From NCBI RefSeq assembly GCF_016808335.1, contig NC_053144.1, positions 68,991,400 to 69,055,399 on the forward strand: a stretch of DNA of 64,000 bases, written 5' to 3'. This document shows, piece after piece, positions 1-64,000 of the stretch. This DNA comes from Panicum virgatum (Eukaryota; Streptophyta; Magnoliopsida; Poales; Poaceae). The translations under genes were made by a program, and so were the position numbers. The stretch's first letter is position 1; each line of letters starts with the position of its first letter. The notes under the pieces are model-generated. The model searched no databases, was not told the DNA's origin, and saw nothing but the letters and a program-made list of their open reading frames with translations.

Positions 1-64
1 GAAATCTTATCAGGAAGCTCCAGCAAAGAAGGTCCCTGAAGATTCATTGAAGAATTCAACGCTC

Positions 65-87
65 GGGGGGGGGGGGGGGGGGGGGGG
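65..87. repeat. Poly-G run, 23 nt
   Basis: An uninterrupted run of 23 G residues follows gctc at 61-64. The exact length is easily mis-sequenced. It lies in retrotransposon interior sequence just before the accggt-rich stretch. Confidence 0.95.
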
Positions 88-222
88 CAAGAACAGAAGA
101 AGGGCGCCAGATCTGCTCAGACCGGTCTGACCGGTCTCCAGACCGGTCTGACCGGTCGATCTAGAATTTCTGGAAAGAATTCCAGAAACAAGAAAGAAAA
201 AGAAAGGCCGAGTTTTAAATAA

Positions 223-720
223 CTCTTGGCCAAATATGAGAAGAAAGGAGTCATCCAGAGGCAGAGGGAACGGCCGGACAAAGTCAAGGATACAAATCCG
301 TCATCGTCTCAAGAGCAATCGAGTTTGAGCCAAGGTAATTCATTTAATGGACCGATTGCTCCATGGTATTGCTGGTATCCTTGTTATATGCCTTTGGATT
401 ACAGTAGGATGCACATGCAGTCATATTATATTCATTATCCTCCTATATATCCGAGCTTTGCTTCACAAAGACCGATTAGCGATAATCTGGTTAAAAAGAA
501 CATTGATTGCAGCAAGGAGTGTGAGAAGAACATAAAACAAGATTCAAAATATCTACAGCCGAAGTGGTGTCCTTCAGGTTTGTCTCACACCCAAAAGAGG
601 AGGCTGCAAAGGATGCGCAAGAAAGAGTCCATGGAACAGCAAGCGGAGGTTATACCAACAAGGTCGGCGACCATGAAGCAGGTATGGAAGCCCAAGCAAG
701 TTGTTTCATCATCAACTTGA
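223..720 (+). pseudogene. Retrotransposon gag-like polyprotein fragment
   Basis: The frame is open from the stop at 220-222 to the TGA at 718-720, about 165 codons, without an ATG near its start. The carboxy part carries a WCPxGL-x-TQKRRLQR motif, a basic segment I know from predicted gag/pol proteins of grass LTR retrotransposons, followed by a lysine-rich tail (MKQVWKPKQ). The middle is rich in Tyr, Pro and Met. No zinc knuckle, protease or polymerase motif is present. It ends about 100 bases before the purine tract and LTR, which fits a shortened coding region of a non-autonomous element. The family assignment rests on motif memory only. Confidence 0.5.
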
Positions 721-825
721 GGAAGAAGCAAGATACGGTCGATAAATCATTATCGCCCTTAGACAATTTTGGTTCAGAAGAGTGTTCTTTGGCACGCAAG
801 CTTTGCCAAAGAATAGGGGGGCATA

Positions 826-1414
826 TGTTGACAACCAAAATTGGCATTCGACAATACCGACCGGTCTGACCGGTACGCTCTAGCGGTCTGACCGGTCAGA
901 CGCTGTAGTCCGTTCGGCAGCAGCCGACCGGTCTGACCGGTAGGGTCGACCGGTCTGACCGGTCCAAGTGGAATCCGAGTACAACTAGGGATTTTAATAA
1001 ATTTAGATCTTATAATAGGATTTCTTGCGGGATAAGTCCACCCCACCCTATAAATATAAAGGGTCACGGCCGATTAGGTATCCCATCGATCAAATCAATA
1101 CAACTTTTATCTTTTTACTTTTCTCTTGCCCTAGCTTTTTCCAATCTACTATTTGCTGTTCCTCCGTCGTCTCTACGTCGATTGAGGGCGTTCTAGGTGG
1201 CCTGCCGACCCTAGAACAACCCTACGTGCGCCTGCCCCGACGGGTCTTCCCGGGCTAACGTTCGTAGGCTTCGTCACCGTTCTGCCGGCGGCGACCGGTC
1301 TGACCGCTCCAAGGGACCGGTCTGACCGGTCTACGCAGGAGGTGCTGCAGCGAGCTGCCTCTTTGCGCCACACGTTCGAGTGCGTTCGTGTGTTGATCCT
1401 GAGAGGTGTCAACA
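826..1414 (+). mobile_element. 3' LTR (589 bp) with accggtctgaccggt repeats
   Basis: The LTR begins TGTTGACA right after a purine tract and ends TGTCAACA, an 8-bp perfect terminal inverted repeat with TG...CA ends. It contains a TATA box (cctataaatata, about 1048) and several copies of ACCGGTCTGACCGGT or close variants near 860, 885, 925, 948, 1295 and 1317. The partner LTR is outside the window. The sequence after 1414 does not resemble an initiator-Met tRNA primer site, supporting a 3' LTR. Confidence 0.75.
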
Positions 1415-1972
1415 AATTGGTTCAAATTTTCGGGTTCAGAAGGTTCAGAGGGAGGATCGGCAGTTCAGAGTTCAGACATGGGCGCTATCTAGGGGACAGA
1501 AAGGTCTTGTTGCAAAATTCTAGTTCTCCAGGTTGTTAAGATTGTACGCCACAGCTGTCCAAAATCAAATCATTTTTTTTTCTCAAAATTGTTCTTATAC
1601 GTACTAAAATGGAAGGCAGGAAGCCCCTCCACATCTAGCCCATTTCGGAGAAAAGAGGATACTGTTACTAAAATCTTGAATTAACAAGACCAAACTCAGC
1701 AGCATTTATCATCATTGTTTGGAATGCTACGAATCCAGCAACCTTGTGAGGTCACAGCAGGCTGGCACACCAACGACGCCATATATCGTAATTAATGTAC
1801 TTCATCAAAAAGCTTATTACAATCACTCCAGCAACCTGCAAGATTTGAACAGCGAAAAGAAGAGTAGCTGCAACCATTATGGATCTCAATCCCCAGTAGT
1901 TGCATCACCTGGCCCAACCTCAACTCATGCATGGTGGACCCCTACTGATTACTGAATCAGTGAGGACGATGT
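1415..1972. other. Intergenic DNA, no gene seen
   Basis: Flank of the LTR. It starts with several ggttcaga-like repeats (1419-1475) and continues as moderately AT-rich DNA without a convincing ORF, RNA gene or element terminus. Confidence 0.5.
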
Positions 1973-2309
1973 TTAGAGCAGCCGCAACGGGGTCTATAAG
2001 CACTCTACGGAACTTCCACGTAGGAAAGAGAATTGATGAGAGAGAATCAAGTGTCGCCAGCCGTGGCGAGAGCCGCCAACTCGCGGCCCGAAGCTGAGAG
2101 GGCCCCACATAGATTTTAAGGAGGCAAAGTTTCGGAGCGCAGAGAGATGAGTGGTTGGAGGTTAATAAATAATAACTGACTTGTGGTGTGTATGAGCTCT
2201 TTGAAAAAATGTTATAGGCAAACCTTTGAATGACTCGTCCATGGCGTTTTCTACAACTGATGTGGCTAAAATTACAGAGAGTATGTTCTCTACAGCTTTG
2301 CGGGAGCCC
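1973..2309. mobile_element. MITE-like unit, copy 1
   Basis: A 337-bp unit starts ttagagcagccgcaacggg and ends gcgggagccc. TTAG precedes it, separates it from copy 2 and follows copy 2, like a short target duplication shared by two adjacent insertions. The two ends share only weak inverted similarity (around GCnnCCGCAA). It has no coding capacity and is probably a Tourist-like or unclassified MITE. Confidence 0.55.
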
Positions 2310-2700
2310 TTAGAGCAGCCGCAACGGGTCTACAAGCACTCTACAGAACTTCCACGTAGGAAAGAGAATTGATGAGAGAGAATCGAGTGTCGCCAGCCAT
2401 GGCGAGAGTCGCCAGCTCGCGGCCCAAAGCTGAGAGGGCCCCACAGCCATGGCGAGAGTCGCCAGCTCGCGGCCCAAAGCTGAGAGGCCCCTACAGAGAT
2501 GTCAAGGAGGCAGAGTTTCGGAGCGCAGAGAGATGAGTGGTTGGAAGTTAATAAAAAATAACTGACTTGTGGGATCTACGAGCTTTTTGGAAAACGTGTT
2601 ATAGGCAAACCTTTGAATAATTCGCCGACGGCGCTTTCTACAGCTGATGTGGCTAAAATTACAGAGAGTATGCTCTCTACACCTTTGCAGGAGCCCTTAG
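2310..2700. mobile_element. MITE-like unit, copy 2 with internal duplication
   Basis: It repeats the 1973-2309 unit directly next to it, again bounded by TTAG. By eye it is highly similar but about 50 bp longer, and the extra length is the internal tandem duplication at 2394-2493. Confidence 0.55.
2394..2493. repeat. 50-bp tandem duplication inside MITE copy 2
   Basis: The segment beginning cagccatggcgagagtcgcc occurs at 2394-2443 and again at 2444-2493. MITE copy 1 has the segment once, so the duplication arose after, or independently of, the larger tandem duplication. Confidence 0.9.
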
Positions 2701-3021
2701 AGTACCTCCTTCATGGCGCGGGTAGAAAGACAGGGCGCACCGCACATGGCGGTTGGGGCTAGGGAGGCGACGGTGCGATCATCGCGTGGGTTGGCTCGAG
2801 CGGGACCTTTCCCGAGCGCATGATCGAATCGACCTCGTCAATCCGTCTGAGTACATCAAATTTAGCATAGATAATTTAAAGTCCGGACTCCAAAAGAGCC
2901 GTCTCTAATAATTTTATATTAAAAAATTTTAAGAGTAAAGTTACGTTGTGAAGTGGCAATTAAAGCTATGGCCCATTACCACCCTACGAAGAAGGGTCTG
3001 CGAGCCTCCATCCCCGCAAAC
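2701..3021. other. Intergenic DNA, no gene seen
   Basis: Mixed composition: a GC-rich stretch to about 2830, then AT-rich sequence. No ORF, RNA or terminus was recognised. Confidence 0.4.
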
Positions 3022-3254
3022 TAAGGGCATGTTTGGTTGTTACCCACCCTTTACCACAATTAAGATTAGGCAAGTGTGGCAAAGAATTTGGTTGGCACAC
3101 TTTTCCTTACCTAAAAGAATATTCCCACACTTTTAGTTTCCATTGCATTTGGAGCCCAATTTTTTCCCCTAAACTTAGTTACCAACTAAATACCTACCAA
3201 CTTTATCAAACTTTAGGTACGGCAAAATATAACTAGCAACCAAACACCCCTTTA
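3022..3254. mobile_element. MITE with TGTTTGGTTG inverted ends
   Basis: The left end aagggcatgtttggttg mirrors the right end caaccaaacacccctt. The flanking triplets (CTA left, TTA right) could be a decayed 3-bp target duplication of PIF/Harbinger type. The interior is AT-rich and non-coding. The terminal motif is common in grass Tourist-like and hAT-like MITEs, so the superfamily is uncertain. Confidence 0.65.
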
Positions 3255-3463
3255 GATCCGGGAGATCGAAAACCTGGGGGCGTCTATTCATCGCCTTCTG
3301 CGATTGGAAGGCGTCCAATCGCAGAAGCGAGGGCCGCCCCCGGCTCCGGCCGCCGCCCTCCACCACCGCCGGCACCGCCCACCTGAGGTCCGGTCCCGGC
3401 CGGCCGGCGGCGCTCCCGCGCCGCCGCGCCCTTTGCCGGCCGAACCACCTCCGCCGCCGGGGT
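3255..3463. other. GC-rich left flank of organelle insertion
   Basis: Sequence rich in CCG and CCGCC that stops abruptly at about 3463, where AT-rich organelle-like DNA starts. Similar GC-rich DNA resumes after 6285, suggesting one nuclear locus split by the insertion. No gene was identified. Confidence 0.4.
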
Positions 3464-3561
3464 GAAAAGCTTTGACTAATTAAACATTGAAAGAGTAAGG
3501 CAATGTGGTAAGTGAGTGCCTTTGACTTCTTCTTGGCAGGATAGTTCTTGGATAGGAAGCC

Positions 3562-3855
3562 TAGGTCTAAAGCTTCGAATGAGACTGAATATCCGAAATG
3601 CAGGAATGATCTGACTAGAAAGTCATTCAAAACTTGATCGAAGAACCAGCGTTTATTGAAGAAGCTATAGAGTCGATTACAAAAAGTACTAGTTTGAAAG
3701 GCTCGTTGGAATTGATCCGCTACGAGATTGACATTATACGCTAGAGAAGCACCTGAAGTACTAAACAGAATAGGTATTAGTTTTGTAATGGTTGGAGCAG
3801 CAAACTCGGATTCGGTAAGAATCTCATTTTTTTGGTAGTACGAAGGGGGCCAATT
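3562..3855 (-). pseudogene. nad5: nad5 fragment (NADH dehydrogenase subunit 5, mitochondrial)
   Basis: Translated on the minus strand, this piece matches the part of plant mitochondrial Nad5 (complex I, membrane arm) containing [13 protein letters not shown], then [20 protein letters not shown] and a Phe-rich [15 protein letters not shown] stretch, ending near SFEALD at about 3565. The amino-end piece FVLPK lies in another frame: one extra A in the run near 3831 breaks the frame. Similarity stops at 3562, at an exon-intron boundary or a breakpoint. The fragment lacks most of the protein, so it is a nuclear mitochondrial pseudogene. Identification is from remembered family sequence and is confident because a long conserved stretch matches. 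Confidence 0.85.
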
Positions 3856-4439
3856 TCTTAGGTAAATCAATTGGGAGATGCTTCGCCAGAGTGTCCCATA
3901 TCAGTTTTTCATCTTCCATATGAAAACTGTCAATTCGCATAAGATCTTCTTCAGTTTTACTCAAAAGGTCTTAGGTGAAATAGCCAAACATCTGAGTGAG
4001 TCAGTCTACCAATGCCATGTGACTCATGACAGTAGTCCACCAGATCCCTAGTTGCAGTTTTTGTCCTTTTGGATGGATTTCTACAATGATTGCAGTATTG
4101 AAGAGATCACTATCGAATGTTTCTCTTCTTTTATAGAAACCACTTTGACTCTATGCTGTTTGGGAACTCTGCAAGGGTCTTACCACCTTCTTGATTGACT
4201 ATATTTGAGTCTTTGGGGTACTTTGGGATTATATTCCGCGCCGAAGATTTGTGCTTGTGGGCTAGGGGACAAATTTCTTGTGAGCAAATAGAATTGCCCA
4301 AATCATGATCTTCACCAACTTGGATTTGGTTCTCTCGCGAAAATCGCGAGTTGTTTCTTCTATCTAAAATAAAAGAATGTACCCTTCTATCCAAATCCAA
4401 TTTGGATGGATACAATAAATCCAAATTCCAGATTCCAAG

Positions 4440-5000
4440 TTAAGGATTAGTAGTTCTTTTTCGAAATCCATTTCGAAAAAGAATGGATTCGGTCTTGTGG
4501 AAGTTCACCACTTGCTTTGGTTTAGAATTTAGGAAGAGAAGGAACGGATTTCTTTGATGGGAATCATGGTAATGAATTTCTAGGTCTGGCCAGCCAAAGA
4601 GGAATTCTTCCAGTAGTATCGGCCATTTCCCCTACTTTCCTCCACATTTTCTCAAGTGGTCATGCTAGAGACAAAAACAGTCATGGATAGTTATAAGGAT
4701 GGTATCCTTCCAAATGGGATCATAAAAAATAAGAAATTGAAAGATTTCGTTGAAATTGTTTGTTTGGAAATTTCCTTTTTCTTGTGTCGATTCTTCTTTT
4801 CTTGTATCGGAATAAGAATCATTTTGCCCATTGGTTCAAAGAAGTATTCAAATTTCCTTGGGAACTTTCTTGGAAAGTTGGATTTTCGCCCCCGAAGCAC
4901 TCTTTTTTTTTTTAGTCGGGTGCAAAGGAAGCATAAGATAGGAAGGGGTACAGTACTAGACTAACAACTACTTAATTTAATAGAAGTACTTAAGTAATAG
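4440..5000. other. AT-rich organelle-like DNA, unassigned
   Basis: A small open frame at 4656-4964 (+) is Phe/Lys-rich and could be organellar intergenic or coding sequence, but I do not recognise it. The stretch 4131-4424 likewise contains an unrecognised minus-strand frame. Confidence 0.35.
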
Positions 5001-5020
5001 AAGTAGTTAAGTAGTCAATT

Positions 5021-5205
5021 GATTACTATTCATTTGATAACCTTATTAGTTCGTGAACTTAGGGGATTACGTGATTCGTCAGAAAAAGGAATGATAACGA
5101 CTTTTTTCTCTATAACAGGATTCTTAGTTTCTCGTTGGGTTTCTTCGGGACATTTTCCATTAAGTAATTTATATGAGTCATTGATCTTCCTTTCACGGGC
5201 TCTGT
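5021..5205 (+). pseudogene. ccsA: ccsA (ycf5) 5' fragment, plastid cytochrome c synthesis protein
   Basis: The translation contains [20 protein letters not shown], then [19 protein letters not shown] and ESLIFLS, which is the amino-terminal membrane region of plastid CcsA, a thylakoid protein for haem attachment to c-type cytochromes. The true amino terminus is missing and the match fades after about 5205, leaving roughly 60 of about 320 residues. Plastid ccsA would not normally lie beside nad5, so this is a transferred fragment. Confidence 0.85.
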
Positions 5206-6285
5206 ATATTCTTCGATCTATTATGACATAAGGATTAGGTGCCTAACAGACATTGGTTCTTCTAGAAAATTATTTCCCGACGTAAAGAAAAATATTCTTT
5301 AAATATCCAGAATGATCCATTTCGGTATGGATTAAAAAAAATAGTACTTTTCTTATGGGCAAGTGGTCCTAGAATCTCTCTTTCCTTCTCTTAAGTATAG
5401 CTTTACGAAACTAGAATATGAGTAAATATAGAAATAGAATAATAAGAATAACGGCAGCAAGTGATTGAGTTCAGTAGTTCCTCATTCTAGTATTCTAACA
5501 ATCATCACAAGCTAAATGGATAGCCTTGCTTTGAAGTAAAAAGATAGATTGAACTTATGGCGCTTGCTTACAAGACAGCTACTTAAAAAGGCTACCTCTT
5601 CAAACGGATTTCTGTATGGTTGTGGCAAGAGCTATTCATTTGTAGCTACTTTTCTTATACTCTGAAATCAGATGAATATGCTGTTCCTCGGTTACGCCTG
5701 GAAATCCGCTTTACTTTCCACGAAAAGATCCACTTCAAAAGTTTATGGAGTAGAAGAACCCGCATAAACTACCAAGTTATAGGTTTGGAAGTTAGAACTA
5801 GGAAAGGTTGGAAAAGAAGAAAGGAAGCCAAGTCATCATAGCTCATCTTTTCACTTCACAAGGCGCTCCATAAACTTCTACGCAAGCTTATTGGCCAACC
5901 GTTACTTTATTCTTGCAAGAAAGAATAACCTAAACATGTCCAGGCGGTAATGATAGTATCTTGTACCTGAACCGGTGGCTCACTTTTTCTAAGTAGCGGG
6001 GAAGAGGACTGAAACATGCCACCGGGACTAAAGCTGTCCCCCTTAGTAGCTTGCCCGAATCCTTTAGTATGTAACATTGTCTTTTCCAAGTAAAAACCCC
6101 TAGTATATGAAAGAATGAAAAGGTTCTTTGATCCATATATTATTTGATTCATATACTATATATATAAATATAAATCTTCTATACATATGAAATAATATCT
6201 ACCTAAAATCAGATGAGTTGATTTGTATTTTTTTATTCCATCTATGTTCTATATATTTAATAAGAAGTTCTTACTCTTTCTTTTG

Positions 6286-6880
6286 AAAAACAAAGGGCCA
6301 TGAATCAGGTTCGACAACGCCGCCACCCCCGGCCCCCTCCTCTAGGTTCGGCGACCATGGAGGCCGTCCCACCCCAGCAACCCGGAACCTAAAGCTCAGC
6401 CGCCTCCCGCCACCACCCCGGCCGTCGGCGACCTCGTCGGCGGCCGTCCCGCCCACCTCTCACCCCTCGCCGGCCACCCCCTGCCCCTCCGCCCTCCCCT
6501 AGCTTGCCGGCGGGCGCTCTCCGCTCCTCTGGCGGGAGGTAGAAGATGAACAGTGCGCGTGTACGATAGCTTCGCTCGCAGTAGCGCGCGATAAATAGAC
6601 ACGGCAGAAAACCTCCCATCCAGGCGTTGGGCGGCCTGCCGCTCCTCGAAGGCGAGTCGCTCACGAAGCCGTACGAAACCGGCGAACGAGGAGGAGCGAG
6701 GCCGGGGGAGCCGCGCGCGCGAGTCGAGAGCTGAGGCAGCGAAGCGCGGGGGAGGCCGAGGCGCCGCATGGCCGGTCGTGCTCGCGGAGTCAGCGAACAA
6801 GGGGGTCGGCGCGCAAGCGAGGGTACCGGCGTGACAGTAGCGCCAGCGATTGTTGGCGGCACTTCCGAACGGACCCTAGA
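6286..6880. other. GC-rich right flank of organelle insertion
   Basis: Very GC-rich DNA with overlapping open frames on the minus strand (6389-6862, 6396-6800) whose translations are Arg/Pro/Ala-rich and low complexity. I see no recognisable domain and treat them as chance frames. It could be the 5' region of a host gene split by the insertion. Confidence 0.4.
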
Positions 6881-7576
6881 GAGGTTGCATTTGCATAGGG
6901 TGCGTTTGCTTTTCTGCCTGAGCTGCCTATTATAGTAAGTAAATAATGATATTAGCTAATGGTTTGTATATTTTAGTCATATTAGTAATATTTAAAGTAC
7001 ATTAAGACTTAATATGATAAAGTTAAGTAATGCAAAATATTAAAAAAAACGGCCCGATTCATGTCCTCCAAAAGATTGCAAGTACCGCATATAACGTTGC
7101 AGAACATAATCAGATCGACAACACTTAAAAAATAGTATGATAGATAGCATATAACGAATTCAACAAATTTCATGACTAGATAGTAGATAGAGAATTCAGG
7201 AAAATTCATTCACAAAGACACGACAGACCATTAATAGTCAATATTCAAAATAGTAGCCAGCTTTTGAGAGACTAAGAGAAGGCTATAGCGGGATATAGCT
7301 CCCGCTAATCTTATTTAGCGGTTTTGCAAATTGAGTAATTAAGTTCAGAATTTATATGTTCAAAATATCAAATCAGACAAATATGGGTCACAAAATTCAT
7401 TACAACATGCACTGAAGTACGTCTAGAGCTTCATTCCCTCATTAGATCACCGATGAAATACTAAGTTTTGTAAATGATGGAGTTCGATACTATTAAAAAT
7501 AGCAATGCAACTTGTGAGAAAACTTCTAGAAGATTAGAGTATACATGAACTATGATTGGCATGCTTCATGGTAAAA
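6881..7576. other. AT-rich intergenic DNA
   Basis: No gene seen. A short internal motif (tatagcgggatatagctcccgctaa, near 7283) has a partly self-complementary core, as in eroded MITEs. Confidence 0.4.
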
Positions 7577-7954
7577 TGTGTAATACTCTAGAAACTAGAT
7601 ATTTGTATAGTTAGATAAGTATGAGAAAAATTTTAGAGTTAGATATTTTGTAGGAAGTATGTAGAAGATGGACACATGGCAAGACCACATGAGCCATGGA
7701 GTCCTATAAATAGGGGTGCTCCCCTTCCTTCTTACCATACTATGACATAAGAGGTCTCAGGTAGAAGATGAAAAGGTTGCCATGTAGAGTAGTAGTGTTA
7801 TAATAGGGTAGTCACATAAAAAGTGTAACGGTCTTGTGATATACTAAGTTACGGTGAATAAACATTTGAGTCCCCAAATAGAGTTGGTTTGTTATACTGG
7901 TGTCTAGGTGAAGGTCTTCTTGATATAGTGTGAGCATATAGTCCGTGGAAAAAG
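7577..7954 (+). mobile_element. LTR-like fragment, possibly solo or 5' LTR of a Copia-type element
   Basis: The stretch begins TGTAATACTC, has a good TATA box (cctataaatagggg, near 7706) and is followed by TGGTATCA at 7955-7962, the core of an initiator-Met tRNA primer binding site. No coding region follows, so only the LTR and primer site survive. The exact 3' end of the LTR is unclear. Confidence 0.5.
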
Positions 7955-8385
7955 TGGTATCACACTATTTTGGTACCACTTCTCGAAAGTCAGTGTCAAA
8001 TTAGATGCACCGATTTCCAAGTAAATACTAAACTAACAAGCGGGCTATTAACTGGATTTAATATTTTAGAGTTAAAAGATGGATATCTAGTCTTCTCATC
8101 TCCCAAATGGATATCCTGTCCTCACCCTTATGGGTGGCATCATGTCTATCCCTAAAGGCCTTAGTGAAATTTTTCAAAATGGAGCATCTTTTGCAATTAA
8201 ACTGCTTCGTCACGTCTTCAGTCATCCTTTGGGAAAGTAAAAATACACAAAAAATATAAATAAGCAGTCACACCCATTGTTCACATGCAAGTACATGAAA
8301 ATTAACGGCGTCTTGGTGTCCGAACAGCTATGGTTCTCGTCACGGCGGACCCGTGGCGAGCACATAGAACAACAACAACAGGGGA
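7955..8385. other. Non-coding flank of LTR-like fragment
   Basis: Starts with the tggtatca motif, then AT-rich DNA with no recognisable reading frame. It may be the decayed leader of the element to its left. Confidence 0.35.
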
Positions 8386-8945
8386 TCGAGGATTGCACCA
8401 GTCCGCGGCAGTCTTGCCGTGGCTGGCTCAGGGAAGCAGTCTGCCCCGAGCTCATCCCGCCGAGGCAATGAATGGCCAGCACAGAAATGGTGGGCGGCCG
8501 TGGCAAGCAACTTGGCCGCGCATTCATGTTCCACATATACAAAGCTGCCTAATGGCGGCAAGACAGTATGAGGCGCGCGGCGCGTCGAGGATTGCCCTCG
8601 TTTGCGGTGGTCTATCCATGGCTGGTCCGGCAAAGCGGTTTGCCCAGATCACGTCCCCACCGAGACCACGGACGGTCAGAACGGCGACGATGGGCAGCCG
8701 TAGCAAGCGGCTTGGCCGCGCCTTTGCATTCCACACGAACAAAGCGGTCAAAAGCAACAAGAGACGGTAAGCGCCACGCATGAGATCGAGGATTGCCCTC
8801 ATTCGCGGCGGTCTTGCCATGGCCAGCTCGGGAAAGCGGTCCGCCCCGAGCTCATCCCTGTCAAGGCCACGAACGGCCAAGACGACGAAGGTGGGCGGCC
8901 GTATCAAGCAGTTTGGCTGCCTGTTCGCGTTCCACACAAATTAAT
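8386..8945. repeat. Three-unit degenerate tandem repeat, about 200 bp period
   Basis: The motif tcgaggattgc recurs at 8386, 8585 and 8786, giving periods of 199 and 201 bp. Each unit continues with a gcggtctatccatggctggt-like segment, a cacgaacggcca-like segment and gcggcttggccgcgc followed by ttccacac. The third unit is incomplete. On the minus strand the unit can be read through in one frame (8524-8937, about 67 residues per repeat). Origin unknown. Confidence 0.85.
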
Positions 8946-8966
8946 CGTGTCCATAGCATAGCGTTC

Positions 8967-9026
8967 CTGACCGGGTCACACGCTAATAGGGAGTAGCTGA
9001 CCGGGTCACACGCTAATAGGGAGTAG
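8967..9026. repeat. Perfect 30-bp tandem duplication
   Basis: The unit ctgaccgggtcacacgctaa plus ten more bases occurs at 8967-8996 and 8997-9026 without a difference. Confidence 0.95.
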
Positions 9027-9266
9027 CTGCACTGCAGCTTGCCACTCATCTACCGACGCGAAGGCACGAGCATAGGCGGGTTCATAGGAGGCGGGGCAGC
9101 GATAACTCACCTATGTTGCGAGTCAGACGGCGGAGCGACATAGGATCAGCGAGGTCGAAGATGACGGCTAGTGTCCTCCTCTCCACCGCTCCATCCTCTA
9201 CTGTTGATAGTGTGCTTGTGACGGCGATAGAAGGATAAATGTCCAGCCATCATCATGGGTTTTATA

Positions 9267-9334
9267 GCCAAGAGTCTAGGGCATGCGGCCTCGAATGCCT
9301 GCCAAGAGTCTAGGGCATGCGGCCTCGGATGCCT
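9267..9334. repeat. 34-bp tandem duplication
   Basis: The unit beginning gccaagagtctagggcatgc occurs at 9267-9300 and 9301-9334, differing at one base. Confidence 0.95.
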
Positions 9335-10283
9335 ACACGAACGGCGACGATCATAGGTGGATGCGCTGGATGGCATGAGACGTGAGTGCGCTGTGGCGCG
9401 GGGTGAAAAAGGAGGGGAATGGATGTCTTCTCACACGACAAAGGAGGCGGAGCGAAGCACCTTAGCTTGGTGAAGGTGAAAGAAGGAGGCATGGATGATA
9501 TGAGGGTGGCAGCCGCGCCTGGACAACCGTGTCTAGACAAACAGCTGTTGTTGTGGGTTCTATTGGGCACTCTGCCTTTGTTGGGCTAAGCCTCACGGGC
9601 CTTTGTAGTGATCCGGACATAATTGGTTTCTTTTAAATTGGAGGATTCGTGAGCAATTGCTCGATGGGGTGCCCGATCAAGAGATCGAAGTTTCGGAAGT
9701 CGAACATATGAAAAATTAAGAATTATTTCGACGTCTTCGTGTCTAACAGACATGTTCTGTAAAATCACATATGCTTACAGAACTTCTCCAGAAAATTAAA
9801 AATGATATAGAGAAAGTTAAAAATGATATAGAGAACTTCTCCATCGATAACGGGGGTAAAGGTAGAAGAAAAAAAAAGAAAAAAAATATGAGGACAACTA
9901 GATAAGAAGAAAGATAACATAACTGTTCCCCAATAATGACGCCAGAAAATTTGTCAGGTATTTTAACGCCACGAATAAATCCACAAGTGCATAGATACTG
10001 TTGTACCTTTCACCTCAGAGTATTTCACCTCAGAGTATTTCTAGAGTTATCGAATACACAGGGAATGTGTGTGCACTCTCTTCTATTCTAGTGGACACAC
10101 CAAAATAGGTAGAAGAGTAGAGATGATTTTCTAAGATAGCACTATAGTTGAGTTAAAGAATTGGCTACATGCACCATTTGTTTTGATGAGATTTAAGAAT
10201 TAACGATCGTTTTTTTCACTAGATAAATAATAATGGGATAGGTAAAATTGATAAATATTTTTTTTGCCTTGAAGTAGTCGTTA
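9335..10283. other. Intergenic DNA with decayed repeat sequence
   Basis: No gene seen. Around 9790-9830 aaaatgatatagagaa is duplicated; at 10008-10037 tttcacctcagagta is duplicated. The surrounding text (gacgccagaaaatttg..., confirmed only by eye) resembles interior sequence of grass LTR retrotransposons. Confidence 0.4.
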
Positions 10284-10292
10284 TTGTTTCGC

Positions 10293-11457
10293 GGGTAAAG
10301 TCCATTTTTGGCCATCGAACTATTACCCGAGTTTGGTTTTGGTCATCGAACTCCAAAACCGGGTATCCTTGACCACTCAACTCTCAAAACCGTTCATTTT
10401 TAGCCATCGGACGGTTTTGGTGGGTGGTTTTGTTGATGTGGACACCACGTGGCGGTGGGGCCCACATGTCAGCTTAATTTTTTTCTCTCTCTTGTTTCTC
10501 TCTTTCTTCCCCGCTCTCTCTCTTCCCCGCTCTCTCTCCCCGGCGGCGCCGCCCTCCCTGGCTCCCTGCCCGTCCCCACCTCTCTCTCCAAGGCCATCGC
10601 GCGCGGAGCAGAAGCCCGCGGGCAGGGGAGCTCTGCGCCGCCGCGGCCTTGGGCGGGCGAGCACCGCCGCGGCCCGTGGGCAGGGGAGTTCTGCTGGCGG
10701 GCCTCCTCCCCAACTCAACTGCAGGGGTGGCGGGGCGCGGCCGCGGCCCCGGCGGTCTGGCGAGAGCACAGCGAACGCGCCCCGGCAGCCGCGCGGTTGA
10801 TCGGAGGCGGCTGGCGAGCGGCGGCGGCCCTTCGCTCCCTCTGTAGGCGGCGGCGGCGGGTCCCCTGGTCGAGGATGCGGGCGACAGCGAGTGGCGGGCG
10901 AGGCGAGCGTGGCGAGGGCCTGCAGGGCCCCCACTCCGCCGGCCTCGCCTTGCTCTGTGTGGCCGCGGCGCCGGCGAGCGCAGGCGGAACACAGCCGCGG
11001 GAGGGAGTAGGCGGAGCACGGCGCGCGCGGGGGCCCGCGGGACGGCGGCGAGTGCGCGGCTCGGCGTCGAGTGCGCGGCTCGGCGTCGAGCGAGTGGCGG
11101 CAGGCGGAGCTTGACGCGGCTCCGTCCTCGGCGTCGCCATGAGCCAGAGCTGCCGGCCGGGTGAGCTGGAGAGGCGTGTGCGGGAAGGGCGGCGGCCGAC
11201 GCAGGGTCAGCAGAGTTGAATAGGAGAGAGGAGAGGTAGAGGGAGAGAGAAAGAGGAGAGAGGAGGGAGAGGAGGGGCTGACAGGTGGGTCCCACCGCCA
11301 CGTGGCGTCCAACTTAGCAAAACCACCCAGCAAAACAGCTCGATGGCCAAACATGAACGGTTTTGAGAGTTAGATGGCTGCGGATGTCCGGTTTTAGAGT
11401 TGCATTGCCAAATCCGGACACAGTTGATAGTTGGATGGTCAAAAATAGACTTTACTC
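10293..11457. mobile_element. Non-autonomous Mutator-like element (MULE), 1165 bp
   Basis: The element has long terminal inverted repeats at 10293-10473 and 11277-11457 (181 bp each, starting gggtaaagtccatttttg and mirrored by caaaaatagactttactc). It is flanked by a perfect 9-bp target duplication, TTGTTTCGC, at 10284-10292 and 11458-11466. Long inverted ends plus a 9-bp duplication define Mutator-like elements. The interior (about 10480-11270) is very GC-rich, lacks a transposase and has long open frames on both strands that look compositional. GC-rich interiors between MULE ends are typical of Pack-MULEs carrying host gene pieces, but I could not identify a source gene. Confidence 0.9.
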
Positions 11458-11466
11458 TTGTTTCGC

Positions 11467-11868
11467 TTGTGACGGTATTCGTCTATTGAACGGTGCAGCT
11501 AGCCAGCTAATGTGGCAATGTCACATCGTTTTTTTTTTTGACTGTCGCATCGTGTGTTCATGCAGCATGCAACCAAGCAAGTTTCTGTATAAGTCACGCG
11601 ACACAGCAAAGAGTGCTTCAGCAATTACAACTTTGTTATGAATAGCAGTACAGTGTCTCCAAACTATCTCGCCAACGGGAACAGCATACAGCCGCTACAT
11701 AATACCAGCTCATCAAAACGCCGGCGAAAACCAACAGCTCGCTTCTGACAAAAAAGAATTACTTCCGCATAGGCACTAAATATGGAGTAAGTTTGCTCTT
11801 TTCCATTATTCAAAAAAATTGTGGTATCGATTTTTCTGAGAATGTTGAGGTCCGCTCCTCCTTTAGGA
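11467..11868. other. 3' flank of adenylate kinase gene
   Basis: Probable 3' UTR and downstream DNA of the minus-strand adenylate kinase gene. No other feature recognised. Confidence 0.45.
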
Positions 11869-14674
11869 CTATGCAGCAGCCAACTTCAACTCCTCTTGGT
11901 CTTCAAGATTCAGAACATGGAGCAGCTTTGGCCAAGATTCAGGGATCCCTCCAGGCAAGTCAAATTCCAAGAGCTTCCCCTGCTCCCTGTAGAAACCCTC
12001 CACAGGTTGACTCTGAAAGTTCAGAAGAAGAAAAAAACAAATGTTAAGAATAAAAGGCCTGAATTCAGTAAGTTCCAACACGCCTGTGAGAGCAGTGCTG
12101 TTATATGAAACAAAGTCAAGAAAATGCAAAGTATATCTCTTTCAGAACCAAATGGAACATGCTAAAACAAGGAAACACAAGATCTTCTCTTATGCAAGCC
12201 AATGACTCTACAGATATCTATTATACAGGTTTGAACATCTCATACAGCAGAATGTTTCAGGTTGCAAAAAATAATTTTTACACAAGCACTGTGATCGAGC
12301 TATGGATACACCACAAAACACAAAACAACAAAGATCTAAAGGCCTCAAATTGCAAAGTATACCTACCAAACCAGAACTGAATATTCACGGTTTAATGATA
12401 ATAAAGTTGTGTATATTTTGTGAATGAGCAAGTATGAAACTATGAATCGAAAAACAGAACCATACCATGTCATTATAGATCCGAAGCCGATTTCTGACCA
12501 CTTCTTCAGTATCATCAGCTCGGGTGATCATCTTCGACATGCAGTTATTTGGGGGTAATAATGGTGCCATGTAGATTGCTGGTAATCCGTTTTCACCCTT
12601 AACATCAATGCAGGCCACATTGAAGTTCTTTCCACACTGGCTGCAAATCCTCCTACCAAGGCACTTTTCTACTAAGACATCTTCCCTCAGTTTTAGATTA
12701 ACAACCATATCGATGTCCGTAACTCCATCAAGAATTTCCTGAAAGGGGAGAGGGAATAGTTCAGACTACAGTAATCAAATGCATGACATTTTATCTTGCA
12801 TAAGTCCTGCTAATGACACATTACACCAGTATCAATGAGTTCAAATTGCACCATAGCAATAATGGCTGCAAATGTGTTTAAATTTGTATCAGAAGGTACT
12901 ACTCCATTCATTTTCAGTAGGCATATTAGGATTTTAAAAAGTAGAAGTTCAAAAAAAAAAATTTGATCAACAATTAGTCAAAGTTATATGCGCTTAGTGC
13001 GTGAAAGTTATACGATCAACACGCTACTAAAAACGAACAGACGGAATATGACTAACAATCCTGCAAGAAACGTAACAGAACATTTCTCTTTACAGCAGCA
13101 GACATACAGTCACAAGCATTTTACTTGGAAAAAAAAATAGCACAAAGGAGTCATGCGAATTGTGAACATGCCTCTGGATATATTACTACAGATAGAGGGT
13201 GGCAGCCAACTTTTCCATCTAAAAGAATGCAGTGGCAGCCAACTTTTCCATCTAAAAGAATGCAGACTATCACAGTGACACCGAGTATGTCTTTGCATAA
13301 CCAAGCAGCAGGAAAACATTGGGCATTCAAAGAATCAAGAGTAATCAGAACAATTAAGTTAAATTGTTACTAAAAGGACCAATAAGAAGGAATTGTTCAT
13401 GGCCCAGTAAAAGGTTCTCACCGCTTGTTTTACTGTACGTGGAAAACCATCAAGAATAAATCCAGACTCTCCCCGGTCTTCTCCTTTCTTAAGCCTTTTG
13501 GACAATAGATTGATAATGATCTCATCAGAAACCAATTTCCCCTGGTTAACAATTTCAGCAAGCTGCAAGAGAAAAGCCAACCAAATCATTTCCAAAGTAA
13601 GAAAAGAGGGGATAACCATATAACAGCCAATACATGCTTGCAATCAGTGACATATGAATTGACCAATATATGGCAAAGTAGTGAATGGATAAGCACCAGG
13701 GTGAGTATTTAAAATCAAGTAGCTAGCATGAATTGAACACAGCAAATTTAGGGTAAAAAGTAGACACACACTTGCAGCTGCACGCCTGAACCGTAACTTT
13801 AAGCACTAAGGAAAGGTTCTTTCCTGAATTGCTATTGTCCTCCAACCAGAATGCAAAAACGAACAATAATGTGTAACATTGGCGCAAATCACTAAATACT
13901 ATTGCATTACCCACCAGGCAAGCAACTACAAACGCTCAACAGATCTATCTAGACGTGTTATTATTCGTAAGGCGTTTGACGTCCCAACACAAAATAAGGT
14001 TCAGACACAGAAACACTATTGAGCTCATGACTTTGCATTTATCTTGTTAGACTCAATGAACAATAACTAGGCAAGTTGAATTCCAGCAGTGCCGTTCAGA
14101 TCCAACACCGATTTCACTACCCCTCGATCTGGAAACCATCTATTATATACTTTTTAAAAAGCATTTCCCGGTTCAAAAGGCAAAGATCTAACGCCACTTG
14201 GCGACAATTGTGCTGATCCGCACTAACGGGCCCAAAGTAGCCCCAAATCTCCACTGATATAAGCTCAAGTAGTCAAGCCTGTGAAGCTGATCCACTCTAC
14301 TAGAACGAAATCTAGATCGGCGCAGCGCATAACAGGCTGATGTGGACTCTCTGAGAGACGGAGAGGCTGCTCGGTGTCACCTGCGCAGCAAGGGGCCCGG
14401 TGGATGCGAGCTCGTCGCGAACAAGGTTCCCCGTGGCGATGTGGGGCACGCCGAGGAGGCGCGAGAGGCGGCTCGCGTAGGTGCCCTTGCCCACGCCGGG
14501 GCAGCCCAGGAACACCCACTGCACGTTCCGCTCCGCCGCGAACGGGAGCCCCTTCGGCGCCGCCGCTGCGGGAGGCGCCTGCTCCGCCGCCAGCGACCCC
14601 ATGCGCCTCCTCGCCGCCGCCGTCGCCGCGCCACCGGAGGCGGCTGCCCGGAGGAGCCTCTGCATGGCCGCCAT
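11869..14674 (-). CDS. Adenylate kinase, probably organellar; four exons, 283 aa
   Basis: Adenylate kinase catalyses ATP + AMP = 2 ADP. Exons on the minus strand: 14674-14381, 13562-13422, 12738-12466, 12012-11869; all introns are GT-AG and phase 0, giving 98+47+91+47 residues and a TGA stop. Visible motifs are the P-loop [13 protein letters not shown] (about residues 57-69), [10 protein letters not shown] in the AMP-binding part, [10 protein letters not shown] (about 132-141) and a long lid with a CSQCGK metal-type knuckle and [15 protein letters not shown]. The amino end is Ala/Arg-rich with few acids, as in mitochondrial or plastid transit peptides. Arabidopsis ADK1 (At2g37250) is the closest relative I recall. 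No frameshift or missing catalytic residue was seen, so the gene looks intact. Confidence 0.95.
12893..13045. mobile_element. Decayed Stowaway-like MITE in intron 3 side of adenylate kinase
   Basis: Left end tactactccattcat and right end gaacagacggaatatga resemble worn tactccctccgt / acggagggagta termini. It lies in the intron between the exons at 13422-13562 and 12466-12738. Ends are approximate. Confidence 0.4.
13200..13265. repeat. Perfect 33-bp tandem duplication in an adenylate kinase intron
   Basis: The unit starting tggcagccaacttttccatc occurs at 13200-13232 and 13233-13265. Confidence 0.95.
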
Positions 14675-15432
14675 GGGATAGAGCGGAGGCGGCGGGCGGG
14701 GTTTAGGGTTCGGCCTCGCCCGTTTCGGCTAGCGACTGAGATGCGACGGGGGGAGGAGATGGGATGGGAGAGGCTTGGAGAAGAAGGTGGGCGAGGTCGC
14801 GGCGGGAGGCGTGGAACGTGTCTACGCTGAGCCGGTGGGTCGATCGGTCCCACTGGGATGCGGCGGGTCCATGGCGCGCCGGCGTGTGGTGGTCGAAAGC
14901 CAGAGGTCCGCGCTGCAACGTCAGGGCCCACGCGCCAGTGGGCCATTTGCTTCGCATCTCGCGCTGCGACCCCGGAGAATATTCCTCTCGCGGGCCCGTT
15001 TCACGGCATGGCTCAAATCGGAAGGTGTCGTGTCGAGTAGGGAAGACGGTGCATGCAACATTGAGATCGTAGCCTCCTTCAACGGTCGTGGCAGTTGGTT
15101 CGTTTATCGTTGTTGAGACGTAGCAGCCAGGTCGGTCGGTCACCTTTGCGTTCATTTCCCGCCTGGTCCGCTGCGCCCGGATCCACTTCGTCAATTCGGC
15201 CGATAGTTACCGCATTGCCTGGACAGACGACGGCCCGATCCATGAAGAGTAGTGGTCCCATACAGATACTGAGATACAGTCAGTAGAAGCACACGCGATA
15301 TGAAGCGATGATAATCTGTGTGGTGCAGAGCTGCGCGAGTCGGCTCGCATCTAGCGTGGCACGCACGCACACACCACGCGCTGCGCATCATAAGAGATGT
15401 ATGTATGATTGGAATGAAGGACTATATATATG

Positions 15433-15463
<31 letters not shown>

Positions 15464-15483
15464 TTCTGTGTTTATAATTGCTA
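14675..15483. promoter_or_regulatory. Upstream region of adenylate kinase
   Basis: The 5' flank of the minus-strand gene starts GC-rich, with purine-rich ggaggag stretches, and becomes AT-rich with a (TA)n run at 15422-15463. No clear TATA box was assigned. About 35 bp at 15041-15075 (gaagacggtgcatgcaaca and following) recur at 21508-21541 beside a DUF295 fragment. Confidence 0.4.
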
Positions 15484-16056
15484 TACTGGAAGCAGCCAAA
15501 ACGCCTTTGAGGATAGCTTCGGAAGATCGTTTCAAGGATGGTAATAGCATACTCTAAGGGTGTTTTCCGCTATGTTGAATATATGGATTGCGTCTGGTCC
15601 AGTCCAGTAGACGCAGTTCGGCTCCAATGCAAACCTGGTAGCAGGACACCATCCTCCGCCATAACCCGACCACAGCAAGGCTCGATCGCCGATATCATCG
15701 ACCTTGACGAACCGTTGCCCTACCAAGTCTATCTTGCAAACAGTGATCCCACTGATGTTTAGTGCGCCGTCTTCGTAGTAATCGTGGAACACAAACAACT
15801 TGTAGGGTTCCTCGTCTAGCTCGAAAGAACAAGTTTCGGCACTACCGAACCGTCTTGGCACGCCCTGCATCTTGATGATCTGGGTGACCGGGCTCGGGTT
15901 GAACTCGATGACACCATACCCAACAGCTACAATATCAAAGTAAAACTTGCCTTTACATGATGTGAGATGGGTTATGACTCTCTTCTTCCAAACCAATCCT
16001 TCGATGTCGTATTGCTGGCTCCCCACGTCGTAGTCGTGCCTGATCCACTCACGCAT

Positions 16057-16617
16057 CACTACTAGAAAATCGGCTTAAGGCACTGGTTGCAAGGAGCCTT
16101 TGGTATCGGTTTTTTGAACCGGTACCCCCAAAATGGTACCAAAGGCTGAGCTTTTAGTACTGAGTACAACAACCGGTGCCTAAGCCTTCAAAATTCACGC
16201 AAAATATTCTTTTTGGTTGGGACTTGAACTCGCGACCTCAAGTCTCGCACGTTGCTCCTTTACCATCTCAGCTGCACAGTTGTTCTAATCGAGAAGGAGA
16301 TATTTTCCTTTTAAAATAACCAATGTATGAGCCTAAGGTACCGGTTGGTGGTACCACCCGGTAGCTAAGGCTCCTAAGTTACCGGTTGTTAATACCAACC
16401 GGTACCTAAAGCTCGTCTATAGGTACCGGTTGGTGGTACCATCCGGTACTAATATAAAAGTTATCACCCGGTACCTACGGAGAGCCTTAGGTACCGGTTG
16501 ATAACACCAACCGGTACGTAAGGCTCATTCATAAATTCCATCCACCCCAAAATTACCGGTATGGAGATGAACTGGTACTACTTTTGAGGTGTACTTAAGA
16601 CTTATTTTCTAGTAGTG
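16057..16617. mobile_element. Small non-autonomous CACTA element
   Basis: Ends are CACTACTAGAAAAT and mirrored TTTTCTAGTAGTG. The interior holds repeated, partly palindromic accggttggtggtaccaacc-like subterminal motifs and no ORF. The flanking triplets (CAT, TAC) do not match, so no clean target duplication remains. It interrupts DUF295 copy A and encloses a tRNA-like segment (16215-16279). Confidence 0.88.
16215..16279 (-). other. tRNA-like segment with pol III A- and B-box matches
   Basis: On the minus strand the segment has AGCTGAGATGG (fits A-box core RGCNNAGNNGG) and, about 35 bases on, GTTCAAGTC (fits B-box GWTCRANNC) in a T-arm-like setting (gaggtcgcgagttcaagtcc). It does not fold into an obvious full cloverleaf and has no clear acceptor stem, so I call it tRNA-like and not a tRNA gene. 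It may be a relic of a SINE or a tRNA fragment. Confidence 0.5.
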
Positions 16618-16994
16618 TACGGACAAAGAATCACCACTATGCACCCAGCTGTGCTGGTAGGCTTGTCGGACAGAGCACACTGGAATCCCGTCGGCAAGGG
16701 GTGAGGAAAGTCTGGCAGCTCGATCCTGTTCAGAGTCCGAGGGTTGTGAAGGAAAGTGCAGGGATTGTTTAGATCTGAAGAAGAGTAGAGCATCCACCCT
16801 TGTTTCCACGTGTGGGCAAAGCTCATGGCCGTGCCTCCCAGCGGCAGCAAATCGCACGTGAGGCGGTCGCCTTTGGAGTCCAGTAGTGAAATCCCCAGGC
16901 ACTGACGATCTTGATCATCGGGTACCTTGATCTCGTCGGGATGGAGGACGAGGCAGGGCCCCAGAGGCACCGGCGCAAGATGGCTCCACGACAT

Positions 16995-17300
16995 TGCGTA
17001 CTTTTTGATTGGTTTATTTGGAAAGATGATCGAGCGAGCGTCTGTTAAATAGGAGTGGCTCCGAAAACTAAGGTTTAGTTTCTTGCATTGCGGCGTCTGT
17101 TAAATAGGAGTGGATGTGGTGCTGATGGATCGATCGGAGTAGCTACGCTACGTACGAGTCATTATCGGAACCCAGAGTGGAACACGACCCGGACAACAGT
17201 CTGCTAGCTATAGAATATAATTTAGAGAACGCGGAGAGGAAAAAAAAATTCAAAACCTTCATCATTACTAAACAGAGCGATGCAATTAAAAAAAAGAGAC
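16995..17300. repeat. Upstream flank shared with DUF295 copy B
   Basis: This stretch matches 24296-24660 (ctccgaaaactaaggtttag, agctacgctacgtacgagtc and others), showing that the duplication includes the promoter side of the gene. The GAGC microsatellite is short here and long in copy B. Confidence 0.8.
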
Positions 17301-17777
17301 ACACAGCCAATCATTAATAAAGTTAATGCTGTCTCGGCCAATCATTTCCGTGCCAAGCTTAGCAGTTAGCATCAAGCCTACACCAAGCATTACAAACATG
17401 TTCGAAACGAAAAGCAGCCTCTTTTAGCCGGAAGACACAGCTAGTAACCAGTGGTGGAGTCAACAAAAATTCCCGGACTAAGACACAGCTAATAACTAGT
17501 GGCGGAAGTCAGCAAAAAATAGCGATAGAGATGGCGAGCGGTGGCGTCCCTGCCTCCACGTTTGGAATCGCCTTCCGCGATCCTCCAGTTACCCGTCCCC
17601 AGGGCCTTCCTCAACCTGAGATGAATTTACTTGTTCACAACAAATAGGCTTTGAACTGGAGTGGGGAATGCATTACCTATTGGGCCCATGACGCTCCCAA
17701 ATAGTGGGCTATTGCTCGATAGATGAAAGGAAAAATCTAAACTACGACAAGTCGCGCGCCAGCACGAGTGCGCGACC
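17301..17777. other. Intergenic DNA
   Basis: No gene seen. The stretch acacagctartaacyagtgg recurs as two near copies at about 17430 and 17485. Confidence 0.35.
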
Positions 17778-18428
17778 ATGCCGGCCCACTTCTGGCCTAC
17801 GCCCGCAGCCCAACAACTCTCGTACCAGACCGTCCTATATTTTGATCTGCACGCCTGTGGCTCAACATCCCCACTACCCCGCGTGATGCTTTGGTCTGCC
17901 AGGACTAGGATGCACCCACTGACAAAGCGCAGGCAACTTGCTCCCAAATGGATTCCCCCTCCTGAAGCTTTCTTTAAGTTTAATGTTGATGGTGCGATAG
18001 CACGATCTGGAGATAAGGGAGCCGTTGGTGTAATTTGCAGAGACAGCAAAGGGAACTATGTTGCTGCTAGTGTTGTGGTTATTAATGGTCTTGTTGATCC
18101 ACCTTCTTTGGAAGCATTGGCGTGCAATGAAGCAACTTCCTTGGCTCTTGATATGGGTGTGGGCAATTGTGTAATAGCTTCAGATGGTTTGGAGGTGATC
18201 ATGAATATTCAGAAGCAAAATTTGTGTGCATATGCTGCCATCCTGAATGAAATCAAAGCTCGAAACAATTTATTTCAGAAAGTAGTATTTAAGCATGAGG
18301 GTAGAAACTCTAACAATGAGGCTCATGTTCTCGCTAAAAGTGTTTGTAAGTTGGCACCAGGGAGATATGTGTGGCTTCTTGGTTGTCCAGAAATATTTCA
18401 TGTACCTCAAAACATTGTGAATAATTAA
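17778..18428 (+). CDS. RNase H-like domain ORF, 3' end of a LINE
   Basis: The 216-residue frame ends in an RNase H fold of the kind found at the carboxy end of plant LINE polyproteins and in stand-alone plant RNase H-like proteins. Motifs in order: KWIPPPEAFFKFNVDGA (first Asp, about residue 70), SLEALACNEA (Glu), IASDGLEV (second Asp) and NNEAHVLAK near the end. The preceding reverse transcriptase is absent. A run of ten A residues follows shortly after the stop (about 18446-18455), as expected of a LINE tail, so this is most likely a 5'-truncated LINE insertion. The first 35 residues before MLWSARTRMH look unrelated, so the real start may be at 17884. Confidence 0.75.
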   Translation: MPAHFWPTPAAQQLSYQTVLYFDLHACGSTSPLPRVMLWSARTRMHPLTKRRQLAPKWIPPPEAFFKFNVDGAIARSGDKGAVGVICRDSKGNYVAASVVVINGLVDPPSLEALACNEATSLALDMGVGNCVIASDGLEVIMNIQKQNLCAYAAILNEIKARNNLFQKVVFKHEGRNSNNEAHVLAKSVCKLAPGRYVWLLGCPEIFHVPQNIVNN

Positions 18429-18539
18429 GAGTCTACCTTCCTCTAAAAAAAAAAGAAAACCAACTTTTTATATGAGAAGCTATCTAAAAAATACTTTATC
18501 TACTTCATATTACCTCCTTTTCGAGAACCGATTGCACCA

Positions 18540-19154
18540 ATATGTTCTACGCGACGAGACGAACAAAACTAGACCCCACTTGCATACGTTTTCATGATGT
18601 TTTACACTAGTTGCAACTTATGTGATGACTTGATCTCTTTGCTCTAGCAACTTACGTGTATAGCGTTTTGCTACAGTAACAACTTATGTATATAATGAGT
18701 ATTGTTTTTGTATCAACTCTTGTACGTGAGTGTATGATCGATTTTATTAGTAGTAACTTGCATCATATATCTTATATATGAGACAACTCATGTGTATAAT
18801 AGATATTTTTATAGCAACCTTTTAATTTTATAGCAGTTTGTATATAAATTTATATGTACAATAATTTGCTCTTTTTTACTACTTATTTGTATGACATATT
18901 ATGTTTGTGACAACTCACGTATATGACCAATTTTAGTTTATGACAACTTATGTTCACAACAAATTATACTATTGTACCAACTTTGTTTTTGTAACAAGTT
19001 ACAAATATTTTTTATAACTATTATGTTATATGTGTGGTAACTTATATCTTACATACATGACAACTCATGTGCATAATAGATTCTATTTTTGTAGAACCTT
19101 TTATTTTAGTATATAACAACTTTTATTGTTATGACAATTTATATGTAAACTCGA
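18540..19154. repeat. AT-rich degenerate minisatellite (acaacttatgt-type), left part
   Basis: Units related to gcaacttatgtgtataatag and gacaacttatgttcacaac recur irregularly every 20-60 bp. No coding content. The array continues after the Stowaway element at 19622-19870. Confidence 0.75.
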
Positions 19155-19621
19155 TACTCCCTCTGTCCCAGAATATAGCTAGCTTTAGCATTTTTCAGAC
19201 AGATTATGGAAGAAGGTGAAAAGACTCAATTGCCCTTGGTTTAATACCAGAATGTGCTAGCAACAATCACGCGCTAATTGATATGTGTGTGATGGTATCA
19301 TGCATGGCTCCATATCTGACGCAACACACCTTCCTAATGGCTCCATATCCGACACAGCAAACCTCCCTAATATCATCTGACCTGCTAAACATGCACGTAT
19401 TTGGTCCATATCTGCCAAACAGGCATGCACGCAATTAACGCCAGCTGGCCAGTGAATAATCATGCCGCCACAATTCATTACCCCCAAAAGTGGGGAGATA
19501 GAGGATGAGGGGTATTTTGGGCAGTTTATATGTCCTAGGTGGGTTTGGAACTCCAGAAGTTGTTATATTTGGGACAAATTTTGAACGCTTAAAATAGCTA
19601 TATTCCGGGACGGAGGGAGTA
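19155..19621. mobile_element. Stowaway-type (Tc1/mariner) MITE, 467 bp
   Basis: The left end tactccctctgtcccagaat mirrors the right end attccgggacggagggagta, with TA at both outer edges as the target. The interior (19257-19487) is non-coding and includes the locally repeated ggctccatatc. It splits the AT minisatellite. Confidence 0.9.
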
Positions 19622-19870
19622 CTTACTCTTTTTTTAACTACTTATATGTATTATTTTGTGACTGTGACAACTTATGTACAAATTTTGTTTATGACAACTT
19701 ATGTTTATAATAGATTACGTTTTTGTGGCAACTTTATTTTTGTGATAATTCATAAAACTTTTTATGATAACTTTTATCTTATGTGTAGCAACTTATATCT
19801 TATATATATGGCAACTTATGTGTATGAAACTTTATATTTTTGTGGCAACTTATGTATATAACATATATTA
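19622..19870. repeat. AT-rich degenerate minisatellite, right part
   Basis: Same unit type as 18540-19154 (tggcaacttatgtgtatga, gacaacttatgtttataat), displaced by the Stowaway insertion. Confidence 0.75.
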
Positions 19871-20339
19871 ACTTGCTATTAGTGCAAAACATCTTTAAAA
19901 TATATGCAAGTGGGATCTAGTTTTGACCGTCTCATCGTGCAGAATACAACAGTGCAATCGGTATTCAAAACAAAGCTCGAACGAATGAGATAAAACATTT
20001 TTTAGAAATTTATTTCATACTAAAAAAGTTACTATAGTATTAGAGCGTAGAAGGGAAGCTAAACATAGTTTTAGCAGTATAATACTGACCGTGGAAGGAA
20101 AAGAGGCCGCGCGCTCCCCGCACGACCCGTCCTTTAACATCGTACAAGACACACGCCAGTAGGGGTTGAGGACATATACATTTCAGTATCTGCTCAGCTT
20201 ACACGGACTAGGGGGTGTTGCGCGATTGGCTTCTGCGTGACCGATCGCGCGTTATCCCAGTCCTAGATGAAAGGGGTCTCAAAATTTTTGCAGTGTTGGG
20301 GTGCCCTCCTAGCGCCCGCCCACCCCCGGTTTCTAACGT
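19871..20339. other. Intergenic DNA
   Basis: AT-rich to 20090, then a short GC-rich piece (20100-20340). No gene or terminus recognised. Confidence 0.35.
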
Positions 20340-20573
20340 CATATTAGGTTGTCTCAAGTCAAATTTAACAAAAATTTTACCAAATTTATAGAAAAAAGTA
20401 ATAACACTTTTAATACTAAATTTGTTTTATTGGATCCACCATAAAATATATGTTTATAATGCATAGGTCGGATAGTATAGTTGTTGCTATACTTTTCTAT
20501 ATGGTCAAAGTTAGTCAAGTTTCACTTAGGACAAACCTAATATGGCATGTAAATAAAAACGGAGGCAGTAATA
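20340..20573. mobile_element. Worn Stowaway-like MITE
   Basis: The right part (ttaggacaaacctaatatgg, aaaaacggaggcagta) and the left caagtcaaatttaac match a widespread grass Stowaway MITE that I recognise by its interior (tggtcaaagtt, tatagaaaaa). The left terminus is lost. Confidence 0.65.
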
Positions 20574-20602
20574 CTGATTGCCAAGCCTTACGGCTACCCG
20601 GG

Positions 20603-20968
20603 TACTCCCTCTGTCCCGCAAAAAGTGTAGTTTTAGAAAATTTTAGACACATTACTCGTTCAAAGAAATAACTTTGTTACCTTAATTATTTCTACCAATT
20701 GTGATTGAAAACCGTGTTGTTTATTTGATTTTTTAATCCTCAATGAATGTATATGCATTGGAACTACAATATCCGCTAAATATTTGATTGTCTCTATGCG
20801 TTTTTCTATGCAATACTTTCTTGCTACTTGGTAGTACTTTAAATTTTTTTTTTTACTTTCTCTTCACTTAAGGTGCAATGATTACATCTTTATAAGAGTA
20901 TATACGTAATTTTATACTAACAGTGATCTATTCCCTCAAACTTTGGAACTGCACTTCTTTTGGGATTA
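20603..20968. mobile_element. Worn Stowaway-like MITE
   Basis: The left end tactccctctgtcccgcaaa is clear; the right end (ggaactgcacttcttttggg) is a degraded mirror of cccgcaaaaagtgtagtttt. The interior is AT-rich, non-coding. Confidence 0.65.
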
Positions 20969-21249
20969 AGGATTAGCTACCGCCTACTCCAGCCAGACTG
21001 GTATCCTGAGTCCCTTCGTCCTATAAGCTGGAGTCCTATACGGCACACCCGCTCCACAGCTTGTCGACTGCCCTGCCCCCAACGGCTGGGCGGCAGTGCC
21101 ATTGTTGTCTTGACCTGGCGCGTCCCTTGACCAGACGGGCAGAAGACTAGACCTGCTGATGAAGTGGAGAGCCGCTCTGCCATCTGCTTGTTGTATGTAT
21201 ATTTTCCCAAATATCTAACCTTAAATTTTCTTTACTACAATCTAAATTG
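20969..21249. other. Intergenic DNA, possibly retroelement-derived
   Basis: GC-rich non-coding sequence (20980-21185) then AT-rich DNA. Not identified. Confidence 0.3.
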
Positions 21250-21485
21250 TTAGCTTGTTGATCCCGGTGAAGAATCACCACTACGCACCCAGCGTTGGTG
21301 GGATTGTCGGACAGAGCACACTGGAATACCCTCGGTAAGGGGTGAGAAAAGTCTGGCAGCTCGATTCTGTTCGGAGTCCGAGGGTTCACGGTCGTGAAGG
21401 AAGGTGCAGGGATTGTTTTGATGTGAAGAAGAGTAGAGCATCCACCCTTGTTCCCACGTGCGGGCAAAGCTCATGGCCACGCCTA
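21250..21485 (-). pseudogene. DUF295 gene fragment, copy C
   Basis: This piece matches the amino-half interior of copies A and B (TWEQGWMLYSSS, then RVFQCALSD in a second frame) but is frame-shifted by seven extra bases near 21386 and lacks both ends. At its right edge (21508-21541) it joins sequence that otherwise lies 5' of the adenylate kinase gene (15041-15075). Confidence 0.8.
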
Positions 21486-21507
21486 CGGCCTACCAGCAGC
21501 CAAACAG

Positions 21508-21541
21508 GGAAGACGGTGCATGCAACGTTGAGATCGTAGCC
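21508..21541. repeat. Copy of adenylate kinase upstream sequence
   Basis: The sequence gaagacggtgcatgcaacgt and following gagatcgtagcc match 15041-15075 with one difference in the part compared. It connects to DUF295 copy C, so the two source segments were joined by rearrangement. Confidence 0.8.
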
Positions 21542-21629
21542 TTTAAACGTGTCGTTCTAGCAGCCACGTTCTAGAACGCACACAACACGCTTCACTGCGC
21601 GTCGTAGCATTTGGGGATGAAAGCCGATC

Positions 21630-22530
21630 AAATTTTACTATTATTAATTGGAGTCTCTTTTTGAAGCCTCCAGATGAAACCACCTAGGATACTAAGTGGA
21701 CAGTCTAAAAAAATAAAAAAATTCTACAAATTCTCACAAAAATCAGAAACATCCGCCCATCAATTCGGCAACTCTAATCATAATAGTCATTGGATCTATT
21801 ACTTTTTTAATAAATTATCCACCTTTGCTATTATGAAAATAGACTAAAGTAACCCCCTAAACATGTATTTAAATTACCCACCTCTGCCATTATAAAGAAC
21901 TAATCTAAAGTAACCCCCTAAACATGTATCTAAATTACCCACCTCTGTATTATAAAAGAACTAATCTAAAATAACCACCTAATCTTCATATAAATTACCC
22001 ACTTATGCCATTATAAAATAATATTAAATAACCCCCTAATTTTTTATATTATCCAATAATAACATAATAAAAAGTTAAAATGAACCCCAAATCTGAATCA
22101 AAATTATGTTATTATAATAAAATCTTAAACCGCATCAGTATAAAATTTTAAATTACTATTCCTATCATTATTAATATATTATTTATGTTATTATTTATAT
22201 AAACATACTAACCATAATATGTTTGTCACTATATATTCATGTATAAAAGAAGGGATAAGAATACCAATTTTTATGTTGTTCACATATCTAAAACAAAGTG
22301 TTCAATTAAACACATGTCAAACATATATGGAGGTGTGATGTGAAGTGAGAAAAAAATTGTTAGAAACTAAACCTATCACATTTATTACAATTACATAATG
22401 ATAAATATGTAATAAATATGTATCTTTGCAGTACTGGATTAGAATATTTAATTGATTAAAGAGAGTGTGAGATAGATAATTATTAGATATCTCTAACTAG
22501 TTCGTGCGGGAGCACGGGTTGATAGACTAG
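21630..22530 (+). mobile_element. Non-autonomous Helitron (approximate 5' end)
   Basis: The 3' end has the signature CGTGCGGGAGCACG hairpin (22504-22517) followed by ggttgatagaCTAG, with CTAG at 22527-22530 and T after it. The proposed 5' end near 21630 (tcaaattttactattattaa) follows a T-rich grass Helitron pattern but its exact TC start is uncertain. The interior is AT-rich, with a ~60-bp tandem repeat, and lacks Rep/helicase coding sequence. Confidence 0.7.
21824..22045. repeat. About 60-bp tandem repeat in the Helitron
   Basis: The segment ctaaagtaaccccctaaaca followed by ttaaattacccacctctgcc recurs about every 60 bp at roughly 21845, 21906 and 21967, ending with a partial unit near 22025. 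Confidence 0.85.
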
Positions 22531-23290
22531 TTCGTATAGAATTAGACTCGAATAGCACTTTTTTACCATATTTTAACTCGAATACGAATACAAATTCATA
22601 TATTCTCGAATACAAATGTAGAACGGATATGTTAGATTTGGATTTGTATTCGCATTCGGTAACGTTAGGCTATTTTCTTTATCGGTAATGTTAGAATGCA
22701 AAATCATTATACATGTAGAAACTAAAGTATAGCAATATAACAAAGATGACTTGTAAAAAATAGCTTATGTATCGACAAATATTTTTAATATATATATATA
22801 TATATATAACAAAACTAAAAATTAAAAATATATATCAATAAACATATAAAACTTTACTAATACATAAATAGAAATTATAAAAGTAGTTTAACCTATATAT
22901 AGATTAAACATGAATATTTTAAAGTAAACTTAATCATCTTATATCTTTTTTATTAAAATCAATCACTTTAGTTATGGAAAAATAAAGATGACTTTTAAAT
23001 AGTTTCAGTGGATATGAATACGGATATTGTCGTATACAACTATACGGATGTAAAATCGAGTAGAGAAATCAATGAAAATCATATTCGTATGTATCCACTT
23101 TATTACCATATTGAATTCGAATACGGATTCGGATAGCTACATTGATGTTTAAGTGGATACAATTATCAGATATTTTAGATATTCCTATTCCTATTCCCTA
23201 ATAGCACCAGCACCAGCCTAAACTAATCCAAAAGGCAACCCAAAGCCACAATAAAATATGCAACATAAGAGTACATGATCGGAAGAACTA
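22531..23290. other. AT-rich repeat-like intergenic DNA
   Basis: Contains many tcgaatacgaatac-like pieces (22545-22670, 23010-23130) resembling a dispersed grass repeat, and a (TA)n run at 22788-22807. No gene seen. Confidence 0.45.
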
Positions 23291-23314
23291 TTAAAACCTT
23301 TCTGTGTTTAATTG

Positions 23315-24295
23315 CTATACAGGAAGCAGCCAAAATGCCTCTGAGGATAGCTTTGGAAGATCGTTTGAAGGATGATAGCATACTCTATGGGTGTTTTCTA
23401 CTATGTTGAATATATGCATTGCATTTGGTCCAGTCCAGTAGACGCAGTTCGGCTCCAGCGCAAATCTCGTAGCAGGACAACATCCTCCACCATAACCCGA
23501 CCACAGCAAGGCTCGATCACCGATCTTGTCGACCTTGACGAACCGTTGCCCTATCAAGTCTATCTTGTAAAGAGTGATTCCAGTGATGTTTAGTGCGCCG
23601 TCTTTGTAATCGTGGAATGCAAAGAACTTGTAGTGTTCCTCGTCTAGCTCGAAAGAACAAGTTTCGGCAGTACCAAACCGTCTTGGCACGCCCTGCATCT
23701 TGATGATCTGGGTGACCGGGCTCGGGTTGAACTCGAGGATAACATAATCACCAGCTGCAATATAAAAGTAAAACTTGCCTTTACATGATGTGAGATCGGT
23801 TATGACTCTCTTCTCCCAAACCAATCCTTCGATGTCGCATTGCTGGCTCCCCACGTCGTAGTCGTGCTTGATCCACTCCGGCGTCACTCCGACACGGCAG
23901 TACCAGAAGCACGGTTCATTCAGGCGAAGAATCACCACTACGCACCCAGCTGTGCTGGTAGGCTTGTCGGAAAGAGCACACTGGAATACCCTCGGCAAGG
24001 GGTGAGGAAAGTTTGGCAGCTCGATTCTGTTCAGAGTCCGAGGGTCGTGAAGGAAGGTGAAGGGATTGTTTCGATCTGAAGAAGAGTTGAGTATCCACCC
24101 TTGTTTCCACGTGAGAGCAAAGCTCATCGTCGTACCTCCCAGCGGCTGCATATCGCACTTAAGGCGGTCGCCTTTGGAGTCCAGTAGTGAAATCCCCCGG
24201 CACTGACGATCTTGATCATCGGGTACCTTGATCTCGTCGGGATCGAGGACGAGGCAGGGCCCCGGAGGCACCGGCGCAAGATGGCTCCACGACAT
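23315..24295 (-). CDS. DUF295 (KIB1-4 beta-propeller) protein, copy B, 326 aa
   Basis: Single open frame with ATG at 24293-24295 and no frame break. The family is defined by KIB1-type beta-propeller repeats. Visible features are SLLDSKGDRLKC, RTLNRIELPNFP, the conserved pair GDRALLWSG and LEPNCVYWTG near residues 265-295, and the ending EAFWLLPV. No F-box is present before the propeller and the protein is shorter than the usual ~400 residues, so it may be an F-box-less paralog or a 5'-truncated gene. It is the intact relative of copy A (broken by CACTA) and copy C (fragment). Function unknown; KIB1-like proteins act with kinases or ubiquitin ligases in other plants. Confidence 0.8.
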   Translation of the reverse strand: MSWSHLAPVPPGPCLVLDPDEIKVPDDQDRQCRGISLLDSKGDRLKCDMQPLGGTTMSFALTWKQGWILNSSSDRNNPFTFLHDPRTLNRIELPNFPHPLPRVFQCALSDKPTSTAGCVVVILRLNEPCFWYCRVGVTPEWIKHDYDVGSQQCDIEGLVWEKRVITDLTSCKGKFYFYIAAGDYVILEFNPSPVTQIIKMQGVPRRFGTAETCSFELDEEHYKFFAFHDYKDGALNITGITLYKIDLIGQRFVKVDKIGDRALLWSGYGGGCCPATRFALEPNCVYWTGPNAMHIFNIVENTHRVCYHPSNDLPKLSSEAFWLLPV

Positions 24296-24331
24296 TGCGT
24301 ACTTGTCGATTGGTTGATTTGGAAAGATGAT

Positions 24332-24360
24332 CGAGCGAGCGAGCGAGCGAGCGAGCGAGC
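24332..24360. repeat. (GAGC)n microsatellite 5' of DUF295 copy B
   Basis: About seven gagc units; the matching place upstream of copy A (about 17030-17040) has only two or three, so the tract changed length after the duplication. Confidence 0.9.
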
Positions 24361-24680
24361 TTCTAAATGAAAACTGGCCTGGCTCCGAAAACTAAGGTTT
24401 AGTTTCTTGCATTGCGGCGGCTGTTAAATAGGAGTGGATGCGGTGCTGGTGGATTGGTCGGAGTAGCTACGCTACGTACGAGTCATGATCGGAACCCAGA
24501 GCCGAACACGACTCGGACAACAGTCTGCTACTCTAGCTAGCTGCCCGGTGAAAAATCAAAACCATCTGCCGATCGGAGTCGCAGATAATATAATTTAGAG
24601 AACTCGGAGAGGAAAAAAAAATCAAAACCTTCATCATTACTAAACAGAGCGATGCAATTTTTTTTTAAAAAAAAGACACA
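24361..24680. repeat. Upstream flank of DUF295 copy B
   Basis: Homologous to 17040-17300 of copy A, as listed there; contains no separate gene. Confidence 0.75.
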
Positions 24681-24787
24681 CGGGCACACTACTAGCTAGG
24701 CCGCCGATTATTCAACACCGGCAGGCGGCGGCAGCAGAATTAAAAGGAAGGCACGCACGATCCGATCCACTGGCCCGATGATACATA

Positions 24788-25122
24788 TCACTCCCGGCAG
24801 TGCGTGGTGCAGAAGCAGCGGCGGCGGAAGCCGCGGCACTTGCCGTCGGGGAAGCCCTCCGTCCTGCAGACGTTGGCGCAGTTGGCCCGGCGCACGCAGG
24901 GGCCCCGGAACCTGTGGCTCTGCGACAGGCACGTGCGCGCCTCCGCCACGCCCACCGGCCCGCCAACCTCTGGTGAATGACCAAGACGACATGCATCTCA
25001 GATCAGCGAGATCGACTTCAGTTGATCCAGAGGATCAGCCACCCGGGCGACGACGTACCTGTGGCCACGAGCAGCAGCAGCACGAGGAGGACGGCCGAGA
25101 AGAGCTTCCGGGGGAGCTCCAT
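24788..25122 (-). CDS. Plant defensin (gamma-thionin), two exons, 81 aa
   Basis: Exon 1 (25122-25059) encodes a signal peptide ([20 protein letters not shown]) and one base of a split codon; GT at 25058, AG acceptor at 24971-24970; exon 2 (24969-24788) ends in TGA. The mature part begins about RTCLSQ and has eight cysteines: [27 protein letters not shown] and a final C. It also has the Gly of the gamma-core ([12 protein letters not shown]). Phase-1 intron after the signal peptide and eight-cysteine spacing are usual for this family. The product is expected to be secreted and antimicrobial or antifungal; target unknown. It lies in the same strand as DUF295 copy B, about 490 bp upstream of its start. 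Confidence 0.95.
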
Positions 25123-25238
25123 TGCTTGCGCTGCTTCCTTAGCTTCTCCCACTACTACTGATCTAAGAAATGGATCGATCGGTAGAAAGACGAAGATGAT
25201 GGCTTGTTGCTGGAACAAGACGGGATGGGGGCCCTGCC

Positions 25239-25246
25239 GTATATAG
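25239..25246 (-). promoter_or_regulatory. Candidate TATA box of the defensin gene
   Basis: On the minus strand ctatatac lies about 120 bp before the ATG, giving a 5' UTR of about 85-90 bases if it is used. Confidence 0.5.
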
Positions 25247-25249
25247 ACA

Positions 25250-26244
25250 CCCGTGACACACGAGCGATCGAGACGAGATGAGATGGGGTGGCACGCCGCA
25301 TGGCAGGTGTGGCACGTACGCCACGAGATGCGAGACGTGACGCGAGTAGATTAACCGGACGTGTGAAAAGAACGAGGAGGAAAGCAGCACGAGCGAGCTC
25401 CACGTGGGGCCCTGGGCGCGTCCACCAGCGCGCAGCGAGGCGCGTACGTGTAAAGACCCTGCTGCCGTCCTCGCGCTTTTCAGACACCGTAAAAGATGGG
25501 AGCCGGCGAGGATCGGAGATGAGGCCAAGGCTGGAATTTGTCTTGAGGAGATGAGGCCAAGGCAAGGCCAGGGCAGGCTCGTCGATCTTGTTCGCAAGGA
25601 TCGGAGTAGTAGGGTGCCGGCGTTGTGAGATTTTCAGGCGTGGATGGATGTGCATTTTACTGTGTGCGCAGTTCACGCGAAACTCCTGTGTTCTATCGAC
25701 ATCTCGTATGCGCGCTCGTTAATGGCGGTGCCTCGCAGATACGCTGTCGGCGAATTTTCTCTTTTCCTTTGCAGAGGGGATCACTGCAGCAAGTGCATTC
25801 CTTTCCAGAAAGTGAAAAGGTTTTGCCATACTGGTTTATATTCGAGTCGGCGCAGTTTGTCCAATAAAGGAGCTCACGGAACCGATCTTCCTCGATCGAT
25901 AGAACGAATGCTGTGGATCGCCGCTCAGGTTTGGACGAGAAAAGCGAGACAAAGTGAGGCATTCAGAGATTTACGGAATAAAGCGAACATGCATGTAGAT
26001 GGCGCAACGCATCAGCTTTAGTTTCTTTTGCTGCCATGGCAATTTCCAGCGTTTTCAAACTGCACTACTTTACTTCAAAAAAAAAAAAAACTGCACTACC
26101 AGTCTGACGTTTGTGAAGCCTTTTTCTTCCGTCTGCTTCAAATGCCCATTTCCACCAGGTTCCGAAGCGATGCCGTTAGCAACAGAACGTTAAGCAAGTG
26201 TGCTTTGCAGTTTGCACAGAGGTGCGAGGGAGAAGATTTCCGGT
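25250..26244. other. Defensin upstream region and intergenic DNA
   Basis: Overlapping frames on both strands (25155-25676, 25288-25554, 25644-26021) show no domain or codon pattern that I recognise. Considered non-coding. Confidence 0.4.
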
Positions 26245-26573
26245 GGTCTTGTTTGGTTCGCTAGCACAACTTGTGCTACAAAGAGAATCTTGTATGCATT
26301 GAGTATTAAATGAAGTTTATTTGTAAAATCTTTTCATAGATGGGTACAACTTTACGCGACGAATCTAATGAGACTAATTAATTCATGATTGACTATAGTA
26401 ATGCTACAGTAACCATCCTCTAATCGTGCGGTCAAAGACCTTATTAGATTGGTCTCACGAAGTAGCGTAGGGGTTGTGAAGTTAATTTTGTAAACTGCTT
26501 TTATTTAATATCCGTAATTAATTGTCAAAGTTAGCTAGCTACAGTACCTAGCGTTACTAAACCAAACAGGACC
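26245..26573. mobile_element. MITE with TTGTTTGGTT inverted ends, 329 bp
   Basis: Left end ggtcttgtttggttcgctag and right end gcgttactaaaccaaacagg with acc are inverted repeats. The AT-rich interior (ctacagtaaccatcc, aattaattca) matches a common grass MITE family with hAT- or Harbinger-like ends. Non-coding. Confidence 0.8.
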
Positions 26574-27469
26574 TTTTATGTCAGCCCAGTGTAAGCCCAC
26601 TAGTTCTGTTAGTTTGAGCCCAACCATAGCCATCTTTTCGAAATTGCAAAAGCCCAACATCTTATTCGACCCACTTTCTTCTCAACAAAAAACGGAAGCA
26701 GCCCACTTCAAAAATAGCCTCAACAGTTTCTCGTGTTAGTCTTGCTAAAAAAAAGTTTCTCGTATTAGTTGAAATGGGGAAAAAAAATCTCATCTTCTTT
26801 TTTTAAGAAAAAGAAATATAGCTTTATCAAACAGTATGATGTACGGTCTGTCAAAGGGAACCGTGCAGCAACGCTGACGAAACTGCATCCGCATTACAAC
26901 GTAGGAGCAACCAAATTAACGAGGTCAATTCTTATTCAAGCCCGTCGTTCTCCGAGATCTCGAGAACACGTTTTGCTGAATCTGACTCGCCCTCCGGCAG
27001 CAGCAAGCTTTCCGTCGACATTCAAAATTAAATGCAGCATTAGAATTGGCAGCTACCCCTCCTTGTCGATCGTGCCGCGATCGCGAGGCCAGCCGGGCGC
27101 TGCGCGGGTGCGCACGCGGTGGTGCCGGCCACCGGCGACGGGATCGCTGTGGTCCGCGGCACTCGCTGCCGGGCACAGCCACGGCACCGACACGTCGCCG
27201 CCATGGGAAAAGAAAAGGACAGAGTTTTGGGGGCGGACAGCGATCTGAATATGATCAGCGGCGCAACGCGATCCCCACGACGAGGGAATGTGGCAGGGCA
27301 TCTTGGCCGGAGATATTTTCCGCGCAAATAATCATAATAATTATTTTTTTATTTTGAAACAATTTTTTTCCCGAATAAAATTTTTGTATTGCTAGAACAA
27401 TTAAAAAATTGTTCTAGAACAAAAAAAATTTGAAATAATTTCGATTGGATTATATTTCGGTCCCCCTCC
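26574..27469. other. Intergenic DNA
   Basis: No gene seen; the frame at 26769-27248 has no recognisable domain. A perfect palindrome lies at 27392-27417. Confidence 0.4.
27392..27417. repeat. Perfect palindrome ctagaacaatt / aattgttctag
   Basis: Two 11-bp arms with a four-A spacer. AT-rich surroundings. Could form a hairpin; no link to a gene or promoter was found. Confidence 0.9.
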
Positions 27470-28434
27470 GTTGTTGCCACGTTTAATTTAGCCCAGCAGT
27501 CCATTTATTTGGAATGGGCGACGGCACAATCGTATGTACTACCTGTACGTAGAGGAAAGCAAGTTTTGGGACCCAGCAACAATACCGAACGCAGACACGC
27601 TAGCTGCTAGTGCACCAGAGCCAGCCAGCCGAGCCGCAAATCACCAACACAAAAAGAAGTGAAAGGGTAGGCGGTCACGGTATAGACGACAGTTCGTGGT
27701 CCGCAGGACGTACGGTACGGTTCGGCCCGTCCTCGGTCCGAGTAAAACCGGCGCTTTTTCCTCTCGCGTAGTATTCGGCAGCAACGCATGCATGCATGCA
27801 TGCATGCATGCATCAAGACGTGTTGACGATTTTGCACTTGATGAACCGCCAGGCCAGGCAGGCTCGCTCGAGCTCGCCACGCCTCGCGGGTGATGTGATG
27901 GTTCACTTCACGCCATTATTTTCGTGCTGGAAGAGGAGCAGCACGAGGAGTTGTAGCTGGAGCGGGTTCTGATTTTTTTTTTTTTGAATCAGAACAGCAG
28001 GTGCCGGCTAAACCCTCACATGCATGTTAATTTGGATGCACATCTCGGAGCACCTGGCCACAGTCCAAAGACGGCATGCATGTTCTGATGCACGCACATC
28101 AGGGCGCAGATATTCCGAGTGCTCCGAGAGGCCAGCCAGCTAGCGCTGCTCATGCTGTCATGCGTTTGATTCATTCTGACGTGCGTCGGGTGAAATGTCT
28201 AGTCCGCCACTCGCCGCCGCTCGCGTTGTTTTCTCATAACCATCCAAAAAAGAGTAGATGGGTGGACAAGCTCACCGGCATTGTAGAAGAATATAATTCG
28301 GGAGAGATAAATATGGAAACCTGGGATTCCCCTTCTACTATCATGGGAAACTTGAGGATCATGGATTGGCGACACCTGGGGAAAGAAGGAGCTAGGTGGG
28401 TGTCTGCTCGTCCAACAGCTTAGAAAGATAGAAC
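27470..28434. repeat. Duplicated genomic block, copy 1
   Basis: It shares ordered segments with 34615-35420: ttggcccagcac/tccattt, tgctagtgcaccagagccag, agacgtgttgacgattttgc, gcgcagaatattccgagtgc and the end gtgggtgtctgctcgtccaac. Copy 1 is interrupted at its right end by the Copia element. Confidence 0.85.
27786..27813. repeat. (GCAT)n repeat
   Basis: About seven gcat units, also present as a shorter run in the second block copy near 34806-34828. Confidence 0.9.
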
Positions 28435-28788
28435 TGTTATATTGTGATCCAAATTCTGATGGGAGAGTGTTGGAATTTGGGCTTGGCCCATTAAGGCCCA
28501 TGTGGTGCAAACTTTTAATCCCACATTGCTAGTAGAAGTTGAGGAGACCACGTGACTCTCCTATATATCTAACCCATAGGCTTCACCGGAGAATACCAAT
28601 CCTATTATTCCTCTTGTAAGCCGCCGCTAGGCGTTATACACAAACACCCGATATAGTGAAGTTCTTGCTGGCTGGCGCCCGTGGTTTTTACCCTTCGCAT
28701 TGGAGGGGTTTTTCACGTTAAATCTTCGTGTCTTTCTGCGGTTTGATTTTTCTATTTTTCATCATTTTGTTCGCCGTCGCTTCTAACA
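28435..28788 (+). repeat. 5' LTR of Copia element
   Basis: Begins TGTTATATTGTGATCC and ends CTTCTAACA. It contains a TATA-like ctatatatct segment near 28560. Confidence 0.95.
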
Positions 28789-28790
28789 AG

Positions 28791-28802
28791 TGGTATCAGA
28801 GC
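28791..28802 (+). promoter_or_regulatory. Primer binding site (initiator-Met tRNA type)
   Basis: TGGTATCAGAGC two bases after the 5' LTR. Confidence 0.95.
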
Positions 28803-28827
28803 CGTGGTTTCAAGTTTGGGTTTCGTG

Positions 28828-31800
28828 ATGGCGTCGATGAAGTATGATCTACCGATGTTGGACTACAAGACAAGGTTCTCGCTGTGGCAAGTCAAGATGA
28901 GAGCTATTCTGGCGCAAACCAATGATCTTGATGAGGCGCTGGAAAAATTCGGGAAGAAAAAGAAGGATGAGTGGACCGATGAGGAGAAGCGCAAGGACCG
29001 TAAGGCTCTTTCTCTTATTCAGCTTCATCTATCTAATGATATTCTACAAGAAGTGCTGCAGGAAAAGACTGCTGCAGAATTGTGGCTAAAACTGGAATCG
29101 ATCTGCATGTCGAAGGATCTTACCAGTAAATTGCATATGAAGTTGAAGCTGTACACGCTTAAGATGCAGGAGGGTGATTCGGTGATGGGTCACCTATCTG
29201 TCTTCAAGGAGATCGTTGCTGACCTAGGGTCGATGGAGGTTAAGTATGAAGATGAGGACTTAGGTCTTCTTTTATTATGCTCTTTGCCAAGTTCTTATGC
29301 AAGTTTCCGTGACACCATACTATTAAGCCGTGATGAACTAACCCTTGCGGAAGTTTGTGAGGCACTCCAGTCTGAGGAGAAGATGAAAGGCATGGTGCAG
29401 ACATATGGCTCGTCCTCTAGGGGCGACGCTTTGCATGTCAGAGGCAGATCAGAGCAAAGATCCTCAAGTGATAACAACGATCGTGGCAAGAGCAATGACG
29501 GTAGAGGCCGCTCCCAGTCCAAAGGTCACAAGAAGAAATTCTGTAAGTATTGCAAGAAGAAATCTCATATGATTGAGGATTGCTGGAAATTGCAGAATAA
29601 GGAGAAGAAGAAAAATAAATCTGATGGTAAGGCTAGTGTTACTTCTGCTGGTGAAAACTCTGAGTCAGATTGTTTGGTTGTCTTTGCTGGTTGTGTTGCT
29701 GGTCATGATGAGTGGATTCTTGATTCTGCATGTTCTTTTCATATCTGCACTAATAGAGATTGGTTCAGTTCCTATGAGTCTTTGCAGAACGGTGATTTTG
29801 TGCGCATGAGAGATGATAACCCGTGTGAGATTATTGGCATTGGCTCTGTTCAGATCAAGACCCATGATGGCATGATTCGCATACTGAAGAATGTAAGGCA
29901 CATACCAGGGATGAAAAGAAATCTGATCTCGTTGAGCACACTTGATAAAGAAGGACTCAAATACACCGGTTCAGGTGGAGTTGTGAAGGTATCTAAAGGT
30001 TCTCTTTTATGTTTGCTGGGTGATCTCAATCCTTCAAATTTATATGTTCTCAGAGGTTGTACTTTGCATGGTTCTGTTTCTGCTGCTAATGTTGCTAATG
30101 CTGAACCTAGTAAGACTGACCTTTGGCATATGCGTCTTGGACACATGAGTGAACTCGGTATGGCAGAATTGATGAAGAGAAACCTGCTGGATGGCTGCAT
30201 TCTGAGTGGCAAGAAGTTCTGTGAGCATTGTGTATTTGGTAAGCATAAGAGGGTCAAATTCAATACCTCTGTTCATACCACAAAAGGTACACTTGATTAT
30301 GTTCATGCTGATTTGTGGGGTCCTTCACGTAAGCCTTCATATGGTGGTGCTCGTTATATGCTTACCATTATTGATGATTACTCTAGAAGAGTCTGGCCTT
30401 ATTTTCTGAAAAGCAAAGATGATACTTTTGCTGCTTTTATAGAATGGAAAGTTATGATAGAAAGGCAAACTGAGAAGAAGGTCAAGGTGCTTCGAACTGA
30501 TAATGGTGGAGAGTTTTGTTCGGATGCTTTTGATGATTATTGCAGAAAAGAAGGCATTGTTAGGCATCACACCATACCATACACTCCTCAGCAGAATGGT
30601 GTGGCCGAGCGTATGAACAGGACTATCATCTCGAAGGCTCGTTGCATGCTGTCCAATGCCCATATGAACAAGCGTTTTTGGGCTGAGGCTGCTAATACAG
30701 CATGTTATTTGATCAACAGATCGCCTTCTATTCCACTCAACAAGAAGACTCCTATTGAGGTATGGTCTGGTACACCTGCAGATTATTCACACTTGAGAGT
30801 TTTTGGCTGCACTGCTTATGCTCATGTTGATAATGGAAAATTAGAGCCTAGAGCTATTAAATGTCTGTTTCTTGGTTATGGTTCGGGAGTCAAAGGATAT
30901 AAATTGTGGAATCCTGAAACTAGAAAGACTTTTATGAGCAGAAGTGATGTTTTCAATGAATCTGTGATGTTTACTGACAGTTTGTCCACAGATGATGCTT
31001 TAGTTGAGAAATTGCAGTCACAAGTTAGTGTGCAGGTGGAGCTTATGGATGACCAGAAAAATGAAGTTGTTGGTAATGATGTTTCAGATAGTGTTCCTGA
31101 TACTGTTCAGCACTCACCTCCAGTTTCACAGTCTGATTTGCAGCATGAGGAGGATGTAGATTTACCTATTGCTCTTCGCAGATCAAAGAGGAGTTGTGGA
31201 CCTCCAAACCGTTTAATTGAGGAGTGTAATCTGACTTATTATGCTTTGAGTTGTGCTGAACAGGTGGAGGATGCTAGTGAGCCAGCAACATATTCTGAAG
31301 CCATTGATTCAGTTGATAAGGAGAAGTGGATCTCAGCTATGCATGAGGAGATGCAGTCTCTTGAGAAGAATGGCACATGGGAGATTGTAAGCTTGTCTGA
31401 GAAAAAGAAGACTGTTCGCTGCAAATGGGTCTTCAAGAGAAAGGAGGGTTTGTCTTCTAGTGAGCCTCCAAGATTTAAGGCAAGGTTAGTTGCAAAAGGT
31501 TTCAGTCAGATTCCTGGTGTTGACTATAATGATGTGTTCTCTCCAGTTGTGAAGCATAGCTCAATTCGGACTTTCTTTAGTATTGTTGCTATGCATGATC
31601 TTGAGCTTGAGCAGTTAGATGTGAAGACTGCATTTTTACATGGAGAGCTTGAGGAGGAAATTTACATGGATCAGCCAGAAGGATTCATAGTGCCAAGCAA
31701 AGAGAATTATGTTTGCAAATTAAAGAAATCCTTGTATGGTTTGAAACAGTCTCCTCGTCAGTGGTATAAGAGGTTTGATTCATTTATGTTGTTACATGGT

Positions 31801-32739
31801 TTTAAAAGATCTGAATATGATAGCTGTGTTTACATTAAGATTGTTGAGGAATCACCTATATACTTGCTGTTATATGTTGATGACATGCTTATTGCTGCCA
31901 AGAGCAGAAAAGAAATCACTACAGTAAAGAAATTGTTGAGTAGTGAATTTGATATGAAGGATCTTGGTGTTGCTAAGAAAATTCTAGGTATGGAGATTAC
32001 TAGAGACAGAAAATCTGGTTTATTATTTCTTAGTCAGCATAATTACATTAACAAGGTTCTTCAGCGTTTTAATATGCATGATTCAAAGACAGTTAGTACT
32101 CCTATTGCACCTCACTTTAAATTGTCAGCTGCTCAGTGCCCTAGTTCTGAGGAGGATGTTGAATACATGTCAAAAGTCCCATATTCTAGTGCTGTTGGTT
32201 CTTTGATGTATGCCATGGTTTGCTCTCGCCCAGATTTATCATATGCTATGAGTTTGGTTAGCAGATACATGTCTAATCCTGGTAAAGAACACTGGAAGAC
32301 AGTTCAGTGGATTTTCAGGTACCTCAGAGGAACAGCAGATTCTTGTTTGAAGTTTGGGAGAACTGATCAGGGACTCATTGGTTATGTGGATTCAGATTAT
32401 GCTGCTGATTTGGATAGGCGCAGGTCACTCACAGGTTATGTGTTCACTGTTAGCAGTTGTGCTGTGAGTTGGAAGGCTACTTTGCAGCCTGTTGTTGCTA
32501 TGTCTACCACAGAAGCAGAATATATGGCTATTGCTGAAGCGTGCAAGGAGGCAGTTTGGCTGAAAGATTTGCTTACTGAGCTGTGTGGAGTTGGTTCTTG
32601 CATTGATCTATTCTGTGACAGTCAAAGTGCTATTTGCCTTACTAAAGATCAGATGTTTCATGAAAGGACAAAGCATATTGATGTCAAGTACCATTATGTT
32701 CGTGATGTTATTTCACAAGGTAAATTGAATGTATGCTAG
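28828..32739 (+). CDS. Copia gag-pol polyprotein with in-frame stop near the end
   Basis: The frame has ATG at 28828 and an in-frame TAG at 32737-32739. Gag is followed by a zinc knuckle CKYCKKKSHMIEDC (about residue 238 from this ATG), protease LDSACSFH (about 300), pre-integrase LWHMRLGHM and rve integrase DNGGEF and QQNGVAERMNRT (about 555-600), reverse transcriptase QLDVKTAFLHGELEE and LLYVDDMLI (about 935-1020), and RNase H GYVDSDYAADL and MSTTEAEYMAI (about 1190-1235). After the TAG the same frame continues 32 codons to the expected end, so one nonsense base is the only visible defect. Order protease-integrase-reverse transcriptase marks Ty1/Copia. The last 32 residues lie beyond the RNase H motifs. 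Confidence 0.95.
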   Translation: MASMKYDLPMLDYKTRFSLWQVKMRAILAQTNDLDEALEKFGKKKKDEWTDEEKRKDRKALSLIQLHLSNDILQEVLQEKTAAELWLKLESICMSKDLTSKLHMKLKLYTLKMQEGDSVMGHLSVFKEIVADLGSMEVKYEDEDLGLLLLCSLPSSYASFRDTILLSRDELTLAEVCEALQSEEKMKGMVQTYGSSSRGDALHVRGRSEQRSSSDNNDRGKSNDGRGRSQSKGHKKKFCKYCKKKSHMIEDCWKLQNKEKKKNKSDGKASVTSAGENSESDCLVVFAGCVAGHDEWILDSACSFHICTNRDWFSSYESLQNGDFVRMRDDNPCEIIGIGSVQIKTHDGMIRILKNVRHIPGMKRNLISLSTLDKEGLKYTGSGGVVKVSKGSLLCLLGDLNPSNLYVLRGCTLHGSVSAANVANAEPSKTDLWHMRLGHMSELGMAELMKRNLLDGCILSGKKFCEHCVFGKHKRVKFNTSVHTTKGTLDYVHADLWGPSRKPSYGGARYMLTIIDDYSRRVWPYFLKSKDDTFAAFIEWKVMIERQTEKKVKVLRTDNGGEFCSDAFDDYCRKEGIVRHHTIPYTPQQNGVAERMNRTIISKARCMLSNAHMNKRFWAEAANTACYLINRSPSIPLNKKTPIEVWSGTPADYSHLRVFGCTAYAHVDNGKLEPRAIKCLFLGYGSGVKGYKLWNPETRKTFMSRSDVFNESVMFTDSLSTDDALVEKLQSQVSVQVELMDDQKNEVVGNDVSDSVPDTVQHSPPVSQSDLQHEEDVDLPIALRRSKRSCGPPNRLIEECNLTYYALSCAEQVEDASEPATYSEAIDSVDKEKWISAMHEEMQSLEKNGTWEIVSLSEKKKTVRCKWVFKRKEGLSSSEPPRFKARLVAKGFSQIPGVDYNDVFSPVVKHSSIRTFFSIVAMHDLELEQLDVKTAFLHGELEEEIYMDQPEGFIVPSKENYVCKLKKSLYGLKQSPRQWYKRFDSFMLLHGFKRSEYDSCVYIKIVEESPIYLLLYVDDMLIAAKSRKEITTVKKLLSSEFDMKDLGVAKKILGMEITRDRKSGLLFLSQHNYINKVLQRFNMHDSKTVSTPIAPHFKLSAAQCPSSEEDVEYMSKVPYSSAVGSLMYAMVCSRPDLSYAMSLVSRYMSNPGKEHWKTVQWIFRYLRGTADSCLKFGRTDQGLIGYVDSDYAADLDRRRSLTGYVFTVSSCAVSWKATLQPVVAMSTTEAEYMAIAEACKEAVWLKDLLTELCGVGSCIDLFCDSQSAICLTKDQMFHERTKHIDVKYHYVRDVISQGKLNVC

Positions 32740-32932
32740 ATTAGTACTCATGATAATCCAGCTGATATGATGACTAAACCAGTTCCTGTAGCTAAGTTTG
32801 AGCTTTGCTCAAGCTTAGTTGGTTTGACAGTTTAGCCCAAGAGGCTATTTGGCGCCAGAAGTTCTGTTCTTTGTTGTGTTCAGGTGATGATTTTGATATG
32901 CTACAAGAAGGAATTTGTCTCAAGGTGGAGTA

Positions 32933-33286
32933 TGTTATATTGTGATCCAAATTCTGATGGGAGAGTGTTGGAATTTGGGCTTGGCCCATTAAGGCCCATG
33001 TGGTGCAAACTTTTAATCCCACATTGCTAGTAGAAGTTGAGGAGACCACGTGACTCTCCTATATATCTAACCCATAGGCTTCACCGGAGAATATCGATCC
33101 TATTATTCCTCTTGTAAGCCGCCGCTAGGCGTTATACACAAACACCCGATATAGTGAAGTTCTTGCTGGCTGGCGCCCGTGGTTTTTACCCTTCGCATTG
33201 GAGGGGTTTTCCACGTTAAATCTTCGTGTCTTTCTGCGGTTTGATTTTTCTATTTTTCATCGTTTTGTTCGCCGTCGCTTCTAACA
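32933..33286 (+). repeat. 3' LTR of Copia element
   Basis: Same ends and length as the 5' LTR, four transitions by eye. Confidence 0.95.
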
Positions 33287-33291
33287 AGAAC

Positions 33292-34614
33292 GTGGGCAGA
33301 GAAACTGAGATCTATCATAGGTGTACTAGTAGGTGCATTGGAGCTGTTTGCGTATATTTATTTTTTTTATCAAATGCTCAAGATGTACACAAGCAAAATA
33401 AAAAAAATTGCCGTGTTGCATATTTTTCTCCGAGAACACAAAAAGCACACAACAAAGTTTTTAAATTATTTATTGTTTAAGATACATATTTATTTGCACA
33501 TCCAATTTGATGCCCTATAAATAATAGTTAAATAAAAGTTATAAAAAAACTATGATGGATGAGATGCACACATTTTTGTGCAAGTTAAAGTTAAACATAT
33601 GAGATGCACATATTTGTATGTAAAAAAATCCAACAACGGATGCGTAAGTTTCTTTATAACCAAGGAATAATTTAGAAATTAGTGTAACATACTATGATGC
33701 ACATTTTTTGCATGCAAATATTACAAATGTATGTACTGAAAATATTTCACATAAATATTAAAATTATTTGCCTAATAGACAACTTTGATTATCACCAATT
33801 AAAGATGGACATTCTAACAATCAAAATTTTATTGGAAGTCTTGCAGGTTTGAAAGCGTTAGAAAGCACTAGAACTGTGCATCCATGGTGGAGAATGGAGA
33901 GTACTTGTTCTAGATTGTTCAATGAAAATATTATTCTTTCTCTTTTAAGAAATAATAAGAAAACACGTTTCTTGTAGCCGTTCAGATGTGAAGCTTTGGA
34001 TTTTGGAAACCACGTATTCATGCCACATTGCGGGGAGAGAGAGAGGGAGAGCTGTCAGCTTGCACGTATAGCCATCTCACTCTCGTCTCCAGCTTATGCA
34101 GACTGCGTAAGATGTCGGCAGCCTATAGATGAGTGTGCTTTCCCTCACCTCCCTCTGCTTTGAGTTCGCCGCTGGATCTGAGCAGCACGCGGCTCTGCTC
34201 CTGCCGAATCGATGGCGTGGCCGGTGGCGCGCGCGATTGACGAGCTCCTCACCGGCTCCGCGCTCGCAACCAGAGTACCAGACGCGCTGTAGCGGGGCAG
34301 GCATCATCTGCAGCCGCCGCGGCCATGAGCATTGCATGTTCTGATCCACATCGGGGCGCAGAATATTCCGAGTGCTCGGAAAGGCGAGCCAGCGCTGCTC
34401 ATGTTTCTGCCGTGCCTCTAGCCGCCGCTCGTGTTTTTCTTTTCCGAGATGGCGAGATGCATACTGCGTCTGTCGGCTCCGGTAGAGTATTTCTCAAAAT
34501 AGGTAGAGTACTGGTTTTACGTTGCCGGCGGTTGAATCCTTTTTCCTGTCAACACATTATTGGGTCAGTGTTTGAAGTTTATCCGAATTATTAATCATAC
34601 GGTCGGTCTAGGCT
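33292..34614. other. Intergenic DNA between the two block copies
   Basis: AT-rich to about 34020, then GC-rich. A very short frame at 34212-34292 (MAWPVARAIDELLTGSALAT and a few more residues) starts in good context but has no partner exon or family that I know; it could be a stray first exon. Confidence 0.35.
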
Positions 34615-35420
34615 TGGCAAAGGTTTTCCCGCATTTATTTAGGTCCCCCGCCGTTGCCAAGTTTGCCGTTTGGCCCAGCACTCCATTTTTATTTCGAAAG
34701 GGCAACAACACAACCGTACTGTGCACTACTATCACTTGTCGAGGAAAGTTGGGAGCCAGCAAAAATACCGAACCCATTGTGGCTGCTAGTGCACCAGAGC
34801 CAGCCATGCATGCAAATGCATGCATGCATAAGACGTGTTGACGATTTTGCAGTTGAGCCCCCATGCGCTAATTCGTGATGGTTCACAACATTTTCGTGCT
34901 GGAAGAGGAGCAGCTAGCAGGTCCTGATTTTTTTTAACAAGAACAGAGGGAGGTGATTTTTTTTAACAAGAACATGAACAACGGCAGGTCCGGATCTGAT
35001 TTGAGAGCACTCCTCCGGTCCTCCCCTGGATATCCCCTCCCCTTGCCGATGCACATTAGGGCGCAGAATATTCCGATCGCTGTGCAAGGCGTACCAGCGC
35101 TGCTCATGCGTTTGTTTAACCCGTGCGTACGTCAGGCCAATTGTTTAGGACGCCTCTAGCCGCCGCTCGCGTTTTTCTCTCTCTCTCTCTCTCTCACTCA
35201 TAACCGCCCGAGTTGATGGATGGACAAGATCACAGGCATTGCGGAACGAATTCGGGAGAAATAAACATGCATGGGAACCTGGGATGATTCCCCATCTACT
35301 AGCATGTGCAGCTTGGCGATCATGGGTTTGCGACAAATGGGGAAAGGAGGTGGGTGTCTGCTCGTCCAACAACGTGGAGAGAGATAGAACGTGGAGAGAC
35401 AAATACGGAAATCGAGATCT
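34615..35420. repeat. Duplicated genomic block, copy 2
   Basis: Paralog of 27470-28434 with small differences, including a longer ctctct run (35177-35193). It preserves gatagaacgtgg at about 35383-35394, the equivalent of the Copia target AGAAC in copy 1. Confidence 0.85.
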
Positions 35421-35520
35421 ATAATGTTTAGGACGCCTCACCTTTAGCTGCCGACTGCAATTTTTTTCCAGCAGTTTGGCAAATCGAGTTGCCATCTTTG
35501 ATTTTTGATAAAAATGTTAA

Positions 35521-35872
35521 AAATACTCCTCCAACAGTTTGGGAAAAGACTTGGCAATTTTTGGCAACTTTGAAAAAACCAGCCTCCAGCGCGCGGTTGG
35601 CATGTAGTTTCTAGTCAGGTGGGAGGGTGAAAAAAGAAATAAATAACAGAGAAGAGTTCCTGATTTAAGTTTTCAAGAGGTGGAAGGGCATAAATATAAT
35701 TTTGTTTCTCTCTCATGATTCCTGATGTAAGTTAGATCTGGATTTGGCAAGTGAATTATGCCAAACTGTTGGAGATAAGCTCTTTTTTTACTTGGCATAT
35801 CTTTTTAGAAATTGGCAAAACACAAGATATGCCAAGTAAAATATGGCAAACTCTTAGAGATGCTCTAACCAT
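35521..35872. mobile_element. MITE-like element with acttggca inverted ends
   Basis: Left end actcctccaacagtttggg followed by acttggcaattt; right end mirrored as gccaagtaaaatatggcaaac followed by agatgctct. Such gagcatctccaa-type ends are frequent in Tourist-like MITEs. Non-coding. Confidence 0.55.
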
Positions 35873-35905
35873 CCAAAAAAAGTAGTACATGTATGGACAG
35901 CCTCA

Positions 35906-36003
35906 GGCCAGTCTCAATGCAAGAGTTTTATGAGGATGAAAACTCTTATATTTCTTCTCTTTTTTCATAATAAATACTCATGAAACTCCACTGAGACTAA
36001 TCT
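35906..36003. mobile_element. Short MITE, about 98 bp
   Basis: Left ggccagtctcaatgcaagag is mirrored by right catgaaactccactgagact. A known grass MITE end pair; the rightmost base is uncertain. Confidence 0.7.
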
Positions 36004-37515
36004 CACAAGCATTATAGTATATAATACAGAATTTAGGAGAAATAAAGATGAAAACCTGGGATTTTCCATCTACTATATACTATGCATAAGTAACATGTTT
36101 GGACAGGATCAAAGGAAAAGGCTTGGAGCGTTAGTTCCTACACTGATGAGATACTCGGCAACTCCTGCAGTCTGTGGATATGATCATCCGTATCCCTTCA
36201 AGTCATCAAGTGGCAAATGTATGTGTTCCGTATGACCGACGATAGGGACTGTCACCGTCTCAGCTACGCGTTCTGACTGTAGGACCGATGATGGGGATTG
36301 GGGACTATCACCGTTTCAGCTATGTGTTCGGTACGACCGATGAAGGCGGTCACCGTTTCAGCTTTGTTTCTGTTCCCATTGTACCTAGGAGATACTACCA
36401 GGCATGGCAACCGAAAAATAAACAAGTACTACCATGCACGGTTTTGGCTTCAGTTTTCTTCAGACTACTCTATTTATGGTTGAACTAGTGAAGCACAATT
36501 CGAGAAAGATGCATACTCTGCCGGTTGGCTCAGATTCACAGCAGGAGAAAATAGCATAGGAATATCGAAATGCATAATAAAAATTAGTTAGTAACAGGAG
36601 TAGGGGAGGGGCACAGAGAGGTGAGAGGGGGAATTTGCAAAAGTGTGATTACCCAATCCAAGGGCGGGTCCAAATTGTAAAATTACTCAATCCCTCATAT
36701 CCCTTGGATGTTGATCCAATGACTCAGATTGAAGTTTTCATAGTTTGCACGGAGAGATTGGTTTGCACCTGATATGTTGCCTTTTAAAAATATTACATCA
36801 GAATTCAAGAATAATCTCAAAATTTATATTTAATCGCTTAACTTTTATTCAAGGGCTGCTGCTTAATTAACCATGGACCCATGGTGATATGTGAACAGGC
36901 CCGTCGATAGCCAACAACAAGGTGGGCGACCGCTCCCGGCCTCAAAAAATGAAGGGCCTCCAATTTTTGATAGTCTAAGGTCTATTAATTCATTTATCAC
37001 ATTCTATTCATCATCTAGTACATTGAGATAACAAAATTGTTGCAGCGAGCACCATTCACATCAAGTGCTATAACCTTTTCGCATTCCGCCGACGCTGTCG
37101 GCTGTCGCGAACTTGTGAGTCATAATCGATCTCGTAGTCTGTTGCCGCTGCCGATGATGAGCCCCCTCCCTTCCAGCTCTTGGCTCCTACATACCTTTAC
37201 CTTGACACAACCCATGCAGCCATGTAGGTGCCGGGCGATCAACTGATCTTTGATCTCAGCATCTCATGGACTGCAGCAGCAGTCAATGACAACGACAACG
37301 TAAATACATGAAATTTAGGTGAGTTGAAGAATGTGAGTAGAGCTGATTTTTAACCATACCTAGCCCAGCACAGCTAATTTTCATCAATATACATGTGCTA
37401 TTCGAATTAATTCGAAATAGTCTTGTTTGGCTTATGAAATTAATTGTGAAGACCGCTAATTCTTTGATTAATTGAGTTATATAATTGTGTGAAAGTATGT
37501 ATTGACTGTATTAAA
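36004..37515. other. Intergenic DNA
   Basis: No gene. At 36205-36370 the segment tcaccgtttcagctatgtgt recurs about three times in degenerate form (36250, 36310, 36350). The region 36890-36970 (cgcccccggcctcaaaaaat type) may be transposon debris. Confidence 0.4.
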
Positions 37516-37616
37516 CATATAATAGTTTAATATTTTAGGGTCCCACATCCTATTTCGCACCGTGGCTTAACCATATAGTAGTTTAACATTTTAGGGTCTC
37601 ACATCCTATTTCGCAC
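37516..37616. repeat. Tandem duplication abutting the CACTA left end
   Basis: The 45-bp segment catataatagtttaatatt to catcctatttcgcac is repeated at 37572-37616 with three or four changes, separated by cgtggcttaac. It ends right at the CACTA terminus. Confidence 0.85.
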
Positions 37617-38701
37617 TCACTGCTAGAAAAATGCACATTCGTCCGCGGCCGTTAGTACCGGTCACGGTTTCGCCCGGTACTAACGTGCAAATTTAGTACC
37701 GGGTCAAAGAAACAGTGCCCATGGGAGCCGTTTAGTACCAGCTGGTGGCTCCAGCCGGCACTAAAGTGCGCCACAGACAGCCCCCGACAGCCTCCTGCAA
37801 CGGCTAGTGACAATTTAGTACCGGCTGGAGCCACCAGCCGGTACTAAATTGGCGCCAGGAAACTTAGTACCGGCTGGTGGCTCCAGCCGGTACTAAATGG
37901 GGAGCTTTAGTACTGGCTGTAGCCACCACCCGGTACTAATGCTCCCATTATAAATTGGGGCTTCTTCCTCCCCGAGCCGAGCCAGCGCCCATTTCACCAG
38001 AGAGCTAGCTCGAGCTCGGTTTCTTCTCTCATATTAGAGTTGCGCCGCCATTATTTGATCCATTTTTTTGTGTGATTTGGACTCATTCAAGTGTGCCAAA
38101 GGTTTGCAACTTCATCCTCTCTTCATTGATAGTCTTTATTCTTCGTTTTATGCTCTATAGTTAGAGAAATTTGTGACTTTTAGAAATAGTGAGGATGAGT
38201 ATGATTTCTTTGATTTATGCAATGATTTGAGATATATAGAACCGATGACTTGAATGTGGGAGTAGGTTTATTGGCTAGGTTGAATATGAAAAATTTATAG
38301 ACGTACTTTTCAATCATTTTCTATATATTACAAATGACCGTAGCACATTTTTTATTTTTAGATTCAGATGAGCATGTGGATAGTAGAAATTTTTAGAATG
38401 AGTGTAGACAAAACATGTGATTGTAGTAGATATAACCATAATGTGGATAGTTAAATTTTTTATAATGAACTAATGAAAGAATTATAATAGATTTTTTTAT
38501 TATGAATTGATTATTTTGACACTCTAGTGATGTATTTATTCATACTCACATTTCTCTCAATTAATTTATTCAGGTTTTTTTGATTGAGAATTAATGTGAT
38601 TTTGCATTATTCAAGTGGCATGGTTAATTAGTTTGGTATTTGTTATGTATTTAGTTGCATTATTTTGACACTCTAATGATGTATTTATTCGGGCTCATAT
38701 G

Positions 38702-39059
38702 GAAACCATCGAGAAGTTTAAAAAATATATGTTTCGGATCATGAATATGTCGTTAACCTTGATCCTGCAGTGAAAACACTGCTATTCGGGGCTAGCATCG
38801 ATATGCACGATACGGTGCGGTATATATGAGGACGCGATGAAGGAGTACGGTCTTGGTCTCAATTATGAAATCCACACCTTTTGAGCCAATTAAGAATGAA
38901 ATTATCCGGACCTTGGTCGTACTCCTTCATCTGGTCCTATTGTACCGCACTGTGTCGTGGATGTCAATAGTAGCCCCGAATGTCAGTGTTATCACTGCAG
39001 GGTCAAGGTTGACGACATAGACATGTTTCGAAACAAATATTTTTTCTTCTCGATGGTTT
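38702..39059. pseudogene. GPN-loop GTPase (GPN1-like) fragment, inverted pair, unit 1
   Basis: Both arms encode pieces of a GPN-loop GTPase. The left arm on the plus strand reads VVNLDPAVKTLLFGASID, then HDTVRY and, after a one-base shift, EDAMKEYGLG. The right arm on the minus strand reads VVNLDPAVITLTFGATID and HDTVRY. These match the segment after the first GTP-binding motif in GPN1/XAB1 (plant QQT) proteins, up to and around the GPN tripeptide. Arms are about 80% identical by eye. No ORF spans the hairpin, so it is non-coding in its present form. Confidence 0.85.
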
Positions 39060-39314
39060 TAGAGAAAGTGAGCCTGAAACAAAGCCCGAACATTGATTGT
39101 GCATCCCTTATGGCGTGGAACGACGTGTTCGCGTTGAACTGAAGAGTGTCAAAATAATTATAGTTTATAATTTATGTTTTCATTTTTATTCTAATAATTT
39201 GTTCAGATTTTTTTTAATTTTTTTCAAGTGGCATGGTTAATTAGTTTGGTATTTGTTATGCATTTAGTTGCATTATTTTGTCACTCTAATGATATATTTA
39301 TTGGGGCTCATATT

Positions 39315-39620
39315 GAAACCATCGAGAAGTTTAAAAAATATATGTTTCGGATCATGAATATGTCGTTAACCTTGATCCTTCGGTGAAAACTCTGCTATTT
39401 GGGGCTAGCATCGATATCCATGATGCGGTGCGGTATATATGAGGACGCGATGAAGGAGTACGGTTTTGGTCCCAATAATGAAATCCTTCATCGGGTCCTA
39501 TTGTACCGCACTGTGTCGTGGATGTCAATACTAGCCCCAAATGTCAGTGTCATCACCGTATGGTCAAGGTTAACGACATAGACATGTTTCGAAACAAACA
39601 TTTTTTCTTCTCGATGGTTT
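39315..39620. pseudogene. GPN-loop GTPase fragment, inverted pair, unit 2
   Basis: Same structure as unit 1; loop shortened by about 50 bp. The GPN motif is kept in EYGFGPNNEI on the plus strand. Confidence 0.85.
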
Positions 39621-39876
39621 TAGAGAAAGTGAGCCTGAAACAAAGCCACGAACATTGATTGCGCATCCCTTATGGCGTGGAACGACGTGTTCGCGTTGAA
39701 CTGAAGAGTGTCAAAATAATTATAGTTTATAATTTATGTTTTCATTTTTATTCTAATAATTTGTTCAGATTTTTTTCAATTTTTTTCAAGTGGCATGGTT
39801 AATTAGTTTGGTATTTGTTATGCATTTAGTTGCATTATTTTATCACTCTAATGATGTATTTATTGGGGCTCATATT

Positions 39877-40182
39877 GAAACCAACGAGAAGTTTAAAAAA
39901 TGTATGTTTCAGATCATGAATATGTCGTTAACCTTGATCCTTCGGTGAAAACTCTGCTATTTGGGGCTAGCATTGATATCCACGATGCAGTGCGGTATAT
40001 ATGAGGACGCGATGAAGGAGTACGGTCTTGGTCCCAATAATGAAATCCTTCATCGGATCCTATTGTACCGCACTGTGTCGTGGATGTCAATACTAGCCCC
40101 GAATGTCAGTGTCATCACCGCAGGGTCAAGGTTAACGACATAGACATGTTTCGAAACAAACATTTTTTCTTCTCGATGGTTT
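39877..40182. pseudogene. GPN-loop GTPase fragment, inverted pair, unit 3
   Basis: Same structure; EYGLGPNNEI readable on the plus strand. Confidence 0.85.
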
Positions 40183-40439
40183 TAGAGAAAGTGAGCCTGA
40201 AACAAAGCCGCAAACATTGATTGCGCATCCCTTATGGCGTGGAACGACGTGTTCGCGTTGAACTGAAGAGTGTCAAAATAATTATAGTTTATAATTTATG
40301 TTTTCATTTTTATTCTAATAATTTGTTCAGATTTTTTTCAAAATTTTTTCAAGTGGCATGGTTAATTAGTTTGGTATTTGTTATGTATTTAGTTGCATTA
40401 TTTTGTCACTCTAATGATGTATTTATTGGGGCTCATATT

Positions 40440-40745
40440 GAAACCATCGAGAAGTTTAAAAAATGTATGTTTCGGATCATGAATATGTCATTAACCTTGA
40501 TCATTCGGTGAAAACTCTGCTATTTGGGGCTAGCATCGATATCCACGATGCGGTGCGGTATATATGAGGACGCGATGAAGGAGTACAGTCTTGGTCTCAA
40601 TAATGAAATCCTTCATCGGGTCCTATTGTACCGCACTGTGTCGTGGATGTCAATACTAGCCCCGAATGTTAGTGTCATCACCGCAGGGTCAAGGTTAACG
40701 ACATAGACATGTTTCGAAACAAATTTTTTTTCTTCTCGATGGTTT
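40440..40745. pseudogene. GPN-loop GTPase fragment, inverted pair, unit 4
   Basis: Same structure; the GPN tripeptide reads GLN here (EYSLGLNNEI). Confidence 0.85.
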
Positions 40746-40900
40746 TAGAGAAAGTGAGCCTGAAACAAAGCCGCGGACATTGATTGCGCATCCCTTATGG
40801 CGTGGAACGATGTGTTCGTATTGAACTGAAGAGTGTCAAAATAATAATGGTTTACAATTTATGTTTTCATTTTAAGAAAGCTCTTCAACCCTGCAGAGCG

Positions 40901-41153
40901 TGTTGGTCTTGTTAGCGGTTGTATTCGTCGTTTGATTAAGAAAGCTTTTTATATATTCTCCCTTGGCAAAGAAAGCCGTAAATTTTGTCGTGAATTTAAT
41001 GTCGAGTTGTATGGTACTGATGATGATCGTGAGTTGATGGCTCTATATAATGCAAGACGGGAAGAGTCGGGGCTGGTGGAATATGACCGTTCCGTGTCAA
41101 AACTTCGCGACGCAGTTCACGAGGCATTGGTCAAAAGATCTCATGATGAGTAG
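40901..41153 (+). CDS. Exon-like open segment of unknown origin inside the CACTA element
   Basis: A splice-acceptor-like tcttcaaccctgcag ends at 40900 and the frame stays open to the TAG at 41151-41153. The encoded piece is charged, with FSLGKESRKFCREFNVELYG, then DDDRELMALYNARREE and a basic, amphipathic end (KLRDAVHEALVKR). I do not recognise it. It could be the 3' exon of a captured host gene or of a transposon accessory protein; it is separated from the transposase by 240 bp. Confidence 0.45.
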
Positions 41154-41159
41154 TTTGTA

Positions 41160-41391
41160 TTAGGTAGCTAGCATATAGTGTAATGTATATATTAATTTGG
41201 ACTTCTATTTATCATGTTCTATAATTTAAGCATGTAGTGTAATGTATCTGTTAATTTGGACTTCTATTAATTTTGTATTTCAATGTTAAATTCGCAAAAA
41301 TGGCTTTTGTATTTCATTATGTTATGTGGCAATTTAAATGATATAAAAACAAGTAAAATAATGTTGTTACTTAATTCAAAAATGTAGATCG
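41160..41391. other. AT-rich spacer before the transposase frame
   Basis: Contains two near copies of gtgtaatgtat(c/a)tgttaattt at about 41177 and 41237. It ends in ttcaaaaatgtag just before the transposase start, an acceptor-like sequence, so the gene may have upstream exons. Confidence 0.4.
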
Positions 41392-44300
41392 ATGGACCGA
41401 CAATGGATGTACGGCGACCGGTGCACCATGGCGTGGATTAATGGTCTAAAGTCTTTTCTCGATGCGGCGGAGGCCCACAAGTCATCGAAAGGTTTTATGT
41501 GTTGTTCGTGCCGCGTTTGCCAAAATAAAAAGGAATACTCTAAGAGGAGCATTCTACACGCCCACATTTATGAAAAGGGTTTCATGGATAACTATACTCT
41601 TTGGACCAAGCACGGTGAACCTGGAGTTGTGATGCAAGATGGTGAAGAAGATGATGATCATAATATTGCAGACTGGGCTCATCTGTATGAAGCGGGAGCC
41701 TTTGAAGATGAACCCATGGACGATGCTGAAGAAATGGACGAGGCTGGAGAAAATGTAGCAGAAGACCAACCACCTGATGAATTAGGCCAGGTTCTAGGGG
41801 ATTCACAAAGAGACTGTGAAACTTTAAAGGAGTCAAAGAAGTTTGAGAAAATGTTGGAGGATCACAAAGAATTATTGTATCCAGATTGCAAGCAGGGGCT
41901 TAAAAAGTTGGGTACCACACTTGAAATGCTGCACTGGAAGGCAGCTAATGGTGTCACCGATAAGGGATTTGAGGAGCTACTTGGAATCGTAAAGAACATG
42001 CTTCCAGAGGGAAATGAACTACCCTCTACAACATACGAAGCAAAGAAGGTTGTTTGCCCTCTTGGATTGGAGGTACAGAAAATTCACGCATGCCCTAACG
42101 ATTGTATTCTCTATCGAGGCGAAGAATATGAGAAACTGGATGCTTGTCCTGTCTGTGATGCAAAATGGTACAAGATCAGGCAAAATGATCCTGGTGAGGT
42201 CGACGGGGAGCCCGTCAAGAAAAAAGTTCCCGCTAAGGTGATGTGGTATTTCCCAGTAATACCACGTTTGAAGCACTTTTTTAGAAATAAATCCAATGCT
42301 AAATTGATGCGGTGGCACAAAGAAGAGCGTAAGCAAGATCAGATGCTGAGACACCCTGCGGATGGGTCCCAGTGGAGAAACGTGGATAGAGATTTCCCAG
42401 ATTTTGATAACGACCCAAGGAACATAAGGTTCAGTTTAAGTATGGACGGAATGAATCCATTCGGCGAGTGGGGCAGCAGTCACAGTACATGGCCTGTGAC
42501 CCTCTGTATGTTCAATCTTCCTTCTTGGCTATGCATGAAGCGGAAGTACATGATGATGCCGGTGCTTATCCAAGGCCCAAAACAACCGGGCAATGATATT
42601 GACGTGTACCTAAGACCGTTGGTTGATGAACTTTTGCTGCTGTGGAAGGAGGAAGGTGTACATGTTTGGGACAAGGACAAACATGAGAATTTTGACCTAC
42701 GAGCATTGCTTTTTGTTACCATCAACGATTGGCCTGCACTTAGCAATCTGTCCGGACAGTCGAATAAGGGATACCAGGCATGCACTCATTGTCTAGAAGA
42801 AACCGACAGCTTGTATCTAAAAAATTGTAGGAAGATCGTGTACATGGGTCATCGTCGATTCCTTCCCCTCAACCACCCCTTAAGAAGAAAAGGAAAACAT
42901 TTCAAAGGGGAACCAGAAACTCGTGCTAAACCTATATTCCAAAACGGGAAGCGTGTTTTCTCGATGGTGAAGGATGTACATGTCGTGTTTGGAAAGGGCC
43001 GTGGAAGCAAACAAGTTCCGAATGATGAAAACGGCCATGCCCCAATGTGGAAGAAGAAGTCCATACTATGGGAGCTCCCATATTGGGATGTCCTGGAGGA
43101 CCACAACGCAATCGATGTGATGCACTTGACGAAGAATCTTTGCGTTAACCTGCTAGGATTCATTGGTACGTATGGGCAGTCAAAAGATACACTAGAAGCA
43201 AGACGTGATTTGAAAGAAACAAAACAATGAGAAGACCTACGTCCTGAGAAGAGAGAAAATGGACAGCACTACTTACGTCCTGCTAGCTACACTCTAAGCA
43301 AAGAGGAGAAGGAAAGGATGTTTGATTGCTTGAACAGTATGAAGGTACCGTCCGGTTACTCCTCGAATATGCAGAGAAGAATTAATATGAAAGAGAAAAA
43401 GTTCACAAACCTAAAGTCTCATGATTACCACGTTTTGATGACCCAATTGCTTCCAGTCGCGTTGAGGGGTATTCTACCAAAAAATGTAAGATTAACAGTG
43501 GTGAAGCTATGTGCCTTTCTTAATGAAATTTCGCAGAAGGCAATCGATCCAAATAAGCTCACAAGGCTACAGAATGATGTGGTCCAATGTCTTGTCAGTT
43601 TTGAGATGGTCTTTCCACCTTTGTTCTTTAATATTATGACCCACCTCCTGGTTCATATTGTGAAAGAGATAAATATTTTAGGCCCTGTATTCCTACACAA
43701 TATGTTCCCTTTCGAGAGATACATGGCAGTCTTAAAGAAGTACGTTCGGAATCGTTCTCGGCTAGAAGGATGTATCGCCAAGGGCTATGGAACAGAGGAG
43801 GTCATTGAGTTTTGTGTTGATTTCATTGATGAACTTAGTCCGATTGGGGTCTCCATGTCACGCTGTGATGGGCGATTGGAAGGAAAGGGCACACTAGGTA
43901 AGAAATCTAATATGCACATCCCTGAAAGTGAAATCCGCAAAGCAAATTTCACCGTTCTACAGAATTCATCCCTCGTGGCCCCATATATGGATGAGCACAT
44001 CAATATTGTCCGATATGAAAACATAGGGAAGTCTGAGGCATGGATTACACATCATCACATATATAGTTTTGCGGTTTGGCTGAGAAGAAAACTCATAGGT
44101 GACAGCACGATTGATGTACAACTACAATGGCTTGCTAGGGGACCATCGGCCACAATCATGCAATACCAAGGATACGCGATCAATGGATATACGTTTTACA
44201 CAAGAGCCCAAGATGAAAAGAGCACGAACCAAAATAGTGGTGTGCGTATTGATGCAATAGGCCATGATGGAAATAAGGACAGCTACTTTGGTGTCATAGA

Positions 44301-44767
44301 GGAAATATGGGAGCTTGACTATGGCCCCTTGAAGATTCCTTTGTTTCGATGCCAATGGGTGAACCGAGCAGGTGGCGGTGTAACGATAGACCGGTATGGA
44401 ATGACAATAGTGGACTACAAAAAAGATTGGATATAAAGACGAACCATTCGTCCTCGCCAAGGATGTGACGCAGGTTTTCTATGTGAAGGACATGGCAAGC
44501 AAACCTAAGAAAAATCAAGGCAAGTCCGACGACGAGCCAAAACGCCACATAGTTCTTCCAGGAAAAAGAAAAATCGTTGGAGTTGAAAACATTTCGGACA
44601 AGTCAGAAGACTTTGATCAGTTTTACGACCGTCCTCCATTCTCTGTCGATGTTGACCCTAGCATCCTGTTGTCCAAAGAGGACGCTCCTTACTTACGCCT
44701 CGATCATGATCAAGGGACATTCATAAAAAGAAAGGTTGTCAACGTTCCATTAAACAATGATGTGTAA
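41392..44767 (+). pseudogene. TNP2-type CACTA transposase, broken by one stop and one frameshift
   Basis: Part 1 (41392-43230, 612 codons) starts MDRQWMYGDR, a transposase-associated domain with a CxxCrxC knuckle (residues 1-75), and contains the TNP2 core from about residue 190: FRFSLSMDGMNPFGEW-type DG motif, then DWPALSNLSGQ and DVMHLTKN. Part 2 (43318-44436) is in the same frame and adds DUF4218/DUF4216-like regions (FPFERYMAVLKKYVRNR; CQWVN, then KKD). Part 3 (44465-44767) is shifted by one base at about 44427 (GYKDEPFVLA). Parts 1 and 2 are split only by TGA at 43228-43230, consistent with loss of an Arg CGA codon. CACTA transposase binds and cuts the element ends. The copy is probably inactive but only recently so. 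Confidence 0.92.
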
Positions 44768-45645
44768 TCATTAGGTTATACTTTCATGTTCATGTAACCA
44801 AGTGATTGATGTAATATATGGTGTATGAAATAACTTATATTTTAATTTTTATGCATTTATATAATAGTTTGCACAGAAAACAAAATTGAAACAGATATAA
44901 AAAATTTAGACTCAATATGATAAATTAATTAAGTGCATACTCAATGTGATAAACATAATTAAAACAGAAAATCTATTTAATTAAGTGCATGCACATATAT
45001 GATAAAAACACCCAAAAAACAGAAAATCTATTTAATTAACTATTTAATTAACATGTATGAAATAACTGAGATTTAAATTTTTTATGCATTTGTATAATAG
45101 TTTGCACAAAAAACACAATTGAAACAGATATAAAAAAATTTGGACTCAATATGATAAATTAAGTGCATACACATTAAATATATCCAACATAGTGACCTAT
45201 AATACAGAAATATAATTTTGCATGGTGAAAAAAACATATATTTGTATTTATAATTAATTTATTATGAATAAACAATATGTAAAACACTCAAAAAGAAAAC
45301 ACTAAAGAGCCAGATGGGGCAGATTAGTACCGGTCCGTGTCAACACCTGATACTAAATGACCACAATGAAAATTTCCCGCCAGATGGGCCTCTTTAGTAC
45401 CGGGCCTTCCCACTGCCCAGTACTAAATGAGCCAGTTTAGTACCGGTCCGTGTCTGCGGCCGGTACTAAACTGGCAATCATATATATATGCCAACACTTG
45501 GATTTCGATCTCCAGTTCTTCATTCTCGTCGTCATCGTCCCGGACCGCTGCGCCGCCGCTCCTCCTCCGCGCCGTCGACGTCGCCCCGCCTCCGCGCCGC
45601 TCCTCCTCGGTGCCATGGGTCCGCCTCTGCGGAGGATGCCACTCC
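44768..45645. other. CACTA right non-coding region with subterminal repeats
   Basis: AT-rich spacer containing two near copies of a tgaaataact... block (about 44828 and 45057), then accggt-type subterminal repeats 45327-45475 and a GC-rich segment. Frames at 45423-45792 are compositional. Confidence 0.6.
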
Positions 45646-47629
45646 TGTAACACCCCGGGTGTCTGCACAGTAATTAAAAAGGTGTCTACACAGTAATTGT
45701 GTATGTTTGCTATGCATCATGTGCTTGAATTGCTTGAAAAGGATCTTTTTGTAATTATGAAAGGTTATATGTGTAATTATAATTTTATGCAAGGTCCTTT
45801 ATATAGTTATTTCTGAATATAGCTTTTGTGGAGGGTGTTTTTGTAAAACTTCAGTGCATTTAATGCATGGCAGCAAATTTTACTTTTAAGTCTATGTTTG
45901 AAGTGAATTTGCTTTGAAAAAGACAAAATTCCTAGAATTCAAAATCCCTTCAATGATTTTAATTTTAGCTCTTGTATCTTTGGTCAAATAAATTTTTGCA
46001 CAACATGAAAGTTGTAGATCTTGAAAAGTTGAACAACTTTCATGTTGGGCACTTTTTCATTTGAGCCCTATTTTAAAAGTTATCGCTGGTTTACAGTTTA
46101 GTCCCTGGAATTTTTGGAAATTGCAAAATCACCCTTATCACCATCTCCCACCTCCCTGCTCTGCTTCTCGCCGCCGTCCACCGACAGCGCCGCCCGCCGG
46201 CGCCTTCCCGGCCATCCCGGCCATTAATTCGCCGCGCACTGTCACCCACGCGTCGCCCCGGAGCTCCTCCCCCTCCTGTTGCCTCGCGCTGGAGCCCCCC
46301 GGCCGTGCCACGCGCGCCGCCGAGTCCAGAAGCGCCCGCGCCGCCGCCACCTCGCCGTCGCGGTGGAGAGCCCGCTGCAGTGGCCGCCGTCCTCGTCTAG
46401 CGAGCGCCCGAGCCCTACAAATACCCCAGAAACCGATTCCTACCGCCCTTTTGCTCTCTCCTCGCACCCACACCGCAGAACACAGCCACCGCCCCGCTTG
46501 AACGCCGGCGAGCTCACCTCGCCGCGGAGCCGCCACCCCAGACCCGCTCCACCCCAATAGCCCCCACCATTAGCCGCGCCGCGTCCTCGCGCAACTCCCA
46601 GGCCGCTTCCCCTCGCCCAACCCTCACCGGAGCACCCTCGCCGTCGGTCGCCTCCGCCGCCGAGCCGCCCTGCTCCGTCGAGCCGCTGCTTCCGAGCCCC
46701 TCCCCGCACCCCAAGACCACCCTGTGGTGCGCCTTGAACCCGTGGAGCTCCCACACCCCTCCACCCTCGCCGCCGGTGAGCCCCTCGCCGGGAAACGGCC
46801 GGTCAACCGCCGCCTCCCCTCTCTGACCCGGCCCAGGGACCTCGGGTTGAAAGGAAAGAAAACCCAGGGGGTTATTTGAATAGGCCTAGACTCAGATGAA
46901 TAGTGCCTTAGGGACCGCTTTGTAATGATTTTCAGTGATCTTTGAAATTCAATATCAATTCATAGAAAATTCGTAAAATAGCAAATCTTGATGTTTTGGA
47001 ATCCTCTTGAAGAGCTCTATGCTGTAGAACCATAAGATGTTAGGCTTTAGTTGCAAGTTTTTGCTGTAGAAATTGATTTGTGTTTCTAGTGCATAAATAT
47101 TAGTTGTTTTCATCTTTTTCTTAACTACTGTATAAAGCTATGATTTGCAGTGAAACTTTTATGGTAGTTTACACATGTGACACTAGCTTTTCTATAAAAA
47201 TTTCAAGATCAGTTCTATGTTGTAGCTATTTATTTGATTTAATCCTTGTTTAGTAGACTTTAATTATGGTAATTAGTTTCTATTCTTGTTAAATCCTGAA
47301 AATATTCCTGAGTGTTCATATGGAGCATCGTAGCTCGTCTTGAAAGTTTGAGCTTCAGTTCATGGCTAGATCAGGAGATAAAAATATATCTTGCGTTTAT
47401 GTTGTTCTGTTTTGTTTATTTTCTCTTATTTATTTCTGTGTAGATAAAATCATGAAAAATTCATTGTAGTTAGTTATTTTCTGTATAAATCTCCTGTTAA
47501 ATTTGGAGCTTCTGTTTTGCTTTAGTTTGACCTGTATAATTCAAGTTTGTTCGATGTGCTGCCTGCATGAATGATTTGTTGTGATTAATTGGCTACATGT
47601 CTTGGCATGATTTTTGCAGGCTAGCTTAG
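45646..47629 (+). mobile_element. Outer LTR retrotransposon, left part of its LTR
   Basis: Begins TGTAACACCCCGGG after cactcc at 45640-45645 and contains the LTR-like passage tgaaagttgtagatcttg (46009-46026), a TATA-like ctacaaataccc (46415-46426) and a pyrimidine-rich end tttttgcagg (47611). It stops at 47629, where the inner element starts. The sequence resumes at 63584 after a 5-bp CTTAG duplication. Confidence 0.8.
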
Positions 47630-48415
47630 TGTAACATCCCGAAAATTACCTAAATAAATCGTGCGCTAAAATTTTGCTTCGTCGTTAAGCTCGAGACCCC
47701 TCCTTGAAACCCTAACCCCAGTTCTGCCAGATCTCCCGATTCCCCAAGGACCCGACACCCGTATCCAGCACCCTATTTCTCCTCGACCCGTGCGTCGCGT
47801 TCTCGCGCGCCCGGACGCCAAGCGTGGCCGACAGGCTCCGCGATCGGCGCCGTGATCCTGGCGCGGATCCCTCTCTCCCTCTCTCCTTTTTCCCTTTTCT
47901 TTCCCCCTCCTTTTTCCTTTTCTTTTCTTTTTTTCCATTTTCTTTTCTCCTTTCTTTCCTTTTCTTTTCCCTCTCCTTCCCTCTCCTCTCTTTCTTTCCT
48001 TCTCCTCTGCCGCGCGCCTGGCCCGCGCCCTCCCCTCGCCCCCTGCTCACCCGGCCGCGCTCTCCACCCGGGCACGCCGCCCTTGGGCCCAGCTCCGGTC
48101 GCGCAGCACGCCCGGCCCGGCCGGTCCTCCTCCCCGCGCGCCCCCTGGCCGTGCCCCACCTGCCGCCCGCGCCACCACCGCACACGCGCGCGCCCGCCTG
48201 AGCTGAGCCACGCCAAGGCGACACGGTGCCGTGTCGAGCCGAGCGCACAGCGCCGGCGACTGCGGCACAGCGCCGCCTGCGCGCGGTCACCGCTTGCCCA
48301 AGGCACCGCCACGCGGTCCGCCCATCGACGACCCCCGCACAGGGCCATCGGCGACCCGCCGTCGCGTCCCATCCCGCTCGCCGGCCCCGCTCCCACCGCC
48401 ACCGACTTGGCCGCC

Positions 48416-48423
48416 TATAAAAG
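48416..48423 (+). promoter_or_regulatory. TATA box of the gypsy LTR
   Basis: tataaaag in a GC-rich setting. The same box is in LTR 2 (58564-58571) and is absent from LTR 3, which starts 5 bp downstream of its place. Confidence 0.85.
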
Positions 48424-48580
48424 ACCCCGCAGAGCCCTCCCCGAGCTCCACCGCCACCGCCGCACGGTTTTTCCCGAGCCCCAGCGTCCCACGCCTCCTC
48501 TCTTCAGCCTGCAGCGCCGCCGCTTGCCTTGCCACCGCCGGCCACCGCGGAGCCCCCCTCCCCACTGCCCCTCGACCCGA

Positions 48581-48592
48581 ATCGAGGTAGGT
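48581..48592 (+). promoter_or_regulatory. Candidate 5' splice site in LTR leader (GAG|GTAGGT)
   Basis: The sequence atcgag|gtaggt, about 165 bp after the TATA box, is a strong match to the plant 5' splice consensus. It is present in all three LTRs. It could donate to the acceptors before exon A or before the ORF starts. Confidence 0.45.
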
Positions 48593-49329
48593 TTGGGCAC
48601 CTCTGAGGCCCAATGGTGCTCCTCCCCCTCTTGACCGCCGCCGCCCCTCTGGATTACCGATCCAGGGCCGCCACCACCCGCCGCCGCCGGCCGCCATGGC
48701 CGAGCCACCCCAGGCCGCCACGGGCTGAGCCGCGGCCGGGAATCAACCCCGCACGCCTCCCTGGCCCTTTTCCCCCTACTCCGGGCTGCCGCCGTGCCCC
48801 CAGGCCGCGGGCCCGTGAGCTCCGACGAGCGCCGGCCTCCCTCCCCTGTTTCCCAGCGCGGGGGAGGAAGAGGACTGGCATTTTTGCCAAGAACCCCCTC
48901 CACTTTCCTCTATTCATTAAAGAAACCCCACCCCTTTAGGCCCTTTTTCATTTAAAACCCCTTCTTTTATTATATTCCCAAAATAAACCCCACTATATAA
49001 ACATAATTACAAATAAAACCCTGACTCTTTTAGATTAACCCAAGAAACTTTTAAAATTTAAACAAAGCCCCTGCTTACTTAATCCTAATTACAACTAGGT
49101 CCCTAGACCCCTGTTTAGGGCCTAAACGCTTCCCTGACCTATCCTTTTATGTGCCTAACGACCCCGGCTTAACCTAAAATTTTACCCCGCCTCTCCTAAC
49201 TCAGCTTTGGCCATACCATTCAGAAACCATCCAAAAATAATACTCTATGCTCTATATTCCATGTGTTCCCGTTTCGAGCTCGACGACAAATCTTTGTTTT
49301 GATTGTGTGTTTGTTTGTGTGCGCTGTAG

Positions 49330-49446
49330 ACCACGGAGTGACCGAAGGAGAGCCCGTTGTCGAGCAGTTCTGTGAGCAGGAGAACGAGGACCCGTTCCGC
49401 GACCCCGAGCCCGAAGGACAGGACTTCCCCGAGGGCTTTGAAGACG
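49330..49446 (+). other. Exon-like coding segment A in LTR 1
   Basis: Preceded by tgtgcgctgtag and followed by GCAAGTT, a GC-type 5' splice site. It encodes a very acidic segment starting DHGVTEGEPVVEQFCEQEN and containing PFRDPEPEGQDFPEGFED. The frame is phase 1 at both ends. It is repeated identically in LTR 2 (59479-59595) and LTR 3 (62073-62189). Confidence 0.5.
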
Positions 49447-50534
49447 GCAAGTTCAATCCCATCCTTTGATGCATGTTTCTGTCCTAGTTTTTATAAACAC
49501 CACCCAATGGCCTGTTTTATAAATTGCATATGTTTTGCTTGCATGAAAACACGGTTGGATAGCCACCCCTTGACTTGTGATGACCATTCCTTGACCACCT
49601 AGATTAATGTCTGATTTTGCTTGGACGTTAATCGATATTAGAACGCTCAGGACTTTACTCATAATATGATTTATTTGATAAAGAAAATGTGTGCGTGTGG
49701 GAAGGGATAAAATGTGGATTTCGAAAGATGAGTATGGACGAGATGAACGGCATTTCTGTGTGATTTGCCGATTGGTGTGCTTGTGCCTGTGTGGCAGAGC
49801 AAGGAGGGAGATATCCATCTTGTCGTGTCTAAGGACCGAGTTGGTGTGTCATCTCACCTAACTCCATTATCGTGCAAACCACTCGACCGTTGAATGGGCA
49901 ACGGCGTAGCATAAATCCCACTAGTTGGTGTGGTAGCCATCAGGAGAGCTGAGAGCAACGGGTGACTAAGGAAAAGGGATAAGCCCCGAGTGACTTATGC
50001 CCGGTTATACCTAAGTGAACGGTCAATGACCCCTTGGTGCGTCCCGTGATGGCTAGTCAGGCTTAGCTATGGTGGGTAATGGCTATGTTGGGATCTACAC
50101 CGACACGACGGTGTTCGAGTTGTGGTATCCTACTTGTGGGTAAAGTTGCACACCTCTGCAGAGTTAAGAATCTATTCGAATAGTCCGTGCCCACGGTATT
50201 GGGCGAGTTATGGTGTGGTCACATAACTAGTGTTTCTCTGGGATGGGCTGGTGTGAGTTGTTTTGGAATTGGTCCCGGCAGTTGTGCCGTGTGCTACGTC
50301 GGACGGGGAGTCCGGTAGCAGTTTTAAAACCTGAACTCTGTGTTAATGCCAAAAACTGATTTCTAAATGGTTTTCTATAAAGTAAACCCCTGCATAAAGT
50401 ATCGCTTTTCGGCAAATTAAACCGTAACCTTATCCTTGATTTACCTATGCATATTATTCTGTTATAACCCCCTCCGTGGGTGTGGTTGGACTTGCTGAGT
50501 ACGTTTGTACTCACCCCACTCTTACTTTTTACAG

Positions 50535-50572
50535 AAGAAGACCCGGACTTCGTACCAGACGACGCCGAGTAG
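50535..50572 (+). other. Exon-like coding segment B in LTR 1
   Basis: Preceded by the acceptor-like ttactttttacag. If joined to segment A, the split codon is completed to Glu and the frame reads EEDPDFVPDDAE and then TAG. Copies: 60685-60722 and 63278-63315. Confidence 0.5.
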
Positions 50573-50842
50573 GGTTATCGTTCTACACCCAACCTTACCT
50601 GTGGAACCGGCCCTGTTGAGATGCCTCCGCTGTCGCAGTACTCTGAGCCCGTAGTAGACCCTATGTGGTTCGCGGTCTGGTGTTATGTCGTAGCCTGGTT
50701 AATTATTATTATCATCTGTATCGAGTGTCCGCCAAGGTTTGTAAGGTTTTGAACCATCTGATGTAATAAATGTGGCATCAGCCTCCTGGGACTGGTGCTT
50801 TGTATCACATATAAGTCTTCTCTTATGAGGGGACGCTTCAGG

Positions 50843-50854
50843 TGGTATCAGAGC
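50843..50854 (+). promoter_or_regulatory. Primer binding site (initiator-Met tRNA type)
   Basis: TGGTATCAGAGC two bases after LTR 1; a second copy follows LTR 2 (60994-61005). Confidence 0.95.
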
Positions 50855-50981
50855 CGTAGGTTGGCCGTAGGACGTGACCCTAGGAGCGAAACCCGTTTTC
50901 AGGACCCTTCGCCTTAGGACTCTTCTATCCTTAATCCTTTTCTCACACAAATACTTACCTTGGGTTCTTGCCCTGTTCCAG

Positions 50982-51854
50982 ATGGCTGACAATGGATGGA
51001 TCGGCGGAATCTGTTTCGCAGAGCCCGGCCTTCCTAAGTTGTTGATACTCAGCCTGGAACGCATTGGAGTTGAGGATCCGCCAGAGTTTCTTTACCGGGA
51101 GTATGACTCCAAGGGCACTCTTCGGTGTGACCTGATGATCTTCATAGCAAGAAGCACCCACTACCCTGATGTGGACCCTTGGTTCATCTCCACCACTGGA
51201 TTCCGTTTCCCGGATACCTATCGGAAAGCCGCCCGCAAAGCCCTACGACGTCTGCGTGTGATCTACAGGCATCACCTCCAGCGGACTCCTATGGGATTTT
51301 TCCCGCCGACTGAAGGAAGAGGACGCACATGGATTGCCAGGATGAGAGGACTTGGAAGAGAAGAAGAAGACCTAGAAGACACGGTCTCTCACCTATCCAT
51401 CTATCTCACCGGCCTGGATGAGCTCTATCGCGAGCAAGCAGCACAACTGAAACAGCAGGTCCACAGAGCAGAAAAGGCAACCCAGGAGATGGAGGAACAA
51501 CGGTCGAGGACTTTCCATGCCGAGTATTCCCTAGCCGCCCTCCAAGTCCAAATGGATGAAAAAGAGGAAGAACTGGAAGAACAGCGAGCAAGAGCCACAC
51601 GCGCCGAGGACTCGCTAGCCGCTCTCCAAGCTCGGATGCGGAGGTACGAGGCTCGCTGGGGAATAGGAGGATGGATAGAGGAAGACGAAGAAGAAGAGCC
51701 CATGGAAACCCATTGGGATGTTGGAACTCAAACTGAAGAAGAAGAACCTGAAGAGACCCACTGGGATAAAGGAACTCAGACCGAGGATGACATGATGGAT
51801 CAGTATCTCCCACTGAAGAAACACCCTCTTAGGATCGAGGAAGAGTCTCCATGA
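50982..51854 (+). CDS. Extra ORF before gag, ORF0a, 290 aa
   Basis: Starts MADNGWIGGICFAEPG at ATG 50982, directly after ttcttgccctgttccag. The amino half shares with ORF0b the pattern LLILSLERIGV, REYDSKGTLRC, YPDVDPW and RKALRRLRVIYRHHL, then TPMGFFPP. Next comes a long Glu/Gln-rich coiled-coil-like region (about residues 150-225), then an acidic tail with two near repeats, ETHWDVGTQTE and ETHWDKGTQTE. No catalytic motif. An extra ORF upstream of gag (orf0) has been described in rice RIRE3/RIRE8-type gypsy elements; its role is unknown. It may be expressed from a spliced transcript. Confidence 0.8.
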   Translation: MADNGWIGGICFAEPGLPKLLILSLERIGVEDPPEFLYREYDSKGTLRCDLMIFIARSTHYPDVDPWFISTTGFRFPDTYRKAARKALRRLRVIYRHHLQRTPMGFFPPTEGRGRTWIARMRGLGREEEDLEDTVSHLSIYLTGLDELYREQAAQLKQQVHRAEKATQEMEEQRSRTFHAEYSLAALQVQMDEKEEELEEQRARATRAEDSLAALQARMRRYEARWGIGGWIEEDEEEEPMETHWDVGTQTEEEEPEETHWDKGTQTEDDMMDQYLPLKKHPLRIEEESP

Positions 51855-52003
51855 TAGGAGTTGTCTCCAAGCTAAAACCTTTGCTCTAATAATAATCATG
51901 TACCCATGGAGTTGTACCCCCATGACGCCATAAATAAAAATCATCTACCCCTTTGTGTACCTCAAATAATTGTGCAAGTTTTTCACCATATCTTTGTTTT
52001 CAG

Positions 52004-52891
52004 ATGGCTGAGGAAGGATGGACCCAGGGCGACTGCCAAGCTGCACCTGGCTTCCCCAGCCTCTTGATCAACGCCCTGGAGAGCCTTGGCGTCGCAGAAC
52101 ACCCAAGGTACTACAGCAGAGAGTACGAGCATCATGGCACTCTCCGCTGCAGGGTGATCCTAGTCATCGCCAGAAGCGACCGTTACCCCGACATCCTGTC
52201 ATGGCGGGTGACTGCTACAGGGTTTAGGCACCAGGACACCTATCCCCTAGCCGTCAGGAAAGCACTTCGTTATCTGTGCCGGATTTTCGAAGGACACCTC
52301 ACCCCCACACCAATGAGGTTCTTCCCACCAGCCATCAGGACTCCAGTTTGGGAAGCTCGAATGAGGAGCCTGGAACGACGCCGCCATGAAGAAGTCCTCC
52401 TGTATCAAGTAGCTACCTACCTAGCCTCCTTGGATCAGCTCTTTGACGAGCAAGCCAACTTGCTGAGGGAACAGACCCATCGAGCCGAGCAAGCAGAGCT
52501 CGCACTAAGACTGCAACAGATCCGAGCAGTCCAAGCTGAGGCAAGAGCCGCAGCAGCGGTCAGCAGTGAAGCAGTTGCTCAGGAGAGCCTCAGGCAAGCC
52601 CGAGACCGGCGTATGCAAGAATGGGCTAGTAGTGGAACCCCAGTCCCGGCAATAGGAGAAGACCATGTTCTGCTCGGGACGCCCGTCTTTGGATGGGGAC
52701 CACTCGTTGGAAACCCACTAGCCCCACCCGAGAATCCTGGAAGGTCTACGGCCGCCGCCGCAAGAGAAGCCGCAACGCAACCCCGGGAAAACGGAGGTCT
52801 AGAGGATGGCGTACCGGGACCACTCTTTTCCCCGGAGGTCGTGGGTACCTTTCCGAGGGAGGAACCCACTCAAGCCGATGAGTCAGCCTAA
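52004..52891 (+). CDS. Extra ORF before gag, ORF0b, 295 aa
   Basis: Starts MAEEGWTQGDCQAAPGFP at ATG 52004, directly after ccatatctttgttttcag. It is paralogous to ORF0a: same order of LLINALESLGV, REYEHHGTLRC, YPDILSW, RKALRYL and TPMRFFPP, then a coiled-coil-like region rich in Arg/Gln/Ala (about 150-215). The tail is different and rich in Gly, Pro and Glu. Two ORFs of this family within one element, each intact, is unusual to my knowledge. Confidence 0.8.
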   Translation: MAEEGWTQGDCQAAPGFPSLLINALESLGVAEHPRYYSREYEHHGTLRCRVILVIARSDRYPDILSWRVTATGFRHQDTYPLAVRKALRYLCRIFEGHLTPTPMRFFPPAIRTPVWEARMRSLERRRHEEVLLYQVATYLASLDQLFDEQANLLREQTHRAEQAELALRLQQIRAVQAEARAAAAVSSEAVAQESLRQARDRRMQEWASSGTPVPAIGEDHVLLGTPVFGWGPLVGNPLAPPENPGRSTAAAAREAATQPRENGGLEDGVPGPLFSPEVVGTFPREEPTQADESA

Positions 52892-53167
52892 AGTGTTAGC
52901 GATCATCAAGGGATGAAGCCGTGTGGTCCGAAGAAGATCAGTGCCCCTTTTCTTTTGTAGTTGTACCCGGTCGTGTAGTACGCGTTTGACCTTGCCCCTT
53001 GCTGTACCACCCTTGCTGTAATAAAGCTGCTTGTGCTTGTTGTTTGTGATGATTGCTTGTTGATTGTGTGCTTGCCGGCAGTAAATAGATACTGCCTTTT
53101 CAAAAAAAATACGACTTAATCGACTTAAACATCACCTAATCTTAGTCCCAATCCACTCGTTCTGCAG

Positions 53168-54556
53168 ATGGTTTCCCGGAGCATCACAAGGGCCTCCCGA
53201 GTCAGGGACCCTGCAGCCGCTGATGCAGGAGTACACCCTGACGGGCAAAACCATCCTCAGGAAGAACAAGAAGTGAGTCAGGGCAGAGGAGAAAATCATG
53301 GTGCACAGCTGCCACCACCACCACCACCACCTTTCGTGGACCTGGCACAAGTAATCCACAACCAGACTCTCATACTGGAGACACTGGCCAATGCTCTAGT
53401 GAACAGGCAGCCACGAGAGCAGACCTTTAATGACAAGCTGACAGCTTTTCTGAGGGCCAAGCCACCCACTTTTGCCGGATCCAGCAACCCCTTGGATGCA
53501 GATGACTGGCTCCGCGTGATCCAGAGGAAGCTCGAGCCATTTGGGTGCCAGGATCGAGATAAAGTTCTTCTGGCTGCACATCAACTCACCGGGACTGCCT
53601 TAGCCTGGTGGGAGAATTACTGCGCTGCCGCCAGAGATGCCTCCACCATCACCTGGAATGAATTCGTGAGGGAATTCCGCCGTTATCACATCCCCTCGGC
53701 CACCATGAAGCGCAAGGCAGATGAGTTCCGCGCACTTCAGCAGGGGAGTATGTCGGTGGAAGAATATACTTACCAGTTTATGGAGCTGTCTCGATATGCG
53801 CCATATGAAGTGAACGACGACGAGAAGAAGCAGGACATGTTCAAGAAGGGACTAAACCCAGAACTCAGGACCCTGCTCACCCCTCAGATCTATCCTGATT
53901 TTAACACCTTGATGAACAAGGCAATCCTCACCGAGAAGGCTAAGATTGATGAAAGGAAAGAGAACAAACGCAAGTTTCTGGAGAGTAAGTCTCGCCAGCA
54001 GGATCGTTTTCAGAAGACCAGAAGTCTCAGCTACAACGCACCAAGGTCCCAAGCCCCAATGCAGTACAAAACTCAGTCTCAAGTGACAGGACCACGGGCC
54101 CCTAACACACAGCCCAGAAGCCAGAACACTATGAGGGCCTCACAGAATAATGCGAGCCAGGTCACCAACAACAACAGCAACGTGAGAGCCTGCTTCAACT
54201 GCCGTGAGACGGGTCACTTCATCGCCGACTGCCCCTATGCCAAGAACAAGTCTGCTACTTCGGCTTTCTCCAACACAGTGAACGGACCCAAGCCAGTTCT
54301 GACCGGTGCCAACCGAGTGCCCCTCCGTGGCAACAGCAACAACAACAACAACCAGCAGAGGCAATCCCAGCAGTCTTTTGGACGAGCCCGTGTCAACCAC
54401 ATCGACGCACAGGAAGCTCAAGGAGCCCAGGGCGTAGTACTCGGTGAGTACCTAGTCAGCTCAACTCTTGCAACAGTACTGTTTGATTCTGGAGCATCAC
54501 ACTCATTCATATCCTCGAGTTTTGTGGAGAACCATAAATACCTACAGTACTACTAA
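53168..54556 (+). CDS. Gag with protease start, gypsy element, 462 aa
   Basis: Starts MVSRSITRASRV at ATG 53168, directly after actcgttctgcag. Pro run (PPPPPPPF) about residue 50, a retrotrans-gag domain with LTGTALAWWENY and FRRYHIPSATMKRKADEF (about 140-190), then a Gln/Asn-rich linker and a single CCHC knuckle CFNCRETGHFIADC (about 343). The protease motif LFDSGASHSFIS is at about 440. The frame then shifts, apparently through a missing base near 54536 in the A-run. The coding region up to that point has no break. Gag forms the virus-like particle that packages the element RNA. Confidence 0.95.
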   Translation: MVSRSITRASRVRDPAAADAGVHPDGQNHPQEEQEVSQGRGENHGAQLPPPPPPPFVDLAQVIHNQTLILETLANALVNRQPREQTFNDKLTAFLRAKPPTFAGSSNPLDADDWLRVIQRKLEPFGCQDRDKVLLAAHQLTGTALAWWENYCAAARDASTITWNEFVREFRRYHIPSATMKRKADEFRALQQGSMSVEEYTYQFMELSRYAPYEVNDDEKKQDMFKKGLNPELRTLLTPQIYPDFNTLMNKAILTEKAKIDERKENKRKFLESKSRQQDRFQKTRSLSYNAPRSQAPMQYKTQSQVTGPRAPNTQPRSQNTMRASQNNASQVTNNNSNVRACFNCRETGHFIADCPYAKNKSATSAFSNTVNGPKPVLTGANRVPLRGNSNNNNNQQRQSQQSFGRARVNHIDAQEAQGAQGVVLGEYLVSSTLATVLFDSGASHSFISSSFVENHKYLQYY

Positions 54557-57500
54557 AAACACCCCTAATAACCCGGACGCCCGGAGGAGACATCAGGTGT
54601 CAACTGGGTTGTCTACGGGTAAGGATCAATTTAAGTGGGGTAGAGTTTCTAGCAGACCTAGTAGTACTTAAGTCAGAAGGGATAGATGTGATCCTTGGAA
54701 TGGATTGGCTGAGCAAACACAATGGCCTCATAGGTTGCACGGATAAGGTAGTACATCTAACAAACTCAGAGGGAGTCCGAGTGACCTGTCATACCCGGGA
54801 AAGTGGAGCAAACCCGATGGTGTTTAGCATGGAAGCCAAGTCCTTGGAGGAAGTCCCAGTAGTGAATGAATACCCCGATGTCTTTCCCGAAGAACTTCCC
54901 GGTATGCCACCAGATAGGGACATAGAATTTATCATTGATCTTGTTCCTGGAACCGCCCCATAGCCAAGAGACCGTATAGGATGGCAGCCTCCGAGTTGGC
55001 AGAATTAAAGAAACAACTAGAGGATCTACAACGGATTGGCTTTATCAGGCCAAGTTCGTCACCTTGGGGAGCCCCGGTTCTATTCGTCAAGAAGAAGGAC
55101 GGAAGTATGAGGTTGTGTGTAGACTACCGGGCACTAAACGAAGTCACTATCAAAAATAAGTACCCCCTTCCCAGGATGATGATCTCTTTGATCAGTTAAA
55201 AGGAGCCAAGTACTTTTCCAAGATTGACCTAAGGTCCGGATATTTTCAGCTCAAGATTAGGGAAAGCGACATCCCGAAGACAGCCTTTGTCACCCGATAC
55301 GGACAGTTTGAGTTCACAGTGATGTCTTTCGGACTGACAAATGCAACCGGCCTATTTCATGAACCTCATGAATAAAGTTTTTATGGACGAGCTAGATAAG
55401 TTTGTCGTAGTCTTCATTGACGACATACTTATTTACTCGAAGAGCATTCAGGAGCACGAGCAGCACCTGAGGGTAGTTTGGAAAAACTGAGAGTGCATAG
55501 GCTATACGCCAAATTCAGCAAGTGTGAATTTTGGCTGGAGAAAGTAGCCTTCCATTGGTCATATTTTGACCGCAGAAGGAGTGGCAGTAGACCCCGAGAA
55601 GGTCGAAGCAGTATCCAACTGGCAGCCGCCGACCAATGTGAGTGAGATCAGGAGTTTCCTCGGATTAGCTGGGTACTATCGGAGATTTATTGAGGGATTC
55701 TCTAAGATAGCCCGGCCCATGACAGAGCTGGCTCAAGAAAGAAAAGAAGTTCACCTGGACGGAGTCGTGCGAAAGGAGCTTCCAGGAGTTGAAGCGAAGA
55801 TTGACGACAGCCCCAGTGCTAACCCTGCCGGATATTCATCGGGATTTCGTCATCTATTGTGATGCGTCCCGACAAGGATTGGGTTGTGTACTGATGCAAG
55901 ATGGGAAAGTCGTTGCATATGCTTCCCGTCAGCTCAGGACTCATGAGCGAAATTACCCAACCCATGACCTAGAACTTGCAGCCGTAGTGCACGCACTTAA
56001 GATCTGGAGGCATTATTTGATTGGAAATAAGTGCGAAATCTTTACCGATCATTAAAAGTCTGAAGTATATCTTCACCCAGCCGGACTTGAACTTGAGGCA
56101 AAGAAGATGGCTAGAATTAGTCAAAGATTATAATTTGGAAATTCATTATCACCCAGGGAAAGCAAATGTAGTAGCCGATGCTCTAAGTCGGAAGTCTTAT
56201 GGGCCTAAGAATGACCATTTACAAGAAGAAATGGCACGATTAAATGTGCACATTGTCCCTCGAGGTTCCAGCCAGTGCTGAACGTTCAATCCGCTCTGGA
56301 AGAAAGAATCAGGAAAGCCCAAAAGTCAGACAAGGGACTGATGGAAATCCGGAGGCAAAACCGGAGAAAATAAGGCCCCAGATTTTCGAGTTGATAATAA
56401 GGGAACGTTGTGGTATAAAGACAGAATTTGTGTGCCCCAGAAAGGAGATTTCAGGCAGTTTGATCATGGATGAAGCCCATAACTCGGCCTACTCAATTCA
56501 CCCAGGATCCACCAAAATGTATATGGACATAAAACAGAAGTATTGGTGGAATGGGATGAAGGCAGATATTGCATGATTTGTCGCCCGTTGTGATACTTGC
56601 CAGAGAATCAAAGCTGAACACCAGAAGCCAACAGGATTACTGCAACCCCTACCCATTCCGGTGTGGAAATGGGATGAAGTAGGAATGGACTTTGTGGTGG
56701 GCTTGCCCAGAACCCAGAAAGGACATGACTCCATATGGGTAATAGTGGATCGCCTTACTAAATCAGCTCACTTCATACCCGTATGGACCAACTATGACGG
56801 GGAGAAGCTAGCTAAGCTCTACATAGAGAACATAGTGAAATTGCATGGTGTGCCCAGCCGAATCGTTTCAGATAGAGGGACCCAGTTCACCTCAAGATTT
56901 TGGAAAGAGTTTGGCATAAAGCCATGGGCACCAAGCTAGACTTTAGTTCTGCTTATCATCCGCAGACGGATGGTCAGACGGAAAGGGTGAATCAGATTAT
57001 GGAAGATATGCTGAGAGCGTGTGTCCTCACTTATGGCAAGGATTGGGAGCAGAGTCTACCCTACGCCGAGTTCTCATACAACAACGGGTACCAAGCAAGC
57101 TTGGGCATGTCACCGTTTGAAGCTCTCTATGGAAGAAAATGCAGAACCCCTCTGATGTGGTCAGAAGTTGGAGAACGTGCCCTAGTCGGCCCCGCACTCA
57201 TAAAAGAAGCCGAAGAAAGAGTCGCCGAGATTCGAGAAAAGCTAAAAGCAGCCCAGTCCCGACAAAAGAGCTATGCGGACAAGAAAAGACGGGAAATAAG
57301 TTTCAACCCAGGAGATTTCGTGTATCTCAAGGTATCAACCATTCGAGGAACCCGGAGATTCCAGGTACAAGGAAAACTGGCCCCTAGGTACATTGGACCA
57401 TACCGAGTTTCGAAGAAAGTTGGAGCAGTAGCATACCGATTGGAATTACCAGAAGAAATGTCAGATATACATCCGGTATTTCACGTCTCGCAGCTAAGAA

Positions 57501-57736
57501 GATGTCTGAGAGTACCCGAGGTAGAGCATGTGCCAGCAGAAATGATAGATCTACAGCCAGACCTGCGATATCAGGAAGTACCGGTCAAGATTCTAGACAC
57601 CATCACCAGGAGAACCAGAAACTCCGAAGTACGAATTTGCAGAGTTCAGTGGAGCAGACACGGAGTAAAAAGAAGCTACGTGGGAACGCGAAGATGCCCT
57701 GAAGAAGGAATTTCCCCACCTGTTTAGGAACCAGTC
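54557..57736 (+). pseudogene. Gypsy pol remnant: protease tail, reverse transcriptase, RNase H, integrase, chromodomain
   Basis: The parts appear in order but in alternating frames. ILGMDWLSKHNG belongs to the protease/linker (54688). [20 protein letters not shown] (about 55070) and [10 protein letters not shown] (about 55420) are reverse transcriptase. [17 protein letters not shown] and [19 protein letters not shown] are RNase H (55840-55990). The HHCC-type zinc region and DFVVGLP, VSDRGTQFTS and TDGQTERVN (56460-57000) are integrase. The last stretch, up to WSRH (about 57650), resembles the chromodomain of Tekay elements. At least ten apparent single-base frame breaks and a TGA at 56574-56576 interrupt it. 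The copy cannot make active pol as written. Confidence 0.92.
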
Positions 57737-57756
57737 GAATCTCGAGGACGAGATTC

Positions 57757-57775
57757 ATTTTAAGTGGGGTAGGTT
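57757..57775 (+). promoter_or_regulatory. Purine-rich tract before LTR 2
   Basis: ttttaagtggggtaggtt precedes LTR 2, the plus-strand priming place for retrotransposons. Confidence 0.7.
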
Positions 57776-60700
57776 TGTAACATCCCGAAAATTACCTAAA
57801 TAAATCGTGCGCTAAAATTTTGCTTCGTCGTTAAGCTCGAGACCCCTCCTTGAAACCCTAACCCCAGTTCTGCCAGATCTCCCGATTCCCCAAGGACCCG
57901 ACACCCGTATCCAGCACCCTATTTCTCCTCGACCCGTGCGTCGCGTTCTCGCGCGCCCGGACGCCAAGCGTGGCCGACAGGCTCCGCGATCGGCGCCGTG
58001 ATCCCGGCGCGGATCCCTCTCTCCCTCTCTCCTTTTTCCCTTTTCTTTCCCCCTCCTTTTTCCTTTCTTTTCTTTTTTTTCCATTTTCTTTTCTCCTTTC
58101 TTTCCTTTTCTTTTCCCTCTCCTTCCCTCTCCTCTCTTTCTTTCCTTCTCCTCTGCCGCGCGCCTGGCCCGCGCCCTCCCCTCGCCCCCTGCTCACCCTG
58201 CCGCGCTCTCCACCCGGGCACGCCCGCCCTTGGGCCCAGCTCCGGTCGCGCAGCACGCCCGGCCCGGCCGGTCCTCCTCCCCGCGCGCCCCCTGGCCGTG
58301 CCCCACCTGCCGCCCGCGCCACCACCGCACACGCGCGCGCCCGCCTGAGCTGAGCCACGCCAAGGCGACACGGTGCCGTGTCGAGCCGAGCGCACAGCGC
58401 CGGCGACTGCGGCACAGCGCCGCCTGCGCGCGGTCACCGCTTGCCCAAGGCACCGCCACGCGGTCCGCCCATCGACGACCCCCGCACAGGGCCATCGGCG
58501 ACCCCACCGTCGCGTCCCATCCCGCTCGCCGGCCCCGCTCCCACCGCCACCGACTTGGCCGCCTATAAAAGACCCCGCAGAGCCCTCCCCGAGCTCCACC
58601 GCCAACCGCCGCACGGTTTTTTCCCGAGCCCCAGCGTCCCACGCCTCCTCTCTTCAGCCTGCAGCGCCGCCGCTTGCCTTGCCACCGCCGGCCACCGCGG
58701 AGCCCCCCTCCCCACTGCCCCTCGACCCGAATCGAGGTAGGTTTGGGCACCTCTGAGGCCCAATGGTGCTCCTCCCCCTCTTGACCGCCGCCGCCCCTCT
58801 GGATTACCGATCCAGGGCCGCCACCACCCGCCGCCGCCGGCCGCCATGGCCGAGCCACCCCAGGCCGCCACGGGCTGAGCCGCGGCCGGGAATCAACCCC
58901 GCACGCCTCCCTGGCCCTTTTCCCCCTACTCCGGGCTGCCGTCGTGCCCCCAGGCCGCGGGCCCGTGAGCTCCGACGAGCGCCGGCCTCCCTCCCCTGTT
59001 TCCCAGCGCGGGGGAGGAAGAGGACTGGCATTTTTGCCAAGAACCCCCTCCACTTTCCTCTATTCATTAAAGAAACCCCACCCCTTTAGGCCCTTTTTCA
59101 TTTAAAACCCCTTCTTTTATTATATTCCCAAAATAAACCCCACTATATAAACATAATTACAAATAAAACCCTGACTCTTTTAGATTAACCCAAGAAACTT
59201 TTAAAATTTAAACAAAGCCCCTGCTTACTTAATCCTAATTACAACTAGGTCCCTAGACCCCTGTTTAGGGCCTAAACGCTTCCCTGACCTATCCTTTTAT
59301 GTGCCTAACGACCCCGGCTTAACCTAAAATTTTACCCCGCCTCTCCTAACTCAGCTTTGGCCATACCATTCAGAAACCATCCAAAAATAATACTCTATGC
59401 TCTATATTCCATGTGTTCCCGTTTCGAGCTCGACGACAAATCTTTGTTTGATTGTGTGTTTGTTTGTGTGCGCTGTAGACCACGGAGTGACCGAAGGAGA
59501 GCCCGTTGTCGAGCAGTTCTGTGAGCAGGAGAACGAGGACCCGTTCCGCGACCCCGAGCCCGAAGGACAGGACTTCCCCGAGGGCTTTGAAGACGGCAAG
59601 TTCAATCCCATCCTTTGATGCATGTTTCTGTCCTAGTTTTTATAAACACCACCCAATGGCCTGTTTTATAAATTGCATATGTTTTGCTTGCATGAAAACA
59701 CGGTTGGATAGCCACCCCTTGACTTGTGATGACCATTCCTTGACCACCTAGATTAATGTCTGATTTTGCTTGGACGTTAATCGATATTAGAACGCTCAGG
59801 ACTTTACTCATAATATGATTTATTTGATAAAGAAAATGTGTGCGTGTGGGAAGGGATAAAATGTGGATTTCGAAAGATGAGTATGGACGAGATGAACGGC
59901 ATTTCTGTGTGATTTGCCGATTGGTGTGCTTGTGCCTGTGTGGCAGAGCAAGGAGGGAGATATCCATCTTGTCGTGTCTAAGGACCGAGTTGGTGTGTCA
60001 TCTCACCTAACTCCATTATCGTGCAAACCACTCGACCGTTGAATGGGCAACGGCGTAGCATAAATCCCACTAGTTGGTGTGGTAGCCATCAGGAGAGCTG
60101 AGAGCAACGGGTGACTAAGGAAAAGGGATAAGCCCCGAGTGACTTATGCCCGGTTATACCTAAGTGAACGGTCAATGACCCCTTGGTGCGTCCCGTGATG
60201 GCTAGTCAGGCTTAGCTATGGTGGGTAATGGCTATGTTGGGATCTACACCGACACGACGGTGTTCGAGTTGTGGTATCCTACTTGTGGGTAAAGTTGCAC
60301 ACCTCTGCAGAGTTAAGAATCTATTCGAATAGTCCGTGCCCACGGTATTGGGCGAGTTATGGTGTGGTCACATAACTAGTGTTTTCTCTGGGATGGGCTG
60401 GTGTGAGTTGTTTTGGAATTGGTCCCGGCAGTTGTGCCGTGTGCTACGTCGGACGGGGAGTCCGGTAGCAGTTTTAAAACCTGAACTCTGTGTTAATGCC
60501 AAAAACTGATTTCTAAATGGTTTTCTATAAAGTAAACCCCTGCATAAAGTATCGCTTTTCGGCAAATTAAACCGTAACCTTATCCTTGATTTACCTATGC
60601 ATATTATTCTGTTATAACCCCCTCCGTGGGTGTGGTTGGACTTGCTGAGTACGTTTGTACTCACCCCACTCTTACTTTTTACAGAAGAAGACCCGGACTT

Positions 60701-60991
60701 CGTACCAGACGACGCCGAGTAGGGTTATCGTTCTACACCCAACCTTACCTGTGGAACCGGCCCTGTTGAGATGCCTCCGCTGTCGCAGTACTCTGAGCCC
60801 GTAGTAGACCCTATGTGGTTCGCGGGTCTGGTGTTATGTCGTAGCCTGGTTAATTATTATTATCATCTGTATCGAGTGTCCGCCAAGGTTTGTAAGGTTT
60901 TGAACCATCTGATGTAATAAATGTGGCATCAGCCTCCTGGGACTGGTGCTTTGTATCACATATAAGTCTTCTCTTATGAGGGGACGCTTCA
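57776..60991 (+). repeat. LTR 2, 3216 bp
   Basis: Full-length copy of LTR 1 with TATA box at 58564-58571 and the same exon-like segments A and B. It is followed directly by a primer site and interior start sequence, so it behaves as a 5' LTR of an adjoining truncated copy. Confidence 0.95.
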
Positions 60992-61167
60992 GGTGGTATC
61001 AGAGCCGTAGGTTGGCCGTAGGACGTGACCCTAGGAGCGAAACCCGTTTTCAGGACCCTTCGCCTTAGGACTCTTCTATCCTTAATCCTTTTCTCACACA
61101 AATACTTACCTTGGGTTCTTGCCCTGTTCCAGATGGCTGACAATGGATGGATCGGCGGAATCTGTTT
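60992..61167 (+). repeat. Duplicate of interior start (primer site to early ORF0a)
   Basis: Identical by eye to 50841-51017, including the primer site and the first codons of ORF0a, up to a 10-bp CGCAGAGCCC shared by ORF0a and the LTR. Confidence 0.95.
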
Positions 61168-63583
61168 CGCAGAGCCCTCCCCGAGCTCCACCGCCACCGC
61201 CGCACGGTTTTTCCCGAGCCCCAGCGTCCCACGCCTCCTCTCTTCAGCCTGCAGCGCCGCCGCTTGCCTTGCCACCGCCGGCCACCGCGGAGCCCCCCTC
61301 CCCACTGCCCCTCGACCCGAATCGAGGTAGGTTTGGGCACCTCTGAGGCCCAATGGTGCTCCTCCCCCTCCTCTTGACCGCCGCCGCCCCTCTGGATTAC
61401 GGATCCAGGGCCGCCACCACCCGCCGCCGCCGGCCGCCGTGGCCGAGCCACCCCAGGCCGCCACGGGCTGAGCCGCGGCCGGGAATCAACCCCGCACGCC
61501 TCCCTGGCCCTTTTCCCCCTACTCCGGGCTGCCGCCGTGCCCCCAGGCCGCGGGCCCGTGAGCTCCGACGAGCGCCGGCCTCCCTCCCCTGTTTCCCAGC
61601 GCGGGGGAGGAAGAGGACTGGCATTTTTGCCAAGAACCCCCTCCACTTTCCTCTATTCATTAAAGAAACCCCACCCCTTTAGGCCCTTTTTCATTTAAAA
61701 CCCCTTCTTTTATTATATTCCCAAAATAAACCCCACTATATAAACATAATTACAAATAAAACCCTGACTCTTTTAGATTAACCCAAGAAACTTTTAAAAT
61801 TTAAACAAAGCCCCTGCTTACTTAATCCTAATTACAACTAGGTCCCTAGACCCCTGTTTAGGGCCTAAACGCTTCCCTGACCTATCCTTTTATGTGCCTA
61901 ACGACCCCGGCTTAACCTAAAATTTTACCCCGCCTCTCCTAACTCAGCTTTGGCCATACCATTCAGAAACCATCCAAAAATAATACTCTATGCTCTATAT
62001 TCCATGTGTTCCCGTTTCGAGCTCGACGACAAATCTTTGTTTTGATTGTGTGTTTGTTTGTGTGCGCTGTAGACCACGGAGTGACCGAAGGAGAGCCCGT
62101 TGTCGAGCAGTTCTGTGAGCAGGAGAACGAGGACCCGTTCCGCGACCCCGAGCCCGAAGGACAGGACTTCCCCGAGGGCTTTGAAGACGGCAAGTTCAAT
62201 CCCATCCTTTGATGCATGTTTCTGTCCTAGTTTTTATAAACACCACCCAATGGCCTGTTTTATAAATTGCATATGTTTTGCTTGCATGAAAACACGGTTG
62301 GATAGCCACCCCTTGACTTGTGATGACCATTCCTTGACCACCTAGATTAATGTCTGATTTTGCTTGGACGTTAATCGATATTAGAACGCTCAGGACTTTA
62401 CTCATAATATGATTTATTTGATAAAGAAAATGTGTGCGTGTGGGAAGGGATAAAATGTGGATTTCGAAAGATGAGTATGGACGAGATGGACGGCATTTCT
62501 GTGTGATTTGCCGATTGGTGTGCTTGTGCCTGTGTGGCAGAGCAAGGAGGGAGATATCCATCTTGTCGTGTCTAAGGACCGAGTTGGTGTGTCATCTCAC
62601 CTAACTCCATTATCGTGCAAACCACTCGACCGTTGAATGGGCAACGGCGTAGCATAAATCCCACTAGTTGGTGTGGTAGCCATCAGGAGAGCTGAGAGCA
62701 ACGGGTGACTAAGGAAAAGGGATAAGCCCCGAGTGACTTATGCCCGGTTATACCTAAGTGAACGGTCAATGACCCCTTGGTGCGTCCCGTGATGGCTAGT
62801 CAGGCTTAGCTATGGTGGGTAATGGCTATGTTGGGATCTACACCGACACGACGGTGTTCGAGTTGTGGTATCCTACTTGTGGGTAAAGTTGCACACCTCT
62901 GCAGAGTTAAGAATCTATTCGAATAGTCCGTGCCCACGGTATTGGGCGAGTTACGGTGTGGTCACATAACTAGTGTTTCTCTGGGATGGGCTGGTGTGAG
63001 TTGTTTTGGAATTGGTCCCGGCAGTTGTGCCGTGTGCTACGTCGGACGGGGAGTCCGGTAGCAGTTTTAAAACCTGAACTCTGTGTTAATGCCAAAAACT
63101 GATTTCTAAATGGTTTTCTATAAAGTAAACCCCTGCATAAAGTATCGCTTTTTGGCAAATTAAACCGTAACCTTATCCTTGATTTACCTATGCATATTAT
63201 TCTGTTATAACCCCCTCCGTGGGTGTGGTTGGACTTGCTGAGTACGTTTGTACTCACCCCACTCTTACTTTTTACAGAAGAAGACCCGGACTTCGTACCA
63301 GACGACGCCGAGTAGGGTTATCGTTCTACACCCAACCTTACCTGTGGAACCGGCCCTGTTGAGATGCCTCCGCTGTCGCAGTACTCTGAGCCCGTAGTAG
63401 ACCCTATGTGGTTCGCGGTCTGGTGTTATGTCGTAGCCTGGTTAATTATTATTATCATCTGTATCGAGTGTCCGCCAAGGTTTGTAAGGTTTTGAACCAT
63501 CTGATGTAATAAATGTGGCATCAGCCTCCTGGGACTGGTGCTTTGTATCACATATAAGTCTTCTCTTATGAGGGGACGCTTCA
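61168..63583 (+). repeat. LTR 3, truncated at its 5' side, 2416 bp
   Basis: Starts at the LTR 1 position 48428 and runs to the standard LTR end. It lacks the whole U3 including the TATA box and begins just after it. Differences from LTR 1: a 3-bp insertion near 61370 and about five substitutions by eye. Confidence 0.95.
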
Positions 63584-64000
63584 CTTAGTCTGTTCATGTT
63601 CTGTTTAGGGTAATATTTTACTAAATTTATTGTTGCTTGTGATCTGAGTTGTTGTTTTAATTAGCAAACCTTGAGTTAAATGCTATAGGAATCAAACACC
63701 ACTCATTTTATGAAGTTAGTATATCTTGCTTGTGTTGTTGATCATGATGCCTTGTGTAGTTAAATTTGGTATTTAACTACTCTATAAACGATTGCCCATG
63801 TCTGTTTTAATGTTGTTCTTGCATTACATGTAGACACGACTGCCTTATCGGACGGGACGTACGAGCTGATCCCGGAATCTGACGGAGGTGATCTCGAAGC
63901 TCAAGTAAACACTGCTGAACTAACTGAAGCCCCGGACCAAAGTTCGGAAGAGCCTAGAGCTGAAATAGTTAGCAACTACCGAGAAGGCAAGCCCCGGACA
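63584..64000 (+). mobile_element. Outer LTR retrotransposon, continuation
   Basis: Continues the outer LTR interrupted at 47629, opening with the duplicated CTTAG. An acceptor-like gcattacatgtag ends at 63833; from 63834 to 63986 an open acidic segment (TTALSDGTYELIPESDGGDL, then QVNTAELTEAPD) ends before GCAAGC, the same layout and phase as segment A of the inner LTRs. Confidence 0.7.
63834..63986 (+). other. Exon-like coding segment in the outer LTR
   Basis: Phase 1 at both edges, starting AC after tag and ending G before GCAAGC, exactly as inner segment A. It has no stop codon and is rich in Glu and Asp. Sequence differs from the inner segment but the architecture is the same. Confidence 0.5.

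What the first reader, a model, noticed from the sequence alone, without database searches (positions are those of the whole stretch)
38702..40745. CACTA element carries a captured GPN-loop GTPase fragment amplified into four hairpins
Seen: four tandem units (starts 38702, 39315, 39877, 40440), each an inverted repeat whose two arms encode VVNLDPAV, FGA, HDTVRY or HDAVRY and EYGLGPN-like residues in opposite orientation. Known: this is the conserved stretch of GPN1/XAB1 (plant QQT-type) GTPases, which assist RNA polymerase II assembly and are essential in plants. Inferred: a transposon captured a host gene piece, inverted it and multiplied it; transcription would give long double-stranded RNA, like the Mu-killer locus, and could feed small RNAs against the element or against the host GPN1 gene. 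Arm differences are largely at third codon positions, which hints that the arms come from two related coding sequences and not from one recent inversion.
Basis: partly seen in the sequence, partly recalled or inferred. Interest (0 to 1): 0.92.

Follow-up and report, generated by a model that had tools for sequence, protein, structure and literature searches.

The report
Transposon hairpins aimed at host GPN1
A jumping gene in what is very likely the switchgrass genome carries four RNA-hairpin units built from a piece of the plant's own GPN1 gene; the hairpins are predicted to make small RNAs against GPN1, and the plant's four GPN1 genes carry many silent changes in exactly that piece, likely made to escape them.

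Summary
Confirmed and extended. Window 38607-40873 holds four tandem units, each an inverted repeat of a GPN1 fragment that folds far better than shuffles (z -21 to -24). They lie between the left terminus (37618) and the tnp2 transposase of a CACTA element. The host genome is held (1,129,937,113 bases, the size published for switchgrass AP13). It has four GPN1 genes, at least 40 places with the unit 1 hairpin at 97% or more, and many older relics. Twelve of 17 relics fetched share one exact junction inside GPN1 exon 2, so one capture and one inversion made the family; two source genes are not supported. Unit 1 keeps 30 nt of perfect antisense match to one GPN1 gene. Unexpectedly, the four GPN1 genes are hypervariable in just the captured stretch: third codon positions vary at 25 of 45 sites inside and 39 of 280 outside (p 5e-9), while the protein is almost unchanged. 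Best reading: a long conflict in which hairpin siRNAs hit GPN1 and the genes escape by silent change, a plant counterpart of Drosophila TART-A/nxf2. Small RNAs could not be tested here; gene conversion is the main rival.

The parts
37618..37631 (+). left terminus of the CACTA element (CACTGCTAGAAAAA)
   Evidence: Pattern search; 15 of 20 fetched copies have this terminus or a one-letter relative of it by pattern.
37811..37939 (.). subterminal repeats, left side
   Evidence: Tandem repeats of a TAGTACCGGCTGG-type unit; similar motifs at 45301-45476 on the right (read).
38607..40873 (+). array of four tandem units (lead, hairpin, tail)
   Evidence: Direct repeats and self-alignment.
38701..39062 (+). 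hairpin of unit 1 (GPN1 arms about 38746-38879 and 38881-39019)
   Evidence: Fold z -21.6; arms mapped to GPN1 exon 2.
39314..39621 (+). hairpin of unit 2
   Evidence: Fold z -24.0.
39876..40183 (+). hairpin of unit 3
   Evidence: Fold z -21.7.
40439..40746 (+). hairpin of unit 4
   Evidence: Fold z -20.8.
38991..39020 (-). 30 nt identical to GPN1 gene G9a; antisense to its message on a + transcript
   Evidence: 29 of these 30 nt are intact in 14 of 21 copies.
40123..40143 (-). 21 nt identical to GPN1 genes G9b and G18 (unit 3)
40686..40706 (-). 21 nt identical to GPN1 genes G9b and G18 (unit 4)
41392..44436 (+). transposase reading frame: Transpos_assoc, Transposase_21 (tnp2), DUF4218, start of DUF4216; broken by an in-frame stop at 43228-43230

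Best explanation
A CACTA transposon lineage carries a 137-nt piece of exon 2 of the host's GPN1 gene, inverted once into a hairpin that now lies at 40 or more near-identical places (four tandem units here), and transcripts through it would be cut into small RNAs that likely attack GPN1 messages, from which the four host GPN1 genes have likely escaped by silent changes in exactly that piece. Shown: the GPN1 piece lies within exon 2, older copies share one inversion junction, the unit is amplified inside CACTA copies, the predicted hairpins are very stable, one unit has a 30-nt exact antisense match, and the host genes have a sharp peak of silent divergence over the captured stretch. Inferred: transcription from the left end through the array toward the transposase, dicing, action on GPN1, and selection as the cause of the silent changes.
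For: Family: PF03029 in all eight arms. Carrier: left-end sequence upstream in 20 of 20 fetched copies and transposase sequence downstream in 19 of 20; one complete element with both termini and TAG on both sides. Copies: 40 of 40 scored candidates (of 515) at 97% or better. One origin: 12 of 17 older loci share the junction 130/137 with no base between the arms; consensus arms read as nearly intact GPN1; tree. Match to host: 30 nt to G9a, 21 nt to G9b and G18. Footprint: third positions vary at 25 of 45 in the stretch and 39 of 280 outside, p 5e-9; all seven sites with three or more alleles are in the stretch; the scan picks 164-275 where the stretch is 165-302, 0 of 300 permutations. Excess also at non-CpG sites and at 4-fold sites, and above intron 2 for three gene pairs (31-36% against 7-11%, p 6e-6 to 5e-5). 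In 11 of 14 single-gene changes both arm consensuses keep the older letter.
Against: No small-RNA or expression data could be consulted. Old hairpins show no conserved guide-length window and no excess of wobble over A-C mismatches (128 against 109 in 13 loci; in the window 19 against 7 columns). Exact runs of this length are near what chance gives after many comparisons. In non-CpG third positions, letters found in the genes are commoner in arms than other letters (mean 7.1 against 2.2, p 0.0013), which fits exchange between genes and hairpins, or uncertain ancestry, better than pure escape. In 3 of 14 single-gene changes one arm consensus has the new letter. The same stretch in grasses without the hairpin could not be read.
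Confidence: 0.48

Rival explanations
1. The hairpin is a passive passenger, and the peak of silent divergence comes from ectopic gene conversion: short patches of the many GPN1-like hairpin copies were copied into the GPN1 genes and only silent letters survived purifying selection.
For: Many GPN1-like copies exist (84 non-gene matches of 104). Gene letters are commoner in arms than other possible letters. G18 shares a run of letters with one arm of L055 more than 486 or 487 of 500 shuffles, uncorrected for four genes.
Against: Over the four genes together linked sharing with the 38 sampled arms is not above shuffles (145 and 73 of 500 as high). Arms change at all codon positions and often lose the frame, yet the genes took almost only silent letters. 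Only 17 older loci were sampled, so an unseen donor is not excluded.
Confidence: 0.27
2. The stretch of GPN1 exon 2 is a mutation hot spot, for example through DNA methylation guided by hairpin small RNAs, without selection.
For: All 10 CpG third positions in the stretch vary (13 of 28 outside).
Against: Non-CpG third positions are also in excess (15 of 35 against 26 of 252). The transition share is alike inside (22 transition and 11 transversion letters) and outside (27 and 12 sites, my hand count from the list).
Confidence: 0.12
3. The hairpin serves to silence the transposon itself, as Mu-killer does, and GPN1 is only the raw material.
For: Young copies carry mostly C to T and G to A changes (58 of 96), as methylated DNA does (recalled).
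Against: The stem is a GPN1 exon piece with short non-GPN flanks and not transposase sequence, so it is not expected to act on transposase RNA. It does not explain the footprint in the genes.
Confidence: 0.08

Closest known systems
TART-A and nxf2 in Drosophila melanogaster (PMC7785250; outline and two Results sections read)
   Same: A transposon holds a piece of a host gene, and the matching region of the host gene evolves fast and away from the element.
   Different: There the element is a telomeric retrotransposon, the small RNAs are piRNAs that were seen, and the target works in silencing. Here it is a DNA transposon with long hairpins, the target is a GTPase linked to RNA polymerase II assembly (recalled), the change is silent, and small RNAs are not shown.
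miR820 in rice CACTA elements, targeting OsDRM2 (PMC3459959; outline and two Results sections read)
   Same: A CACTA element carries a fold-back with similarity to a host gene and has multiplied it; target and small RNA co-evolve.
   Different: miR820 is a seen miRNA whose homology spans exon and intron. Here the stem is 130-137 nt of coding exon per arm, in up to four tandem units, and no small RNA is shown.
Teosinte Pollen Drive hairpin Tpd1 against Tdr1 (PMC11390486; abstract and passages)
   Same: A non-coding hairpin whose siRNAs hit a host gene in a grass.
   Different: One locus that acts as a drive; not shown there as a transposon-borne captured exon.
MIR genes born by inverted duplication of target genes (recalled; no call)
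   Same: A target-gene piece duplicated head to head gives a fold-back.
   Different: Here the fold-back rides in a transposon and has reached many loci.
Pack-TYPE transposons (PMC8903248; abstract and outline only)
   Same: DNA transposons that capture coding DNA.
   Different: Pack-TYPE elements are non-autonomous; this family keeps a transposase frame, and the captured piece is inverted.

Membership tests
CACTA DNA transposon | terminal inverted repeats beginning CACT(A/G) | tested here: met
   Left terminus at 37618 in the window; both termini in copy L009. The right terminus of the window copy was not found up to 64000.
CACTA DNA transposon | 3-bp target-site duplication | tested here: inconclusive
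   TAG on both sides in 1 of 20 fetched copies; in the other 19 my patterns found no right end.
CACTA DNA transposon | tnp2-type transposase | tested here: met
   Transposase_21 E 1.5e-87 and Transpos_assoc E 4.5e-18; the frame has an in-frame stop.
GPN1 (GPN-loop GTPase 1) fragment | PF03029 match and GPN motif | tested here: met
   All eight arms match, three of eight above the cut-off; GPN reads in the left arms of units 2 and 3 and not in those of units 1 and 4.
MIRNA gene such as miR820 | a conserved guide-length window | tested here: not met
   No 21-nt window of the old right arms is better conserved than chance (p 0.91); left arms p 0.08.
MIRNA gene such as miR820 | a precise small RNA | not testable with these tools
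   No read data.
TART-A/nxf2-type conflict | fast evolution of the host gene confined to the captured stretch | tested here: met
TART-A/nxf2-type conflict | small RNAs antisense to the host gene and lower host expression | not testable with these tools
   No read data.
Mu-killer-type locus | hairpin made of the transposon's own transposase gene (recalled) | tested here: not met
   Arms are GPN1 exon 2.
Pack-TYPE element | non-autonomous, without transposase | tested here: not met
   Transposase sequence in the window and in 19 of 20 fetched copies.

The most novel reading that the evidence does not exclude
A CACTA family has waged a multi-million-year RNA war on a housekeeping gene: its GPN1 hairpins force the plant's GPN1 copies to saturate their silent sites over precisely the captured stretch while the protein stays fixed. 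Tandem units have specialised on different GPN1 copies (unit 1 on G9a; units 3 and 4 on G9b and G18). This would be a plant TART/nxf2-type conflict and a case of silent sites under strong positive selection.
Probability: 0.38. Interest if true: 0.93.

Novelty: new variant of a known kind. Interest (0 to 1): 0.81.

Why it matters
If right, the silent codon positions of a conserved gene record attack by small RNAs, and scans for short peaks of silent divergence that coincide with transposon-borne hairpins would find more such conflicts. Even under the conversion reading, transposon copies are rewriting the silent sites of a likely essential gene. Both readings can be tested with switchgrass small-RNA, RNA-seq and population data.

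Tried and rejected
Two source genes for the two arms: rejected by the shared junction, the near-identical consensus arms and the tree. Before the host genome answered, I argued the same from two replacements shared by both arms at sites invariant in 58 of 58 proteins that fitted my pattern, out of 197 protein records on file, the window peptide included; the older loci showed that these replacements arose later, in this lineage.

Selection on RNA pairing: wobble against mismatch gave no clear signal in old copies. Arms of one locus match each other slightly better than shuffled pairs do (mismatch 0.223 against 0.244, p 0.0001, 13 loci), but subfamilies, CpG sites and uncertain ancestral letters confound this, so I do not use it.

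Right arms closer to GPN1 than left arms, by best-gene identity, in 14 of 17 loci with both arms: not used, because divergence from each side's own consensus is not consistently smaller on the right.

Other collections: an exact-pattern scan of viral contigs found nothing; Rfam found nothing at its cut-offs. A protein search confined to the arm found nothing; I take that as a limit of short queries, not as absence. The frame after the array, 40875-41152, matches no Pfam family.

Print: none of the listings I saw named this case. Several listings were capped (for example 20 of 48, 12 of 92, 12 of 54), and only the held open library is searched.

Corrected on re-check: I had counted four arms above the Pfam cut-off; it is three of eight. 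I had placed the start of an LTR retrotransposon near 45650; the repeat that I can show begins near 47629. I had said 20 of 20 copies have transposase downstream; it is 19 of 20. The odds were trimmed slightly for the evidence.

Full report
WHAT IS THERE. The window holds four tandem units at 38607-40873. Each unit has a lead, a hairpin and a tail. The hairpins are 38701-39062, 39314-39621, 39876-40183 and 40439-40746. Folded as RNA they reach -216.2, -182.4, -185.1 and -177.3 kcal/mol with z-scores of -21.6, -24.0, -21.7 and -20.8; none of 100 shuffles does as well in any of the four. All eight arms match Pfam ATP_bind_1, the GPN family, at E 2.2e-7 to 0.011; three of eight pass the curated cut-off. 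The one arm tested against the PDB finds only GPN-loop GTPase 1.

CARRIER. The array lies downstream of a CACTA-type left terminus at 37618 with subterminal repeats, and upstream of a tnp2 transposase frame at 41392-44436. That frame has one in-frame stop at 43228-43230. The right terminus was not found between the transposase and the end of the window; a Ty3-type LTR element begins near 47629. In the host genome, 20 of 20 fetched copies have left-end sequence upstream of the unit and 19 of 20 have transposase sequence downstream within the stretch fetched. One of them (L009, 5177 bp) has both termini and TAG on both sides; in the other 19 my patterns found no right end.

HOST. The window is G000:C9:68991400-69055399 of a genome of 1,129,937,113 bases in 627 contigs. 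The switchgrass AP13 paper gives a haploid size of 1,129.9 Mb and a release of 626 contigs (PMC7886653, passages).

COPY NUMBER. With the unit 1 hairpin as query, 40 candidates of 515 were scored and 40 places match at 97% or better, the window included. With the whole unit, 40 of 736 candidates were scored and the list was cut. Both are lower bounds. Of the 20 fetched copies, 10 have one unit, 6 have two and 4 have one and part of a second. The window has four, and one place on C3 has three. Twenty-one copies of the unit 1 hairpin (the window and 20) average 4.6 substitutions from their consensus over 364 columns, and 58 of 96 changes are C to T or G to A. I read this as a young burst of DNA that is now methylated (inference).

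ONE CAPTURE, ONE INVERSION. A Urochloa GPN1 protein finds four GPN1 genes: G9a and G9b on C9, G13 on C13 and G18 on C18. It also finds 84 further matches, of 104 in all (103 of 900 candidates scored), many of them head-to-head pairs. I could fetch 17 of these older loci. In 12 of 17 the left arm ends at position 130 and the right arm starts at position 137 of the same exon 2 segment, and the two abut with no base between. Three more are near this (L055, L059, L060), and two are rearranged (L063, L065). No match ran into the 60 nt of intron that I included on either side of exon 2. Consensus left and right arms, from 15 arms each, differ at 9 of 130 sites. They read YVVNLEPAVMTLPFGASIDIRDTVRYKDVMKEYGLGPNEEILT and YVVNLDPAVMTLPFGANIDIRDTVRYKDVMKEYGLGPNGAILT, almost GPN1 itself. 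In a tree of 42 rows the 19 left arms form one side of a branch (100/97), and the 19 right arms and the genes form the other; the bootstrap had not fully settled. So a single captured piece was inverted once and then spread.

POTENTIAL TO HIT THE HOST GENE. On a + strand transcript, the direction of the transposase, the right arms are antisense to GPN1. Unit 1 shares 30 nt exactly with G9a (38991-39020), and units 3 and 4 share 21 nt with G9b and with G18. Twenty-nine of the 30 nt are intact in 14 of 21 copies. Runs this long are unusual for one comparison (p 0.01) but not after the many comparisons made.

THE FOOTPRINT IN THE HOST GENES. I joined 975 nt of coding sequence from five exon blocks of the four genes. 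In the stretch that matches the hairpin 28 of 137 sites vary; elsewhere 52 of 838 do (Fisher p 6e-7). At third codon positions the figures are 25 of 45 and 39 of 280 (p 5e-9), and all seven sites with three or more alleles lie in the stretch. A scan of third positions that was not given the hairpin limits chose 164-275, and none of 300 permutations reached its score; the captured stretch is 165-302. The excess holds for CpG and non-CpG sites and for 4-fold and other sites. Per gene pair, third positions differ at 31-44% in the stretch and 5.7-8.9% outside. Intron 2 differs at 7.1-10.9% for the three pairs without G9a; pairs with G9a give 28-30%, where the alignment is poor. Intron 1 gives 12-18% over 99 columns. 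So, outside the stretch, silent divergence is near that of intron 2, and the stretch has several times more. The protein in the stretch is unchanged but for two residues of G18. In 11 of 14 single-gene changes both arm consensuses keep the older letter; in the other three, one arm consensus has the new letter. The progenitors of the two subgenomes are dated to about 6.7 million years in PMC7886653 (passage).

MECHANISM. I read this as conflict. Transcription of the element would make hairpin RNA, and dicing would give siRNAs. Those from the right arms would act on GPN1 messages, and GPN1 copies with silent mismatches would be favoured. Near the loop, where left arms no longer match the gene, the genes show no peak, which fits (inference). 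The main rival is gene conversion from hairpin copies into the genes. Against it, linked sharing between genes and the 38 sampled arms is not above shuffles overall (145 and 73 of 500 as high; G18 alone 13 and 14 of 500), and arms change at all codon positions while the genes took almost only silent letters. For it, gene letters at non-CpG third positions are commoner in arms than other letters (mean 7.1 against 2.2, p 0.0013), although several of them may simply be ancestral. A hot spot through methylation is disfavoured by the similar share of transitions inside and outside and by the non-CpG excess.

WHAT DOES NOT FIT. Old hairpins show no conserved guide window and no excess of wobble pairs over A-C mismatches (128 against 109), though the window array has 19 columns against 7. 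If the hairpin is selected, it is so in the active lineage and not copy by copy, and it works as a source of many siRNAs and not as a miRNA. No read data could be consulted, and no other grass genome was available for the control that matters most.

COMPARISON. The nearest known cases are TART-A/nxf2 in Drosophila, where the captured stretch of the host gene also evolves away from the element, and miR820 in rice CACTA elements. Here a housekeeping gene is involved, the capture is a long coding hairpin in tandem, and the footprint is silent. The listings of my paper searches named nothing on this case. I call it a new variant of a known kind.

Noticed in passing
G000:C12:68314938-68431787 and G000:C16:7305760-7316131: Hairpin-bearing copies recur at near-regular spacing (about 10.67 kb on C12, about 4.97 kb on C16), as if whole elements had been duplicated in tandem.
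   Followed up: no
window 28435-33288: Copia-type LTR retrotransposon with 356-nt terminal repeats 98.9% identical and one long gag-pol frame.
   Followed up: partly
window 47630-63583: Ty3-type LTR element with repeats 99.6% identical and a third, partial repeat copy at 61168-63583.
   Followed up: partly
window 40875-41152: An open frame of 92 residues between the array and the transposase, with a coding look but no Pfam match.
   Followed up: partly
window 14315-14674 (- strand): First exon of an adenylate kinase gene by Pfam.
   Followed up: no
L054 1-320: One older hairpin has its outer flank replaced by sequence ending TTTCTTGTAGT, which looks like the end of a different CACTA family.
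   Followed up: no
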